In this document: in pieces, positions 1 to 49,400 of the stretch
Position numbering within the stretch: position 1 is the stretch's first letter
How the letters are laid out: each line of letters starts with the position of its first letter
Origin: an uncultured Bacteroidales bacterium
GTDB taxonomy: Bacteria > Bacteroidota > Bacteroidia > Bacteroidales > Paludibacteraceae
Direction of reading: 5' to 3'
Length of the DNA stretch: 49,400 bases
NCBI GenBank assembly: GCA_903830915.1
Contig: CAIKVR010000315.1
Coordinates: 1-49,400 of the forward strand
The notes under the pieces: generated by a model
The model's database searches: none
Told to the model about the DNA's origin: nothing
The model's input: the letters and a program-made list of their open reading frames with translations, nothing else
Translations under genes and position numbers: made by a program

Positions 1-2
1 AT

Positions 3-110
3 GAGTTATTGCTTAAAACATTTATTCAAAGGTTCGGGATTAACCCGTACTTAAAGAAAAATAGAACTATTATCTCTGAACTAAGGAATTGGGGCACAAT
101 TGCCGCTTAA
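3..110 (+). CDS. possible 3' end of a gene cut by the window edge
   Basis: Frame 3 is open from the window edge to a TAA at 108-110, giving about 35 residues with a protein-like mix (for example FGINPYLKKN). I do not recognise the family and the stretch is short enough to be open by chance. From 111 to 294 I see nothing apart from AT-rich sequence leading into the promoter of the next gene. Confidence 0.2.
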   Translation, partial: ELLLKTFIQRFGINPYLKKNRTIISELRNWGTIAA

Positions 111-294
111 TTTAGAGCTTTTTATAACGAACTATTGTGTTTTATATCGATCAATTATAGTAAATGTGAAAACTTAGGTGATTACAATTATTCGGATCAA
201 ATTTCAAAAAATCATCATGCTGATTATTTCTGCTATTTGGCAGATAAAATAAACCGAATCAATGATTTCTCATTTTTAACACATTATAAAGTTC

Positions 295-302
295 TATATT
301 TG
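295..302 (+). promoter_or_regulatory. Bacteroidetes -7 element (TATATTTG)
   Basis: TATATTTG fits the Bacteroidetes TAnnTTTG -7 consensus and lies 23 bases before the ATG at 325. No clear TTTG -33 element is seen at the usual 19-base distance. Confidence 0.5.
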
Positions 303-324
303 TATCAAATCAACGATAAGCCGT

Positions 325-2793
325 ATGAAATGTTTCAGATTATTAAAATTCATCGCAGGGTTATTTCTTGTATTTCCGTTTAATTTATCGGCTGGCATTT
401 TCGACAATCTTAAGCCCGTACAAATAGTTACCGGACTTCAGTTTACAGAAGGGCCACAATGGCACCCCGATGGTTATCTGGTATTCAGCGATGTAAATGG
501 CAATAAAATATACAAGTGGAGCGAGGAAAAAGGACTCTCAGTTTTTGTGTCGGGTGTTGGTAATCCCAACGGTATAGCTTGCAGCAAACGAAACGAGTTT
601 TATGTGTGCCGTTACAATCAACATGATGTTATTAAGATGGACACGCTGGGCAATCAGACTTCGCTGATGTCGACCTGGAATGGCAAACGGCTAAACTCAC
701 CCAATGATGTGACACTTAGTTATCTGGGTTCAATTTATTTTACTGATCCCGATTTTGGTGTGACAGGGCGTGAATTGACTTTTCAGGGCTTGTATTGCAT
801 TCCGTATAATGCTACTAATAAACCCGTTTTGCTCGACAGTACGCTTGTAAAACCCAATGGACTGACCTTTGTACAGGACTGGAAAACACTCTATGTGAAT
901 GAAAGTAGCACTAACACCATTTACACTTATGCGCTTACCAATGAAAGTACTGTTGACCTGACCAAGAATAAAAAAGTATTTCTGAAAGTAGCCGGAACGG
1001 GTGAAATAGATGGAATCACTTCGGATGTTTTTGGCAATATCTATGTAGCCTTTGGCGATGGAGGTGTGAAAATTTACGACAAATCAGCAACATTGGTTGG
1101 CTCTATAACCCTTCCGGCAGGAGAGAAAGTCCGCAATTTGACTTTTGGCGGGAAATACAACAATCAACTGTTTATCACCGCCGGAGTATCTGTTTATAAA
1201 GTCGAAATTCGATTTTATGGCGATTTTATTGCATCGGGTTTATTGGGCGTTCCAAGTGATAAGTCCATTGTATTTAATGCCTTGTCCGACAAATCCATGT
1301 CAGTTTACTTAGCATACGGAACAAGCCAAACCAATTTATCATTGCAAACACCGATTGCCGAATTTCAGCCCAATCAGCCCATCGAAATGACTATGAGTGG
1401 GATGAATGCAAACACCCAATATTTCTATCAGTTGTATTATAAATTGAATGGCGAAAGTACTTTCAAAGCAGGTGTTTCAGGTAATTTTATAACCCAACGG
1501 AGTCCCGGACAGAAATTCTCCTTTGCCGTGGAAGCAGATCCGCATCTGGACGAAAATTCCAATTATTACACCTTCAGAAACACCCTGCAAAACGAAGTGA
1601 AACTGAAACCTGACTTTATGATTGACCTCGGTGATAATTTTATGACTGAGAAATTTCCCATTGTCAACAGTTATTATATTGAACAACGTAACCTATTGTA
1701 TCGTAATTTCTGGGATAATGTGTGTAATTCCATGCCACTGTACATTGTTGTGGGCAATCACGAAGGAGAATTGGGATGGCTAAATACCAGTCAAGCTACT
1801 GACGAATTTAACCTCACCAATTCCATTCGCCGGAAATATTATCCTAATCCTACACCCGATGGTTTTTATACCGGAAATGACTTGAGTGACCTTTATATGG
1901 GCAGACGTGAAAATTATTATGCCTGGAACTGGGGCGATGCACTGTTTGTTGTAATTGATCCTTATGAATTTACACCGGTTAAACCTTCGGATGCCTGGGG
2001 TTTCACATTAGGAAAATCGCAGTACGACTGGTTTCGAAGCACCTTGGAAAATAGCAAAGCCAAATACAAATTTGTGTTCTCGCATCAGATTGTAGGTGGT
2101 GATAAAGAAGGACGGGGCGGTGCTGAACGCGTAAATCTGGCTGAAATGGGTGGACAAAATGCCGATGGCACCTATGCTTTTGACACCCAACGTCCGGGTT
2201 GGGGAAAACCGATTCATCAGATAATGGTTGAAAATGGCGTGCAGATTTTCTTTCATGGTCACGATCACTTGTATGTGGAGCAACCCAAAGATGGCATCGT
2301 TTACCTCGAAGTTCCACAACCATCGTTACCCCAATATACATCTACAACAAGTGCAGCAGGTTATGGCTATGTTACCGGAACCTTATTGCCTTGCTCAGGT
2401 CATATTAATGTTACTGTAAATCAGGATAGTGCCAAAGTGGATTATATTGGAGGTTATCATGTGGATAATGCTTCACTTGGTCAGATTAATGGTGCAATTC
2501 GACGTTCATTCAGTGTGAAACCGAAAGTGATTTCGACTGTAAATTCAGTAATTTCAAGTGCAAATTTAGAAGTTTATCAATCTGGCAACTTTGTATTTTT
2601 AAAATCATTAAATAATACAGATGTTCAATTGAATTTGTATAATATTACCGGCAAACTAATTGTTTCAATAAATAAAACACTGATTTCAAATCAAACCACT
2701 TCATATCAATTGCCCGAATACTTGTCACATGGAGTTTATACAGTGACGCTTAGTTCAACTCAGGAAAAATCGACATTGAAAGTGCTGATTTAA
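325..2793 (+). CDS. secreted SMP-30-like propeller fused to a calcineurin-like phosphoesterase, T9SS cargo
   Basis: This 822-residue protein begins with a signal peptide (about 1-23). Residues 25-295 form a six-bladed propeller of the SMP-30/gluconolactonase type (repeated TGLQFTEGP, NGIACS, DGITSDVFGN motifs). About 300-390 is a fibronectin-like domain as found before purple acid phosphatase domains. Residues 395-690 are a metallophosphoesterase with all metal-binding motifs: D405-x-H407, G436-D437-N438, G477-N478-H479-E480, S586-H587 and G645-H646-D647-H648. The end (about 745-822) is a type A T9SS sorting domain, so the protein is expected on the surface or outside the cell. The phosphoesterase half is a paralog of the genes at 9397 and 12842. 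The fusion suggests sequential action on a phosphorylated sugar-like substrate, but the substrate is not visible. The start is set by the signal peptide and the -7 element at 295. Confidence 0.85.
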   Translation: MKCFRLLKFIAGLFLVFPFNLSAGIFDNLKPVQIVTGLQFTEGPQWHPDGYLVFSDVNGNKIYKWSEEKGLSVFVSGVGNPNGIACSKRNEFYVCRYNQHDVIKMDTLGNQTSLMSTWNGKRLNSPNDVTLSYLGSIYFTDPDFGVTGRELTFQGLYCIPYNATNKPVLLDSTLVKPNGLTFVQDWKTLYVNESSTNTIYTYALTNESTVDLTKNKKVFLKVAGTGEIDGITSDVFGNIYVAFGDGGVKIYDKSATLVGSITLPAGEKVRNLTFGGKYNNQLFITAGVSVYKVEIRFYGDFIASGLLGVPSDKSIVFNALSDKSMSVYLAYGTSQTNLSLQTPIAEFQPNQPIEMTMSGMNANTQYFYQLYYKLNGESTFKAGVSGNFITQRSPGQKFSFAVEADPHLDENSNYYTFRNTLQNEVKLKPDFMIDLGDNFMTEKFPIVNSYYIEQRNLLYRNFWDNVCNSMPLYIVVGNHEGELGWLNTSQATDEFNLTNSIRRKYYPNPTPDGFYTGNDLSDLYMGRRENYYAWNWGDALFVVIDPYEFTPVKPSDAWGFTLGKSQYDWFRSTLENSKAKYKFVFSHQIVGGDKEGRGGAERVNLAEMGGQNADGTYAFDTQRPGWGKPIHQIMVENGVQIFFHGHDHLYVEQPKDGIVYLEVPQPSLPQYTSTTSAAGYGYVTGTLLPCSGHINVTVNQDSAKVDYIGGYHVDNASLGQINGAIRRSFSVKPKVISTVNSVISSANLEVYQSGNFVFLKSLNNTDVQLNLYNITGKLIVSINKTLISNQTTSYQLPEYLSHGVYTVTLSSTQEKSTLKVLI

Positions 2794-2800
2794 AAATTAA

Positions 2801-3019
2801 TTATTTTTCAGTTGTAGAATGGTTCGAAAGGATTCGTTGAATATAAACGTTTCCGTGTGGGTCGAGATTGTAAATAATGTACCAGTGAGTTTGTTTGTTA
2901 CGCCTATAGGTGTGAACTTTTTCTCCAAAAATTTTGTGAATTTGAAATTGGGTATTGAAATGAAATTTTAGTGAATCAAGTTGTTTGCAAATAATTATAA
3001 CATCATCTCGATATCTCAA
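2801..3019 (-). CDS. RelE/ParE-like toxin, probably frameshifted at its 5' end
   Basis: The open frame gives 72 residues only from a TTG. The C-terminal half (YRRNKQTHWYIIYNLD followed by RILSNH) resembles the core strands of RelE/ParE-family toxins, which cleave mRNA or poison gyrase. The frame continues upstream without a start until a stop. An ATG at 3053-3051 is in the wrong frame by one base because of a run of seven T on the plus strand (3044-3050). With six bases the ORF would begin MKKHELSVEHVL and run 83 residues, a more normal size. It lies 3' of the antitoxin-like gene on the same strand and ends 7 bases from the convergent gene at 325-2793. Either it is a decayed toxin, a phase-variable one, or the run is misread. 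Confidence 0.5.
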   Translation of the reverse strand: MRYRDDVIIICKQLDSLKFHFNTQFQIHKIFGEKVHTYRRNKQTHWYIIYNLDPHGNVYIQRILSNHSTTEK

Positions 3020-3101
3020 AACATGTTCAACACTTAGTTCGTGTTTTTTTCATGTCAATAATCCAACAACAAAAACATCAATGTCCGTTGTAGATTGTTT
3101 G

Positions 3102-3305
3102 CTAAAGTAAACCATGTTCTTTGCAACGTTCAATAATTATCTTGGTTGTTTCTTTTTCGAATTCTTCAGCAGTCATATATCCTTCAGGCACAATGCCGGT
3201 TGCAGCAGGATTTTCAAATTCAACACCTTTGCGATAGCGGCGCAAATTATTAATTATTTTCTTTCCGTTTCGGGTGTTATCGTCAATTTTTACAGTGTGT
3301 ATCAT
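3102..3305 (-). CDS. small antitoxin-like protein
   Basis: A 67-residue protein beginning MIHTVKIDDNTRNGKK. The short beta-strand start followed by a helical, charged tail with MTAEEFEKE resembles the small antitoxin-like proteins that precede RelE/ParE toxins in Bacteroidetes. It is transcribed before the toxin-like ORF; the gap to the toxin's likely ATG at 3053 is 48 bases. In a working pair it would bind and neutralise the toxin and repress its own promoter. Family assignment rests on position and shape rather than a diagnostic motif. Confidence 0.5.
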   Translation of the reverse strand: MIHTVKIDDNTRNGKKIINNLRRYRKGVEFENPAATGIVPEGYMTAEEFEKETTKIIIERCKEHGLL

Positions 3306-3456
3306 ACTGTTATGTGTTGTTTTTTGTTGGTTGCAAATATTGATACTTTGATTGAAAATGCTTTGAAAATTTATAATTTATTTGATGTTTTTTTTCTTTC
3401 GCTGATATAATCTCTCATTTCATTGATTTGTATATGGATGGTAATAATAAATAACC

Positions 3457-3464
3457 TAAATTTG
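3457..3464 (+). promoter_or_regulatory. Bacteroidetes -7 element (TAAATTTG)
   Basis: TAAATTTG fits TAnnTTTG and lies 35 bases before the ATG at 3499. It probably starts the long operon 3499-14251. No -33 element at ideal spacing was seen. Confidence 0.45.
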
Positions 3465-3498
3465 AACAAATTGATGATAACATTTAAACTGGAATTTT

Positions 3499-5757
3499 AT
3501 GTTGAAAAATTATATTACCATCGTTATTGTATTCTTTACTCTGCAAGTTCAGGCTCAAAAGCTCCTGCCATTCAAACTTCCTGACACGGGACAAACCACC
3601 AGCTACACCGCCACAGCTGGCGAAGATGCTGATTATGTGATAAATCCGCTATCGTTTAAAGATAATGGAAACGGAACTATCACAGATAACAATACCGGTT
3701 TGATATGGCAGAAAACCGATGGTGGCGAAATGACCTTTGAAAAAGCTGTAAGTTATGCCGATACACTGACACTGGGAGGTTATACCGACTGGCGACTACC
3801 AACAGGAATTGAATTATTCAGTATTCATTTATTTGATGCAAATAATCCGGCTTTGTATACAACAATCTTCACTAAAACAACGGCTGAATATTGGTGGAGC
3901 AGTGAAAAACAGGCTGATAATGCAACCATTATCTGGTTGACAAATGCCGGTGGGGGCATTGGTAATCATCCCAAAGCTGAATCGAAAAGTGCTGGAGGAA
4001 CCAAACTGATCCATGTACGTGCCGTTCGAAGTCCGATAACTACCACTTTTACAGTGGCGCATTTCACTGATAATGCCGATGGAACAATAAAAGACAATTA
4101 TACTGGTCTGATCTGGCAAAAAAACTCTTCTACTACAGCAATGAACTGGGAAGTAGCTTTGGCTTATGCCAAAACAATTTCGCTGGGAGGTAAATCCGAC
4201 TGGCGCTTACCAAATATCAAAGAGCTTCAATCGTTGAATGATGTATCACGTGTAAAACCGTCTATCAATAAAACGTATTTCCCTAATATCGTCACATCGG
4301 CATTCTACTGGTCGTCAACCAGTCAGTATAAAACACCGACGGTTGCGTGGGACTTTAACACCGATTATGGTGTGGTTACTTACGACACCAAAACAGTAAG
4401 TAAATATGTGATTCTGGTTCGGGGCGGGTTAGATAATGCCGGTTTGAACATTACTGATGTGATGATTCCTGCCGGAACATTCTCCATGGGCGATCATATT
4501 GGTTTTGTTGACCCGAAACACCCGAGCGACGAGTTACCACTGCACGATGTAAAGATTGATTCTTTTTATATGGCCAAAACGCATATCACCAATCAGCAAT
4601 ACCTCACTTACCTGAATTCAGCTTATGCTGCGGGATTGATTACGGTGAAGAACAAAATTGTATATGGTGTCGGTCTCGATTCCATTTATTGCTATACCAA
4701 TCAGTATGCTTCGTATTACAACATCAGTTTCGATGGGAAAACCTTCTCGATGGCCGATTTTCGTGCCAATCACCCGGTGGTGGGAATGCGCTGGTATGGA
4801 TGCATTGCTTTTTGCAACTGGCTGAGTACACAAAATGGATTGACTCCGTGCTACAACCTCACGTCCGGCATTTGTGATTTTACGAAGAACGGTTACCGCC
4901 TTCCAACCGAAGCTGAATGGGAATATGCAGGGCGTGGCGGACAAAATAATCCGTATTACAATTATCCCTGGGGAAACAATACCGAAGCCGATAAAACCCG
5001 CGCCAACTGGCCATCTACGGGCGATCCATACGAAAGTGCAGATGTAAATCTTTATCCATTTTCAACACCAGTTGGGTTTTATGATGGAGCATTGAGACAA
5101 AAAACAGATTATAACTGGCCGGGAACAGCAGCTACTTATCAGACTGCAAACAGTACCAACGGATATGGTTTGGTAGATATGGCGGGCAATGTTTGGCAAT
5201 TTATCAACGACTGGTATTCGTCCACCTACTACAGCAGCAGTCCGGCAAGTAATCCGCAGGGACCAACTTCAGGTTCAGACATGCCCGACGGCAAACAATA
5301 CAAAGGAATGCGTGGCGGTTGCTGGTACAATGGCGATATTGTAAACGGCATTGACGATGGACATTCACGCGTGTCGAATCGCAATCCGTCTTATTTCCGT
5401 GGGCCACTTGACCCCAATCATCCATGGTACCATATTGGTTTCCGGGTGGCTCGGAATTTTGTTAAGGGTATAACCGGACTCCCAACAGTAGATTCCGATA
5501 AATTGAAGCTAAGTGTTTATCCAAATCCATGTAAGGATATTGCTAATTTTCAGTTTATTATGGATAATGAAGCAACTGTAAGTTTGAAGATTTACAATGC
5601 CCTGGGTTTGCAGGTTCAAACGCTGATTAATTCTAAACTGGAAAGCGGAATACATTCAGTAAATTGGAATACTAACAATCAGTCAACAGGAATTTATTTT
5701 GTTCAACTGAAAGTGAATAATGAGCTTTCTAGCCAAAAAATAATTATTCAAAAATAA
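3499..5757 (+). CDS. secreted DUF1566 x2 plus FGE-sulfatase-fold protein, T9SS cargo
   Basis: 752 residues with a signal peptide (about 1-19). Two DUF1566 (Lcl C-terminal type) domains follow, at about 50-175 and 185-310. Each carries DNxTGLIWQK and a later DWRLP motif. About 315-655 is an FGE-sulfatase domain (PAGTFSMGD, YRLPTEAEWEYAGRGG, MAGNVWQF, RGGCWYN, GFRVAR). A T9SS type A sorting domain (about 665-752) ends the protein. True formylglycine-generating enzymes use a Cys pair spaced C-x4-C just after the GGS motif. Here only one Cys (RGGCW) is present, shifted from those positions, so oxidase activity is doubtful and a binding or structural role is more likely. It is the first gene of the probable operon and is followed after 11 bases by an arylsulfotransferase-like gene; despite the sulfatase-linked fold, no sulfatase gene is present here. 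Confidence 0.85.
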   Translation: MLKNYITIVIVFFTLQVQAQKLLPFKLPDTGQTTSYTATAGEDADYVINPLSFKDNGNGTITDNNTGLIWQKTDGGEMTFEKAVSYADTLTLGGYTDWRLPTGIELFSIHLFDANNPALYTTIFTKTTAEYWWSSEKQADNATIIWLTNAGGGIGNHPKAESKSAGGTKLIHVRAVRSPITTTFTVAHFTDNADGTIKDNYTGLIWQKNSSTTAMNWEVALAYAKTISLGGKSDWRLPNIKELQSLNDVSRVKPSINKTYFPNIVTSAFYWSSTSQYKTPTVAWDFNTDYGVVTYDTKTVSKYVILVRGGLDNAGLNITDVMIPAGTFSMGDHIGFVDPKHPSDELPLHDVKIDSFYMAKTHITNQQYLTYLNSAYAAGLITVKNKIVYGVGLDSIYCYTNQYASYYNISFDGKTFSMADFRANHPVVGMRWYGCIAFCNWLSTQNGLTPCYNLTSGICDFTKNGYRLPTEAEWEYAGRGGQNNPYYNYPWGNNTEADKTRANWPSTGDPYESADVNLYPFSTPVGFYDGALRQKTDYNWPGTAATYQTANSTNGYGLVDMAGNVWQFINDWYSSTYYSSSPASNPQGPTSGSDMPDGKQYKGMRGGCWYNGDIVNGIDDGHSRVSNRNPSYFRGPLDPNHPWYHIGFRVARNFVKGITGLPTVDSDKLKLSVYPNPCKDIANFQFIMDNEATVSLKIYNALGLQVQTLINSKLESGIHSVNWNTNNQSTGIYFVQLKVNNELSSQKIIIQK

Positions 5758-5768
5758 AAAATACTACT

Positions 5769-7574
5769 ATGAAGAACATCATTTTATTATTCATTGTTTT
5801 TAGTTCCACGCTGACACTGTTGGCGCAGGAAACCTTTTTTATTCCTACCGAAACCCGCTATTGGAACAGCACAAAAGCTTATAACGGTTACACCCTTTTT
5901 GGCTCAGGTGGAACGACCTATCTCATTGATATGGAAGGTCATGTAATTCATTCGTGGAAAATTGGCACCAATCCGCGCTTTACAGAAGGCGGAACGCTGC
6001 TCGATGCTGTTGGTGGCGACCCGAGCAATTCCAATGTATGGAAGGAACTCGACTGGAGCGGCAATACAGTTTGGACTTACACCGAAAAACGGAGCAATTA
6101 TCACCCGCATCACGACTTTGTGAAAATCTACAATCCCAAGCTGGGCGATTCCACCTTTATGTATATTGCCAACAAAGACTATACTTCTGCACAGTGTCTG
6201 GCTGCAGGGGCTAATCCCGCAAGTGTATCCGGTGGAGTTTATACGGGCGTGCAGCTGGATGTAGTGGTGGAAGTAAACCGCGCCGGAAAAATTATATGGG
6301 AATGGGCATTTTTCGATCATGTCGTACAGGATTTTGATGCCACCAAAACAGCTACTTACGGCGTGGTGAAAAATACTCCCGGCAAAATTAATATCAACAT
6401 GACCGGAAACCCACTCAAAAGTGACTGGCTGCATTGCAATTCGATGGACTACAATCAAACGCTCGATCAGGTGGTTATCAATTCTGTGCACGGTGAGTTC
6501 TATGTAATCGACCACGGAAATACCTTTGTAAAAAATGATTCGGCAGCTTCGGTAACGCTGGCTGCATCTTCTGCAGGCAATTTTCTGTACCGCTTTGGCG
6601 ATCCGTACAAATACGGTCAGGGCAGTGCTCCTTCGTTTTCCACTAATCCAGAGAAAACGAGTACTGGTAACAAGCAAATTGGTGGAGCACATGATATTCA
6701 GTGGATTAAATCAGGTCTTCCGGGCGAAGGAAATTTTCTGATTTTCAACAACGGACAAAACCTGTATGAAATGACTCCACAGTCTTATATCGTTGAGATA
6801 AATCCATTTTTAAACTCTTCCGGAACTAAAACGAGTGCTTTTGTTGACCCGCCAACTGCCGGTTATAATGTGGTGAGCCCTGCTAATTCAAATTTAATGA
6901 AAGAAAAGAAAAATATATCTAAACAAATAACCTGGATGTATTCAAGTAAAAATAATACATCGTTTTTCAGTACTATTGGTTCAAGTGCTCAGCGTCTGCC
7001 AAATGGAAATACCTTTGTCTGCGCTATGAATTCAGGACACTTTTTTGAAGTTTGTCCTACCGATACTTCTATAGTGTGGGAATATATCAATCCGTTTACC
7101 CGTAGTGGTATCAAGAAAATTAAAACAGATACTTATCCAACCGACAATGCAGCTTTCCGTGCATATCGTTACACGGCAACTCATCCGGCTTTGGCGGGAC
7201 ACGATTTGACTCCAGGAAAAACGATGACTGGCTACGACCCATCCTATCTTGTTCCGGCAGATATTACTGCCATTCAAAAAATTGCTGAGCAGATTAACAA
7301 AGGAGTAGTTAGTCAGAATTATCCTAATCCGTTCAGTGTTAATACTAATATTGAGTTTGATTTACCTACCGATCAAAAACTTAGTGTAGTTATTTACGAT
7401 TTGAATGGAAGGGCTGTGCGAAACCTGGCTAATCGTATGTTCTTTTCAGGCAAAAATACGCTGGTATGGGATGGCACCGACGATTCGGGGAGTAAATTAA
7501 ACAGCGGACTTTATTGCTATGTGCTTATGAACAATAATATTAAAGTTGGAAACAAAATGATATTTACACGATAG
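5769..7574 (+). CDS. arylsulfotransferase (ASST) family secreted protein, T9SS cargo
   Basis: 601 residues: signal peptide (about 1-20), an arylsulfotransferase-type propeller, and a C-terminal sorting domain with a FlgD-like Ig fold (about 510-601, starting NYPNPF). Family hallmarks include HPHHD at 112-116, HCNSMDYN, GAHDIQW and RLPNGNTF. ASST enzymes move sulfate from one phenolic ester to another through a histidine intermediate, without PAPS, in the periplasm; histidines are present but I cannot assign the catalytic one with certainty. It follows the gene at 3499 after 11 bases and is a paralog of the next gene. Some family members may serve as phenol-sulfate or other ester-processing proteins, so the substrate is open. 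Confidence 0.8.
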   Translation: MKNIILLFIVFSSTLTLLAQETFFIPTETRYWNSTKAYNGYTLFGSGGTTYLIDMEGHVIHSWKIGTNPRFTEGGTLLDAVGGDPSNSNVWKELDWSGNTVWTYTEKRSNYHPHHDFVKIYNPKLGDSTFMYIANKDYTSAQCLAAGANPASVSGGVYTGVQLDVVVEVNRAGKIIWEWAFFDHVVQDFDATKTATYGVVKNTPGKININMTGNPLKSDWLHCNSMDYNQTLDQVVINSVHGEFYVIDHGNTFVKNDSAASVTLAASSAGNFLYRFGDPYKYGQGSAPSFSTNPEKTSTGNKQIGGAHDIQWIKSGLPGEGNFLIFNNGQNLYEMTPQSYIVEINPFLNSSGTKTSAFVDPPTAGYNVVSPANSNLMKEKKNISKQITWMYSSKNNTSFFSTIGSSAQRLPNGNTFVCAMNSGHFFEVCPTDTSIVWEYINPFTRSGIKKIKTDTYPTDNAAFRAYRYTATHPALAGHDLTPGKTMTGYDPSYLVPADITAIQKIAEQINKGVVSQNYPNPFSVNTNIEFDLPTDQKLSVVIYDLNGRAVRNLANRMFFSGKNTLVWDGTDDSGSKLNSGLYCYVLMNNNIKVGNKMIFTR

Positions 7575-7579
7575 ACACA

Positions 7580-7610
7580 GCCCCCTAAATCCCCCAAAGG
7601 GGGACTTTAA
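7580..7610. repeat. Bacteroidetes G/C-rich intergenic repeat
   Basis: A C-run/G-run element (CCCCCTAAATCCCCC then AAAGGGGGACTTTAA) starts just after the stop codon at 7574. It is the same type as the arms of the 14305-14394 element, differing mainly in run length. It can form a hairpin (CCCCC-AAA-GGGGG) and may attenuate transcription between the two arylsulfotransferase genes. Confidence 0.7.
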
Positions 7611-7648
7611 GACCTCATCTAATAATTTAAAATTAAAAATGTATTATT

Positions 7649-9376
7649 ATGAAATCAATAAATAAACTATCACATCCGAAAAAATATAGCAAATTCTTTC
7701 TCCCCCTTCGGGGGCTGGGGGGTTTTTTGTTGTTCTTCACTATTTCCACTTTTGCGCAAACCCGCACCGTAGGCTTGTTTCTAAACGATTCATCTAAGGT
7801 TTATAAAGGTTATACCTTGTTTGCTCCCAAGCAATACCACACTACTTACCTGATTAATAACGAAGGTAGGGTTGTTCATCAATGGTCAAAAAGTACTTAT
7901 CCTCCGGGACAATCAGTTTATCTGCTACCTAACGGACATATACTGCGTTCATGTATGACTCCCGGCCGACTGAGTAGCGGTGGAGGTGAAGGTGGTCGCA
8001 TTGAAGAATACGATTGGGATGATAATCTGGTTTGGGAACTTGATTTCTCAACCGATACTTACATGCAACACCACGACATCCATATTTTGCCAAATGGAAA
8101 TATTATTATGCTGGTAATTGAGAAAAAAACATTGGCAGAATGTGCTGCAGCTGGATTTAATACAGCAAATTTTCAATTGGATCCTAAAACACAACAACTA
8201 CCTTCAATAGTTTTGCCCGATTATGTCGCTGAAGTTAAACCAACTTATCCCAAAGGTGGAACTGTGGTGTGGGAATGGCATACCTGGGATCATTTGATAC
8301 AGGATTTTGATGCCACCAAGCTTAATTATGGAACTCCAAAACAACATCCTGAGTTGGTCGATTGTGATGGTGATACCAAAAAACTCCCTGCATTTTGGAA
8401 TCACATGAACTCCATTGATTACAACGAACAGTTCGATCAGATAGCCATGAGCGTACGTGGAAACAGCGAAGTATGGATAATCGACCACAGTACAACCACA
8501 GCAGAAGCTAAAAGTCACGCAGGTGGTAAACGTGCTAAAGGCGGAGATTTATTGTACCGTTGGGGAAATCCGGTATGTTATGGTGCAGGAACAGCCAGCG
8601 ACCAACGCTATTTTCAGCAACACGACGTGGAATGGGTAAAACCAGGCTATCCGGGTGCTGGAAATATGACTTGTTTTGATAATGGTTTAGGACGCGGTGG
8701 TACAAAGATATATTCTACTGTTGATGAATTTACTCCTGCCGTAGATGCCAATGGCAACTATGCAGTTACAGTTGGGTCTAAATTTTTACCTGCAACCTAT
8801 TCCTGGTTCTATCAGGGCGATGTAACGTATCCTATGTACTCCGAAAACATCTCGGGAGCTGAACGTTTGCCCAATGGGAATACAATTATGTGCTCTGGTA
8901 CAATTGGTGAATTTCGCGAAGTTACTTCTACAGGTGAAGTTGTATGGAAATATGTGTGTCCGGTTCAACAAAACGGAGTAATAACGCAAGGTGTTGCACC
9001 TGATGCAGATGCAGCCAGAGCCGGTGAGACGATGAACTCCGTTTTCAGGGTATATAAATATCCGCTTGATTATGCCGCATTTAAAGGTAAAACACTCATT
9101 CCGGGTGATTTTATTGAAAAATATACTTCGGGAGTCAGTGAGTTAATCAATACAGCAAACCTAAACGTATTTCCAAATCCTTTTACAGATAAAATCAGCT
9201 TGTCAAATTTCACCGGAAATGAAAGTTACGAATTACTTAATGCGTTCGGACAATGTGTATGGAAAGGAAAAAATATAGAGAATAAAGATTTCTCAATCCT
9301 TATTTCAGGAGTTTACTTTCTGAAAGTCAGTTTTACTAATTACACTCAAACAATAAAGCTCATTAAACAGTTATAA
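7649..9376 (+). CDS. second arylsulfotransferase-family secreted protein, T9SS cargo
   Basis: 575 residues, paralog of the preceding gene. It has the same motifs in the same order: QHHDIHILPNGN near 140-150, WNHMNSIDYN, QQHDVEW, RLPNGNT, and a sorting domain from about 505 (VFPNPF). The N-terminus is unusual: a long n-region, then FFLPLRGLGGF encoded directly by a G/C-rich repeat at 7701-7728, then a hydrophobic stretch ending FAQ. It still reads as a usable signal peptide. The gap to the previous gene is 74 bases and also holds a repeat; the next gene follows after 20 bases. Probably a PAPS-independent sulfotransferase, substrate unknown. Confidence 0.8.
   Translation: MKSINKLSHPKKYSKFFLPLRGLGGFLLFFTISTFAQTRTVGLFLNDSSKVYKGYTLFAPKQYHTTYLINNEGRVVHQWSKSTYPPGQSVYLLPNGHILRSCMTPGRLSSGGGEGGRIEEYDWDDNLVWELDFSTDTYMQHHDIHILPNGNIIMLVIEKKTLAECAAAGFNTANFQLDPKTQQLPSIVLPDYVAEVKPTYPKGGTVVWEWHTWDHLIQDFDATKLNYGTPKQHPELVDCDGDTKKLPAFWNHMNSIDYNEQFDQIAMSVRGNSEVWIIDHSTTTAEAKSHAGGKRAKGGDLLYRWGNPVCYGAGTASDQRYFQQHDVEWVKPGYPGAGNMTCFDNGLGRGGTKIYSTVDEFTPAVDANGNYAVTVGSKFLPATYSWFYQGDVTYPMYSENISGAERLPNGNTIMCSGTIGEFREVTSTGEVVWKYVCPVQQNGVITQGVAPDADAARAGETMNSVFRVYKYPLDYAAFKGKTLIPGDFIEKYTSGVSELINTANLNVFPNPFTDKISLSNFTGNESYELLNAFGQCVWKGKNIENKDFSILISGVYFLKVSFTNYTQTIKLIKQL
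7701..7728. repeat. G/C-rich palindromic repeat inside a signal-peptide coding region
   Basis: The block TCCCCCTTCGGGGGCTGGGG continues into GGTTTTTT. It contains the hairpin CCCCC-TT-CGGGGG and is typical of mobile or amplified intergenic repeats in this phylum. It lies in frame within the signal peptide of the 7649 gene and encodes LPLRGLGGF. Confidence 0.75.
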
Positions 9377-9396
9377 TATTTTTAGTCAAATAAATT

Positions 9397-11064
9397 ATGA
9401 AAAAGTATAGTTTAATATTATTGTGGGCAATGAATTCTATTTGGATTTCCGCTCAAACATTTAATGAAATTCTCGGTCGCCCGACTGATACGTGCATTAC
9501 TGTAAGTATTCTATTCGATTCACAGGTTGATACATATATTCAGTATGGAATTTTGAGTGGAAAATATACCGATTCAACAACTGTCGTAACAAGTGTGGTT
9601 GGTAAGCCTGTAGTAACAAAAATCAGCGGGTTAACGGGCGAAACACGCTATTATTACCGAACTCGTTACCACAAATCAGGTACCAGTACTTTTCTGTCCG
9701 GACCGGAACATAATTTTATTACCCAACGTAAAAAAGGAAGTTCATTTGTGTTCAGCATCGAGGCAGACCCACATCCTTATGACAAGAAAGGCTATCATCC
9801 TTTATGGGATATTTGCCTGAATAATATGTTGACTGATGGATCTGATTTTATGATTGATTTAGGGGATACTTTTGGTGATGACCATACTGCCACCACAATT
9901 ACCAGTGCTGAAATACAACAACTTATGCTCGATAATCGTCCGCATTTTGGAGGCGTTTGTCATTCCATGCCATTTTTCTTTTGTCAGGGTAATCACGAAG
10001 GCGAAAGCGGTTATTATCTGTTACAGACTCCGCCAAATAACCTGGCAACTTACGAGACACTCTGGCGAAAGATGTATTATCCAAACCCCGAACCTGATGC
10101 ATTTTATAGTGGAAATAACGAAGAAGAACTTTTTGGAATGGGGAAACCTCAAAATTACTATGCTTTTGAATGGGGCGATGCTTTATTCGTTGTGGTAGAT
10201 GGTTGGCGGTATTATACAGCCAGTGCCAAGCCCCGCAATTGGGAATGGACCATTGGGAAAACGCAATATGACTGGCTGAAAACAACGCTCGAAACCAGCA
10301 AAGCCAAATATAAGTTTGTTTTCACTCATCACGTAATGGGTGAAACTCGCGGTGGAATAGGAGTTGCAACCGGCTTTGAATGGGGCGGTTTGGATAATGG
10401 TAAGGATAAATTTGCAACAAATCGACCAGGTTGGGAATTACCTATTCACCAGTTAATGGTAAAAAATAAAGTAAATGTACTTTTTCAGGGACACGACCAC
10501 GTTTATGCCTACGAAAAATTAGACAATCTGGTGTATCAAACTATTCAAATGCCAAGTGATTCATCGTATGCTTTGGGTTATATAGCGAACGGAGATGCTT
10601 TTACAGGCACGGTTTTGAAAGGTGCAGGACATATCAGGGTAAGTGTAAACACGGACAGTGTGAAGGTTGATTTTGTAAATGCAAAACTGCCAAAAGACGA
10701 AACAGCTTCATCGAAAAACGGTGACATTTTATATTCTTATTCGGTTAGAAGTTCGACAATAAGCGGGTTGAAAGATGTATCTTTGACTGATCAATCAGGC
10801 TGTTTGGTCTATCCCAATCAGAATGGAAATGAATTTAATATCCGGTTTAATCAATCTTGCATGAAAGGGGCTAGGGTTAAGCTTTCCGACCTGAATGGAC
10901 GAACGATTAAGCAGTATTGTTCAACTGAAAGTATTGCTTCGGGCGAAACCAAAACATTTAAACTTGTTGATTCTAATGGTAATACTATGGCGTCAGGAAT
11001 TTATATTGTTTCAGTAAATTCGGATAGTTTTTCTCAATCTTCCAAAATATTATTGCTCAAGTAA
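9397..11064 (+). CDS. secreted calcineurin-like phosphoesterase, T9SS cargo
   Basis: 555 residues: signal peptide (about 1-19), a fibronectin-like domain of the purple acid phosphatase type (about 22-110), a metallophosphoesterase domain (about 115-420) and a T9SS sorting domain (about 465-555). Metal ligands are complete: D124-x-H126, G156-D157, G198-N199-H200-E201, H311-H312 and G365-H366-D367-H368. It shares the YYPNP-x-PD-x-FY insert with its paralogs at 325 and 12842. It should hydrolyse phosphate mono- or diesters outside the cell. Its stop overlaps the start of the histidine kinase by one base (TAATG), tying enzyme and sensor together translationally. Confidence 0.85.
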   Translation: MKKYSLILLWAMNSIWISAQTFNEILGRPTDTCITVSILFDSQVDTYIQYGILSGKYTDSTTVVTSVVGKPVVTKISGLTGETRYYYRTRYHKSGTSTFLSGPEHNFITQRKKGSSFVFSIEADPHPYDKKGYHPLWDICLNNMLTDGSDFMIDLGDTFGDDHTATTITSAEIQQLMLDNRPHFGGVCHSMPFFFCQGNHEGESGYYLLQTPPNNLATYETLWRKMYYPNPEPDAFYSGNNEEELFGMGKPQNYYAFEWGDALFVVVDGWRYYTASAKPRNWEWTIGKTQYDWLKTTLETSKAKYKFVFTHHVMGETRGGIGVATGFEWGGLDNGKDKFATNRPGWELPIHQLMVKNKVNVLFQGHDHVYAYEKLDNLVYQTIQMPSDSSYALGYIANGDAFTGTVLKGAGHIRVSVNTDSVKVDFVNAKLPKDETASSKNGDILYSYSVRSSTISGLKDVSLTDQSGCLVYPNQNGNEFNIRFNQSCMKGARVKLSDLNGRTIKQYCSTESIASGETKTFKLVDSNGNTMASGIYIVSVNSDSFSQSSKILLLK

Positions 11065-12119
11065 TGAACGTACCTGTGAAATCGAAACTATATTTGCAGG
11101 GTCGGAATTTCGGATTTTACATCATGGCATTTGTATTTCTCATTTTATTTCTGTTGCCGGTACTCTTCACTAGGGTTAATGGCGAAATAAGTTGGATACA
11201 TGTAATGAAAATCTGGAAGGATCAGGCCTTACTTTTCGTTGTATTCGGGTTGAACCACTGGCTGATTGCTCCAAAACTTATGCTTCGCGGTAAATACGGA
11301 CTTTATATGCTTTGTATTGCAGGTATTATTGCACTATCCTCATTTTCATATTATTACTACGATAATATTTTCACCTTACCGAAAGTAAAAACCGAAAATA
11401 CCAAATCAAACAAGCCAACTCCCATTCCACCCTATGCTCATTTATTGATGTATTCGTTATTAATCGTTGGGGTTGATTCGGGTTTGATGTTTTCCAAAAA
11501 ATGGTATGAAAATGAAGAAAAACAGTATATTCTTGAAAAACAGAATTCAGAGATGCAACTCGAAATGCTTCGATATCAGGTAAGTCCGCATTTTTTGATG
11601 AATACACTGAATAATATTTATGCATTAATTGACCTCGATTCATATAAGGCGAAGGAAGCAGTAATGAAACTTTCGAAATTAATGCGCTATATGCTTTACG
11701 AAAATGAGAGTGGAAAGGTGTTGATAAGTAAAGAGTTTGAGTTTGTGAGGAGTTATATTGACTTGATGAAACTCCGTTTCGAAAATGATATGATCATTGA
11801 ACTTAACTTACCGGAACAATACGATGAGTTTGAAATACCGCCTTTGTTGTTTATTTCATATATCGAAAATGCTTTCAAACATGGTGGAGGGAATGACCAT
11901 AAGAGTAAGATTGTAATTTCGTTTATTTTTAATGATAAGATGCTGTTATTCAATTGTTTTAATCTGAAATCGACTATAAAAACAAACGTAGATAAAGGTG
12001 GATTCGGACTTGAGAACAGTAGAAACAGACTGAATATTTTTTATGGCGAGAGATATTCATTGTCAATAAATTCCCCTGAAAAGTATTTTGATGTTACCCT
12101 TAAAATCCCAATGACATGA
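11064..12119 (+). CDS. LytS/YehU-type sensor histidine kinase
   Basis: 351 residues. Four hydrophobic segments in the first ~150 residues anchor it in the inner membrane; there is no large periplasmic sensor domain, so it probably senses through its membrane part. The His_kinase domain starts at SPHFLMNTLNN with the phosphoacceptor candidate H176. The GHKL-type ATPase domain shows the N box (ENAFKHGG, near 270) and a G box (GGFGLENSRNRL). The ORF overlaps the phosphoesterase before it by 1 base and the regulator after it by 4 bases (ATGA). It should phosphorylate the LytTR regulator encoded next and so control this operon or related ones. Confidence 0.9.
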   Translation: MNVPVKSKLYLQGRNFGFYIMAFVFLILFLLPVLFTRVNGEISWIHVMKIWKDQALLFVVFGLNHWLIAPKLMLRGKYGLYMLCIAGIIALSSFSYYYYDNIFTLPKVKTENTKSNKPTPIPPYAHLLMYSLLIVGVDSGLMFSKKWYENEEKQYILEKQNSEMQLEMLRYQVSPHFLMNTLNNIYALIDLDSYKAKEAVMKLSKLMRYMLYENESGKVLISKEFEFVRSYIDLMKLRFENDMIIELNLPEQYDEFEIPPLLFISYIENAFKHGGGNDHKSKIVISFIFNDKMLLFNCFNLKSTIKTNVDKGGFGLENSRNRLNIFYGERYSLSINSPEKYFDVTLKIPMT

Positions 12120-12835
12120 GTATTAAATGTGTGATTGTTGACGATGAACCGCTTGCACTGAGTGTGCTCGAACGCTATATAAGCCAGACTCCATTTCTGG
12201 AATTGGTAGAGAAATTCACAAATCCCGTGAAAGCGTATAAGTATCTGAATGACAATGAAATTGATTTGCTGTTTGTGGATATTCAAATGCCCGATCTGAC
12301 CGGATTTGAGCTGGTGAACAACTTAAAAAAGAAGCCGGTTTTTATTTTTACAACCGCTTATAGCGAATATGCGCTAGAAGGATTCAAAGCTGATGCGTTG
12401 GATTATTTACTGAAACCAATTGATTTTCCTGAATTTACAAAAGCAGTGAACAAGGCTAAAGAATGGCTTGAAATCCGGAACGAAAAAAACTCGCTGGTTG
12501 AAGCCGGCAAAGATTTTCTATTTATTAAGTCGGAGTATAAAATTATCCGTATCAATTTCAACGAAATAACATATATTCAGGGAATGAGCGAATATGTAAA
12601 GATTCATTTGTCTAATCGTAAACCAATCATGTCGCTGATAAGTCTGAAATCACTCGAAGCACAATTGCCCGCTTCTATGTTCATGCGCGTTCATAAATCT
12701 TACATTGTTAACCTTCAGAAAGTAAACACGATAGAACGAAACGAGATTGTTTACGATGATGGGACTATCATTCCGGTAAGTCAGCAATACAAAACTCAGT
12801 TTCAGGAATTTGTTGATAATAACTTTTTGCTTTGA
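12116..12835 (+). CDS. LytTR-family response regulator
   Basis: 239 residues. The receiver domain (1-120) has the acidic pocket VDDE and phosphoacceptor D55 in FVDIQMP, with K at LLKPID. The LytTR DNA-binding domain covers about 138-237 (FIKSEYKIIRI, YIQGMSEYVKI, FMRVHKSYIVN). It overlaps the kinase gene by four bases, which marks a translationally coupled pair. LytTR proteins bind pairs of direct repeats in front of target genes; I did not find a convincing pair by eye in this operon. Confidence 0.92.
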   Translation: MSIKCVIVDDEPLALSVLERYISQTPFLELVEKFTNPVKAYKYLNDNEIDLLFVDIQMPDLTGFELVNNLKKKPVFIFTTAYSEYALEGFKADALDYLLKPIDFPEFTKAVNKAKEWLEIRNEKNSLVEAGKDFLFIKSEYKIIRINFNEITYIQGMSEYVKIHLSNRKPIMSLISLKSLEAQLPASMFMRVHKSYIVNLQKVNTIERNEIVYDDGTIIPVSQQYKTQFQEFVDNNFLL

Positions 12836-12841
12836 AAGTTT

Positions 12842-14251
12842 ATGAGAAAGAAGTTCTTCCTTTTGTTGTTATTATGCTTGAGTATAACTGGTTTTGCTCA
12901 GCGAAAAGACAGACAACCCGACCAACGTCCTGAATCCACCTTCAAAACCGTTGTTCCGGCTCACGATTACGATTTAATTCTTTGTCGTCCAACCAATCAG
13001 TCAATTACTGTATCGGTGCTTTCTTATAAAAATGCAGAGGCTTATCTGGTTTATTATCAGAAAGCCAATAAACAGAACAAAACAGACATCTTGAAGCTGA
13101 ATGCAAACAAACCGATTGAGAGTAAACTTACAGGATTAAAAGTGGATTGTCAGTACGATTATTATGTCTTGTATAAAGCTGAAGGCGAAGAGGGCTTTAC
13201 TCAATCAGCAATCCACAGTTTTCATACCCAACGTACAGCTATTGATTCATTCTGTTTCACACTGACCGCCGACTCGCATTTGGATGAAAACACCGATACA
13301 CAGGTTTATACCAACACTTTACTCAATGCTGCCACTGATTCTTCCGATTTTCATATCGATTTGGGCGATACCTTTATGACAGATAAATACCGCAGGAACT
13401 ATAAAGCTGCATTCAATCAGTATATTGCTCAACGATATTATTTTGGACTATTGCAGGTGCCACTCTTTTTGGTATTGGGCAATCATGATGGTGAAGCCGG
13501 TCAACGACTCAACGGACTTGATGATAATATGACAGTTTGGTCCAATCAAAACCGAAAAACATTTTTCCCTAACCCCGAACCCGACAGCTTTTACAGCGGA
13601 AATAATCAGCCGGAAAACTACAGCGGTTTGCCGCAGGATTATTATTCGTGGACGTGGGGAAACGCGCTTTTCGTTGTGCTCGATCCGTTTTGGTTCACAC
13701 CCCGCAGCGGAAACGACAATCCATGGGACAGAACGCTCGGCAAAACGCAATACGACTGGTTGAAAACCACGTTGGCAAATTCAAAAGCTACATTCAAATT
13801 TATATTTATCCACAATTTGGTGGGTGGCGTCGACCATAAAGGAAAAGGGCGTGGCGGCTCGGAAGTGGCTCATCTTTACGAATGGGGCGGACAGAATCCC
13901 GACGGAACCAACGGGTTTAAAACGCAACGTCCGGAATGGGAAATGCCGATTCATGAGCTTTTAAAGAAATATCACGTAAACGTGGTTTTTCATGGACACG
14001 ACCATTTATTTGCTAAACAAGAATTGGACGGCATCGTTTATCAATGCCTTTCACAGCCCGGAGCCAGGGAGCAGGGTAATACCCGCAATGTCGAAGAATA
14101 TGGATATGTGAACGGAAAAATACTCAATGGACCCGGATATATGCGGGTGAACGTAAAGAGAGACAATGCGACTTTTGAGTTTGTTGGAACAAACCTGAAA
14201 GATACTTCTGAGAATAAGAAAGTTGTTTATCAATATACAATCAAAAAATAA
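12842..14251 (+). CDS. secreted calcineurin-like phosphoesterase without sorting domain
   Basis: 469 residues: signal peptide ending GFAQ (about 1-20), fibronectin-like domain (about 35-130) and metallophosphoesterase (about 135-440). Ligand motifs are D144-x-H146, G175-D176, G213-N214-H215-D216, IHN and G385-H386-D387-H388; the usual GNHE is GNHD here. Unlike its paralogs at 325 and 9397 it stops soon after the catalytic domain and has no T9SS C-terminal domain, so it is probably periplasmic. It follows the response regulator after 6 bases and ends the operon, with a 30-bp inverted repeat downstream. Confidence 0.85.
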   Translation: MRKKFFLLLLLCLSITGFAQRKDRQPDQRPESTFKTVVPAHDYDLILCRPTNQSITVSVLSYKNAEAYLVYYQKANKQNKTDILKLNANKPIESKLTGLKVDCQYDYYVLYKAEGEEGFTQSAIHSFHTQRTAIDSFCFTLTADSHLDENTDTQVYTNTLLNAATDSSDFHIDLGDTFMTDKYRRNYKAAFNQYIAQRYYFGLLQVPLFLVLGNHDGEAGQRLNGLDDNMTVWSNQNRKTFFPNPEPDSFYSGNNQPENYSGLPQDYYSWTWGNALFVVLDPFWFTPRSGNDNPWDRTLGKTQYDWLKTTLANSKATFKFIFIHNLVGGVDHKGKGRGGSEVAHLYEWGGQNPDGTNGFKTQRPEWEMPIHELLKKYHVNVVFHGHDHLFAKQELDGIVYQCLSQPGAREQGNTRNVEEYGYVNGKILNGPGYMRVNVKRDNATFEFVGTNLKDTSENKKVVYQYTIKK

Positions 14252-14304
14252 AACCTGTTTTCAACTTGATAGATAGGTAGTTGAGAATTGGATATGTATT
14301 TTTG

Positions 14305-14394
14305 AACCGCCCCTAAATCCCCTAAAGGGGACTTTAAGAGCATGTTGCGAGACGATACTAATCCAAGTCCCCTTTAGGGGATTTAGGGGCGGTT
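14305..14394. repeat. 30-bp perfect inverted repeat of the G/C-rich family, possible operon terminator
   Basis: The left arm 14305-14334 (AACCGCCCCTAAATCCCCTA and 10 more bases) is exactly the reverse complement of 14365-14394, with a 30-base loop. Each arm also contains its own CCCC-TAAA-GGGG hairpin. A short T-rich stretch follows the right arm. It may end transcription of the operon 3499-14251, or simply be an inverted pair of the repeat family seen at 7580. Confidence 0.8.
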
Positions 14395-14467
14395 GTTTTT
14401 AAGAGCAAAAAATGAAGTGGAAGGGGCAAAGCCCTATTATTAAACCAAAATCATAAAAACACACACC

Positions 14468-15676
14468 ATGAAACGAGTTATTTCATATTTGATTCTTACA
14501 GCAATGCTTGTTTTTAGTTCAACTACCTTTGCTCAAAACGAACCAAAGCAGAACAAGCAATATAACCTGGAACAAGCAACTTCCGAACGTGCTCAACTGC
14601 ATACGGTTGCTTTTAGTGGGTTGGCTTTTATGACCGGAAATTTTGGAGCTGACACTTTTTTTCCTCCGGGTAAAGTAGCTGATTTTTTTGGCTTTCAGTA
14701 TATGCGCGATAACGACAAAAACGACAAAGGGCATAACACCTATTTCCTTACTCGTATTGCCAACAATGTGATTGCTATACTGTCTCCTGAGCAACTTCAG
14801 AAACTAAAGGATTTGGCCAATACGCAAGCACCTGTTTACGATGCTTTCGCAATGAAGCGCATGGTGCTGATTAAAGCATTCCGTACCTGTCTCGAAACTG
14901 GAAAAGAACTTAATAAAGCAGAAATCATTAAATTTGGTGCAGACTTGTATGCATTGGATGCGGACTTGAGCTATAATCGTGCTATGGTTGTTGGTCATGT
15001 AATCAAAGCATTGAGTGCAGAACAAAAGGCAGCATTGGGCAAACTACAGTTTGATAATTCCAATTCGTGGCCTATATTACCGGAAAATCTGGATAAACGA
15101 AGTTTGTCGCACCGTGCCCACGTTGCCGTAATGACTTATGCCAGCGAACTTTTCAGTTGGTATGCCGGTTCGGTAGAAGCGGATGTGTATTTTTGCCCGG
15201 AGCGTCACGGAACGTATTTTGGTGGTTTTTACATGAAGGATTTCCCGGCTATGGGAAATCACGATTATTCCATTAGTACCGCTCTCACAGGCGATGCCGG
15301 ACGTGATTTTATTACTACGCTGAATGCCACTCAGGCTGAATCTTTGTACGAAACAATGCGGAAACAAGCACCGTTATTGAGCGAAATAGTGAAAATAAGA
15401 GAAGCAGTTTCTATTGAACTAAGAAAAGCCATGACCAACGAAAAACCGAATAAAGAAAAGGTATTTTCATTGATAAAACGTTATGGTGAATTGGACGTGG
15501 AAATGTCTTATTATGAAGCAAATTCTTTCTCAGTGATTTACAAAACACTTACTGAGATCCAAAAACAGAAACTGATTCAGATTCGTAATCAAAATGTTTT
15601 ACCTAAAGGTGTGTATCTATATTCTGACCCGGTTGATTTTACTAGTGCATTAGGGGATAGCTATCTGTTGAAATGA
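14468..15676 (+). CDS. secreted protein of unknown function with an internal duplication
   Basis: 402 residues; signal peptide about 1-22 (ending TFAQ). I do not recognise a family. The mature part contains two related halves, about 40-195 and 215-385. The segment TFFPPGKVADFFGFQYMRD matches VYFCPERHGTYFGGFYMKD, each is followed by an LSPEQLQKL or LNATQAESL helix start, and each half ends with SYNRAMVVGHVIKAL or SYYEANSFSVIYKTL. Both helical parts resemble the LTxxQ-like style of small periplasmic stress proteins, but this is weak. It has no T9SS domain. It lies downstream of the phosphoesterase operon, after a long inverted repeat, so it may be its own unit. Confidence 0.7.
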   Translation: MKRVISYLILTAMLVFSSTTFAQNEPKQNKQYNLEQATSERAQLHTVAFSGLAFMTGNFGADTFFPPGKVADFFGFQYMRDNDKNDKGHNTYFLTRIANNVIAILSPEQLQKLKDLANTQAPVYDAFAMKRMVLIKAFRTCLETGKELNKAEIIKFGADLYALDADLSYNRAMVVGHVIKALSAEQKAALGKLQFDNSNSWPILPENLDKRSLSHRAHVAVMTYASELFSWYAGSVEADVYFCPERHGTYFGGFYMKDFPAMGNHDYSISTALTGDAGRDFITTLNATQAESLYETMRKQAPLLSEIVKIREAVSIELRKAMTNEKPNKEKVFSLIKRYGELDVEMSYYEANSFSVIYKTLTEIQKQKLIQIRNQNVLPKGVYLYSDPVDFTSALGDSYLLK

Positions 15677-15794
15677 CTTAAGTTTTTTTATGTGCTAGGC
15701 CGAAACAATAACTTGAACTGTTGATTTTTCAAAACTATAATTGTTAATAACATGCCAAAATTTCACCTTGATTTGTAACAACTCACCGATATGT

Positions 15795-15825
15795 TTTGAT
15801 ATTTAAGAAAATATGATTTTCTTTG
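15795..15825 (+). promoter_or_regulatory. promoter of sppA (TTTG-N19-TTTCTTTG)
   Basis: TTTG at 15795-15798 is followed 19 bases later by TTTCTTTG at 15818-15825, a one-mismatch copy of TAnnTTTG. The spacing is the Bacteroidetes optimum. It lies 46 bases before the sppA ATG. Confidence 0.5.
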
Positions 15826-15871
15826 TACGATTAAATAATTAAAATTTGTAATTGTATAAAATTTACAGAAT

Positions 15872-17635
15872 ATGAAACAGTTTTTTAAATTCACATTGGC
15901 TACTATCGTAGGTGTAATAATTGCCTGGTTGATAGGTGTTTTAATTTTTTTCGGAATAATTGGTGCTATTGCCGGTTCCAGCGAATCGACACCGACCATT
16001 AAGCCTAACTCAGTTTATGAAATTAGTCTGGAAGGCACTCTGATTGACCGTTCACAGGACGATCCATTCTCAGGTGCATTTGCCAGCGCAATGGGACGAT
16101 CGTCCGAAACTACTATTGGACTAGACGATGTGCTGAGTAATATTGCTAAGGCAAAAAGCGACCCCAATATTATTGGTATTTACCTTAAAGGAGGGTCACT
16201 TTCTGCACGTCCGGCTTCTATCAGAGAAATACGTAATGCATTGCTCGATTTCAAAAAATCAGGGAAATTTATTATTTCTTATGCCGATCATTACAGTCAG
16301 GGAATGTATTATCTGGTTTCATGTGCCGATAAAATACTTTTGAATCCACAGGGAATGTTGGAATTAAAAGGACTTTCAGCTCAATCTATGTTTCTGAAAA
16401 ATACACTTGATAAAATTGGAGTTGAAATGCAAATTGTGAAAGTTGGTACATTCAAATCAGCAGTTGAACCTTTTGTAAACACTAAAATGAGTGATGCCAA
16501 TCGGTTACAGGTAACAGTTTTCATGAATTCAATATGGAATACTATATTAAAAGAAGTATCTGCATCCCGCAAAATTCCGTTTGAGAAACTAAATATGTAT
16601 GCCGACGAAATGTTGATGTTCCAACCCACTGAAAAAACCCGTGAATATGGTTTAGTTGATTCGTTGGTTTATATTGACAGGGTTGACAGTTTGATTCGCA
16701 AATGTGCCAAAGGATTAAAAAAAGAGGATAATCTGAATTTTGTGAAACATGCCACACTTACTAAAGTGCCCGATACCAGTAAATTCGATAAAAATAAAGT
16801 AGCTGTGATTTATGCTGTAGGCGATATTACCGATGATGAGGGCGATGGAATTGTAGCAAAAGATATGGTGAAAACTATCAACGATGTTGCAAAAGATTCG
16901 GCTGTGAAAGCGGTTGTATTGCGTGTGAGTTCACCGGGTGGAAGTGCTTATGCTTCGGAACAGATTTGGCATGCTTTAAGTATGCTAAAGGCTAAAAAGC
17001 CATTGATTGTTTCGATGGGCGATTATGCAGCTTCGGGCGGATATTATATTTCCTGTGTTGCCGATAAAATTGTTGCTCAACCAAATACCATTACAGGTTC
17101 AATTGGTATTTTCGGTATTATTCCAAATATCAAAGGACTGAACGATAAGCTAGGGATAACATACGATGGTGTAAAAACCAATAAAATGAGTGATGCTATT
17201 TCGGTAAACCGTCCATTTACACCCGAAGAACGCGATTTGATGCAGAATTACGTTAACCGTGGGTACGAATTATTTGTGAAACGTTGTGCTGATGGTCGAA
17301 AAATAAAGGTTGAACAAATCAAAAACATTGCGGAAGGCCGGGTGTGGACAGGTGAAGATGCTATAAAAATTGGATTGGTAGATAAAATTGGTGGACTTAA
17401 CGATGCCATTAAACTGGCGGTGGATAAAGCAAAACTAAAATCGTATAATATTAACGAATATCCTGAAAAAGAAGATTTTAAAACGAAGTTAATGAAAAAT
17501 CTGGGGAAAGAAGTTGAAACTCGGTTTATGAAAGCTCAACTTGGTGAACAATACGAAATTCTGCGACAAATTCGAAACGTTGAAAAGATGAATGGCATTC
17601 AGGCACGTATGGATTATAATTTGGTTATTCAATAA
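15872..17635 (+). CDS. sppA: signal peptide peptidase SppA, 67 kDa type
   Basis: 587 residues with one N-terminal membrane helix (about 8-35) and two tandem ClpP-like SppA domains in the periplasm. The catalytic dyad is split between the halves as in E. coli SppA: the lysine K195 in VGTFKS and the serine S388 in YAASGGYY. It cuts leftover signal peptides in the inner membrane, a useful activity beside so many exported proteins. Length matches the long (67K) form. A rho-independent terminator follows at 17666. Confidence 0.93.
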   Translation: MKQFFKFTLATIVGVIIAWLIGVLIFFGIIGAIAGSSESTPTIKPNSVYEISLEGTLIDRSQDDPFSGAFASAMGRSSETTIGLDDVLSNIAKAKSDPNIIGIYLKGGSLSARPASIREIRNALLDFKKSGKFIISYADHYSQGMYYLVSCADKILLNPQGMLELKGLSAQSMFLKNTLDKIGVEMQIVKVGTFKSAVEPFVNTKMSDANRLQVTVFMNSIWNTILKEVSASRKIPFEKLNMYADEMLMFQPTEKTREYGLVDSLVYIDRVDSLIRKCAKGLKKEDNLNFVKHATLTKVPDTSKFDKNKVAVIYAVGDITDDEGDGIVAKDMVKTINDVAKDSAVKAVVLRVSSPGGSAYASEQIWHALSMLKAKKPLIVSMGDYAASGGYYISCVADKIVAQPNTITGSIGIFGIIPNIKGLNDKLGITYDGVKTNKMSDAISVNRPFTPEERDLMQNYVNRGYELFVKRCADGRKIKVEQIKNIAEGRVWTGEDAIKIGLVDKIGGLNDAIKLAVDKAKLKSYNINEYPEKEDFKTKLMKNLGKEVETRFMKAQLGEQYEILRQIRNVEKMNGIQARMDYNLVIQ

Positions 17636-17665
17636 TATCAATATAATAACAAAAACTTCATATTT

Positions 17666-17702
17666 AAAAAGAGCTAAAGCATCCAACTTTAGCTCTTTTT
17701 TG
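17666..17702 (+). terminator. rho-independent terminator after sppA
   Basis: AAAAAGAGCTAAAG (17666-17679), a 7-base loop, then CTTTAGCTCTTTTT (17687-17700) form a perfect 14-bp stem whose 3' side continues into a T run. Confidence 0.85.
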
Positions 17703-17734
17703 CATTTTTATAACAGAAATATAACAAGAAGTCA

Positions 17735-17742
17735 TATCTTTG
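17735..17742 (+). promoter_or_regulatory. Bacteroidetes -7 element (TATCTTTG)
   Basis: TATCTTTG matches TAnnTTTG and sits after the sppA terminator and 36 bases before the ATG at 17778. This supports starting the next gene at 17778 rather than at in-frame codons overlapping sppA. Confidence 0.6.
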
Positions 17743-17777
17743 CCCAATTTTGCTCAAATAATTTAATTTTCCAACTA

Positions 17778-18959
17778 ATGAGGATTCGCTTTACTCTTGT
17801 CATATTGTTAATCTGTAGCGCAACATTTTCTCAGATTAAAATTCTATTCGATGATACAAAAGCCGAACAGGCAGGTAATGCGGATTGGGTTATCAGCAAT
17901 TCTTCCAGTCCGGTAAAAGTGCCGACCCCCACTCAATCAGGCATAACCAGCTCTACTGCTGAAACCTATTGGAGTGGTGCATTATCCGCTTGGGGTGTTG
18001 ATTGTGTGAAAAAAGGATATTATGTAGAAACTCTGCCACCTAGTGGTTCAATAACCTATGAAAGCAGTAGCAATGCTCAGGACTTATCCAAGTACAATGT
18101 ATTTATTGTGTGTGAGCCGAATTCTGTGTTTTCCTTAACTGAAAAAGCGGCCATATTGAATTTTGTCAAGAATGGGGGTGGGTTGTTTTTGGTTTCTGAC
18201 CATACAATTTCAGACAGGAATAATGATGGTTGGGACTCTCCGGCTGTTTGGAACGATTTCCTGACGAATAACGGAGTTATATCAAACCCTTTTGGGATTT
18301 CATTCGATTTAGCAAATATTTCACTTACCTCAACCAATCTTGCTACCATAACAAATGATTCTATTTTACATGGAGCAATGGGAACTTGTGCTAAAGTTAT
18401 GTGGAGCAATGGCACAACAATGACCTTAGATAAAACTAAAAACCCAACAGCTGTAGGATATATTTTTAATTCGGGAGCATCAACCACCGGAGCAACTAAT
18501 GTTATGTTTGCAACTGCCAAATACGGTAATGGAAAAGTAGCTGCCATAGGTGATAGTTCGCCGTGTGATGATGGTACAGGTGGAAGTGGAAATTCTCTTT
18601 ATAACGGTTACACTGGAGATGTTGGAGTGAATCATCAGAATTTATTGATGAATGCAACTATCTGGCTGGCTACTCACAAAGCAAAACTGTCTTCTGCAGT
18701 GAATACTCCTGAAGAATCAGCTTTAAAGCTTTTCCCAAACCCGGTAATTGGTGGAAAATTAAATATACGAGTTGATGGTTCGCAGGTAGTTTCCCGTATT
18801 CAACTGGTTGATTTAACCGGTAAAATTCTCATCGATTCACAATCTCAATTAATGACTATACAGAGTATGAATGTTTCTGATTTACATTCAGGCGTTTACC
18901 TGTGTCGTATAAATAGTGGCAATAGCATTGAAACAAGAATGATTAGCATTCAGAACTGA
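17778..18959 (+). CDS. secreted glutamine-amidotransferase-like fold protein, T9SS cargo
   Basis: 393 residues from the ATG at 17778. The reading frame stays open back to 17592, but that part overlaps sppA, its terminator and the promoter; the 17778 start gives a clean signal peptide (MRIRFTLVILLICSATFSQ). The central region (about 20-300) has an alternating alpha/beta pattern with YNVFIVCEPN, NGGGLFLVSDH and VAAIGDSSP, which recalls class I amidotransferase-like or DUF4350-type domains without their catalytic Cys. About 315-393 is a T9SS sorting domain (LFPNPV). Function is unknown; the aspartate- and glycine-rich tail of the central domain (CDDGTGGSGN) could bind metal. Confidence 0.7.
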   Translation: MRIRFTLVILLICSATFSQIKILFDDTKAEQAGNADWVISNSSSPVKVPTPTQSGITSSTAETYWSGALSAWGVDCVKKGYYVETLPPSGSITYESSSNAQDLSKYNVFIVCEPNSVFSLTEKAAILNFVKNGGGLFLVSDHTISDRNNDGWDSPAVWNDFLTNNGVISNPFGISFDLANISLTSTNLATITNDSILHGAMGTCAKVMWSNGTTMTLDKTKNPTAVGYIFNSGASTTGATNVMFATAKYGNGKVAAIGDSSPCDDGTGGSGNSLYNGYTGDVGVNHQNLLMNATIWLATHKAKLSSAVNTPEESALKLFPNPVIGGKLNIRVDGSQVVSRIQLVDLTGKILIDSQSQLMTIQSMNVSDLHSGVYLCRINSGNSIETRMISIQN

Positions 18960-18980
18960 AAATATTATTTATTATGAGTC

Positions 18981-19020
18981 AATGAGAGGCAAACGGGTAT
19001 TTGTCTCTCATTGTTTTTTT
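18981..19020 (+). terminator. rho-independent terminator
   Basis: AATGAGAGGCAAA (18981-18993), loop CGGGTA, TTTGTCTCTCATT (19000-19012): a 13-bp stem with one G-U pair, then G and seven T. It ends the gene at 17778. Confidence 0.88.
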
Positions 19021-19038
19021 AATAAAAACCTCTATCTT
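19011..19038 (+). promoter_or_regulatory. promoter of the YhhQ-type gene, overlapping the terminator
   Basis: TATCTTTG at 19031-19038 is an exact -7 element; a TTG at 19011-19013 inside the preceding terminator is a candidate -33 element (17-base gap). Because the -7 ends at 19038, an in-frame TTG there cannot be the start codon, and the ATG at 19068 is chosen. Confidence 0.6.
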
Positions 19039-19067
19039 TGTCATTGTTCAATAAAAAATCTTCTGGA

Positions 19068-19748
19068 ATGAAAAAACAGGTTTCACTTATATTCATGGTA
19101 TGCGGACTACTTTTTACTGTCTGCCTGATAACAGCTAATATTGTTAGTCAAAAACTCATACGGGTATATGGTTTCGATTTAACTGCCGGAGTTATAATAT
19201 TTCCGCTGGTATATGTTCTCAATGATATTATAGCAGAAGTTTGGGGTTACCGTAAAATGAGACTAATTATTTGGATGGGATTCATGATGAACTTCTTTGT
19301 GATATTTATTTTCCGGCTTACCATTTGGGCACCATCCTCACCTCATTTTATTTATCAGAATTCACTCACACTCACGCTATTAACTACCGAACGATTTACG
19401 GTCGCCAGTTTCATCGCTTTTCTAATCGGGTCGTTTATTAATGCATACGTGATGAGTAAGATGAAAATTCGTCAGCACGGTCGAAATTTTGGTTTAAGGG
19501 CTATAGTGTCTACTATCCTGGGCGAAGGAGCTGATTCATTTATTTTTCTTACTATTGCATTGGCTGGTCACATTCGTCATCATCATCTTATTGTGATGAT
19601 TTTTACCCAAATTGTATTTAAAACAGCGTACGAAATTATAGTACTTCCGCTCACTACCTATCTGGTGAAACGAATAAAGAAGCATGAACACACCGATGTA
19701 ATCGACCATGAGATTTCGTATAATCCCTTCAAAGTAAAAGAAGTCTGA
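19068..19748 (+). CDS. yhhQ: queuosine precursor transporter, YhhQ/VUT family
   Basis: 226 residues from ATG 19068, with about six hydrophobic membrane segments. Family motifs include TANIVSQKLI near the N-terminus, a central DIIAEVWGYRKMR, and GEGADSFIF. YhhQ proteins import queuine or preQ1-type 7-deazaguanines across the inner membrane for tRNA modification. The next gene, radC, starts 13 bases later, so the two are probably co-transcribed. Confidence 0.87.
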   Translation: MKKQVSLIFMVCGLLFTVCLITANIVSQKLIRVYGFDLTAGVIIFPLVYVLNDIIAEVWGYRKMRLIIWMGFMMNFFVIFIFRLTIWAPSSPHFIYQNSLTLTLLTTERFTVASFIAFLIGSFINAYVMSKMKIRQHGRNFGLRAIVSTILGEGADSFIFLTIALAGHIRHHHLIVMIFTQIVFKTAYEIIVLPLTTYLVKRIKKHEHTDVIDHEISYNPFKVKEV

Positions 19749-19761
19749 TATTTATATTCCA

Positions 19762-20463
19762 ATGTTGACCGACGAAAAACGACTGACTATCCGTGAGTGG
19801 GCTGAAGATGACCGTCCTCGCGAAAAAATGCTGCATAAAGGTTCTCAGAGCCTTTCGGATGCAGAGTTATTAGCTATTCTGATAAGTTCTGGCAATAAAA
19901 ATGAATCCGCTGTAGAGCTTTCCAGACGCATTCTGCACGAGTGTGGCGATAATATCAATGAACTTGCACGACTTAGCATTCACGAACTTTGCAAACGATT
20001 TAAAGGCATTGGTGAGGCTAAGGCAATAACCATTATGGCTGCATTGGAATTAGGCAAACGCCGAAAAACGTCTGAAATGCTGGAGCGTAAGAAAATTACA
20101 TCAAGTATAGATTTATTCGAACTATTTGAACCGCTATTGGTCGATTTACAACACGAAGAATTTTGGATTGGATTACTCAATGGAGCAAATAAGGTGCTGG
20201 AGACAAGACGATTGACTCAGGGAGGGTCTAAACAAACAGTAGTAGATGTGCCAATGCTATTGAAATTGGCATTGGAAAAATCTGCACAAGCTGTAGTTGT
20301 TGCTCACAATCATCCATCCGGTCAAAATCGCCCGAGTACAGAGGATGAAAAAATAACTCTTTGCATAAAAGAAGGTTGCAAAGCAATTGGCATTGCTTTC
20401 ATCGACCATATTATTATTGCACGTGGGCAATATTTCAGTTTTGCTGATGAAGGGAAAATGTAG
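19762..20463 (+). CDS. radC: RadC family protein (JAB/MPN domain)
   Basis: 233 residues. The N-terminal half carries helix-hairpin-helix DNA-binding motifs (FKGIGEAKAITIMAALELGKR). The C-terminal half has the JAMM metalloprotease-like signature AHNHPSG followed by S and D of the zinc site (SGQNRPSTEDE). Once linked to DNA repair; its actual role is still unsettled. The full length is typical. Confidence 0.93.
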   Translation: MLTDEKRLTIREWAEDDRPREKMLHKGSQSLSDAELLAILISSGNKNESAVELSRRILHECGDNINELARLSIHELCKRFKGIGEAKAITIMAALELGKRRKTSEMLERKKITSSIDLFELFEPLLVDLQHEEFWIGLLNGANKVLETRRLTQGGSKQTVVDVPMLLKLALEKSAQAVVVAHNHPSGQNRPSTEDEKITLCIKEGCKAIGIAFIDHIIIARGQYFSFADEGKM

Positions 20464-20465
20464 AG

Positions 20466-20503
20466 AAACAGTTGAAAGTAAACAGTTGAAAGTAAACAGT
20501 TGA
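20466..20503. repeat. short 14-bp tandem repeat
   Basis: AAACAGTTGAAAGT occurs twice head to tail (20466-20479, 20480-20493) and a third, partial copy AAACAGTTGA follows. It lies between radC and the ABC transporter operon. Probably replication slippage; a regulator site is possible. Confidence 0.8.
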
Positions 20504-20546
20504 TGTTTTTAACTGCTTTATGACTTTATCCACTTTATAAACTATT

Positions 20547-21440
20547 ATGATATTACTTGAAGTAGAAAATGTAGTCAAACAATTCGCCGGACATTTGGCA
20601 CTCGACAATGTAAGTCTTACTGTTCCTGAGAACAGCATTTACGGCCTTCTTGGTCCGAATGGAGCTGGCAAAACCACACTCATCCGTATAATAAATTGCA
20701 TCACAGCTCCCGATAGCGGTGAAGTAAGGCTGAATGGAAAAAAAATGACTACTGCGGAAGTTCAGCAGATAGGTTATCTGCCTGAGGAACGGGGTTTGTA
20801 TAAGAAAATGAAAGTTGGTGAGCAGGCACTTTATCTGGCACAACTGAAAGGGATGTCACGTCAGGATGCCCTGAAAGCATTAAAATATTGGTTCGAAAAG
20901 TTTGAAATACAAGCATGGTGGGATAAGAAAGTGGAAGAGTTGTCGAAAGGAATGGCACAAAAGGTACAGTTTATTACTACTATTCTGCACAATCCGAAGT
21001 TACTTATTTTCGATGAACCCTTCAGTGGATTTGATCCTGTTAATGCTGATCTGATGAAACGTGAAATTCTGGAACTACGAAATAATGGGGCTACGATAAT
21101 TTTCTCGACTCACAACATGGGAACAGTTGAGGATTTGTGCGAGAATATTTCGCTGGTTAATCAGGCGAAAATAGTACTTCAGGGTAATGTAGCCGAAATA
21201 CGGGCAAATCACGCAACTAAAACCTTTCTGGTTCGTTCCGAAAATTCCATTACAGGAAATAATTTTGAATTGCTTTCACAAACTGAAAAAGATGGTATTT
21301 TTGAGACTAAAATTAAAAAAATGAACACCGGAAGCAACAACCTGCTTCTGAAAGAATTGATACAACAAACCGAGATACATACTTTTGAGGAGTTGTTGCC
21401 CGGAATGAATGATATTTTTATTGAAACAGTAAAACCCTGA
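20547..21440 (+). CDS. ABC transporter ATP-binding protein (NatA-like)
   Basis: 297 residues. Walker A GPNGAGKTT, signature LSKGMAQK, Walker B LLIFDEPFSGFDP and the H-loop STHNM are all intact. A C-terminal extension of about 80 residues follows, as is common in NatA-type exporters. The permease starts 2 bases after the stop, forming an export ABC system of one ATPase and one permease type. Substrate unknown; sodium, lipids or antimicrobials are all possible for this family. Confidence 0.9.
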   Translation: MILLEVENVVKQFAGHLALDNVSLTVPENSIYGLLGPNGAGKTTLIRIINCITAPDSGEVRLNGKKMTTAEVQQIGYLPEERGLYKKMKVGEQALYLAQLKGMSRQDALKALKYWFEKFEIQAWWDKKVEELSKGMAQKVQFITTILHNPKLLIFDEPFSGFDPVNADLMKREILELRNNGATIIFSTHNMGTVEDLCENISLVNQAKIVLQGNVAEIRANHATKTFLVRSENSITGNNFELLSQTEKDGIFETKIKKMNTGSNNLLLKELIQQTEIHTFEELLPGMNDIFIETVKP

Positions 21441-21442
21441 TT

Positions 21443-22765
21443 ATGTCGAAGATAAGTCTGATAATAAAACGGGAATATACCACCCGGGTGATGAAAAAAT
21501 CTTTCATCATACTTACTTTCCTTACTCCTTTGCTATTTGCCGGAATGATAACAGTTCCGCTCTGGCTTGCAAGCCTCAAGGATAATACAAAAAAACATAT
21601 CTACGTGATTGACCGCACAAATCAGTACCAGAAAGTGCTGAAAAGTAATGAAACTTACGAATTTGATTTCGTTGATAAACCGGTAAATGCTGTACGAAAT
21701 GACAACGCTGATAACAAGGATTTTACAGCATTACTTTTAATAACCGATGACCTTAGAAAGAATTCAAAAGCAGCAACTATTTACTCGCAGCAACAAGTCA
21801 ATCTGGAACTGAAAACCTATATATCTGATATTCTGAGTAATTATGTGGAACAGCAGAAATTGGCAGCCTACAATATACCGAACCTGAAACAAATGGTTGA
21901 AAACTCTAAAGCGGATATTAATATTGAAACCATAAAATGGAATAAAGACGGGAAAGAAGAAGTTGGTTCAGCAGAACTGGCTTTGATCATAGGAATGATT
22001 TCAGCTTTCGTAATCTACATGTTTATAGTTATTTACGGAGCTCAGGTTATGGCAGGAGTCGTTCAGGAAAAAACAAGTCGCATTGTAGAAGTAATTATTT
22101 CGTCAGTTAAGCCTTTCGAATTGATGATGGGTAAAATTATCGGAATTGCACTGGTGGGGCTTACTCAGTTTCTGATGTGGGTAGTTCTCACTTCGATATT
22201 ATCGATGGCTGTTGGGAGTATATTAGGTCACGGTATTGATTTAAATACACTTCAACAATCCAATCAAATAAATATGAATATGCATGGGATGCCCACTGAT
22301 ACAGCCCAGGGATCTATCCAACATATTTATAGTATGTTGAGTGGATTTGATTTTCTGAAAATTTCCATTTTCTTTGTTATTTACTTTTTGGGTGGATATC
22401 TGCTTTATGCATCACTTTTTGCTGCTGTGGGCTCGGCTGTTGACAGTGAAACAGACACACAACAATTCTCATTACCACTGACTTTACCGATAGTATTTGC
22501 AATTTATGCAGCTATCTATAGTGCTCAGAATCCTGATGGTCCATTGGCTCTTTGGTGTTCAATGATTCCATTTACTTCGCCAATAGTAATGATGGTGCGT
22601 TTACCCTATGGAGTTCCAGCGTGGCAAATAGCTATTTCACTTGGTATTCTGGTTTTATCTTTTATTGGTACAACATGGATGGCAGGGAAAATATATCGTA
22701 CCGGAATTTTAATGTACGGAAAAAAAGTAACCTGGAAAGAACTCTGGAAATGGCTCAGATATTAA
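21443..22765 (+). CDS. ABC-2 type permease (NatB-like)
   Basis: 440 residues. One membrane helix near the N-terminus (FIILTFLTPLLFAG), a roughly 140-residue extracytoplasmic domain, then about five to six membrane segments from residue 180 on. EKTSRIVEVIISSVKP is the conserved motif of the ABC2_membrane_3/NatB family just after the second helix. It pairs with the ATPase encoded 2 bases upstream. Confidence 0.88.
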   Translation: MSKISLIIKREYTTRVMKKSFIILTFLTPLLFAGMITVPLWLASLKDNTKKHIYVIDRTNQYQKVLKSNETYEFDFVDKPVNAVRNDNADNKDFTALLLITDDLRKNSKAATIYSQQQVNLELKTYISDILSNYVEQQKLAAYNIPNLKQMVENSKADINIETIKWNKDGKEEVGSAELALIIGMISAFVIYMFIVIYGAQVMAGVVQEKTSRIVEVIISSVKPFELMMGKIIGIALVGLTQFLMWVVLTSILSMAVGSILGHGIDLNTLQQSNQINMNMHGMPTDTAQGSIQHIYSMLSGFDFLKISIFFVIYFLGGYLLYASLFAAVGSAVDSETDTQQFSLPLTLPIVFAIYAAIYSAQNPDGPLALWCSMIPFTSPIVMMVRLPYGVPAWQIAISLGILVLSFIGTTWMAGKIYRTGILMYGKKVTWKELWKWLRY

Positions 22766-22781
22766 TCCTAAAAATAGAAAA

Positions 22782-23675
22782 ATGAGATGTCCATTTCTGA
22801 AACCCGCTGACGAAATCCGGATTGTTTCACCTTCGGGCGCAATTAATCCTAAATATATTGATGGAGCTATAAAAACCCTCGAAAGTTGGGGGCTAAATGT
22901 CACCGAGGGTCAGTTTGCCCGTTCGGAATATGGCCGGTTTGCGGGAACAAAGGAACAGCGTATAGCCGATTTGCAGCAAGCCCTGGATGATTCGAGTGTA
23001 AAAGCCATAATGTGTAGCCGGGGTGGTTATGGAATTGCTCAGATAATCGACAAACTCAATTTTACTAAATTTGCTCATAAACCAAAATGGTTGATTGGTT
23101 TCAGCGATATAACTATTTTGCATAACGCAATTTCAAATTTGGGTTTTGCTTCAATTCATGGAATAATGGCAAAACAGCTTACTGAATTAGCTCCTGACTC
23201 TGAACAGCTTATTAAATTGAAAGATATTTTGTTCGGCAAATTTCCAGTATATACTGTTTCTGCAAACCCTCTAAACAGACAAGGTAAAACTTCCGGCAAA
23301 CTTGTAGGTGGAAATTTATCCGTTTTAATGGCCATGCGTGGCAGTCAGTTCGATTTAGATTACAGGGATAATATTCTTTTTTTGGAAGATATTGCCGAAA
23401 AACCCTATCATGTAGACCGAATGATGCAAAACCTGCGTTTTAGCGGCGTATTGTCTCAAATTTCAGGATTAGTAGTTGGGCAGTTTAGCGATTATGATGA
23501 AGATCCACTTATGATGCAAACGGTTTTAGAAATAATCAGGGATGCAGTTAGCGAATATAATTATCCCGTTTGCTTTAATTTTCCGGCGGGTCATGTGGAT
23601 TATAATCTTCCTTTAATACTGGGAGTTTCTGTAAATCTTGAAGTTGATTCGGTAAGTTCAAAACTGGTTTTTTAA
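22782..23675 (+). CDS. S66 family LD-carboxypeptidase
   Basis: 297 residues matching LD-carboxypeptidase/MccF enzymes. N-terminal RIVSPSGA and SRGGYG motifs; the likely nucleophile serine is in GFSDIT, the glutamate in LFLEDIAEKPYHVDRM and the histidine in FPAGHVDYNLPL, giving the Ser-Glu-His triad of peptidase family S66. These cytoplasmic enzymes trim the terminal D-Ala from recycled murein tetrapeptides. It is the third gene of the ABC transporter unit (16-base gap). Confidence 0.9.
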   Translation: MRCPFLKPADEIRIVSPSGAINPKYIDGAIKTLESWGLNVTEGQFARSEYGRFAGTKEQRIADLQQALDDSSVKAIMCSRGGYGIAQIIDKLNFTKFAHKPKWLIGFSDITILHNAISNLGFASIHGIMAKQLTELAPDSEQLIKLKDILFGKFPVYTVSANPLNRQGKTSGKLVGGNLSVLMAMRGSQFDLDYRDNILFLEDIAEKPYHVDRMMQNLRFSGVLSQISGLVVGQFSDYDEDPLMMQTVLEIIRDAVSEYNYPVCFNFPAGHVDYNLPLILGVSVNLEVDSVSSKLVF

Positions 23676-23745
23676 ACCTTTTTGAAAAGAAACCCTATTT
23701 TTATTAAAAAGAAAAAATTGCTTCTGCATTGTGATTTAAAAAAGG

Positions 23746-23753
23746 TATCTTTG
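23746..23753 (+). promoter_or_regulatory. Bacteroidetes -7 element (TATCTTTG)
   Basis: Exact TAnnTTTG match 32 bases before the ATG at 23785; TCTG at 23723-23726 could be a weak -33 element. Confidence 0.5.
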
Positions 23754-23784
23754 CAATACATTAATTATCAGGCATATTCAAAAA

Positions 23785-25311
23785 ATGTTGTTGCGGAAAT
23801 ATATTTTTTCTCTTATTCTTACCTTCTTTTTTATCGGATTTTCGTTTTCGCAAACACTTTCCGGTAAATCATTCTCATATACTTCCGACTCAATTAATGC
23901 TACTAATTTATATCAAAGTAAGGGTACGTTAGCCGATTCAATTATTAATTACGGAAAAATTTTTCTTCACTCACCTTATCGTAGGGGCGGCAAGGGTAAT
24001 TCGAGTGCTTTCGATTGTTCGGGATTCACTTCGTACGTTTACCGCAATTTTGGGTATAAACTCGGAGCTTCGTCTGCCGATCAGGCTCAACAATTCAATA
24101 CTGTAGAACGTAGTAATTTGAAAAAAGGCGATCTTGTTTTTTTTTCCGGACGTGGTGCGGGTAAAAGGGTTGGACATGTGGGTATTGTGGTAGACGATGA
24201 AAAGGATGGCAAGTTTAATTTTATTCATGCCTCAACTCAGCACGGTGTAATTATTTCCAAATCGGACGAACCCTATTATATGAGACGGTTCATTAAAGCT
24301 GGCCGGGTTGTTTTCAATGATCAAATGATGGCTGTTGCACCCGGAGCATCAAGTGTAAATGACAAAAAATTATCGACTGCCGAAAAAGGTAATTCATCTT
24401 CTCCTGTTGTCGGAACAACATCTCAAATAGAAAAAATAATTCCGGCTCAATATCACAAGGTAAAAAAAGGCGAAACCCTCACAGAAATTGCTGAAAACTA
24501 CAGATTAAGCATTACAGAACTTAAGCAGAAAAACAAAATCAAAGGGAATAAAATAACTCCGGGGCAGCGTCTGAAAATAAAGGATGCTGAAACAGTTATG
24601 TTGGTCGAAAGTATTGACCCGGATGAAACTGATGATATGCTATTTACTGACAACTACAAACCGGACACTGCAAAAGTTGAATCACGGCTGGTTAGTAGTA
24701 TTAAAAAAATATCACACATTGTCAAAAAAGGAGAAACGCTTTTTAGTATCTCCAGTTTGTATCACATGCCGGTGGATCAATTGAAACAAATCAATAACAT
24801 GTTTACGGGCATGGTTCATATCGGACAAAAGATTATTATTGATTCGGACGATAAACCTGTTACTTCAGTTGAAACTCAAAAAGCAGATACTAAACAACAA
24901 TCAGCACCGAAAACAGATGCCGAAACTAAGGCTGAAATTCCTACCGTTCAAATGCCTGCCTCACATAAAGTCCAAAAAGGCGAAACTCTTTATGGAATAG
25001 CAGCAATGTATAATATTTCAGTAGATGACATTAAGAAGTTTAATAATCTGAAGGTCGATAAAATTAAACCTGGTCGGGTGATTAGTTTGGTTCAACAAAG
25101 CCCGAAGACTGTTTCTGATGATACAGAAAAGAAGAAAGAGAAAGAGAAAGAGATTCAAAAGGTTACACATAAAGTAAAGCCCGGTGAGACTTATTATTCA
25201 ATTGCCAGAGAGTATGGTTGCAAAGTGAATGAACTGAAAGAGTGGAATCATAAATCGGGGGATAAAATTAAAACAGGCGAGAAATTGATTATCCACACTG
25301 ATCCAAATTAA
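23785..25311 (+). CDS. NlpC/P60 murein hydrolase with four LysM repeats
   Basis: 508 residues. Signal peptide (about 1-22, ending FSFSQ), then an NlpC/P60 domain (about 45-175) with the catalytic cysteine in FDCSGF, histidine in GHVGIV and a third polar residue in FIHAS. Four LysM domains follow at about 229-270, 310-352, 393-435 and 458-507, each opening with (V/K)xxGET. LysM binds N-acetylglucosamine in peptidoglycan; the enzyme cuts gamma-D-Glu-diamino acid bonds in stem peptides. Many characterised NlpC/P60-LysM proteins have LysM first; here the catalytic domain is first. The gene overlaps recO by four bases tail to tail. Confidence 0.92.
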   Translation: MLLRKYIFSLILTFFFIGFSFSQTLSGKSFSYTSDSINATNLYQSKGTLADSIINYGKIFLHSPYRRGGKGNSSAFDCSGFTSYVYRNFGYKLGASSADQAQQFNTVERSNLKKGDLVFFSGRGAGKRVGHVGIVVDDEKDGKFNFIHASTQHGVIISKSDEPYYMRRFIKAGRVVFNDQMMAVAPGASSVNDKKLSTAEKGNSSSPVVGTTSQIEKIIPAQYHKVKKGETLTEIAENYRLSITELKQKNKIKGNKITPGQRLKIKDAETVMLVESIDPDETDDMLFTDNYKPDTAKVESRLVSSIKKISHIVKKGETLFSISSLYHMPVDQLKQINNMFTGMVHIGQKIIIDSDDKPVTSVETQKADTKQQSAPKTDAETKAEIPTVQMPASHKVQKGETLYGIAAMYNISVDDIKKFNNLKVDKIKPGRVISLVQQSPKTVSDDTEKKKEKEKEIQKVTHKVKPGETYYSIAREYGCKVNELKEWNHKSGDKIKTGEKLIIHTDPN

Positions 25312-26027
25312 TCGAAAAGACTCTGCAGTACTGCTAATGAATTTATATTATTGAATTCGGGGATATGCAAGCGGTAATACTCTAGCAGGTTTTTAAGCAG
25401 CTCTATTCGGCTCTCACGCGACAATATCAATTTCTCCAGCGTAGTGTAATCAGACTCCCTTAATTTCATAAACTGATTGGTGCTTTCCGGCTTAAGAAAA
25501 TGAATGTGCGCCGGTTTATTTTTCAGGATTACCCCATTCAACAAATCAAAATAACCTCCACTTTCATCAATATTTGCTTCGAATCCCAAAAACCTCGTCA
25601 GTTTCTGAAGAAAGACAAGATGAAAATTCTGAACCCCTGCATGGTTACAGTCCAGTTGTTGAATAGAATTCTCCAGGAAGAGGAACAAAGTCTCATCCGG
25701 TTCGGTTTGACGCAACGATTTAAAAAGCACTTCCGCTAAAAATAAAGCCAATGCATTCTTAACCGGATTTTCATAAATACTGCTGAAAGGATATAAAACC
25801 CGTATCTCCTTTATTTGCTGTATGTCTTTACCCGGAACATGCCTGACTTCAAGTTCGATAAGTGTAAGAGGTTGAAGAAACGATGAACGCACTACCGCCT
25901 TTTTCCGCCCAACCCCATAAACCATGTACGATACTCTGCCAAAATCACGGGTATAAATACAAACTATGCTGGCAGTATCGTTATATTTCGTTGTGTGAAG
26001 TATTATTCCGGTTGTTTTGTGTTGCAT
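25308..26027 (-). CDS. recO: DNA repair protein RecO
   Basis: 239 residues. N-terminal OB fold (GIILHTTKYNDTASIVCIYTRDFG, YMVYGVGRKK) and a helical C-terminal domain match RecO. It works with RecR to load RecA onto SSB-coated DNA in the RecFOR pathway. The zinc cysteines found in some RecO proteins are not evident. It converges on the LysM hydrolase with a 4-base overlap and is driven by its own promoter at 26047. Confidence 0.92.
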   Translation of the reverse strand: MQHKTTGIILHTTKYNDTASIVCIYTRDFGRVSYMVYGVGRKKAVVRSSFLQPLTLIELEVRHVPGKDIQQIKEIRVLYPFSSIYENPVKNALALFLAEVLFKSLRQTEPDETLFLFLENSIQQLDCNHAGVQNFHLVFLQKLTRFLGFEANIDESGGYFDLLNGVILKNKPAHIHFLKPESTNQFMKLRESDYTTLEKLILSRESRIELLKNLLEYYRLHIPEFNNINSLAVLQSLFD

Positions 26028-26046
26028 TGTCAGGGTTTTTCCGGCA

Positions 26047-26054
26047 CAAATATA
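26047..26054 (-). promoter_or_regulatory. -7 element of recO (TATATTTG on the minus strand)
   Basis: The plus strand reads CAAATATA, so the minus strand has TATATTTG, an exact -7 element 20 bases before the recO ATG. Confidence 0.55.
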
Positions 26055-26166
26055 CTAAATTCGGTCTTTTAATCATCTTATAATACGATTAAAACAAAGA
26101 TATATTCTACATTAATGCCTGAAAAATAGAGGTTTAAGAAAAAATACAAATATTTACTCTAAAGTC

Positions 26167-26197
26167 TTTGTAAATTCAAAAAAGTGCAGTATATTTG
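26167..26197 (+). promoter_or_regulatory. full consensus promoter for tRNA-Glu and rpsT
   Basis: TTTG at 26167-26170, a 19-base spacer, and TATATTTG at 26190-26197: the best match in the window to the Bacteroidetes consensus, as expected before a stable-RNA gene. Confidence 0.75.
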
Positions 26198-26242
26198 CAC
26201 CCGCAATTGAGGATAACAATTCTCATGCGCAAATGACCGAAA

Positions 26243-26314
26243 GGTCCCTTCGTCTATCGGTTAGGACGCCAGGTTTTCATCCTGGAAAGAGGGGTTCGAC
26301 TCCCCTAGGGACTA
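26243..26314 (+). tRNA. tRNA-Glu: tRNA-Glu (anticodon TTC)
   Basis: 72 bases. Acceptor arms GGTCCCT and AGGGACT pair (first pair G-T), D arm GTCTATCGGTTAGGAC, anticodon stem CCAGG/CCTGG with loop TTTTCAT (anticodon TTC at 26276-26278), T arm AGGGG-TTCGACT-CCCCT, discriminator A at 26314. CCA is not encoded. rpsT starts 35 bases downstream, so the two may share a transcript. Confidence 0.95.
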
Positions 26315-26349
26315 CAAAATTTAAAGAATTTTATCAGACAAAAATTAAG

Positions 26350-26604
26350 ATGGCTAATCACAAATCATCAATTAAAAGAATTCGTCAGACTGACAAGAAA
26401 AAGTTACACAACCGTTATTTTGCAAAAACTGCCCGTAACGCTGTTCGTAAATTACGTTCAACTTCTGACAAAACTGTTGCTGCAGAAATGTTGCCAAAAA
26501 TCAGTGCAATGCTTGATAAACTGGCAAAACGCAATATCATTCATAAAAACAAAGCAGGCAATCTGAAGTCGAAGTTGACTGTTTTTGTAAACAAACTCGC
26601 TTAA
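26350..26604 (+). CDS. rpsT: 30S ribosomal protein S20
   Basis: 84 residues beginning [13 protein letters not shown], lysine- and arginine-rich and helical, a full-length S20 that binds 16S rRNA early in 30S assembly. The frame is open upstream through the tRNA, but family length and the conserved MANHKS start fix the ATG at 26350. A strong terminator follows at 26627. Confidence 0.96.
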
Positions 26605-26626
26605 TAAGCTTCTTGTAAAAATACAG

Positions 26627-26658
26627 AAGCCCTTTTCCAATTGGAAAAGGGCTTTTTT
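26627..26658 (+). terminator. rho-independent terminator after rpsT
   Basis: AAGCCCTTTTCCAA and TTGGAAAAGGGCTT form a 14-bp perfect palindrome (26627-26654), followed by more T. Confidence 0.9.
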
Positions 26659-26722
26659 GTCATGTTTTAAATATCATGAAAAACCAAACTTATTTGGGTT
26701 CAATCTGATTCTTGTATAAAAT

Positions 26723-26753
26723 AAAAGCAACCTGCTATTTGCAGATTGCTTTT
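26723..26753 (-). terminator. terminator for the minus-strand cytochrome locus
   Basis: On the minus strand the arms AAAAGCAATCTGC and GCAGGTTGCTTTT pair with one G-U, loop AAATA, then TATTTTAT. It lies 23 bases past the stop of the gene at 26776. Confidence 0.75.
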
Positions 26754-26775
26754 ATTGCATTCTAAAAGAATAAAA

Positions 26776-27297
26776 TTATATTTTTTCTATAATCACACAT
26801 TCTGAAAGTTTCACATGTTTGTTTTCTTCACCCAGCATTTGGAATGATTCTTCATCGTAATCGAAGCCTGTACATTTTCCTTTAATGGTAATGATATCGC
26901 CTTCTTTGAACTTTGCAACAAGTGACTTGTTTCTAGCCACTGAGGCACTATCCAACTGACAATTAATCCCAACTGCTTTTCCCACTAAATCGATGGTAAC
27001 ATTACCAGAATCTTCGATTTTTTTGGAGGCAATTTTACCCGTAGTTTCAATGATTTTAGGGCCATTCTCTCCAATAAAATTAGGTATTGCACTGGTTTTC
27101 CCAGCTTTAACCCAATCTGCTTCTACTTGTTTAAGAAGATCTTCAGCGTTCAATGTTATTTCAGGTTTTAAATCCGCAGGTGTAGTTCTGTTGTTTTGGC
27201 AATATACAAATGCATAATATACATATCCACCTCCACCTATTGCTCCGGTAAGTGCAAGGAGCAATATCACGTAAATAATTTTCTTTTTAGTTGTCAT
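26776..27297 (-). CDS. membrane-anchored OB-fold protein (tRNA_anti-like)
   Basis: 173 residues. One N-terminal membrane helix (about 7-30, with a GAIGGGGY stretch), then a soluble part with NAEDLLKQVEAD and an OB-fold region (about 85-173: IIETTGKIASKK, GDIITIKGKCTGFDYD, VKLSECVI) resembling the tRNA_anti-like family. Such domains in cell-envelope proteins need not bind nucleic acid. It is the last gene of the minus-strand cytochrome locus, 14 bases after yceI, and likely faces the periplasm. Function unknown. Confidence 0.7.
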   Translation of the reverse strand: MTTKKKIIYVILLLALTGAIGGGGYVYYAFVYCQNNRTTPADLKPEITLNAEDLLKQVEADWVKAGKTSAIPNFIGENGPKIIETTGKIASKKIEDSGNVTIDLVGKAVGINCQLDSASVARNKSLVAKFKEGDIITIKGKCTGFDYDEESFQMLGEENKHVKLSECVIIEKI

Positions 27298-27311
27298 ATT
27301 TCTAATTATTA

Positions 27312-27872
27312 CTATTTGGTGTAGGGAGTGTACGTAAAGTCTACATATACTTCAATGTCTTTCTGAATTTTATCTTTCACAATTGCAGGAATAACAATTG
27401 CAAATTGCTCAGCAGTAACAGTAAAAGCGGCTGTAGCTTTAATTTTGCCATCTTTTACTACTGCAGTTCCTTCTTTTTTGATAGTAACGGATTTACCATG
27501 CATTTCCAAAATTCCTTCAACCATACGTTTGTATGTTCCATTCTTGCTGAAATCAATTGATGCAATATCAATTACTTTGGCTTTAAACTTTACTTTAGGG
27601 TATTTTGCAGATTCCACATAGTTTTCGTTAAAATGCTCCTCTACCAATTGATTGTCAAATTTAAAGTCTCTTAAGAAAGCACTTACAATCATATCACCTG
27701 TTTTTACGTCCAGAATACTTGTAATCTGATGGTTATGTGCTTCAATTTCTTTTACTGGAGTTTTGGAGTGAATCCAAACATGACCGGTTTTCGTAATAAA
27801 TTTATCCTGAGCTTTTAAGTTGCTTATCAAAGCTAACGATAACACTAATGTTACTAATACATACTTTTTCAT
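27312..27872 (-). CDS. YceI family periplasmic lipid-binding protein
   Basis: 186 residues with a signal peptide (about 1-21). The body is a YceI-type lipocalin-like barrel: FITKTGHVWIHSKTP, ITSILDVKTGDMIVSAFLRDFKFDN, MVEGILEMHGKSVTI. YceI proteins bind isoprenoids such as polyprenyl chains or quinone-like molecules and are often encoded with cytochromes. Here it follows the DUF5777 gene in the cytochrome locus, which suggests a quinone- or isoprenoid-related role in electron transfer; this is inference. Confidence 0.85.
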   Translation of the reverse strand: MKKYVLVTLVLSLALISNLKAQDKFITKTGHVWIHSKTPVKEIEAHNHQITSILDVKTGDMIVSAFLRDFKFDNQLVEEHFNENYVESAKYPKVKFKAKVIDIASIDFSKNGTYKRMVEGILEMHGKSVTIKKEGTAVVKDGKIKATAAFTVTAEQFAIVIPAIVKDKIQKDIEVYVDFTYTPYTK

Positions 27873-27907
27873 TTTGTTATTTTTTTAATTGTTTATATTT
27901 TTGAAAA

Positions 27908-28819
27908 TTATAATCCTACCTGTTTTTCTATTTCTGTACTTTTGTCTTTTCTTGGAATTAATGGGAAAACACGTGAAATTTTAAATCCTAGACGAACATC
28001 TCCTTTCATCCAGTTGTTAGTTGTTCCTGTTATGAAACCACGTTCAGTGTTCCAGACCGCATTGGTAACAAACAATTGAAATACATGTCCACCGGTTTCA
28101 ATATCAAATCCTACAGCTAATGGATTATAGGTTGAGGCTGAATGTGCTGTTAACGAGTGATAGTATTCAACATTTAAACTTACGCGGCTATTAAGTTTGT
28201 ATCTACCACCAATACCAATAGCAAAAACATTGTTTTGATCAGCAGGGTCAACTACAAGGTTTCTATGAACAAAAGTTGGCATTAACTGTAACGAAAGATT
28301 TTCAGTAAACTTTCTAGCTATTAAAATTTGGCTGGTATATGAAAATCTGTTTGCATATAAACTATCAGCCGTTGTAACCGGATTTGATCCTTTCATATCA
28401 GCACCCAAGAATAAGGAAACTGAAACCGGCATATTAATTTTTCCTGTTGATTGTCTCAAAGCAGAAAATTTCAAAAATCCATCTACTGTTTTTTCCATAG
28501 CAGCTCGTCCAAGACCAACCATTAACCAATCATTAATACCATAATCCAATGTGATATGAACATTACTTTGATCTAATCCAAATGCATTATAAGAGTCAGT
28601 TATCAGTCCAAATCTGTGGTCAATTCTAAAATCAAGTTGACCAGTTTGCATTCTTTCTATTGATTGACCATTTATTAACCGCGTGGCTTTAAATGTACCA
28701 GCTGTATATTCTGTTCTAGCTTCAGTTTCGGCATCAAGTAATTTATCTAAGTCCTGTGACATTAATTTCGTGCTACTTAGTAGTACAATTACTACCGTAA
28801 AAAATAATTTTGTTTTCAT
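27908..28819 (-). CDS. DUF5777-type outer-membrane beta-barrel protein
   Basis: 303 residues with a signal peptide (about 1-21, ending LMSQ). The sequence is a series of short amphipathic beta-strands (GQLDFRIDHRFG, VHITLDYGINDWLMVGLGR, GKINMPVSVSLFLGADM, VSLNVEYYHSL) and matches the DUF5777 family of Bacteroidetes, predicted to be an outer-membrane barrel. In this phylum such genes are commonly found with YceI and cytochrome genes. It may be a porin or a scaffold for the neighbouring lipoproteins. Confidence 0.75.
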   Translation of the reverse strand: MKTKLFFTVVIVLLSSTKLMSQDLDKLLDAETEARTEYTAGTFKATRLINGQSIERMQTGQLDFRIDHRFGLITDSYNAFGLDQSNVHITLDYGINDWLMVGLGRAAMEKTVDGFLKFSALRQSTGKINMPVSVSLFLGADMKGSNPVTTADSLYANRFSYTSQILIARKFTENLSLQLMPTFVHRNLVVDPADQNNVFAIGIGGRYKLNSRVSLNVEYYHSLTAHSASTYNPLAVGFDIETGGHVFQLFVTNAVWNTERGFITGTTNNWMKGDVRLGFKISRVFPLIPRKDKSTEIEKQVGL

Positions 28820-28858
28820 ATTGTTTTTGTTATATTTTTTTACTTTTACGATTATCTA

Positions 28859-29278
28859 TTATTTTTCTGGAGCACCTGCCTCAAGCCATTTATTGATAAT
28901 TGACAATTCAGTTGCAGTAAGCAAAATTGCTTGTGGTTTCATTAATTTTAGATCAGTCCCATTCTGATTAACAGCTAAATATAGATTACTCTTTTTGTAA
29001 TCAGCCAAGGTAATTGTTGTGACTGGAGTTGGTGTTTGTTTTACCCAAATACTCATCACATCTGTGTAAGACGTTGGATCACATGCGATTTTTACCCCAC
29101 CGGCTAATAATTTTACATTGGCATCGTGACATTGAGCACAATTATTTTTTCCCGCTTTAAAGATATTCGAAACTTCTTTGTACGTAAATGTTGTTACAAC
29201 TGGTTCGCGGTTGTTCTCGCACGAACTAAGGAAAGCCACAAAGGCAATTAATAATAATGAATTAAATTTTCTTTTCAT
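28859..29278 (-). CDS. monoheme cytochrome c lipoprotein
   Basis: 139 residues. Lipoprotein signal peptide with C20 in the lipobox FLSSC. One heme c attachment motif C47-A-Q-C50-H51; a Met in LKLMKP toward the C-terminus is a candidate sixth ligand. The ending ATELSIINKWLEAGAPEK is typical of the small cytochrome c-like domains in Bacteroidetes. It should carry electrons at a membrane surface. It is encoded after CcsA and ResB, which would attach its heme. Confidence 0.85.
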   Translation of the reverse strand: MKRKFNSLLLIAFVAFLSSCENNREPVVTTFTYKEVSNIFKAGKNNCAQCHDANVKLLAGGVKIACDPTSYTDVMSIWVKQTPTPVTTITLADYKKSNLYLAVNQNGTDLKLMKPQAILLTATELSIINKWLEAGAPEK

Positions 29279-29330
29279 TTTGATGATAAATTTTTAAAAT
29301 TAATATTATGTTATTTGTTTGTATTTTAGA

Positions 29331-30128
29331 TTATTGACCTGAATATACATGAACACTATTTTGGGCTGAAGGCAAATAATTGATTCCAAACCAGCATATT
29401 AGTAAAATGAGAAACGAAAATGCCAAAATCCACAACGGTCCAATTACTTTGTAGGGATGATTGAATCTATAATGTAAATACACTAAATAGCCAAGCCATG
29501 TAATAAATGCCCAGGTTTCCTTTGGATCCCATGTCCAATAATTTCCCCATGCCTGTTTTGCCCACAATGCCCCAAAGATCAAACCCATAGTAATGAAAGC
29601 GTAACCCAAATAAACCAGATTGTCGGCCAATTGAATTATTGATTTGTCTAATTTGGTTTTGTAATTTTGAAACAATCCTTTGATTGCAACCAATGCTGCT
29701 CCGGCTAAAAAAGCATAAGCAATAATGTAAACAATAACATGCGGTATAAACCAAACGCTTTGTAGTGCAGGCATTAATGTTTTATTATGCATTTCAGGTT
29801 TTAAATAATTCAGCAGCAAAAATAAAATGGTCATCAATAAGCAATAGACCAAAAACCAACGATACTGCCATTTTATATAAGTCACATAACCAATCAACGA
29901 CAAAAACAAAGCATACCAAAGCCGGGTTTCACCCAGAGTTTTAAAAGGAGGTCGACCCAGCGAAATCCATAAAATAGTGACAAATGATATAATCAACAAA
30001 ATCCCCAGTGAAACGGATATATGAATCAGACTTTTTGTGTTTTTATTGGTTTTCAGCAACGACAAAAGTGCAACCACAAAGAAAAGGGTTGAAGCAAAGA
30101 AAAAAACCGAATAATTAGACCATTCCAT
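29331..30128 (-). CDS. ccsA: cytochrome c maturation protein CcsA (heme handling)
   Basis: 265 residues, about eight membrane segments. The WWD heme-binding signature is clear (WGNYWTWDPKETWAF), with flanking histidines in HVIVYIIAY and FNHPYKV. CcsA and ResB form the system II synthetase that exports heme and ligates it to CXXCH motifs. It follows resB by three bases. Confidence 0.9.
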   Translation of the reverse strand: MEWSNYSVFFFASTLFFVVALLSLLKTNKNTKSLIHISVSLGILLIISFVTILWISLGRPPFKTLGETRLWYALFLSLIGYVTYIKWQYRWFLVYCLLMTILFLLLNYLKPEMHNKTLMPALQSVWFIPHVIVYIIAYAFLAGAALVAIKGLFQNYKTKLDKSIIQLADNLVYLGYAFITMGLIFGALWAKQAWGNYWTWDPKETWAFITWLGYLVYLHYRFNHPYKVIGPLWILAFSFLILLICWFGINYLPSAQNSVHVYSGQ

Positions 30129-30131
30129 AGT

Positions 30132-31352
30132 TTATTTTTTTCCTCTCCAAAACACAAATAATGAACCAACTATCATCATAAATAAACCCATATAAACAAC
30201 CGGTTGCCAAGGGTCATTTACTAATTCAATAATTGTACTATCCGACCATTTAGCTTTGTCTCTATTAAAATCCACAATGTACATTTGCCAGCCAAGGTAA
30301 GTGTATGGATTGTTTATCGAAATTTGTTTTGAGAATGTGTGTTTTCCATTATTAATATAGAGCAAAACTTTATATTCTTTATCAGCAGGAGGTAGCATCA
30401 CAAGCATGTGCTCTGAATCTAAACTCAAATACATTTTTGTAATCAGGTTACCTCCACAACTTAACCAGCCGGTAAGTTGTTTGTTAGTTTGCACATTTCG
30501 GGCACTTACGTATGCTGCAGGAGCAGTACCAATTGAATCAAAAGCAACGATTTTAGTCCCGGTTAATTCGGCACTTGGTAAATATTGAAGAACTTTTATG
30601 TTCCAGTTTTTTAAAATAATGGAATTGTTGGACTTTGCTTCCAACGTGTTTTTACCCGATTTCACACTAATCATAGTAGTTGTACTATCCATGATGGTAA
30701 TTCTCGGGTTATATGTTTCTAAACTAAATTCTTTTTGTTTCAACGAAAAAGGTAAAATATTCATTTCTCCTTTTTCACCGAAAGCGATGTTAGCGTATTT
30801 TGCTGTTGATACGCTTATTCTAAGGTGAGTCTGGTCAATAGAGCCAAAGTTTGCAGCCACAATAGTTACCCAAAGTCCTAAATGATTCAGGATAAACCAA
30901 AAATTACTTTTTTTCAGCGGGTAAAGTCGTTTAATTGTGGCAAATCCTAAACTAAAAAGTAAGAGAAGTAAACTAAAAGCATAAATCCAGGAACTGGCTA
31001 TGGTATTTAGTCCAAGTTTTGAGATGAAAGTATTTGTTGATGTTCCCTGAGTTAATAAACCCATTATGAGTGTAACTACAGTAAAACCTACAATAGAACT
31101 TATTGCGGCTTTAGTTGAGGATAGCCAACTTACAATGGAAGAACCTCTGAATTTCCAATTTCCAATGATTATTAAGGAAATAATCAAAAATAAGACAACT
31201 ATATTCCGGGGAAAGATTAATTTTTCGAGATGAAGATTTCCAAAAACTACCTGAGTAATTATGCCAAAGCTAATTACTATTGCAACAATAAGAAAACTAA
31301 CTGAATAGCTTACTTCTTTGCTGTTTTGATTGGTTTTTGAAGAAAGTGACAT
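30132..31352 (-). CDS. resB: cytochrome c maturation protein ResB/Ccs1
   Basis: 406 residues. Four membrane segments (three near 15-150, one at about 150-170) followed by a large periplasmic domain and a final helix (PVVYMGLFMMIVGSLFVF). The DPWQPVVYMGLFMMIVG end is typical of ResB. It partners with CcsA, three bases downstream, in system II cytochrome c synthesis. On the minus strand it begins 26 bases after the terminator at 31378-31412, so it is probably reached by read-through from the lipoprotein gene or by its own promoter. Confidence 0.88.
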   Translation of the reverse strand: MSLSSKTNQNSKEVSYSVSFLIVAIVISFGIITQVVFGNLHLEKLIFPRNIVVLFLIISLIIIGNWKFRGSSIVSWLSSTKAAISSIVGFTVVTLIMGLLTQGTSTNTFISKLGLNTIASSWIYAFSLLLLLFSLGFATIKRLYPLKKSNFWFILNHLGLWVTIVAANFGSIDQTHLRISVSTAKYANIAFGEKGEMNILPFSLKQKEFSLETYNPRITIMDSTTTMISVKSGKNTLEAKSNNSIILKNWNIKVLQYLPSAELTGTKIVAFDSIGTAPAAYVSARNVQTNKQLTGWLSCGGNLITKMYLSLDSEHMLVMLPPADKEYKVLLYINNGKHTFSKQISINNPYTYLGWQMYIVDFNRDKAKWSDSTIIELVNDPWQPVVYMGLFMMIVGSLFVFWRGKK

Positions 31353-31377
31353 GTGAAATCAGTAAAGTAATAAATGG

Positions 31378-31412
31378 AAAAATAGGGTTGAAATTTCATC
31401 AACCCTATTTTT
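31378..31412. terminator. bidirectional terminator-like hairpin between the heme lipoprotein gene and resB
   Basis: AAAAATAGGGTTGA (31378-31391), a 7-base loop, TCAACCCTATTTTT (31399-31412): a perfect 14-bp stem with A and T tails on both sides. On the minus strand it should end, at least partly, transcripts of the gene at 31434-32669 and so lower expression of resB onward. Confidence 0.85.
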
Positions 31413-31433
31413 TCTTGAATTTTTTAAAACAAT

Positions 31434-32669
31434 TTATTTAGCAGCTACAGTAGCAAAGCTAAGTTTCAAGTTAGTTTTGATTAAGTGCTGATTATTAGCA
31501 TTATCAAATGTAGCAAAACCAAACATGTATGTTTTAGCGATGTCAAATTGAGCATCATAAGTCTTGTCAGTTGTTGCTAATTTTCTGATTACCTTAATAA
31601 CCCAACCTTTACCACTAACGTAAGTTGAATAAGAGGTAATATCACCATTTGATTCAACCAATGGGCCACCATTCAATGTATAAGTGATTTTTTTAGAACC
31701 AAGGAATGAATAATCAGTTGTAGTAGTTGGATCAATTTTAGTAGCATCTTCCAATGTCAAAACTCCGTTTGCATCAACAGCTGTAACCAATTTTGCTGCT
31801 TTACTAGTTACATCAGATTGTTTAATGAATGCAACACCTGTCATTACATACTTAGGAACTGCAATAGCTTTTGTTCCTCCAGTTGGAATAAGGTTTTGAG
31901 TATTTGAAGTTCCTAAAGCATAGGCTGTGGAAACAGCATCTGCACCAACACGACCACCTTTTACTGCTTTAGTAGTTACAACCACAGAACCGGCAGATGT
32001 TGCTACAGAGTCAGTTGTAATGTATGCATCTGCAGTTTGGTTATTTGCTTGAGCTCCTGCACTTCTCCAAAACCATACATCGGCAGTAAACCCAGTCATA
32101 ACATCACTAGCATCTTTAAATTTTGCTGTATAATGGTTTCCGTATTTAGGAGTTACTCCATAGTGACAGGTCGACAAACAAGTTGATTTATTCCAAGCTG
32201 CATTATCAGTAATTGGGAAAAGCATTGCAAATTGATCTTGACCAAATTGACCTACTTTAGTTGTGTCAGTAATTGAAGCAGGTCGAGTCCAAAGTTTAGT
32301 TTTTGCATCAAAATACCAAGCCCTGTTATCAGTGCTTTGTGTTAAGTCAGCCAATTCTACTAAGAAGTAGATATTGTTAGCATCGTATTGTGAACGAACC
32401 GTGAAATTTTCGGTTTTTCCCAGAAAAAGAGTGTAGATTTTCCCGAATAAAGTAGTGTCTGGAACTTCTACAGTGTTAGTAGATAATTTGTTACAGTTAG
32501 CCCAAGATGCATCAATGCTAGCATCAGCAGATATAGCTCCGGTAGCTAATAATGAAATAAGATCAGTTGAACTGGTACTTGGTTCAGCTACAACTGGATC
32601 AGTTTTACAACTTTGCATGGTGCCCATTAATGCAACCGCTGCCAATAGAATTAGATTTTTTGTTTTCAT
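31434..32669 (-). CDS. heme-binding lipoprotein related to ethylbenzene dehydrogenase gamma subunit
   Basis: 411 residues. Lipoprotein-type signal peptide with the Cys at about 21 (MQSC). The body resembles the EB_dh (ethylbenzene dehydrogenase-related) heme-binding beta fold, with IDASWANCNKL at the start, IYFLVELAD and GQDQFAMLFP. A C164-LST-C168-H169 motif has three residues between the cysteines, a CX3CH spacing rather than CX2CH. In DMSO-reductase-type enzymes such subunits bind heme b and pass electrons; here no molybdenum subunit is nearby, so it may act as a stand-alone electron carrier. It is the first structural gene after the Rrf2 regulator. Confidence 0.75.
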   Translation of the reverse strand: MKTKNLILLAAVALMGTMQSCKTDPVVAEPSTSSTDLISLLATGAISADASIDASWANCNKLSTNTVEVPDTTLFGKIYTLFLGKTENFTVRSQYDANNIYFLVELADLTQSTDNRAWYFDAKTKLWTRPASITDTTKVGQFGQDQFAMLFPITDNAAWNKSTCLSTCHYGVTPKYGNHYTAKFKDASDVMTGFTADVWFWRSAGAQANNQTADAYITTDSVATSAGSVVVTTKAVKGGRVGADAVSTAYALGTSNTQNLIPTGGTKAIAVPKYVMTGVAFIKQSDVTSKAAKLVTAVDANGVLTLEDATKIDPTTTTDYSFLGSKKITYTLNGGPLVESNGDITSYSTYVSGKGWVIKVIRKLATTDKTYDAQFDIAKTYMFGFATFDNANNQHLIKTNLKLSFATVAAK

Positions 32670-32782
32670 AAAAGTTTTTTTTTGAATAAATAGTTATTTT
32701 ACTAATTTGTTGATTTATATTATGTTTACACTATAATATCAGATTTTTTTAAAGTTTTGTAATCCCTAAATATTGACTGTTT

Positions 32783-32799
32783 GCTATCGCATTAGTAGT
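32783..32799. promoter_or_regulatory. predicted Rrf2 operator, distal copy (imperfect)
   Basis: GCTATC-GCATT-AGTAGT, an imperfect version of the 32831 dyad. It lies 114 bases upstream of the heme lipoprotein start, between that gene and the regulator. Confidence 0.5.
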
Positions 32800-32830
32800 A
32801 TTCTGAATTAAAAAAATAGATTTTAATCAC

Positions 32831-32851
32831 ATACTATCGCATTGATAGTAT
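32831..32851. promoter_or_regulatory. predicted Rrf2 operator, perfect dyad
   Basis: ATACTATC-GCATT-GATAGTAT: two perfect 8-base arms around a 5-base centre. It shares its centre and arm sequence with the copies at 32783 and 33366. Confidence 0.65.
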
Positions 32852-32866
32852 TTTGAGAGAAAAAAA

Positions 32867-33319
32867 TTAATTCGCTAAAGTTAGTTGGCTTTGATCCAAA
32901 TCTTTACATTCGTAATAAGTTTCTTCCAAAATTTGAGCTAAATTTTTCTTCGATAAAATAGCTTCCAAATCTACTTTAAATTCGTTCCAATAATTTCTTC
33001 CTTTGCAATCGTGCAATGATCTGTCGCAAAAACTCAAATTATTAATACATTCAATCACTACTATTTGCTCAAATGCAGTATAAATGTCTAACATTGAAAT
33101 TTCTTCAGCAGCACGCGTGAGTCTGTATCCACTTCCTTTACCTTTTGAGTTAGTTATTAGACCTTTTAGTTTTAATGAAGCGATGATTGGATCAAGATAT
33201 TTGAGAGAAATTTTTTGATTCTTTGCAATGTCTTTTTGTAACATTCCATTCGAACTGGTTGAATTAGCAATTTCAATCATTGTCCTTAAACCGTACCTTA
33301 TTTTTGAGTTAACTCTCAT
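32867..33319 (-). CDS. Rrf2 family transcriptional regulator with Fe-S-type cysteines
   Basis: 150 residues from the ATG at 33319. An upstream in-frame TTG at 33343 overlaps the -7 element (33341-33348), so it is not the start. The winged helix-turn-helix covers about 1-70 (KIRYGLRTMIEIA, KYLDPIIASLKLKGLI, GKGSGYRL). Cysteines C91, C98 and C105 match the positions of the Fe-S ligands in IscR and NsrR, though spacing is C-X6-C-X6-C. It may sense iron-sulfur status, nitric oxide or redox state. Three similar dyads, one just upstream of its own promoter and two before the next gene, suggest autoregulation and control of the cytochrome locus. Confidence 0.88.
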   Translation of the reverse strand: MRVNSKIRYGLRTMIEIANSTSSNGMLQKDIAKNQKISLKYLDPIIASLKLKGLITNSKGKGSGYRLTRAAEEISMLDIYTAFEQIVVIECINNLSFCDRSLHDCKGRNYWNEFKVDLEAILSKKNLAQILEETYYECKDLDQSQLTLAN

Positions 33320-33340
33320 TTGATTAAAGAAATTTTTCCG

Positions 33341-33348
33341 CAAATATA
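33341..33348 (-). promoter_or_regulatory. -7 element of the Rrf2 gene (TATATTTG on the minus strand)
   Basis: Plus strand CAAATATA; on the minus strand an exact TAnnTTTG 21 bases before the ATG at 33319. Confidence 0.6.
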
Positions 33349-33365
33349 TTATGAAAATAAATACG

Positions 33366-33384
33366 TGCTATTACATTGATAGCA
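33366..33384. promoter_or_regulatory. predicted Rrf2 operator upstream of its own promoter
   Basis: TGCTATT-ACATT-GATAGCA, 7-base arms with one mismatch, covering the position expected for the -33 element of the Rrf2 promoter. This suggests repression of the regulator's own gene. Confidence 0.6.
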
Positions 33385-33821
33385 TATTTTTCTAATTTAT
33401 TTTTATTCTAAATAATAAATGTGCTGCATTTACTTCAATTCATTACTTAAATATCAGCAAAACAGGTATATATAGTATTAATTGTTGGGTTGATGAATTA
33501 GCTTTATGTAAAATATTATTTTTATTTATCTGCATTATGAGTAAATTGTATATATTATCTCTATTTTTAATGTTAATATAATTATGAATTATCATTTATT
33601 TCGAGCTTTATCTTATGAAATAAGCACATTTTATGGTTTTTAAATTTTGTTTTTAAGAATAACAATTCAATTTTTGTACTATAATTTCAATCGGATGCAT
33701 GTATTACCTGATGTAACTATTATCAAATTTCATTCAACCTTTGAATTGAATAATGTAAACTTTATTTGTAAAAGAAATTAAATTTCACACAGAAAAGAAA
33801 CTTCAGGTATGAAACGAACAA
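33385..33821. other. AT-rich spacer without a gene
   Basis: Between the divergent Rrf2 and polyprenyl synthetase genes. No ORF, hairpin or repeat stands out; very high A+T makes chance promoter-like words common. Confidence 0.6.
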
Positions 33822-33840
33822 CAAAATTGTTTACTTTTGT
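33822..33840 (+). promoter_or_regulatory. promoter block shared with the second polyprenyl synthetase gene
   Basis: The 19-base block CAAAATTGTTTACTTTTGT contains the -7 element TACTTTTG (33832-33839) and is identical to 37853-37871. It lies 29 bases before the ATG at 33868. Confidence 0.65.
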
Positions 33841-33867
33841 TTCAACAATCAATATTTTGTATTAAGA

Positions 33868-34842
33868 ATGGGCGTTATTGACGAAATTAAAAGACCGATA
33901 CTAACTGATTTACAATTGTTTGCTGCTACATTTTCGGAGGCATTGAACACAGATAATCAGTTGTTGTTGAGTGTGAATGAATATACCCATCAAAAAAGTG
34001 GAAAGCAATTACGTCCGATACTAACTATTCTGTCAGCAAAAATTTGTGGTGAGGTTAATAAAAATACAATTTTAGGAGCTCAATCACTGGAACTTTTACA
34101 TACCGCGAGTTTAATTCACGATGATGTTATTGACGATACGCTTGAACGACGTGGAAACCCATCGGTAAATGCTCAGTGGACGAATAAAATTGCTGTTTTT
34201 TCAGGAGATTATTTGTTTTCAAAATCGTTGAGTTGCGCTACACAAACAAATAATATAGCTATTATGAAGGTTGTTTCAACAATTGGTCATCAACTAACTG
34301 ATGGTGAATTATTACAATTGGTGAATTCAAAACTATCCAAAACTTCAGAAGAAAATTATTATACTATTATTAAAAAGAAAACGGCTCAATTATTTTCATC
34401 GTGTACCGAGGTTGGAGGTTTATCCACAAATGCTACAGAAATTCAACTTGAATCACTTCGCAGGTATGGTGAATATTTGGGAATGAGCTTTCAAATTAAG
34501 GATGATATTTTTGATTATTATGATAGTATTCAGATTGGGAAACCTACTGGAAATGACTTACGAGATGGAAAAGTAACGTTACCTCTGATACATGCATTGC
34601 AACATTCTTCAACTTCTGAGAAAAAGAAAATTACCTCACTCATTGATAATAAAGATTTTTCGACTGATAATATACTGACAATAATGCAATTCGCTCGCAA
34701 AAATGGAGGAATAGATTATTCTATAAAAGTAATGGAAGCTTTTAAAGATAAAGCCATTGAAGAGCTTAGACACTTTCCGGATAGTGATGCTAAGAAATCG
34801 CTTGTACTTTGCGCTGAATATGCGGCTTCTCGCGAAATTTAA
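33868..34842 (+). CDS. polyprenyl (trans-isoprenyl) diphosphate synthase, paralog 1
   Basis: 324 residues. First aspartate-rich motif in LIHDDVIDD, second in FQIKDDIFDY, and the loop GKPTGNDLRDGKVTLP that binds the allylic diphosphate in this family. It adds isopentenyl units to an allylic primer, making chains for quinones or undecaprenyl carriers. Close paralog of the gene at 37898, with polA on the opposite strand between them. All catalytic motifs are intact, so this copy is the likely main enzyme. Confidence 0.88.
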   Translation: MGVIDEIKRPILTDLQLFAATFSEALNTDNQLLLSVNEYTHQKSGKQLRPILTILSAKICGEVNKNTILGAQSLELLHTASLIHDDVIDDTLERRGNPSVNAQWTNKIAVFSGDYLFSKSLSCATQTNNIAIMKVVSTIGHQLTDGELLQLVNSKLSKTSEENYYTIIKKKTAQLFSSCTEVGGLSTNATEIQLESLRRYGEYLGMSFQIKDDIFDYYDSIQIGKPTGNDLRDGKVTLPLIHALQHSSTSEKKKITSLIDNKDFSTDNILTIMQFARKNGGIDYSIKVMEAFKDKAIEELRHFPDSDAKKSLVLCAEYAASREI

Positions 34843-34865
34843 ATTTGTAAGGTTTTTATTATCGA

Positions 34866-37721
34866 TTAATGTGCCTCAAGCCAGTTTGCTCCTATACCAC
34901 AATCGGCAATAAGTGGTACATCGAGTTGAATGGCGTTTTGCATTTCTTCCACCACCACTTTTTTAGCTTGTTCAATTTCTGAAACCGGAACCGTAAAATT
35001 CAATTCGTCATGTACCTGCATGGTCATTTTGGTTTGCAGGTTTTCTTTCTCCAGTCGGCTTTGAATATGTACCATTGCAATTTTGATAATATCGGCAGCT
35101 GAACCCTGAATAGGTGCATTGATGGCATTTCGCTCGGCATATCCTCGTACAATACTGTTTTGAGAGTTGATGTCTGCCAAAAAGCGTTTCCGACCGAATA
35201 TAGTTTCCACATATCCCATTTCTTTTGCTTTCTGAATCGCGTTGTCCATGTATTTTTTTACATCCGGATAAGTGGCGAAGTATCCATCAATCAACTCTTT
35301 GGCTTCACCACGGGGTATATTTAGTCGCTCTGCCAATCCAAAGGTGGAAATACCGTAAATAATACCAAAGTTGGCTGTTTTGGCTTTCCGGCGCATGTCG
35401 GAGTTGACTTCTTCCAACGGGATTTTATAAATTTTGGCAGCAGTGGCGGTATGAATATCGTGACCACTATTGAAGGCGTCCAGCATATTTTTATCACCAC
35501 TCAGGTGAGCCATTATGCGGAGTTCAATTTGTGAATAGTCAGCACTCAGGAACACGCAACCATCGTCGGGTATAAAAGCTTTACGAATTTCTTTACCCTG
35601 AGCATCGCGAATAGGGATATTTTGGAGATTTGGATTGGTAGAACTTAGTCGACCGGTAGCTGCAACGGTTTGATTATAAGATGTATGCACTTTGCCGGTT
35701 ACAGTACTTATCAGCAGTGGAAGGGCATCAATATAGGTACTTAGAAGCTTTTTTAATCCACGATAATCAAGGATTTTGCCGATAATTGGATGCTTTGAGC
35801 GAATTTTTTCCAACACATCTTCGGCTGTAGAATACTGTCCGGTTTTAGTTTTCTTGGCTTTATCATCCAGTTTCAGTCGGTCAAATAATATCTCACCAAC
35901 CTGTGCCGGTGAAGAAACATTGAATTCATAACCGGCTATGCTGTGGATTTCTTTTTCAAGGGCAATCATTTCTTCCGTTAAAATTTCAGAACTTTGTCGT
36001 AATGCTTCGCTATCAATGCGAACTCCTGTTCGCTCCATGATAGCTAAGACTTTGAGCAATGGCATTTCAATTTCGTAGAAAAGATTTTCTAACGCATTTT
36101 CCTTCAGTTCCTTTTCCAATATATGTTTAAGTCGGAAAGTAATATCTGCATCTTCGGCAGCATAATTGCATAGTAAATCTAAGTCCACAAAACGGATATC
36201 AATTTGATTTTTGCCTTTTGCGCCAACTAAGTCTTCGTAATGAATGGTGCGGTATCGAAGGTAAATCTCTGCCAGATAATCCATTCCGTGGCGTAATTCG
36301 GGCTGTACCAGGTAATGTGCAATCATGGTATCAAAGAATTTTCCTTTCAGATGTATACCGTATTGTGCCAGCATTAGCAAATCAAACTTGATATTCTGAC
36401 CTATTTTTTCGATATGTTCGCTCTCGAAAATTACTTTGAATTCGCGCAAAACTTCGCTGGCTTCAGTCTTGTCGGTTGGTAACGATACATAATATGCTTC
36501 ACCTTCTTTGAAACTAAATGACAGACCAACCAAATCTGATGTAAACATATCGAGCCCTGTGGTTTCGGTATCAAAGCAGAATGACTTTTGCATAAAAAGT
36601 TTTGAAACCAGATCGGCACGTTTTATTTTGGTGTCAATTAGTGTATAGTTGTGTGGTGTTTCATTTATGGTTCGCAATCCTGTGAAATTCTCATCCACTT
36701 GTAATAGTACTTGTGCAACAGCCTTCTGAGCTTTGGGTGCTTCTTCTTTTTCTGAAGACCCGGGTTCATCGAACAGCGACATTTGACCTGCCGGAGATTT
36801 TGGTTTGGCAAAAGTTATCGTATTTTGTGGCTGGTCGGGTGGGAGAGAAGAGAACGGATTTGTTCCCAGTTTTGCCGACATGGTACGGAACTCCAGTTCG
36901 TCGAATAAGGCTTTCAACTCAGGTTCGTTGCGCGGCTCGAGTTCCAGACTTTTCTCGTCGAAATCTACCGGTACATCAATTTTTATCGTTGCCAAAAAAC
37001 GTGAAAAGATGATTTGTTCTTTGTTTTCTTCAATTTTTGTTTTCAGAGCACCTTTCAACTCAGCAGTTCGTTCAAGCAGTGTATCGATGCTCCCGAATTC
37101 TTTCAGCAACTTTACGGCTGTTTTTTCGCCTACGCCGGGACAGCCCGGAATATTATCCGATGCATCGCCCATAAGTCCCAACAAATCAATGACCTGATCG
37201 TGACTGTCGAGTTCATATTTGTTTTTCACTTCGTCAGGTCCCATCACTTCAAAACCGCCTGTATGTTTGGGGCGATACATGAAAATGTGGTCGGAAACCA
37301 ATTGACCATAATCTTTATCGGGGGTAAGCATAAATACTTCAAAACCTGCTTGTTCAGCCTTTTTAGCCATCGTTCCAATTACATCATCCGCTTCGTAGCC
37401 CGGCACTTCAAGCACGGGAATGTTGTAGGCTTTAATCAGGTTTTTGATTATCGGAACGGCCAGCCTTATGTCTTCGGGAGTTGCTTCACGCTGCGCTTTG
37501 TATAATTCATAAGCCTCGTGGCGAAAGGTTTTTCCTTTAGGATCAAATGCTACAGCAATATGAGTAGGTTTTTCGCGTTTCAACACATCTTCCAATGTGT
37601 TTACAAAACCAAAAATGGCGGAAGTGTTTAATCCCTTGGAGTTTATACGTGGGTTGCGGATAAAAGCATAATATGCACGATAGATGATTGCATAAGCATC
37701 TATTAAAAACAGTTTCTTCAT
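34866..37721 (-). CDS. polA: DNA polymerase I
   Basis: 951 residues, full length. 5'-3' exonuclease/flap domain (1-290: LFLIDAYAIIYRAYYAF, PGYEADDVIG, GDASDNIPGCPGVGEKTA). 3'-5' proofreading domain (about 355-545) with intact FDTETTG, NIKFD and YAAEDAD motifs, so proofreading should work, unlike in some Pol I proteins. Polymerase domain (about 560-951) with FLSADYSQIELR, FGIIYGIS and QVHDELNF. It fills gaps and removes RNA primers. Convergent with the first polyprenyl synthetase gene, 23 bases apart. Confidence 0.96.
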   Translation of the reverse strand: MKKLFLIDAYAIIYRAYYAFIRNPRINSKGLNTSAIFGFVNTLEDVLKREKPTHIAVAFDPKGKTFRHEAYELYKAQREATPEDIRLAVPIIKNLIKAYNIPVLEVPGYEADDVIGTMAKKAEQAGFEVFMLTPDKDYGQLVSDHIFMYRPKHTGGFEVMGPDEVKNKYELDSHDQVIDLLGLMGDASDNIPGCPGVGEKTAVKLLKEFGSIDTLLERTAELKGALKTKIEENKEQIIFSRFLATIKIDVPVDFDEKSLELEPRNEPELKALFDELEFRTMSAKLGTNPFSSLPPDQPQNTITFAKPKSPAGQMSLFDEPGSSEKEEAPKAQKAVAQVLLQVDENFTGLRTINETPHNYTLIDTKIKRADLVSKLFMQKSFCFDTETTGLDMFTSDLVGLSFSFKEGEAYYVSLPTDKTEASEVLREFKVIFESEHIEKIGQNIKFDLLMLAQYGIHLKGKFFDTMIAHYLVQPELRHGMDYLAEIYLRYRTIHYEDLVGAKGKNQIDIRFVDLDLLCNYAAEDADITFRLKHILEKELKENALENLFYEIEMPLLKVLAIMERTGVRIDSEALRQSSEILTEEMIALEKEIHSIAGYEFNVSSPAQVGEILFDRLKLDDKAKKTKTGQYSTAEDVLEKIRSKHPIIGKILDYRGLKKLLSTYIDALPLLISTVTGKVHTSYNQTVAATGRLSSTNPNLQNIPIRDAQGKEIRKAFIPDDGCVFLSADYSQIELRIMAHLSGDKNMLDAFNSGHDIHTATAAKIYKIPLEEVNSDMRRKAKTANFGIIYGISTFGLAERLNIPRGEAKELIDGYFATYPDVKKYMDNAIQKAKEMGYVETIFGRKRFLADINSQNSIVRGYAERNAINAPIQGSAADIIKIAMVHIQSRLEKENLQTKMTMQVHDELNFTVPVSEIEQAKKVVVEEMQNAIQLDVPLIADCGIGANWLEAH

Positions 37722-37852
37722 TGAAAAAAAATGAAAAGTTAATAAAAATTAAGAAACAACATAATAGAAAAACACTCGGTAAAGAAAATTGTTTCGATGG
37801 TAAAAGTAATTAAAAATATTACAGAAAAAAATTTCATTTGGCAGATAAATAC

Positions 37853-37871
37853 CAAAATTGTTTACTTTTGT
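37853..37871 (+). promoter_or_regulatory. promoter block of the second polyprenyl synthetase gene
   Basis: CAAAATTGTTTACTTTTGT, identical to 33822-33840, with -7 element TACTTTTG at 37863-37870, 28 bases before the ATG at 37898. Confidence 0.65.
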
Positions 37872-37897
37872 AGCTACCTATAATTAGATATGGAAAA

Positions 37898-38842
37898 ATG
37901 AGTACCATTGATAAAGTCAGAAATTCAATTGATGAAGAAATGCAACTGTTTGGAAAAACCTTTGCTGAATCATTATACACCGAAAACCCGTTGTTGCTGA
38001 GTGTCAATGATTATGTGCTTCAGAAAAGCGGAAAACAATTCAGACCAATGGTTACTATATTGTCTGCGAAATTAAGTGGAATAGTAAATCAGTCAACTAT
38101 TGATGCTGCACTTTCGCTCGAATTTTTACATTCAGCCAGTTTAATTCATGATGACGTAGTTGATGATGTACATGAACATCGTGGAAAACCATCGGTCAAT
38201 GCACGCTGGACTAATAAGATAGCTATTCTTTCGGGTGATTATATTTTGTCGAAATCGCTGGTTAGTGCAAATCGTACAGATAGTCTTCCAATTCTGAAAG
38301 CTATTGCTCAAATAGGTATGCAATTATCAGATGGTGAGCTTCTTAAACTTGAAAATACCCGGTTTTCCGAGAATTCAGAATCAAATTACTTCAACATTAT
38401 CCGCAAGAAGACAGCATTCCTTTTTGCAACCTGTGCCGAAGTGGGTGGTTTGTCGGTTGGTGCTGATGAAGAAACGCTTCAGCATTTGCGAAACTTTGGT
38501 GAATACTTAGGAATATGTTTCCAGTTAAAAGATGATATTATTGATTATCGGGCTGATATAAGTGAGGGTAAAGTTACACTTCCACTTATTTATGCTGTAA
38601 TGAATTCGACCGGTGCTGCGAAAGATTTAGTGCTTAATTGGCTGATTACCAAAGATTATACTTCCGATAATATAGAAAAAATAACTCAGTTTGCCATTCA
38701 GAATGGTGGTGTGGATTATGCTCTTGCCCAAATGGAAGCATTTAAAAACAAAGCCATTGAAGAACTCAAGGGTTTTGCTGACAGCGACATCAAACAATCG
38801 CTGATAATGTGTGCGGAATATGCGGCAAACAGGGAATATTAA
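37898..38842 (+). CDS. polyprenyl diphosphate synthase, paralog 2, with a loop deletion
   Basis: 314 residues, strongly similar to the gene at 33868 along its length. LIHDDVVDD and FQLKDDIIDY keep both aspartate motifs. Where paralog 1 has sixteen residues between DY and GKVTLP (including GKPTGNDLR), this one has only six, so the conserved GKP-x-G-x-DL loop is missing. That loop helps bind diphosphate, so activity or product length may differ; heteromeric use with paralog 1 is possible. It shares an identical promoter block with paralog 1. Confidence 0.85.
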   Translation: MSTIDKVRNSIDEEMQLFGKTFAESLYTENPLLLSVNDYVLQKSGKQFRPMVTILSAKLSGIVNQSTIDAALSLEFLHSASLIHDDVVDDVHEHRGKPSVNARWTNKIAILSGDYILSKSLVSANRTDSLPILKAIAQIGMQLSDGELLKLENTRFSENSESNYFNIIRKKTAFLFATCAEVGGLSVGADEETLQHLRNFGEYLGICFQLKDDIIDYRADISEGKVTLPLIYAVMNSTGAAKDLVLNWLITKDYTSDNIEKITQFAIQNGGVDYALAQMEAFKNKAIEELKGFADSDIKQSLIMCAEYAANREY

Positions 38843-38844
38843 TT

Positions 38845-38866
38845 GCCCCCAACCCCTAAAGGGGAG
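38845..38866. repeat. remnant of the G/C-rich repeat family
   Basis: TGCCCCCAACCCCTAAAGGGGA, with the hairpin CCCC-TAAA-GGGG, just after the stop of the second polyprenyl synthetase. It resembles the arms of the 14305 element but is shorter. Confidence 0.6.
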
Positions 38867-39013
38867 TAAAAAAGTCCACTTTAGAGGAACAATAGGGTAT
38901 TTTAGAAATACGAAAGATTTTTATCTTCAGTTTTTAGTTAGGCAATTTTAAATTAATTTATTATGAGCCTTTAAATAATCCATCTATCTTTGAAAGTTCA
39001 TTTCGTAACACAG

Positions 39014-39046
39014 AAAAAGCCCTGCAAACAGACAAGCAGGACTTTT
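39014..39046 (-). terminator. terminator for the DUF6261-like gene
   Basis: On the minus strand AAAAGTCCTGC (39046-39036) pairs with GCAGGGCTTTT (39025-39015) with one G-U, followed by a further T. It lies 25 bases after the stop at 39071. Confidence 0.8.
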
Positions 39047-39070
39047 AATTGAAGTAAGAATGTTCTCAGA

Positions 39071-39865
39071 TTAAGCAACCGCGTCAGATGTAGGAGTCGG
39101 AACGGTTGCTTTTTTTGTGGCTTCTTCTTTTTTGGCTGCCAACGCTTTTTTCTGAATGGTTATACGAGTTCTGAGACTAGTTGTATAGACCGACATGAAT
39201 TTATTCAGTTTGTTAATCAAAGCACTGTAATCCAAATCTGCATGATCCAATTGACCTAATTCAATGGCATGGAAAAAATTCTTCAATGTAGCTATGGCTC
39301 GTAAAGTAAGTTCCCTTTTATCAATCAAAATATTTTTTGATAAAAGTTCAATCTTTTCGTTTTGAGTTTCCTCAATTTTAGATTGCACAGTACGTAGTTC
39401 GTCCACAAATAGTTTCAGTCCTAACGATTCAAGCGCTTGTTTTACCGCATCGTTATCGTCAAAATTCTTTCCGAGTTGACGAATCAGTTCCCGCTTTAGT
39501 TCTGTATCCGAATCCTGAATTGAACTCATGTAACGTTCCAGAAATGGAGTTACCAGTTTCAGCATTTCAGCTTGTGAAGCCACTCCTGCTTTGTTCAAAC
39601 TTTTCATCAGTCGTAAAACTGTATCAATCATAATTCCACGGGTCGATCGTAATTCAGCCAGCATGTCTGTTTTTGGCTGCTTGCGGTAGGTTACTTCTAA
39701 CTCATTCAACTCCGTTTTTATTGCCAACAATCTGTTGTAGGTTCCTTCGATAAATAAATCTGCAACATTGTACTTTGCTGCAATAGTTACTGTATCGTTC
39801 ACAAATCCCGGAAAATCAAGATACCGCATCCGGGAGTACGGCACCGTCAAAAAAACTTCATTCAT
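39071..39865 (-). CDS. DUF6261-like protein of unknown function
   Basis: 264 residues from the ATG at 39865; the open frame extends to a TTG at 39913 but with no clear reason to start there. Mostly helical, with heptad-like stretches (QSKIEETQNEKIELLSKNI) and a lysine/alanine-rich tail (KKALAAKKEEATKK). No signal peptide. Its layout resembles the DUF6261 proteins of Bacteroidetes, but I hold that loosely. A CAAATATA (minus-strand TATATTTG) at 40032-40039 could be its promoter, giving a long leader. Confidence 0.6.
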   Translation of the reverse strand: MNEVFLTVPYSRMRYLDFPGFVNDTVTIAAKYNVADLFIEGTYNRLLAIKTELNELEVTYRKQPKTDMLAELRSTRGIMIDTVLRLMKSLNKAGVASQAEMLKLVTPFLERYMSSIQDSDTELKRELIRQLGKNFDDNDAVKQALESLGLKLFVDELRTVQSKIEETQNEKIELLSKNILIDKRELTLRAIATLKNFFHAIELGQLDHADLDYSALINKLNKFMSVYTTSLRTRITIQKKALAAKKEEATKKATVPTPTSDAVA

Positions 39866-40354
39866 TTTGGTAAGTTTTAATAATTTAGAAACACCCAATT
39901 TTGGCTTAATCAAAATTTGAACGGGTAAAACGAAAGTGTCTGTTTTAATTGTTCGTTTTAGCGTCTTATTTTTTCAAAAGTTTAATTGGTCTATGCATAA
40001 GCTCGCTGCGTCTTAATACATAAATTTTCAGCAAATATAATACTAATTTTTTTGAAATATTCTAACTGTTTTTTCAACAATTTTTATTTATTATCAGAAT
40101 TCGTGTTAGAATTGTAACTCATATTATAATAACATGTTATACATATCTGTTACAAATATTTGAACAACTGAGTTGTAAATTATTAACCGAAAACTATTGT
40201 GTTTCAGCAAGTTGAAATATAGGGTTAGTAAACAAACAAGCATACATACATATACACTAAAAAAGTATGTTTTATAAGCTGTATTTTGGACGTTTTTGTT
40301 GGAATTTTTGGATAATATATTTAACTGTACTGTCGAAAACTTTTTATTTTGCAG

Positions 40355-40375
40355 CACAAAAAAAGCGTGAACTAA
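40355..40375. repeat. left arm of a 21-bp perfect inverted repeat
   Basis: CACAAAAAAAGCGTGAACTA plus A; exact reverse complement of 41337-41357, 961 bases away. Similarity fades a few bases inside (CCTTA on both sides after a small indel). It may be the end of a non-autonomous element covering the array and hairpin between the arms; no target duplication or transposase is seen. Confidence 0.75.
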
Positions 40376-40484
40376 GCCTTAATTTTCAGAAAAAAGGAAC
40401 TCATCAAGGGAATTATGGGAAATATTTTGAAACAATGCAGAATGCTATTTAATGAATTTAATCTAACTCCCGAAATAGTTAAAT

Positions 40485-40870
40485 CGAACCGTCAGATTAA
40501 CTTTATAAAAATAGAAATACAAAAACGAACCGTCAGATTAACACAAATGAAAATGGAAACAGCTTTTTTGACGGTCATATTAACTATATTTGGTCTGAAA
40601 ATGGTAATTTTGACGATTGAATGACCCATTTTGAACTTGAAAACTCTAAAAAAACGATCAATTTAACTGTATTTTTTATGGAAACAGTTAATTTGATCGT
40701 CAAATTTACTGTTTTGAAAATCAGTTGTGTTAATCTGACCGTCATTTTTGATGTTCAATTTTTACATTTGCCAAAAATGACCATCAAATTTTATAGTTGG
40801 TTTTAAGAAATACCTTATTTGACCGTCAAATTATAGGTTACAAAAATTATTTTTCTTCATTGTACGATTA
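40485..40870. repeat. diverged 42-bp tandem repeat array with palindromic TTTGAC-C-GTCAAA-type core
   Basis: Nine copies of a core near TTGACCGTCAAATTAAC start at 40489, 40530, 40572, 40614, 40655, 40697, 40739, 40781 and 40823 (first base of the six-base centre); a tenth, weak copy is at 40865. Steps are 41, 42, 42, 41, 42, 42, 42, 42 and 42. The first two copies share an identical 17-mer (CGAACCGTCAGATTAAC). Linker bases also recur: ATGGAAACAG lies at the same offset in units 2 and 5, so the array arose by tandem duplication. Short ORFs run through it, but stops and 41-base units break a continuous frame. No cas gene or CRISPR-type identical repeats are present. Confidence 0.85.
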
Positions 40871-40957
40871 TAAAGATGGTTAATAAAAATCTTTTCCTAT
40901 TTTTGTATGCAAATATCAGGACGATACAAACAAATTAAAACTAGCAAAACTTCAAGA

Positions 40958-41004
40958 GACCTCCCCTAACCCTGGAAATTAATCCCGCTTGCGGGAGGAG
41001 GGGA
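40958..41004. repeat. G/C-rich palindromic repeat (CCTCCCC ... GGAGGAGGGG)
   Basis: Outer arms ACCTCCCCT and GGAGGAGGGG enclose a CCCGC-TT-GCGGG hairpin. A relative of the family at 7580 and 14305, in inverted orientation to 41108-41138. Confidence 0.65.
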
Positions 41005-41107
41005 ATAGCTGGCAATTGAGATATTTGCATTTAGAATTGGGAAATAAAAGAAACAACATATAAAATACAAACATTATTAAATGAGCAAATCCTCTTAAAC
41101 CAGAACT

Positions 41108-41138
41108 CTCCCTCCCTGGAGGGAGTTGGAGGGAGGTC
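41108..41138. repeat. G/C-rich palindromic repeat, inverted partner
   Basis: CTCCCTCCCTGGAGGGAG followed by TTGGAGGGAGGTC. With 40958-41004 it forms an inverted pair about 100 bases apart. Confidence 0.65.
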
Positions 41139-41194
41139 AAAAAACAGATAAAAATTTTCAACATATTAATTAAATAGCATTCTGCTATTGTTCG

Positions 41195-41327
41195 CACCTT
41201 CGAAACCTAGTAAATTTCAAAAAAAAGCGAACACGTAAATAGAGTAATAAGCAAAATGCTCACGCCAAAATGGCGTGGGCTTTTGACTTATCATTTACGT
41301 GTAGGCTTTACTAGGGCCTCGAAGGTG
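41195..41327. other. long nested hairpin, possible structured RNA or MITE
   Basis: Four stem pairs share one centre. 41258-41267 with 41271-41280 (10 bp with one G-U, loop AAA), 41247-41256 with 41281-41291 (one bulge), 41231-41240 with 41293-41302 (10 bp perfect) and 41195-41214 with 41307-41327 (about 18 pairs). Altogether about 133 bases fold back on themselves. It ends 74 bases before mod. It could be a noncoding RNA, a MITE or a recombination site; integron attC core sites (RYYYAAC/GTTRRRY) are not at the ends. Confidence 0.7.
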
Positions 41328-41336
41328 GGTAAGGAT

Positions 41337-41357
41337 TTAGTTCACGCTTTTTTTGTG
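41337..41357. repeat. right arm of the 21-bp perfect inverted repeat
   Basis: TTAGTTCACGCTTTTTTTGT plus G; exact reverse complement of 40355-40375. Lies between the nested hairpin and mod. The T7 run could also terminate a transcript of the hairpin. Confidence 0.75.
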
Positions 41358-41401
41358 GGTAAATTCTTTCCTGAATAATGGTGGAGGCGAAAGCTGAAGC
41401 C

Positions 41402-44400
41402 ATGAGCAACACCAATTCTATTGAGAAATTAAAGACCTTCCTGAAAGAAATGTTCCAATTCAATTCCAACGATTTGGATTTTGGAATATATCGAATTTAC
41501 AACCTGAAACGCAAAGAGATTGAGAATTTTATTGATAGTAAGGACGAAAACTGTCTGGAACCGATTATCAATAAAACACTTGAGTTGGTTAGCAAAATAG
41601 AGAAACAAGTCGAACAAAAAGCTCTATACAATTTTCTAAAAGATTCAAATAAGGAAAGTTTATTAAACGATCCTTTGGGCAACTTTGAAAAAATTCAACA
41701 ACTCATTATTAATTTCTGTGACAATGAACAAGAACAAGAAAATCTGAAAGCTACCTTAACTGCTTCTACAAAAGAGTTCAACATCACTGACGAAATTAAA
41801 GACAAAATCTACAACCACATTCTCGGTTATTTCGAAATGTATTATTCCAATGGTGATTTTGGATATAATAACCGCAGCCGAAACCTCTACAAAGTGCCTT
41901 ACGAAGCCGATTATGATGGCAACGATACCATGTTTCATTGGAAACACAAAGGTAGTTTGTATATCAAAACCGGAGCTTCATTCAATGCTATCAAATTCAA
42001 GATAAACCACATAGGAAAAGAATTTGAATTACGGCTTGAAACCAACGAAACAAGCACCGATGAAGAAGTTGCACGCAACAATAACAAGGATAGTAAACAA
42101 AAACATTACAAGTTTAACCGCTTTGAAGAAGTTGAAGGTGTTACCCGTATAGTTTTTAATCTTTCGGATAAATCGACCACTAAAGCTGACTTGTATAAAT
42201 CGTTGTTTAAAGAAGTATTTAAGAGCGATGAAGATATTGATAAATACTTATTCTCTGAAGGAAAAGCTGTATTCAATGACCTAACCGATGATTATGATAA
42301 AGTGCAAGATGGAAGCATCAAAGGCATTGGCTCATTGCGTGTGAACCGCAAAACATTACTTCCAAAAATCAAAAAGAATTTTGAGCGAGGAACTAAAATT
42401 GACATAGAAAATGATCGCTTTACGGACGAAACCCTTGAAACTATTTACAACATTGACCAAAAGCTAAACAGTTTCTATATTGGAAATGACAGCGACTACT
42501 TCATTCACGAAAACCTCCAGGATTTCCTGATACAAGAAAAAGAACGCTACATTAAGAATCATATCCTTTCCGACCTGCAAACCATTTTAGACGGCAAATT
42601 AGATAATACAACCTTGATAATTGCCAAAGCGTTTGAATCTGTAAGTTCGCGGATAATTGAGTTTCTTAGTACCATTGAGGAGTTTCAGAAAAAGCTCTTT
42701 ACCATGAAAAAGAAAGTGGTAGAGAGCGAATACTGCATTACCATTGACAATATTGATGAAAAATACTATCCTGAGATTTTAGCTAATAAAGACCAAATCC
42801 TTGAATGGGGAAGTTTATTTAGTGTAAAGGTCAAAACACTTGTCGACTTGAAAGCTCAACCAACACTTGTTTTGGACACCAAATTTTTTAAACAGAAAGA
42901 TGGTTCAAACCCATTTAAAGATAAGCTCTTGGGAGAAATAGAAGACCTTGACGAAAAAACAAATGGTTTGTTAATTAATTCAGAGAACTATCAGGCTTTA
43001 ACTCTTTTAGAAGAACGTTATAGAGAACAGGTAAAATGTATCTATATCGATCCCCCATATAATAGTGGTAGTGATAGTTTTTTATATAAAGATAATTTTA
43101 GAAACTCAAGTTGGTTATCAATGTTATCTGACAGAATCATATTAGCAAGAAAACTAATGAAAAGAAGTGGTGTTCTTTTTGCAAGTATAGATGATAAAGA
43201 TTCGAATAATAAAGTCTCACATCTTTTGATGACTCTTTTAGAGAGTATTTTTGCTAAGCAAAATTATATTGAAAATGTTATTTGGTCGAAGAATACAACA
43301 CATAATGATTCCAGCACTTTTTCTCATAATCATGAATATGTATTATGTTTCACAAAAGATAAAATAAATGCAATCCTCGAAAATGACATGTTTCGCCAAT
43401 CAAAACCAGGTTATGCAGAGGTTAAAGAATTAGTATATGAACTAAACAAAAAATATCCAGAAATAAAGAAAATTGAAAATGAAATTCGTAATTTGTATAA
43501 GAAGCATAATGAAGAGTATAAGAAAATTTCAATTGAAGCTGGTTTAGAGTGGAATGATGAAATACAAAGAGCAGACCCATGGAAAGGTATTCAGCAATAC
43601 AAATATGCTGAGTATAGGACAAAAGACGGAAAATATTGTTTGCAAGAAGATGCCGAATCTAAACATGCTGAAATTTGGGTATACAGAGAAGATAACCCCT
43701 CATGGCCAAATGCAAATTCTATCACTAAAGCACATCGAGATGAAAATCATACGGAATTTCGATTCTATAAACCAATTCACCCAATTACGAAAAAACCATG
43801 TCCACCACCCAAAAGAGGTTGGTTGTGGAAGAATAAGGCAGTCATTGGCAGCAAAAGTTTATCTTATGAAGAATTAGATAAGAATTTTCTATTACATTAT
43901 GGAGAAGATGAAGCTAAAATTCCTCAATCCAAAAAGTTTTTACATAAAGTACAAACTGATGTTGTAAAATCAGTTATTCCTGATTTTACTGATGGAGAAA
44001 AGGAATTAGCAAATATACAAGGGAAAAGAGGAACATTTCCAAACCCTAAACCATCTTCATTAATTAAAAAGTTTATTTCAGCTTCTAACTCTCAAAACGA
44101 AATCATTATGGATTTCTTTTGTGGATCAGGTACAACTGTTCAATCTGTTCTTTCTATAAATAAATTTGATGAAGGTCATAGAAAATATATTGTAGCTGAG
44201 ATGGGAGATTATTTCAAATCTACCTTAATGCCACGTGTTCAAAGAGTAATTTATACTCAAAATTGGAAAAATGGAAAACCTATTGATAATGATGGTTCAG
44301 AGCATCAAATTTTTAAATATATAACGCTTGAACAATACGAAGATGTATTAGATGCCATTGAACAAAGCGAAGGAGAAATTATTAAGGATCTTCCATTAAA

Positions 44401-44812
44401 ATACTTGTATAAACCGGAGCTAAATAAAATAAACAGTACGTTGGATATTAGCAAACCATTCAGCAATAAAATCAAATATGGTCAACCAACCAAGGAAGGA
44501 TTTATTGATTTGGTGGACACTTACAATTATCTTCAAGGTTATGAAGTGAAAACACTAAAAACCTATGGCATTGGCAGCAAGTATTATAAAGTTATTGAAA
44601 CTATAGATAATCGGATTGTAGTTTGGCGTAATATAGATTTAAGTGAAGATGACAGTAAAAACGTGATGGAGATTACCGAAAAGTATCCTGAAACAGACAC
44701 TATTGAGGTTAATGCTGACTTCAACATTCTGGCAACCTTGAAAGACAAACAATTGCAAATTGGAAACCGAATTGTTGAAGTAAGAATTATTCATGTTGAC
44801 GTTTTTAATTAA
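41402..44812 (+). CDS. mod: type III-like DNA adenine methyltransferase (Mod), long form
   Basis: 1136 residues from the ATG at 41402; an in-frame ATG at 41378 would add eight. Residues 1-500 are a long N-terminal region (LDFGIYRIYNLKRKEI is conserved in this subgroup), absent from usual ~650-residue Mod proteins. The beta-class methyltransferase follows: motif IV D550-P-P-Y553 in CIYIDPPYNSG and, near residue 906, motif I FCGSGTT, with the target-recognition part between. The C-terminal 200 residues are extra. It should methylate adenine in an asymmetric site and protect it from Res. The stretch 43020-44300 is more AT-rich than its flanks, which suggests exchange of the recognition region. 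The neighbour res starts 8 bases later. Confidence 0.88.
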   Translation: MSNTNSIEKLKTFLKEMFQFNSNDLDFGIYRIYNLKRKEIENFIDSKDENCLEPIINKTLELVSKIEKQVEQKALYNFLKDSNKESLLNDPLGNFEKIQQLIINFCDNEQEQENLKATLTASTKEFNITDEIKDKIYNHILGYFEMYYSNGDFGYNNRSRNLYKVPYEADYDGNDTMFHWKHKGSLYIKTGASFNAIKFKINHIGKEFELRLETNETSTDEEVARNNNKDSKQKHYKFNRFEEVEGVTRIVFNLSDKSTTKADLYKSLFKEVFKSDEDIDKYLFSEGKAVFNDLTDDYDKVQDGSIKGIGSLRVNRKTLLPKIKKNFERGTKIDIENDRFTDETLETIYNIDQKLNSFYIGNDSDYFIHENLQDFLIQEKERYIKNHILSDLQTILDGKLDNTTLIIAKAFESVSSRIIEFLSTIEEFQKKLFTMKKKVVESEYCITIDNIDEKYYPEILANKDQILEWGSLFSVKVKTLVDLKAQPTLVLDTKFFKQKDGSNPFKDKLLGEIEDLDEKTNGLLINSENYQALTLLEERYREQVKCIYIDPPYNSGSDSFLYKDNFRNSSWLSMLSDRIILARKLMKRSGVLFASIDDKDSNNKVSHLLMTLLESIFAKQNYIENVIWSKNTTHNDSSTFSHNHEYVLCFTKDKINAILENDMFRQSKPGYAEVKELVYELNKKYPEIKKIENEIRNLYKKHNEEYKKISIEAGLEWNDEIQRADPWKGIQQYKYAEYRTKDGKYCLQEDAESKHAEIWVYREDNPSWPNANSITKAHRDENHTEFRFYKPIHPITKKPCPPPKRGWLWKNKAVIGSKSLSYEELDKNFLLHYGEDEAKIPQSKKFLHKVQTDVVKSVIPDFTDGEKELANIQGKRGTFPNPKPSSLIKKFISASNSQNEIIMDFFCGSGTTVQSVLSINKFDEGHRKYIVAEMGDYFKSTLMPRVQRVIYTQNWKNGKPIDNDGSEHQIFKYITLEQYEDVLDAIEQSEGEIIKDLPLKYLYKPELNKINSTLDISKPFSNKIKYGQPTKEGFIDLVDTYNYLQGYEVKTLKTYGIGSKYYKVIETIDNRIVVWRNIDLSEDDSKNVMEITEKYPETDTIEVNADFNILATLKDKQLQIGNRIVEVRIIHVDVFN

Positions 44813-44820
44813 TAAGCCCA

Positions 44821-47800
44821 ATGGATTTAAAGCTATATAAATACATACGCCAACATTTCCTGAGGGACGGAATAGATTTGTTTGATTCAGTTACACAAGG
44901 AAAAATAGAAGCCTACGATGCTTCTATTGGTTTTGACGTGAAAGCACTTGAAGCTGTAAAGCAATACCTGAAAGACTATAACAGATACTTGGAAACCCAA
45001 AAAGTAGAAAAGGTAACGTTACGGTACTATCAGATTATGGCGTTATATTTTACCGAAGTGTTTTTCAGAAACCGAAACAACAAGGATTTTGAAGACTTTA
45101 CCGATAATGCATTGGCTTATTGGATGGCAACCGGTAGCGGTAAGACAATCATAATGCATATCAATATCTTTCAGTTCATTGCACACAACAAAGGTTTTAA
45201 AGACCTCGAATTGATAATGACAACTCCCGGAGTGAACCTGATTGAACAACACGAACGAGAAGTTACTCCATTAATCGAATATCTGAACAAAAGCTATAAA
45301 AACAAAGTCCGGCTAACCATTGACACTACAATGGGGCTAATTGAGAAGATTAAAAAGGAATCAAAACTCTTTGATTTTCCCGATGATAAAAGTCTCCAAC
45401 GAATTATAATGGTAGATGAGGCACATATTGGTCTTGGTAAATCGCAAGCAGATGATGAGGGTGAATTCAAGAAACTTCGAGACAAATTAAATATCAAACA
45501 TAGTTTTTTATTTGAGTATTCTGCTACCTTTCACAATATATCAAGAGATCTTGAAAATGAATACAGTAAGTCGATTATTTACGATTACAACTACAATCTA
45601 TTCTACCGTGATGGATATGGTAAGGATTTCTATTTTCAGAAAATAGGTTCTGACTTACTGAAAGACGATCACAAGGATAATCTTGATTTAAACTTGAAAG
45701 TAATCGAAGAGAAATTAGATGTCTTCAGTAAAATGGATTATGCACTCGTAAAAGATTTATTTCGAGCTGAAACCTTCCCTGATAGACCCTTGATAGCATT
45801 TATGGGAAACACCGTAAATGACAAAACAAAGGAAGGAAAAGGAGAAGATGAACTTTCCGATATTTCTGAAATTGTAAAATACTTTGCCGGGCTGACTATA
45901 CCTGAAAGAGCAAAGTTCAAGCATGTTTTCAATAAAAGCTACAATGGTAAACTAAAACTAACCAGAAATCCACAAGTAGATGATGAAATTCTTTTGTCGT
46001 ATGGTTCAGGTGATTATTGGGGTATTATCAATGTTGGTAATGGATTGAATTATATCAATAATTACAAAGACGAAAACGTTGAAAAAGTTACAACCACTTC
46101 CATTGTTATTTCAAATAATGAAAAATATCTTTTTGAGAATATCGACAAACCCCAATCGCCAATCAATGTCCTGATTGGTAGTAGAAAATTTGCCGAAGGT
46201 TGGAATTGCTTCCGTGTTTCGGTTATTGGATTGATTAACTTGGGTAAAACAAAGGGAAACAAAATCATTCAAATCTTTGGTCGTGGTGTCCGGTTGAAAG
46301 GGTTGAAAAATGATGGTAAACGAAAACACATTACACAGCATATTGATGATTATTTCAAGTTGAAAGATAATGATGCTGATAATCTGAAAAGACTTGAAAC
46401 ATTGTGCGTTCTCAGTTTACAAAAGAGTTATCTTGAGACATTTACAGAAGCAATTAGTGGTGAGTTAGAAATCACTAAATCATTCGACATCTCCGTGAAA
46501 CCAAGCGTAATTAAGTTGAATGGCGGTTCTGTGACTTATGAGGCTTGCAGCAGTGAGTTGAAAATTTTTAAACTGGCAAAGACAAGCATTGATGTGAAAA
46601 AGGTATTTCTAAGCCCTAATGAACGAAAGATAGAGTATGAATACCTGTTCAATGGTGAACTGCGAACAGCTGAAATTAATCAGTTCTCTTTTAGTCTTGA
46701 TTATAGGACTGATAGAGCTAAAGAAGGAAAAAACATTAGAAATTTACTGATAAATACGAACAGAGATTTTCCGAATTATATTAATTCTAAAACATTCCAC
46801 AAAACAATTGTTGAGCAATCTGATGAAGCTGATATTCAACTATACTGTAAAAGCTCTGACAATAGCTTATCAGTAATCAATATGCTTGATGTATTAGTAT
46901 ATATTGATGAAATTCAATACAAAGAGAATATAAATGAATTTGATTTTGATTTCACTGAAATAATAAATTCAAAGGTTGCAGAAGAGTTTGTAAAGAAAGT
47001 CCGCAACAAAATTAATTGGCATTTAAACAGTAGCATTTATCAATATGAAGAACCTTTGAAACAGTCGATTGGTGACAAAAGAGGTGATTTTATTGAGAAA
47101 TACACATTGGTTAAATCATTCAAGTTGTCAAAGGAAAATGGAAAGCCAAAAACAGAAACGGAACTTAATAAAGAGATTCAAGCATTTGAAGAAACAATCA
47201 AACAATTAGAAACTTCGTTATCACTACAAAACAAGGAAATTGGAAATCATATTTATGCTCCTCTTTTGGAAGATAAGAAAACTATTTTAGAGGAAAACCT
47301 AAAACTTACTCCCGACAAACTAAATGCTGGTGAAAAGAAATTTGTAAAAGATTTCGCAGAATATATTGAAAAACATAGTCAAGTATTCAACGGTTTTGAT
47401 GTGTTCTTGATGCGTAATGTTGAATCATTGAAATCCATTGGTATTTATCTAAATGACGACTCTGAAGTTTTTTATCCAGACTTTATTATGTGGCTTATTT
47501 CTAAGGATAAAGTGTATATCAACTTTGTTGATCCGAAAGGACAAATGGGAACGAAAGACTTTAATACGGATAAGGATAAAGAAAAAATCAAAATTGCTGA
47601 CAAATCAGATAATCAAACATTACCAAACATAGAAAAGGAGCTAAAACGTATTCATAAAAAAGAATTTATTCTTAATTCGTTTATTTTACTTCGTGATTCT
47701 TCTGAATTGGGTAAAATAGCTAAACCTGATTGGAAAAAAGATAATATGATTGCTAAGAATATCTTTAGACTTGATTGGCACAATTTGAATGAAAAGGAAA

Positions 47801-47871
47801 ACACTACTGATAAAAGTCAATGGGTTGATGGCAAAACCTATTTAGATTGGATGATGCAGAAAACATTTTAG
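44821..47871 (+). CDS. res: type III-like restriction endonuclease (Res), DEAD-box helicase plus PD-(D/E)XK nuclease
   Basis: 1016 residues. SF2 helicase with Walker A A103-TGSGKT109, D199-E-A-H202 box and motif VI Q484-IFGRGVR491. The C-terminal nuclease shows P886-D887 and then V903-D904-P-K906-G, a PD-(D/E)XK pattern. ATP-driven translocation with Mod would lead to cleavage beside unmodified sites. All motifs are intact, so the system looks functional. It follows mod after eight bases and converges with the gene at 47874 with only two bases between stop codons. Confidence 0.88.
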   Translation: MDLKLYKYIRQHFLRDGIDLFDSVTQGKIEAYDASIGFDVKALEAVKQYLKDYNRYLETQKVEKVTLRYYQIMALYFTEVFFRNRNNKDFEDFTDNALAYWMATGSGKTIIMHINIFQFIAHNKGFKDLELIMTTPGVNLIEQHEREVTPLIEYLNKSYKNKVRLTIDTTMGLIEKIKKESKLFDFPDDKSLQRIIMVDEAHIGLGKSQADDEGEFKKLRDKLNIKHSFLFEYSATFHNISRDLENEYSKSIIYDYNYNLFYRDGYGKDFYFQKIGSDLLKDDHKDNLDLNLKVIEEKLDVFSKMDYALVKDLFRAETFPDRPLIAFMGNTVNDKTKEGKGEDELSDISEIVKYFAGLTIPERAKFKHVFNKSYNGKLKLTRNPQVDDEILLSYGSGDYWGIINVGNGLNYINNYKDENVEKVTTTSIVISNNEKYLFENIDKPQSPINVLIGSRKFAEGWNCFRVSVIGLINLGKTKGNKIIQIFGRGVRLKGLKNDGKRKHITQHIDDYFKLKDNDADNLKRLETLCVLSLQKSYLETFTEAISGELEITKSFDISVKPSVIKLNGGSVTYEACSSELKIFKLAKTSIDVKKVFLSPNERKIEYEYLFNGELRTAEINQFSFSLDYRTDRAKEGKNIRNLLINTNRDFPNYINSKTFHKTIVEQSDEADIQLYCKSSDNSLSVINMLDVLVYIDEIQYKENINEFDFDFTEIINSKVAEEFVKKVRNKINWHLNSSIYQYEEPLKQSIGDKRGDFIEKYTLVKSFKLSKENGKPKTETELNKEIQAFEETIKQLETSLSLQNKEIGNHIYAPLLEDKKTILEENLKLTPDKLNAGEKKFVKDFAEYIEKHSQVFNGFDVFLMRNVESLKSIGIYLNDDSEVFYPDFIMWLISKDKVYINFVDPKGQMGTKDFNTDKDKEKIKIADKSDNQTLPNIEKELKRIHKKEFILNSFILLRDSSELGKIAKPDWKKDNMIAKNIFRLDWHNLNEKENTTDKSQWVDGKTYLDWMMQKTF

Positions 47872-47873
47872 AA

Positions 47874-49004
47874 TTAAAATGTTATCCCGCAATGATATTT
47901 AGCCAGAAGTTCTTTATTTTCGACAGTGATTTTATGCGGAAAATTCCGTGAAACAGAATATGTTTTTCGTTCTATTCCACGCCAGGCATTAAAGCTCAGA
48001 AGTTTATAGCAGATGGTATCATCGTATTCATCAACTTCAATAATTTCATCAATATCTTCGATAAGAGTATTGGCTTTATCCTCAAATTTTTCTCTTTCCA
48101 AAAGTTTTTCGAGTTGGCTTTTTGAGCTTATCAGTGTAACAGAGCCATAAATGGCATGCCAGAATCGGGCAAAATCAGCCCCAATAACTTGTAAAATGAG
48201 TAGTTGGAATAATCCCTTTCTGAGATTGTTTACTTGTATATGATATATAGGAATAACCGATTCACAATACTCAAAAATCCGATGATCGTATCTGTAAATG
48301 CCATTATCAATTTTACTAAGAAGCTCGTGTATATCTTCATCGGTTCGTTTGGCATAAATAACAGGGTGTCCACCATGTGATTCATAGAAATAATAGCAAT
48401 TAATTTCCCAACCTTCCTCCGGTTTTAAGCAATTAAAAGTTTCAAAGTAAGCAGGAAACTCTTTAGAAAAATCGTATTCTGATGGGTGGCTTTCAGTATT
48501 AAATTTGTTTTGTTCAAGTCTTACCTTCAGTATGAAATAGTCATAATAATTTTCACCCTCTCCATCAAATTTTATTTCATCATGTTCATTTTCTTCGTCT
48601 TCAATTTCCTCCTCAAATAATAATTCATCCAGTGAATAATTATCATATATCCAGGTTTTAAAACGTGCCACAATTTCACTAACTAAATCGTCGGAATCAT
48701 AAATATAATCTTCTGTATCAGCATCGTAATAATTATCCAGAAAATTTCGTTCGTAGAATACCTGTACTTCTTTTTTGTCGGTATTTGTGAGTTTTTCGTA
48801 GATTAAGAGTATTCTGGTTTCAATCAGTTCATTGTACATTGAACCAACTAAAATATATTCTTCACCACCTGCACCAAACTGAGAAACTAAATCAAGAAAA
48901 CCATTTTTGTAATCGTCGGATGCAAAAGGTGGCAACTTTTCAAAGTACTTTTTTACAGAATTGAAAATGTTTAGTTCAAAGTCGGTGTAATTTGTAAATA
49001 GCAT
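47874..49004 (-). CDS. acidic protein of unknown function beside the restriction-modification genes
   Basis: 376 residues, no signal peptide. I do not recognise it. It is acidic, with a glutamate/aspartate-rich stretch near 145-170 (LLFEEEIEDEENEHDE) and another near 320 (DIDEIIEVDEYDD). A hydrophobic segment (LFQLLILQVIGADFARFW) lies near 265. The product is probably cytoplasmic. It is convergent with res and has its own promoter at 49051. A part in defence (for example DNA mimicry by the acidic region) can be imagined but is not shown. Confidence 0.75.
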   Translation of the reverse strand: MLFTNYTDFELNIFNSVKKYFEKLPPFASDDYKNGFLDLVSQFGAGGEEYILVGSMYNELIETRILLIYEKLTNTDKKEVQVFYERNFLDNYYDADTEDYIYDSDDLVSEIVARFKTWIYDNYSLDELLFEEEIEDEENEHDEIKFDGEGENYYDYFILKVRLEQNKFNTESHPSEYDFSKEFPAYFETFNCLKPEEGWEINCYYFYESHGGHPVIYAKRTDEDIHELLSKIDNGIYRYDHRIFEYCESVIPIYHIQVNNLRKGLFQLLILQVIGADFARFWHAIYGSVTLISSKSQLEKLLEREKFEDKANTLIEDIDEIIEVDEYDDTICYKLLSFNAWRGIERKTYSVSRNFPHKITVENKELLAKYHCGITF

Positions 49005-49050
49005 AATTTCAGGATTATTTAATACGTTGTATTTACATTTAAAAGTATAA

Positions 49051-49058
49051 CAAAAATA
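49051..49058 (-). promoter_or_regulatory. -7 element of the 47874-49004 gene (TATTTTTG on the minus strand)
   Basis: Plus strand CAAAAATA; an exact TAnnTTTG on the minus strand, 46 bases before the ATG at 49004. Confidence 0.45.
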
Positions 49059-49400
49059 GTTTATTTTTTTTGTTTTTTCATTCTGTTGAAATCATTCTTT
49101 CGGCTTAAGCCGGAGGCAATTGAAATAATCTCCAAACTATTGATTATTTCTATAATCCCACACCGCTACAGCATGATTTCAACGCGTGGTTACTCTAAAA
49201 AATTGCCACACGAAAGATTCGTGCGGCAGCGTTGGGAATAAATGGCGCCGACAGGCAATTGAAAATCAATTCTATCAAAATTTTAATTCAGATTAAACAT
49301 CCTTCCCAACTCACTTGTTATAGAAGTCGTCTTGTCTTTTATAATGTTGCTATTTTTGAGAATTTATTGCTGATCTGAATCGGGTCTCGCGAGTTCCAAC
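49059..49400. other. window-end spacer with several small dyads
   Basis: No convincing ORF. Contains a 12-bp palindrome CGGCTTAAGCCG (49101-49112), a 9-bp stem GAAATAATC/GATTATTTC (49122-49130, 49142-49150) and a hairpin GCCACACGAA/TTCGTGCGGC (49205-49227). GGCAATTGAAA occurs twice about 140 bases apart (near 49115 and 49254). This may be a short mobile or repeat element whose end lies outside the window. Confidence 0.5.

Follow-up and report, generated by a model that had tools for sequence, protein, structure and literature searches.

What would a bacterium do with a gene cluster for electron carriers, their heme lyase, an outer-membrane barrel and a putative isoprenoid binder that includes no terminal oxidoreductase? 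This question is raised by eight genes in the window, i.e., the 49,400-nucleotide stretch of DNA from an uncultured Bacteroidales bacterium that we analyzed. The first-pass annotation left their function unassigned and proposed outer-membrane or extracellular electron transfer, or protection against NO and nitrite.

RESULTS AND DISCUSSION

Eight co-directional genes in a conserved order

The eight open reading frames are all on the minus strand, in the order first described (Table 1). Seven of the products scored higher than the curated cut-off of a Pfam family (Rrf2, EB_dh, ResB, Cytochrom_C_asm, DUF5777, YceI and tRNA_anti-like). The monoheme lipoprotein, in which C20 (lipobox), C47, C50 and H51 are invariant in a 12-row alignment, had no such match. 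According to the ORF coordinates, the seven genes that follow rrf2 are separated by 3 to 81 bp, and the spacer between rrf2 and the EB_dh gene is about 200 bp long. The start codon of rrf2 is the ATG at 33319, with a TTG at 33343 as a possible alternative. The hairpin between the EB_dh and ResB genes has a counterpart at a conserved position in a related genome, G023 (-17.4 kcal/mol, z -4.60). Matches to sigma-70-type promoters were at chance level (35 versus 35.9 expected).

Table 1 Features of the locus
Feature	Position	Strand	Remarks
Eight-gene block	26776-33319	minus	Rrf2, EB_dh lipoprotein, ResB, CcsA, monoheme lipoprotein, DUF5777 barrel, YceI, OB-fold
Operator-like palindrome 5′ of rrf2	33366..33384	minus	Same place in G023; one mismatch in G043
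Rrf2-family regulator	32867..33319	minus	Pfam Rrf2 3.3e-26; three Cys (CX6CX6C)
Operator-like palindrome 1, rrf2-EB_dh spacer	32832..32850	minus	8-bp perfect arms in ATACTATCAATGCGATAGTAT; G023 counterpart
Operator-like palindrome 2, rrf2-EB_dh spacer	32782..32800	minus	G023 counterpart
Stand-alone EB_dh-fold lipoprotein	31434..32669	minus	Pfam EB_dh 3.1e-22; CX3CH and distant invariant His
CX3CH motif CLSTCH, residues 164-169 of EB_dh protein	32163..32180	minus	31/31 stand-alone, 0/5 Mo-linked
Codon of invariant His395, EB_dh protein	31485..31487	minus	Predicted distal heme ligand
Intercistronic hairpin, EB_dh/ResB genes	31378..31412	minus	-17.8 kcal/mol, z -3.48; pattern scan
ResB, System II cytochrome c biogenesis	30132..31352	minus	Pfam ResB 4.3e-7
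CcsA, unfused System II heme-handling subunit	29331..30128	minus	Pfam 1.2e-32
Small monoheme lipoprotein	28859..29278	minus	CAQCH at 29126-29140
DUF5777 outer-membrane beta-barrel	27908..28819	minus	Pfam 1.4e-91; 12 strands in model m47a5967eec80
YceI-family protein	27312..27872	minus	Pfam 7.3e-9; predicted polyisoprenoid/quinone binder
OB-fold (tRNA_anti-like) protein	26776..27297	minus	Pfam 3.3e-8; N-terminal hydrophobic stretch (by eye)
Terminator-like hairpin 3′ of last gene	26627..26654	minus	z -4.56 for 91-base stretch

The comparison with relatives that the first-pass annotation had suggested bore out the gene order. The module is found in three draft genomes (82 to 97% complete), namely that of the window (G000), a Loclat Bacteroidales metagenome-assembled genome of the same genus (G023) and a third one (G043). 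All eight genes are in identical order in G023, with one extra gene, for a transposase of the IS1595 type, that separates the cytochrome gene from the DUF5777 gene. Six of the eight are visible in G043, on two contigs: five follow one another as expected on a contig that begins within CcsA, and the rrf2 ortholog is truncated by the end of another contig, where an operator-like site and a similar divergent polyprenyl synthetase gene are also present. A search for EB_dh in G043 found none, and its EB_dh and ResB genes would fall in the assembly gap between the two contigs. Rrf2 is 83% identical to its G023 ortholog and 80% to that of G043 over the fragment. Viral contigs yielded no relatives, and the EB_dh, DUF5777 and OB-fold proteins had no match in PADLOC.

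The absence of a terminal oxidoreductase holds true of the module itself, in which we also found no gene for NrfD or another quinone-linked entry. A cluster of 4Fe-4S, NrfD, cytochrome c, SCO, COX1 and COX2 genes is present elsewhere in the same genome, separate from the module.

A gamma-subunit fold with a predicted covalent heme

The structural model of the EB_dh lipoprotein matched EbdC (2ivf_C; Z 19.1, rmsd 2.6, 202 aligned) and NXR-C (7b04_C; Z 17.9), and also CBM9 domains (Z 12.6). We compared the protein with its relatives in a set of 41 rows, reduced to 36 by the removal of 5 duplicates; one of the searches contributed 20 regions out of a longer match list, and fragments shorter than 250 residues (the C-terminal piece of L128, L163 and L164) had been discarded, leaving 31 stand-alone and 5 Mo-linked proteins. 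In the alignment, His395 is found in all 31 stand-alone proteins and in none of the Mo-linked ones, as is the CX3CH motif. On a fold shared with EbdC and NXR-C, the two features predict a covalent heme, and the protein would thus hold one; model confidence is low where the pocket is predicted (residues 161 to 190, block means 40 to 53). CX3CH is included among heme motifs in a passage of PMC10734462 that is silent on EB_dh.

The heme b ligands of type II DMSO-reductase gamma subunits are given as Met and Lys in an excerpt of PMC8840923. At alignment columns that may correspond to these ligands, the window protein has Y180/T181 versus MM, and R202 versus K, in the Mo-linked rows. Among the stand-alone rows, Met occupies the second Met column in 5/31 and Lys the Lys column in 13/31. 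The window protein lacks the M-G motif that EbdC, NXR-C and the Mo-linked proteins have in common. Its C-terminal R-L...D motif can be aligned with NXR-C. Unlike EbdC and NXR-C, it is a stand-alone lipoprotein with CX3CH inside an insertion and an invariant His395, and no genes for Mo or Fe-S subunits adjoin it. No NCBIfam model, TIGR03477 included, matched it at E ≤1, although beyond an E-value of about 0.1 most matches are removed by the HMMER filters; the Mo-linked protein of L118 matched TIGR03477 at 4.5e-38, itself below the cut-off of that model. We rejected a role as a molybdoenzyme gamma subunit, as CX3CH and the distant His are foreign to all five Mo-linked relatives. No molybdopterin alpha or Fe-S beta subunit gene is present in the module, whereas the controls L118 to L120 have both.

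A putative dedicated heme lyase

The claim that the module has its own heme attachment genes was substantiated by ResB and CcsA. CcsA matched TIGR03144 at 2.5e-42, under the cut-off of that model. WWD is the heme-handling motif of System II synthases, and the motif reads WGNYWTWD in CcsA; ResB, CcsA and the heme-handling motif of such a synthase are thus all present. The genome also contains, elsewhere, an open frame of 1156 codons with a CcsA domain, which we read as a putative fused CcsBA because of its length. The claim therefore holds in a strong sense, since this second CcsA-type frame is separate from the module.

The ResB-CcsA pair would mature the two heme carriers. EB_dh homologs elsewhere keep CX3CH without neighboring ResB-CcsA genes, and the motif thus needs no lyase next to it. 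As described in PMC6976685, Wolinella has System II heme lyases, NrfI and CcsA1, that are dedicated to odd motifs. As there, a second CcsA/ResB in the window adjoins a cytochrome whose heme motif is unusual; the motif here is CX3CH, and a preference of the lyase for it is putative.

An unrooted tree of ResB and CcsA, built without L133, L141, L143, L146 and L147, superseded an earlier CcsA-only tree with long branches and weak support; L142 and L145, like L146 and L147, were outside the interpretation of the CcsA regions. The module pair grouped with multiheme-linked pairs in the new tree, and those linked to nrfHA in the same genus fell elsewhere (100/99). An origin of the module ResB-CcsA in the nrfHA operon of the genus is thus unsupported.

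Barrel-cytochrome loci in Bacteroidia

DUF5777 is not named anywhere in the 5.39 million open-access papers searched, and it had a match in 37 of 149 genomes, including that of the window. Of 43 DUF5777 genes (44 regions, of which L067 gave no DUF5777 ORF), 37 have a gene with a small-cytochrome profile at a distance of up to 4.5 kb. NrfD was found in 32/37 genomes with DUF5777 versus 24/112 without (p 1.7e-12). The association was also seen in other families of the order (24/27 versus 7/32) and within the genus (8/9 versus 17/39, p 0.024), these groups being set from listing ranges with unmatched genomes partly unlisted. DUF5777 lies within 6 kb of 24 of the 31 stand-alone EB_dh genes, the window counted, versus none of the five Mo-linked ones. 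In the remaining seven, the contig ends 90 to 2286 bases downstream in four cases and not in three. Of all the stand-alone EB_dh genes, 17/31 have NrfD nearby.

Clusters with a CX3CH EB_dh gene, a small heme protein gene and DUF5777 in the same order, for which we found no name, resemble the window locus. Many of them also have cytochrome c, 4Fe-4S and NrfD genes. In the window variant, 4Fe-4S and NrfD genes are absent, ResB-CcsA separates EB_dh from the cytochrome, YceI and the OB-fold gene follow downstream, and control is probably by Rrf2. YceI is present in 19/43 and the OB-fold gene in 16/43 DUF5777 loci, among which L033 and L039 alone have ResB/CcsA close to DUF5777. Cytochrome-DUF5777-YceI-OB loci of the order have the same four downstream genes as the window in variable order, and several encode larger di- or triheme proteins where the window has EB_dh. 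In other loci, six-heme lipoproteins occupy the EB_dh position upstream of cytochrome-DUF5777, and L113 has both. The large heme lipoprotein beside DUF5777, often present, thus looks interchangeable, be it EB_dh or multiheme.

Three observations argue for electron transfer at the outer membrane or in the envelope, the part of the first-pass proposal that found support: small cytochrome genes accompany DUF5777, EB_dh-cytochrome-DUF5777 clusters occur in the class, many of them next to 4Fe-4S/NrfD genes, and DUF5777 co-occurs with NrfD. Could the module go further and deliver electrons to minerals, humics or partner cells, with EB_dh replacing a multiheme outer-membrane cytochrome? The shared slot of EB_dh and six-heme lipoproteins, the Crp/Fnr-type regulators that flank ten multiheme-type loci, and the NapC/NirT-type and cytochrome b561-type genes that follow in L045, the one multiheme-type locus checked, are in keeping with this. 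We nevertheless consider it unlikely. As in Mtr-type porin-cytochrome conduits, an outer-membrane barrel gene stands beside heme lipoprotein genes. However, MtrB is a barrel of 26 strands that sheathes a multiheme cytochrome, whereas the window barrel is too narrow, with 12 strands in the model, and each carrier has a single CXXCH or CX3CH motif and one predicted heme. The Mtr-type reading is unsupported for these reasons. The VIA-align list for DUF5777 contains neither MtrB nor any other wide barrel, an absence that is not in itself evidence against such a relationship.

The channels closest to the DUF5777 model are KdgM (Z 18.8), FapF and COG4313. Taken with the match of EB_dh to CBM9 domains, they are compatible with an uptake-linked oxidation, in which the barrel would admit a small substrate for a DOMON/CBM9-like EB_dh to bind or oxidize, with electrons passing to cytochrome c oxidase. 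We think this very unlikely: EbdC and NXR-C are better matches of EB_dh than CBM9, CX3CH and the His in every stand-alone row point to heme, and no gene for a catalytic partner is present in the block.

YceI and the OB-fold protein are among the best conserved module products (77 to 86% identity; 86% and 81%, respectively, in G023). The section of PMC9113575 on YceI lipocalins with bound ubiquinone-8 describes a cytochrome b561-YceI system against lipid peroxidation, a precedent for envelope protection. By analogy, a reduced quinone or other isoprenoid borne by YceI across the periplasm would quench lipid peroxyl radicals, the heme lipoproteins would recycle this carrier or act like peroxidases, and Rrf2 would sense oxidative stress. 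This explanation appears quite unlikely. Compared with LcoA-BcnA type protection, YceI is present in the window but no cytochrome b561 is linked to it, none being found by Pfam among the eight proteins. Near stand-alone EB_dh genes, YceI occurs only in the window, L033, L162 and the fragment L163, and it occurs in 0/13 DUF5777 loci with multiheme neighbors. The carriers and the barrel thus occur without YceI.

A probable local Rrf2 switch

Rrf2 has a confirmed winged helix-turn-helix domain, and its relatives in the PDB include IscR and CymR. Its three Cys residues keep their CX6CX6C spacing in the alignment with G023 and G043 and are candidate ligands of an Fe-S cluster. The palindromic motif is found at three matching positions in G000 and G023, and no zero-mismatch copy lies outside the module in the three draft genomes. 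Judging from their sequence and placement, these palindromes are predicted operators of the local Rrf2, which would repress its own gene and the seven-gene block. We rejected a genome-wide Rrf2 regulon. In G000, sites with up to two mismatches numbered 11 versus 10 for a reversed-pattern control. The corresponding counts, which like those of G000 take in the module sites, were 25 versus 16 in G023 and 10 versus 3 in G043, where a small regulon may exist. One-mismatch palindromes outside the module are within ORFs in G000:C354 and G023:C262, and near a contig end in G043:C110, with no gene seen 3′ of the site.

The nrfHA-linked Rrf2 proteins resembled the module Rrf2 less than did the one beside L043, a multiheme DUF5777 locus. 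On this resemblance, which is one of alignment only, an origin of Rrf2 in the nrfHA operon is likewise unsupported.

The Rrf2 family includes NsrR, and the protein matched PRK11014 (NsrR) weakly (3.1e-9; 37 bits versus a cut-off of 182). It may respond to NO. A module for NO or nitrite protection under an NsrR-like Rrf2, the other part of the first-pass proposal, is nevertheless extremely unlikely. The three module genomes, all drafts, gave no match to NrfA (PF02335), whereas G014 and G004 have it. NO reductase, Hcp and flavodiiron families are absent among the eight proteins, and the module thus contains no NO-metabolizing gene. Unlike the nrfHA-resB-ccsA nitrite reductase operon, it lacks NrfA and NrfH; the ResB-CcsA pairs that accompany nrfHA in the genus belong to another lineage, and the Rrf2 proteins linked to nrfHA look different in alignments.

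A model for the module

We consider it somewhat probable that the locus is an inducible, self-regulated operon for an electron-transfer unit that faces the outer membrane and includes a heme lyase of its own. A probably Fe-S-bearing Rrf2 would repress rrf2 and the seven-gene block through one palindrome before rrf2 and two after it. Its release would allow synthesis of two heme lipoproteins, the EB_dh-fold protein with one covalent heme and the CXXCH monoheme protein, together with the 12-strand DUF5777 barrel, the YceI quinone/isoprenoid carrier and the OB-fold protein. The co-made ResB-CcsA lyase would mature both heme carriers. These would carry electrons to or from a partner on the outer membrane or beyond it, with the periplasmic c-type pool at the other end. 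In this genome, the 4Fe-4S/NrfD/cytochrome c genes probably feed this pool, and cytochrome c oxidase probably drains it. The genes, their order and conservation, the palindromes, the motifs, the fold and the second CcsA-type frame were read from sequence or models, whereas repression, the covalent heme, the localization of the carriers, the substrates of the lyase, the direction of electron flow and the partner are inferences.

More tentatively, we propose that Bacteroidia have an undescribed outer-membrane electron-transfer family that combines a DUF5777 barrel with small and interchangeable large heme lipoproteins. One large type would be a heme-b gamma-subunit fold made c-type by the gain of CX3CH in an insertion and of a His as distal ligand, and the version in the window would have acquired its own Rrf2 switch and heme lyase. 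The local Rrf2 and its three palindromes provide a simple reporter for the inducing condition. If the reading of EB_dh is true, the domain by which electrons leave Mo enzymes has kept its fold but become a free-standing lipoprotein with covalent heme, which would suggest a function for many EB_dh-like and DUF5777 genes of Bacteroidota.

Conservation of the module in relatives

Reading of the ORFs together with family profiles recovered all eight co-directional genes reported by the first-pass annotation, on the minus strand, each with its family as far as the profiles allow. Spacers of 3 to 81 bp separate the genes of a seven-gene block, EB_dh-ResB-CcsA-cytochrome-DUF5777-YceI-OB, with a terminator-like hairpin 3′ of the OB gene, and rrf2 lies approximately 200 bp upstream of the block. 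The source genome, G000, is a draft (4.74 Mb, 436 contigs, 87% complete). The gene order, whose conservation the annotation had made a check on its proposal, is identical in the same-genus genome G023, which carries all eight genes, with an IS1595-type transposase gene inserted between the cytochrome and DUF5777 genes on the same strand (see the table). In G043, a genome with a partial module, one contig begins inside CcsA and continues with cytochrome-DUF5777-YceI-OB, and another ends inside the rrf2 ortholog; we infer that the two ends belong together. The right flank in the window is a divergent polyprenyl synthetase gene, and a gene of similar sequence adjoins rrf2 in G023 and G043 too; the left flanks are not alike between genomes. 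In the window, polA is bracketed by two polyprenyl synthetase genes.

OB, YceI, DUF5777, CcsA and Rrf2 are 77 to 86% identical between the window and G023; identity falls to 53% in EB_dh, 50% in ResB and 39% in the small cytochrome. Judged by these identities between two full modules, the heme carriers and ResB are the fastest-evolving products. EB_dh is rare, occurring in 2 of 149 neighbourhood genomes and in 36 of 395 of a class-wide sample; DUF5777 matches were found in 37 of the 149 (36 above the family cut-off), G000 being counted in both neighbourhood figures.

Coordinates of features in the window and in compared genomes
Feature	Location	Description
Module	window 26776-33319	eight genes, minus strand
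Polyprenyl synthetase genes	window 33868-34842 and 37898-38842	on either side of polA
Transposase gene	L033 (G023 module) 6925-7848	IS1595 type
L206 cluster	G000:C279:12000-30000, 7297-15821	4Fe-4S - NrfD - cytochrome c - SCO - COX1 - two genes - COX2 with cytochrome c domain - one gene
L144 multiheme genes	G000:C214, 1914-4495	11-CXXCH and 20-CXXCH proteins, near large CcsA-type frame
L139 multiheme gene	3561-5072	eight-CXXCH protein adjoining split ResB-CcsA pair

A predicted covalent heme site in stand-alone EB_dh proteins

The structure model of the EB_dh protein (mean pLDDT 72, pTM 0.74) best matched EbdC (2ivf_C; Z 19.1, rmsd 2.6, 202 aligned), followed by NXR-C (7b04_C; Z 17.9) and CBM9 domains (Z 12 to 13). 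The comparison took in 36 homologs, duplicates removed, each 250 residues or longer. Five are Mo-linked, with genes for a 4Fe-4S and a molybdopterin protein as neighbours (in L111 and L114 the molybdopterin gene, short and at a contig end, scores under the family cut-off); 31, including the window protein, are stand-alone. The predicted heme motif CX3CH and the predicted distal ligand His395 are present in 31/31 stand-alone and 0/5 Mo-linked proteins. CX3CH sits in an insertion just ahead of the M-G motif position of the Mo-linked proteins, EbdC and NXR-C. The Met of that motif is absent from the window protein, and its column holds Met in 5 of the 31 stand-alone rows; a nearby column holds Lys in 13 of them versus all five Mo-linked ones. 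Passages of PMC8840923 give Met and Lys as ligands of the heme b in the EbDH gamma subunit, and NXR-C binds a b-type heme according to parts of PMC8387239. The stand-alone proteins appear to have exchanged a Met/Lys heme b site for a covalent, probably bis-His heme, in a pocket region (residues 161-190) where model confidence is low (block means 40 to 53) and where the two groups align only distantly. Strict-sense membership in the DMSO-reductase gamma family of EbdC and NXR-C does not fit the module protein.

EB_dh and DUF5777 share gene neighbourhoods

DUF5777 lies within 6 kb of 24/31 stand-alone EB_dh genes, the window counted, and of 0/5 Mo-linked ones; four of the seven stand-alone genes lacking it have a contig end 90 to 2286 bases downstream. 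NrfD is equally close to 17/31, 16 of them also with DUF5777. A frequent order is EB_dh, a CX4CH or CXXCH monoheme protein, DUF5777, cytochrome c, 4Fe-4S, NrfD and a protein for which any Ig-like match is weak, its families Pfam-checked in L126 and assigned elsewhere by our own profiles. At other DUF5777 loci a six-heme protein precedes DUF5777 in place of EB_dh; at one, L045 (Pfam-checked), cytochrome b561-type and NapC/NirT-type genes come after. Locus L113 has both EB_dh and multiheme lipoprotein kinds.

For the 43 DUF5777 genes of the retrieved regions, partners within 4.5 kb included a small-cytochrome-profile gene (37), YceI (19), OB (16) and a protein with at least five CXXCH (13). The last and YceI were never seen together (0/19 versus 13/24, p 1e-4). 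The window combines features of two locus types, the EB_dh slot from one and the YceI-OB tail from the other, and these types adjoin each other in L162 and L163.

In L041, L045, L113 and L137 there are proteins that combine six CXXCH motifs with a Gly-rich, collagen-like stretch close to the N terminus; in the first two loci they lie beside DUF5777 and seven-heme proteins. The L041/L045 gene set is probably a multiheme envelope electron-transfer system of Bacteroidota. Regulators of the Crp/Fnr type, many of them with paired Cys close to the N terminus (CXXC or CX2CX4-5C), are neighbours of DUF5777 in ten loci of the multiheme type (L041, L043, L045, L048, L052, L062, L070, L071, L072 and L074) and of EB_dh in L110, L116, L117 and L154, the domains being Pfam-checked for L110 and L116.

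The DUF5777 model (12 strands, mean pLDDT 73, pTM 0.71) matched small channels, namely KdgM (Z 18.8, rmsd 1.9), FapF and COG4313; no PDB sequence matched the DUF5777 profile at E 1. The module is not a member of the Mtr-type conduits.

An additional heme lyase

Besides the CcsA of the module, G000 encodes another CcsA domain, within a frame of 1156 codons whose length fits a ResB-CcsA fusion; comparable frames are frequent in the genus. The module's split pair comes in addition to this frame. Six further split pairs in the genus (L130-L132, L134-L136) lie downstream of two four-CXXCH genes. In L130 family matches identify these as NrfH and NrfA; elsewhere they were so assigned by size and heme count, and the L132 genome likewise gave an NrfA match. 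An unrooted tree of concatenated ResB and CcsA (13 rows, L039 with CcsA only) groups the module with multiheme-linked pairs and sets the nrfHA-linked pairs apart from it (support 100/99). The module as an nrf operon was rejected, NrfA giving no match in the drafts G000, G023 and G043. Dedicated lyases for odd heme motifs exist, according to passages of PMC6976685. A lyase dedicated to CX3CH is made less likely here because other EB_dh loci have CX3CH and no lyase nearby. Multiheme genes were also seen near a CcsA-type frame in L144 and beside a split pair in L139, where the product weakly matches the hydrazine-dehydrogenase family, far below cut-off.

Regulatory elements

Palindromes of the form TRCTAYYWATGYRATAGYA occur once upstream of rrf2 and twice between rrf2 and EB_dh, in both the window and G023; because the pattern was derived from these very sites, six in all, their agreement with it is circular. 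Independently of that agreement, a scan of the three drafts found no exact match beyond the module sites, approximately 0.02 per genome being expected from base composition. G043 has two one-mismatch matches, one directly before the rrf2 ortholog and one close to a contig end and followed by no visible gene. Matches with up to two mismatches were at control level in G000 (11 versus 10) and above it in G023 (25 versus 16) and G043 (10 versus 3); we do not claim a regulon wider than the module, although one may exist. Rrf2 has three conserved Cys residues spaced CX6CX6C, and would carry an Fe-S cluster and act as a repressor. The EB_dh-ResB spacer holds a 14-pair hairpin in the window (z -3.48) and G023 (z -4.60), with partly different stem sequence. 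One possible effect of the hairpin is to stabilise or terminate the EB_dh transcript, which would yield more carrier than lyase.

Respiratory setting and proposed role

4Fe-4S-NrfD-cytochrome c genes with COX1 nearby occur in G000, G023, G043, G005, G009, G042 and G004. In the G000 cluster (L206), 4Fe-4S, NrfD, cytochrome c, SCO, COX1 and COX2 were Pfam-checked; the two genes between COX1 and COX2 presumably resemble COX3 and COX4, and the last gene protoheme transferase. As the one NrfD match in this 87% complete genome, the cluster may be its quinol:cytochrome c link. NrfD was present in 32/37 genomes with DUF5777 versus 24/112 without, a figure raised by shared ancestry and counting weak DUF5777 matches; the ratios were 28/31 versus 28/118 without the six weak matches, 24/27 versus 7/32 in 59 genomes treated as belonging to other families of the order, and 8/9 versus 17/39 within the genus. 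For COX1 they were 29/37 versus 33/112 across the 149 genomes.

DUF5777 was named in no paper found in the open-access literature, and the matches listed for combined EB_dh, NrfD and YceI searches of the open literature held no description of the module. Sequence or model establishes the genes, their order, the palindromes, the conservation of motif and His, the fold match, the extra lyase pair and the context. On this reading the module would serve as an accessory electron relay of the envelope, with a putative outer-membrane location, predicted lyase substrates, and a presumed direction and partner of electron transfer.
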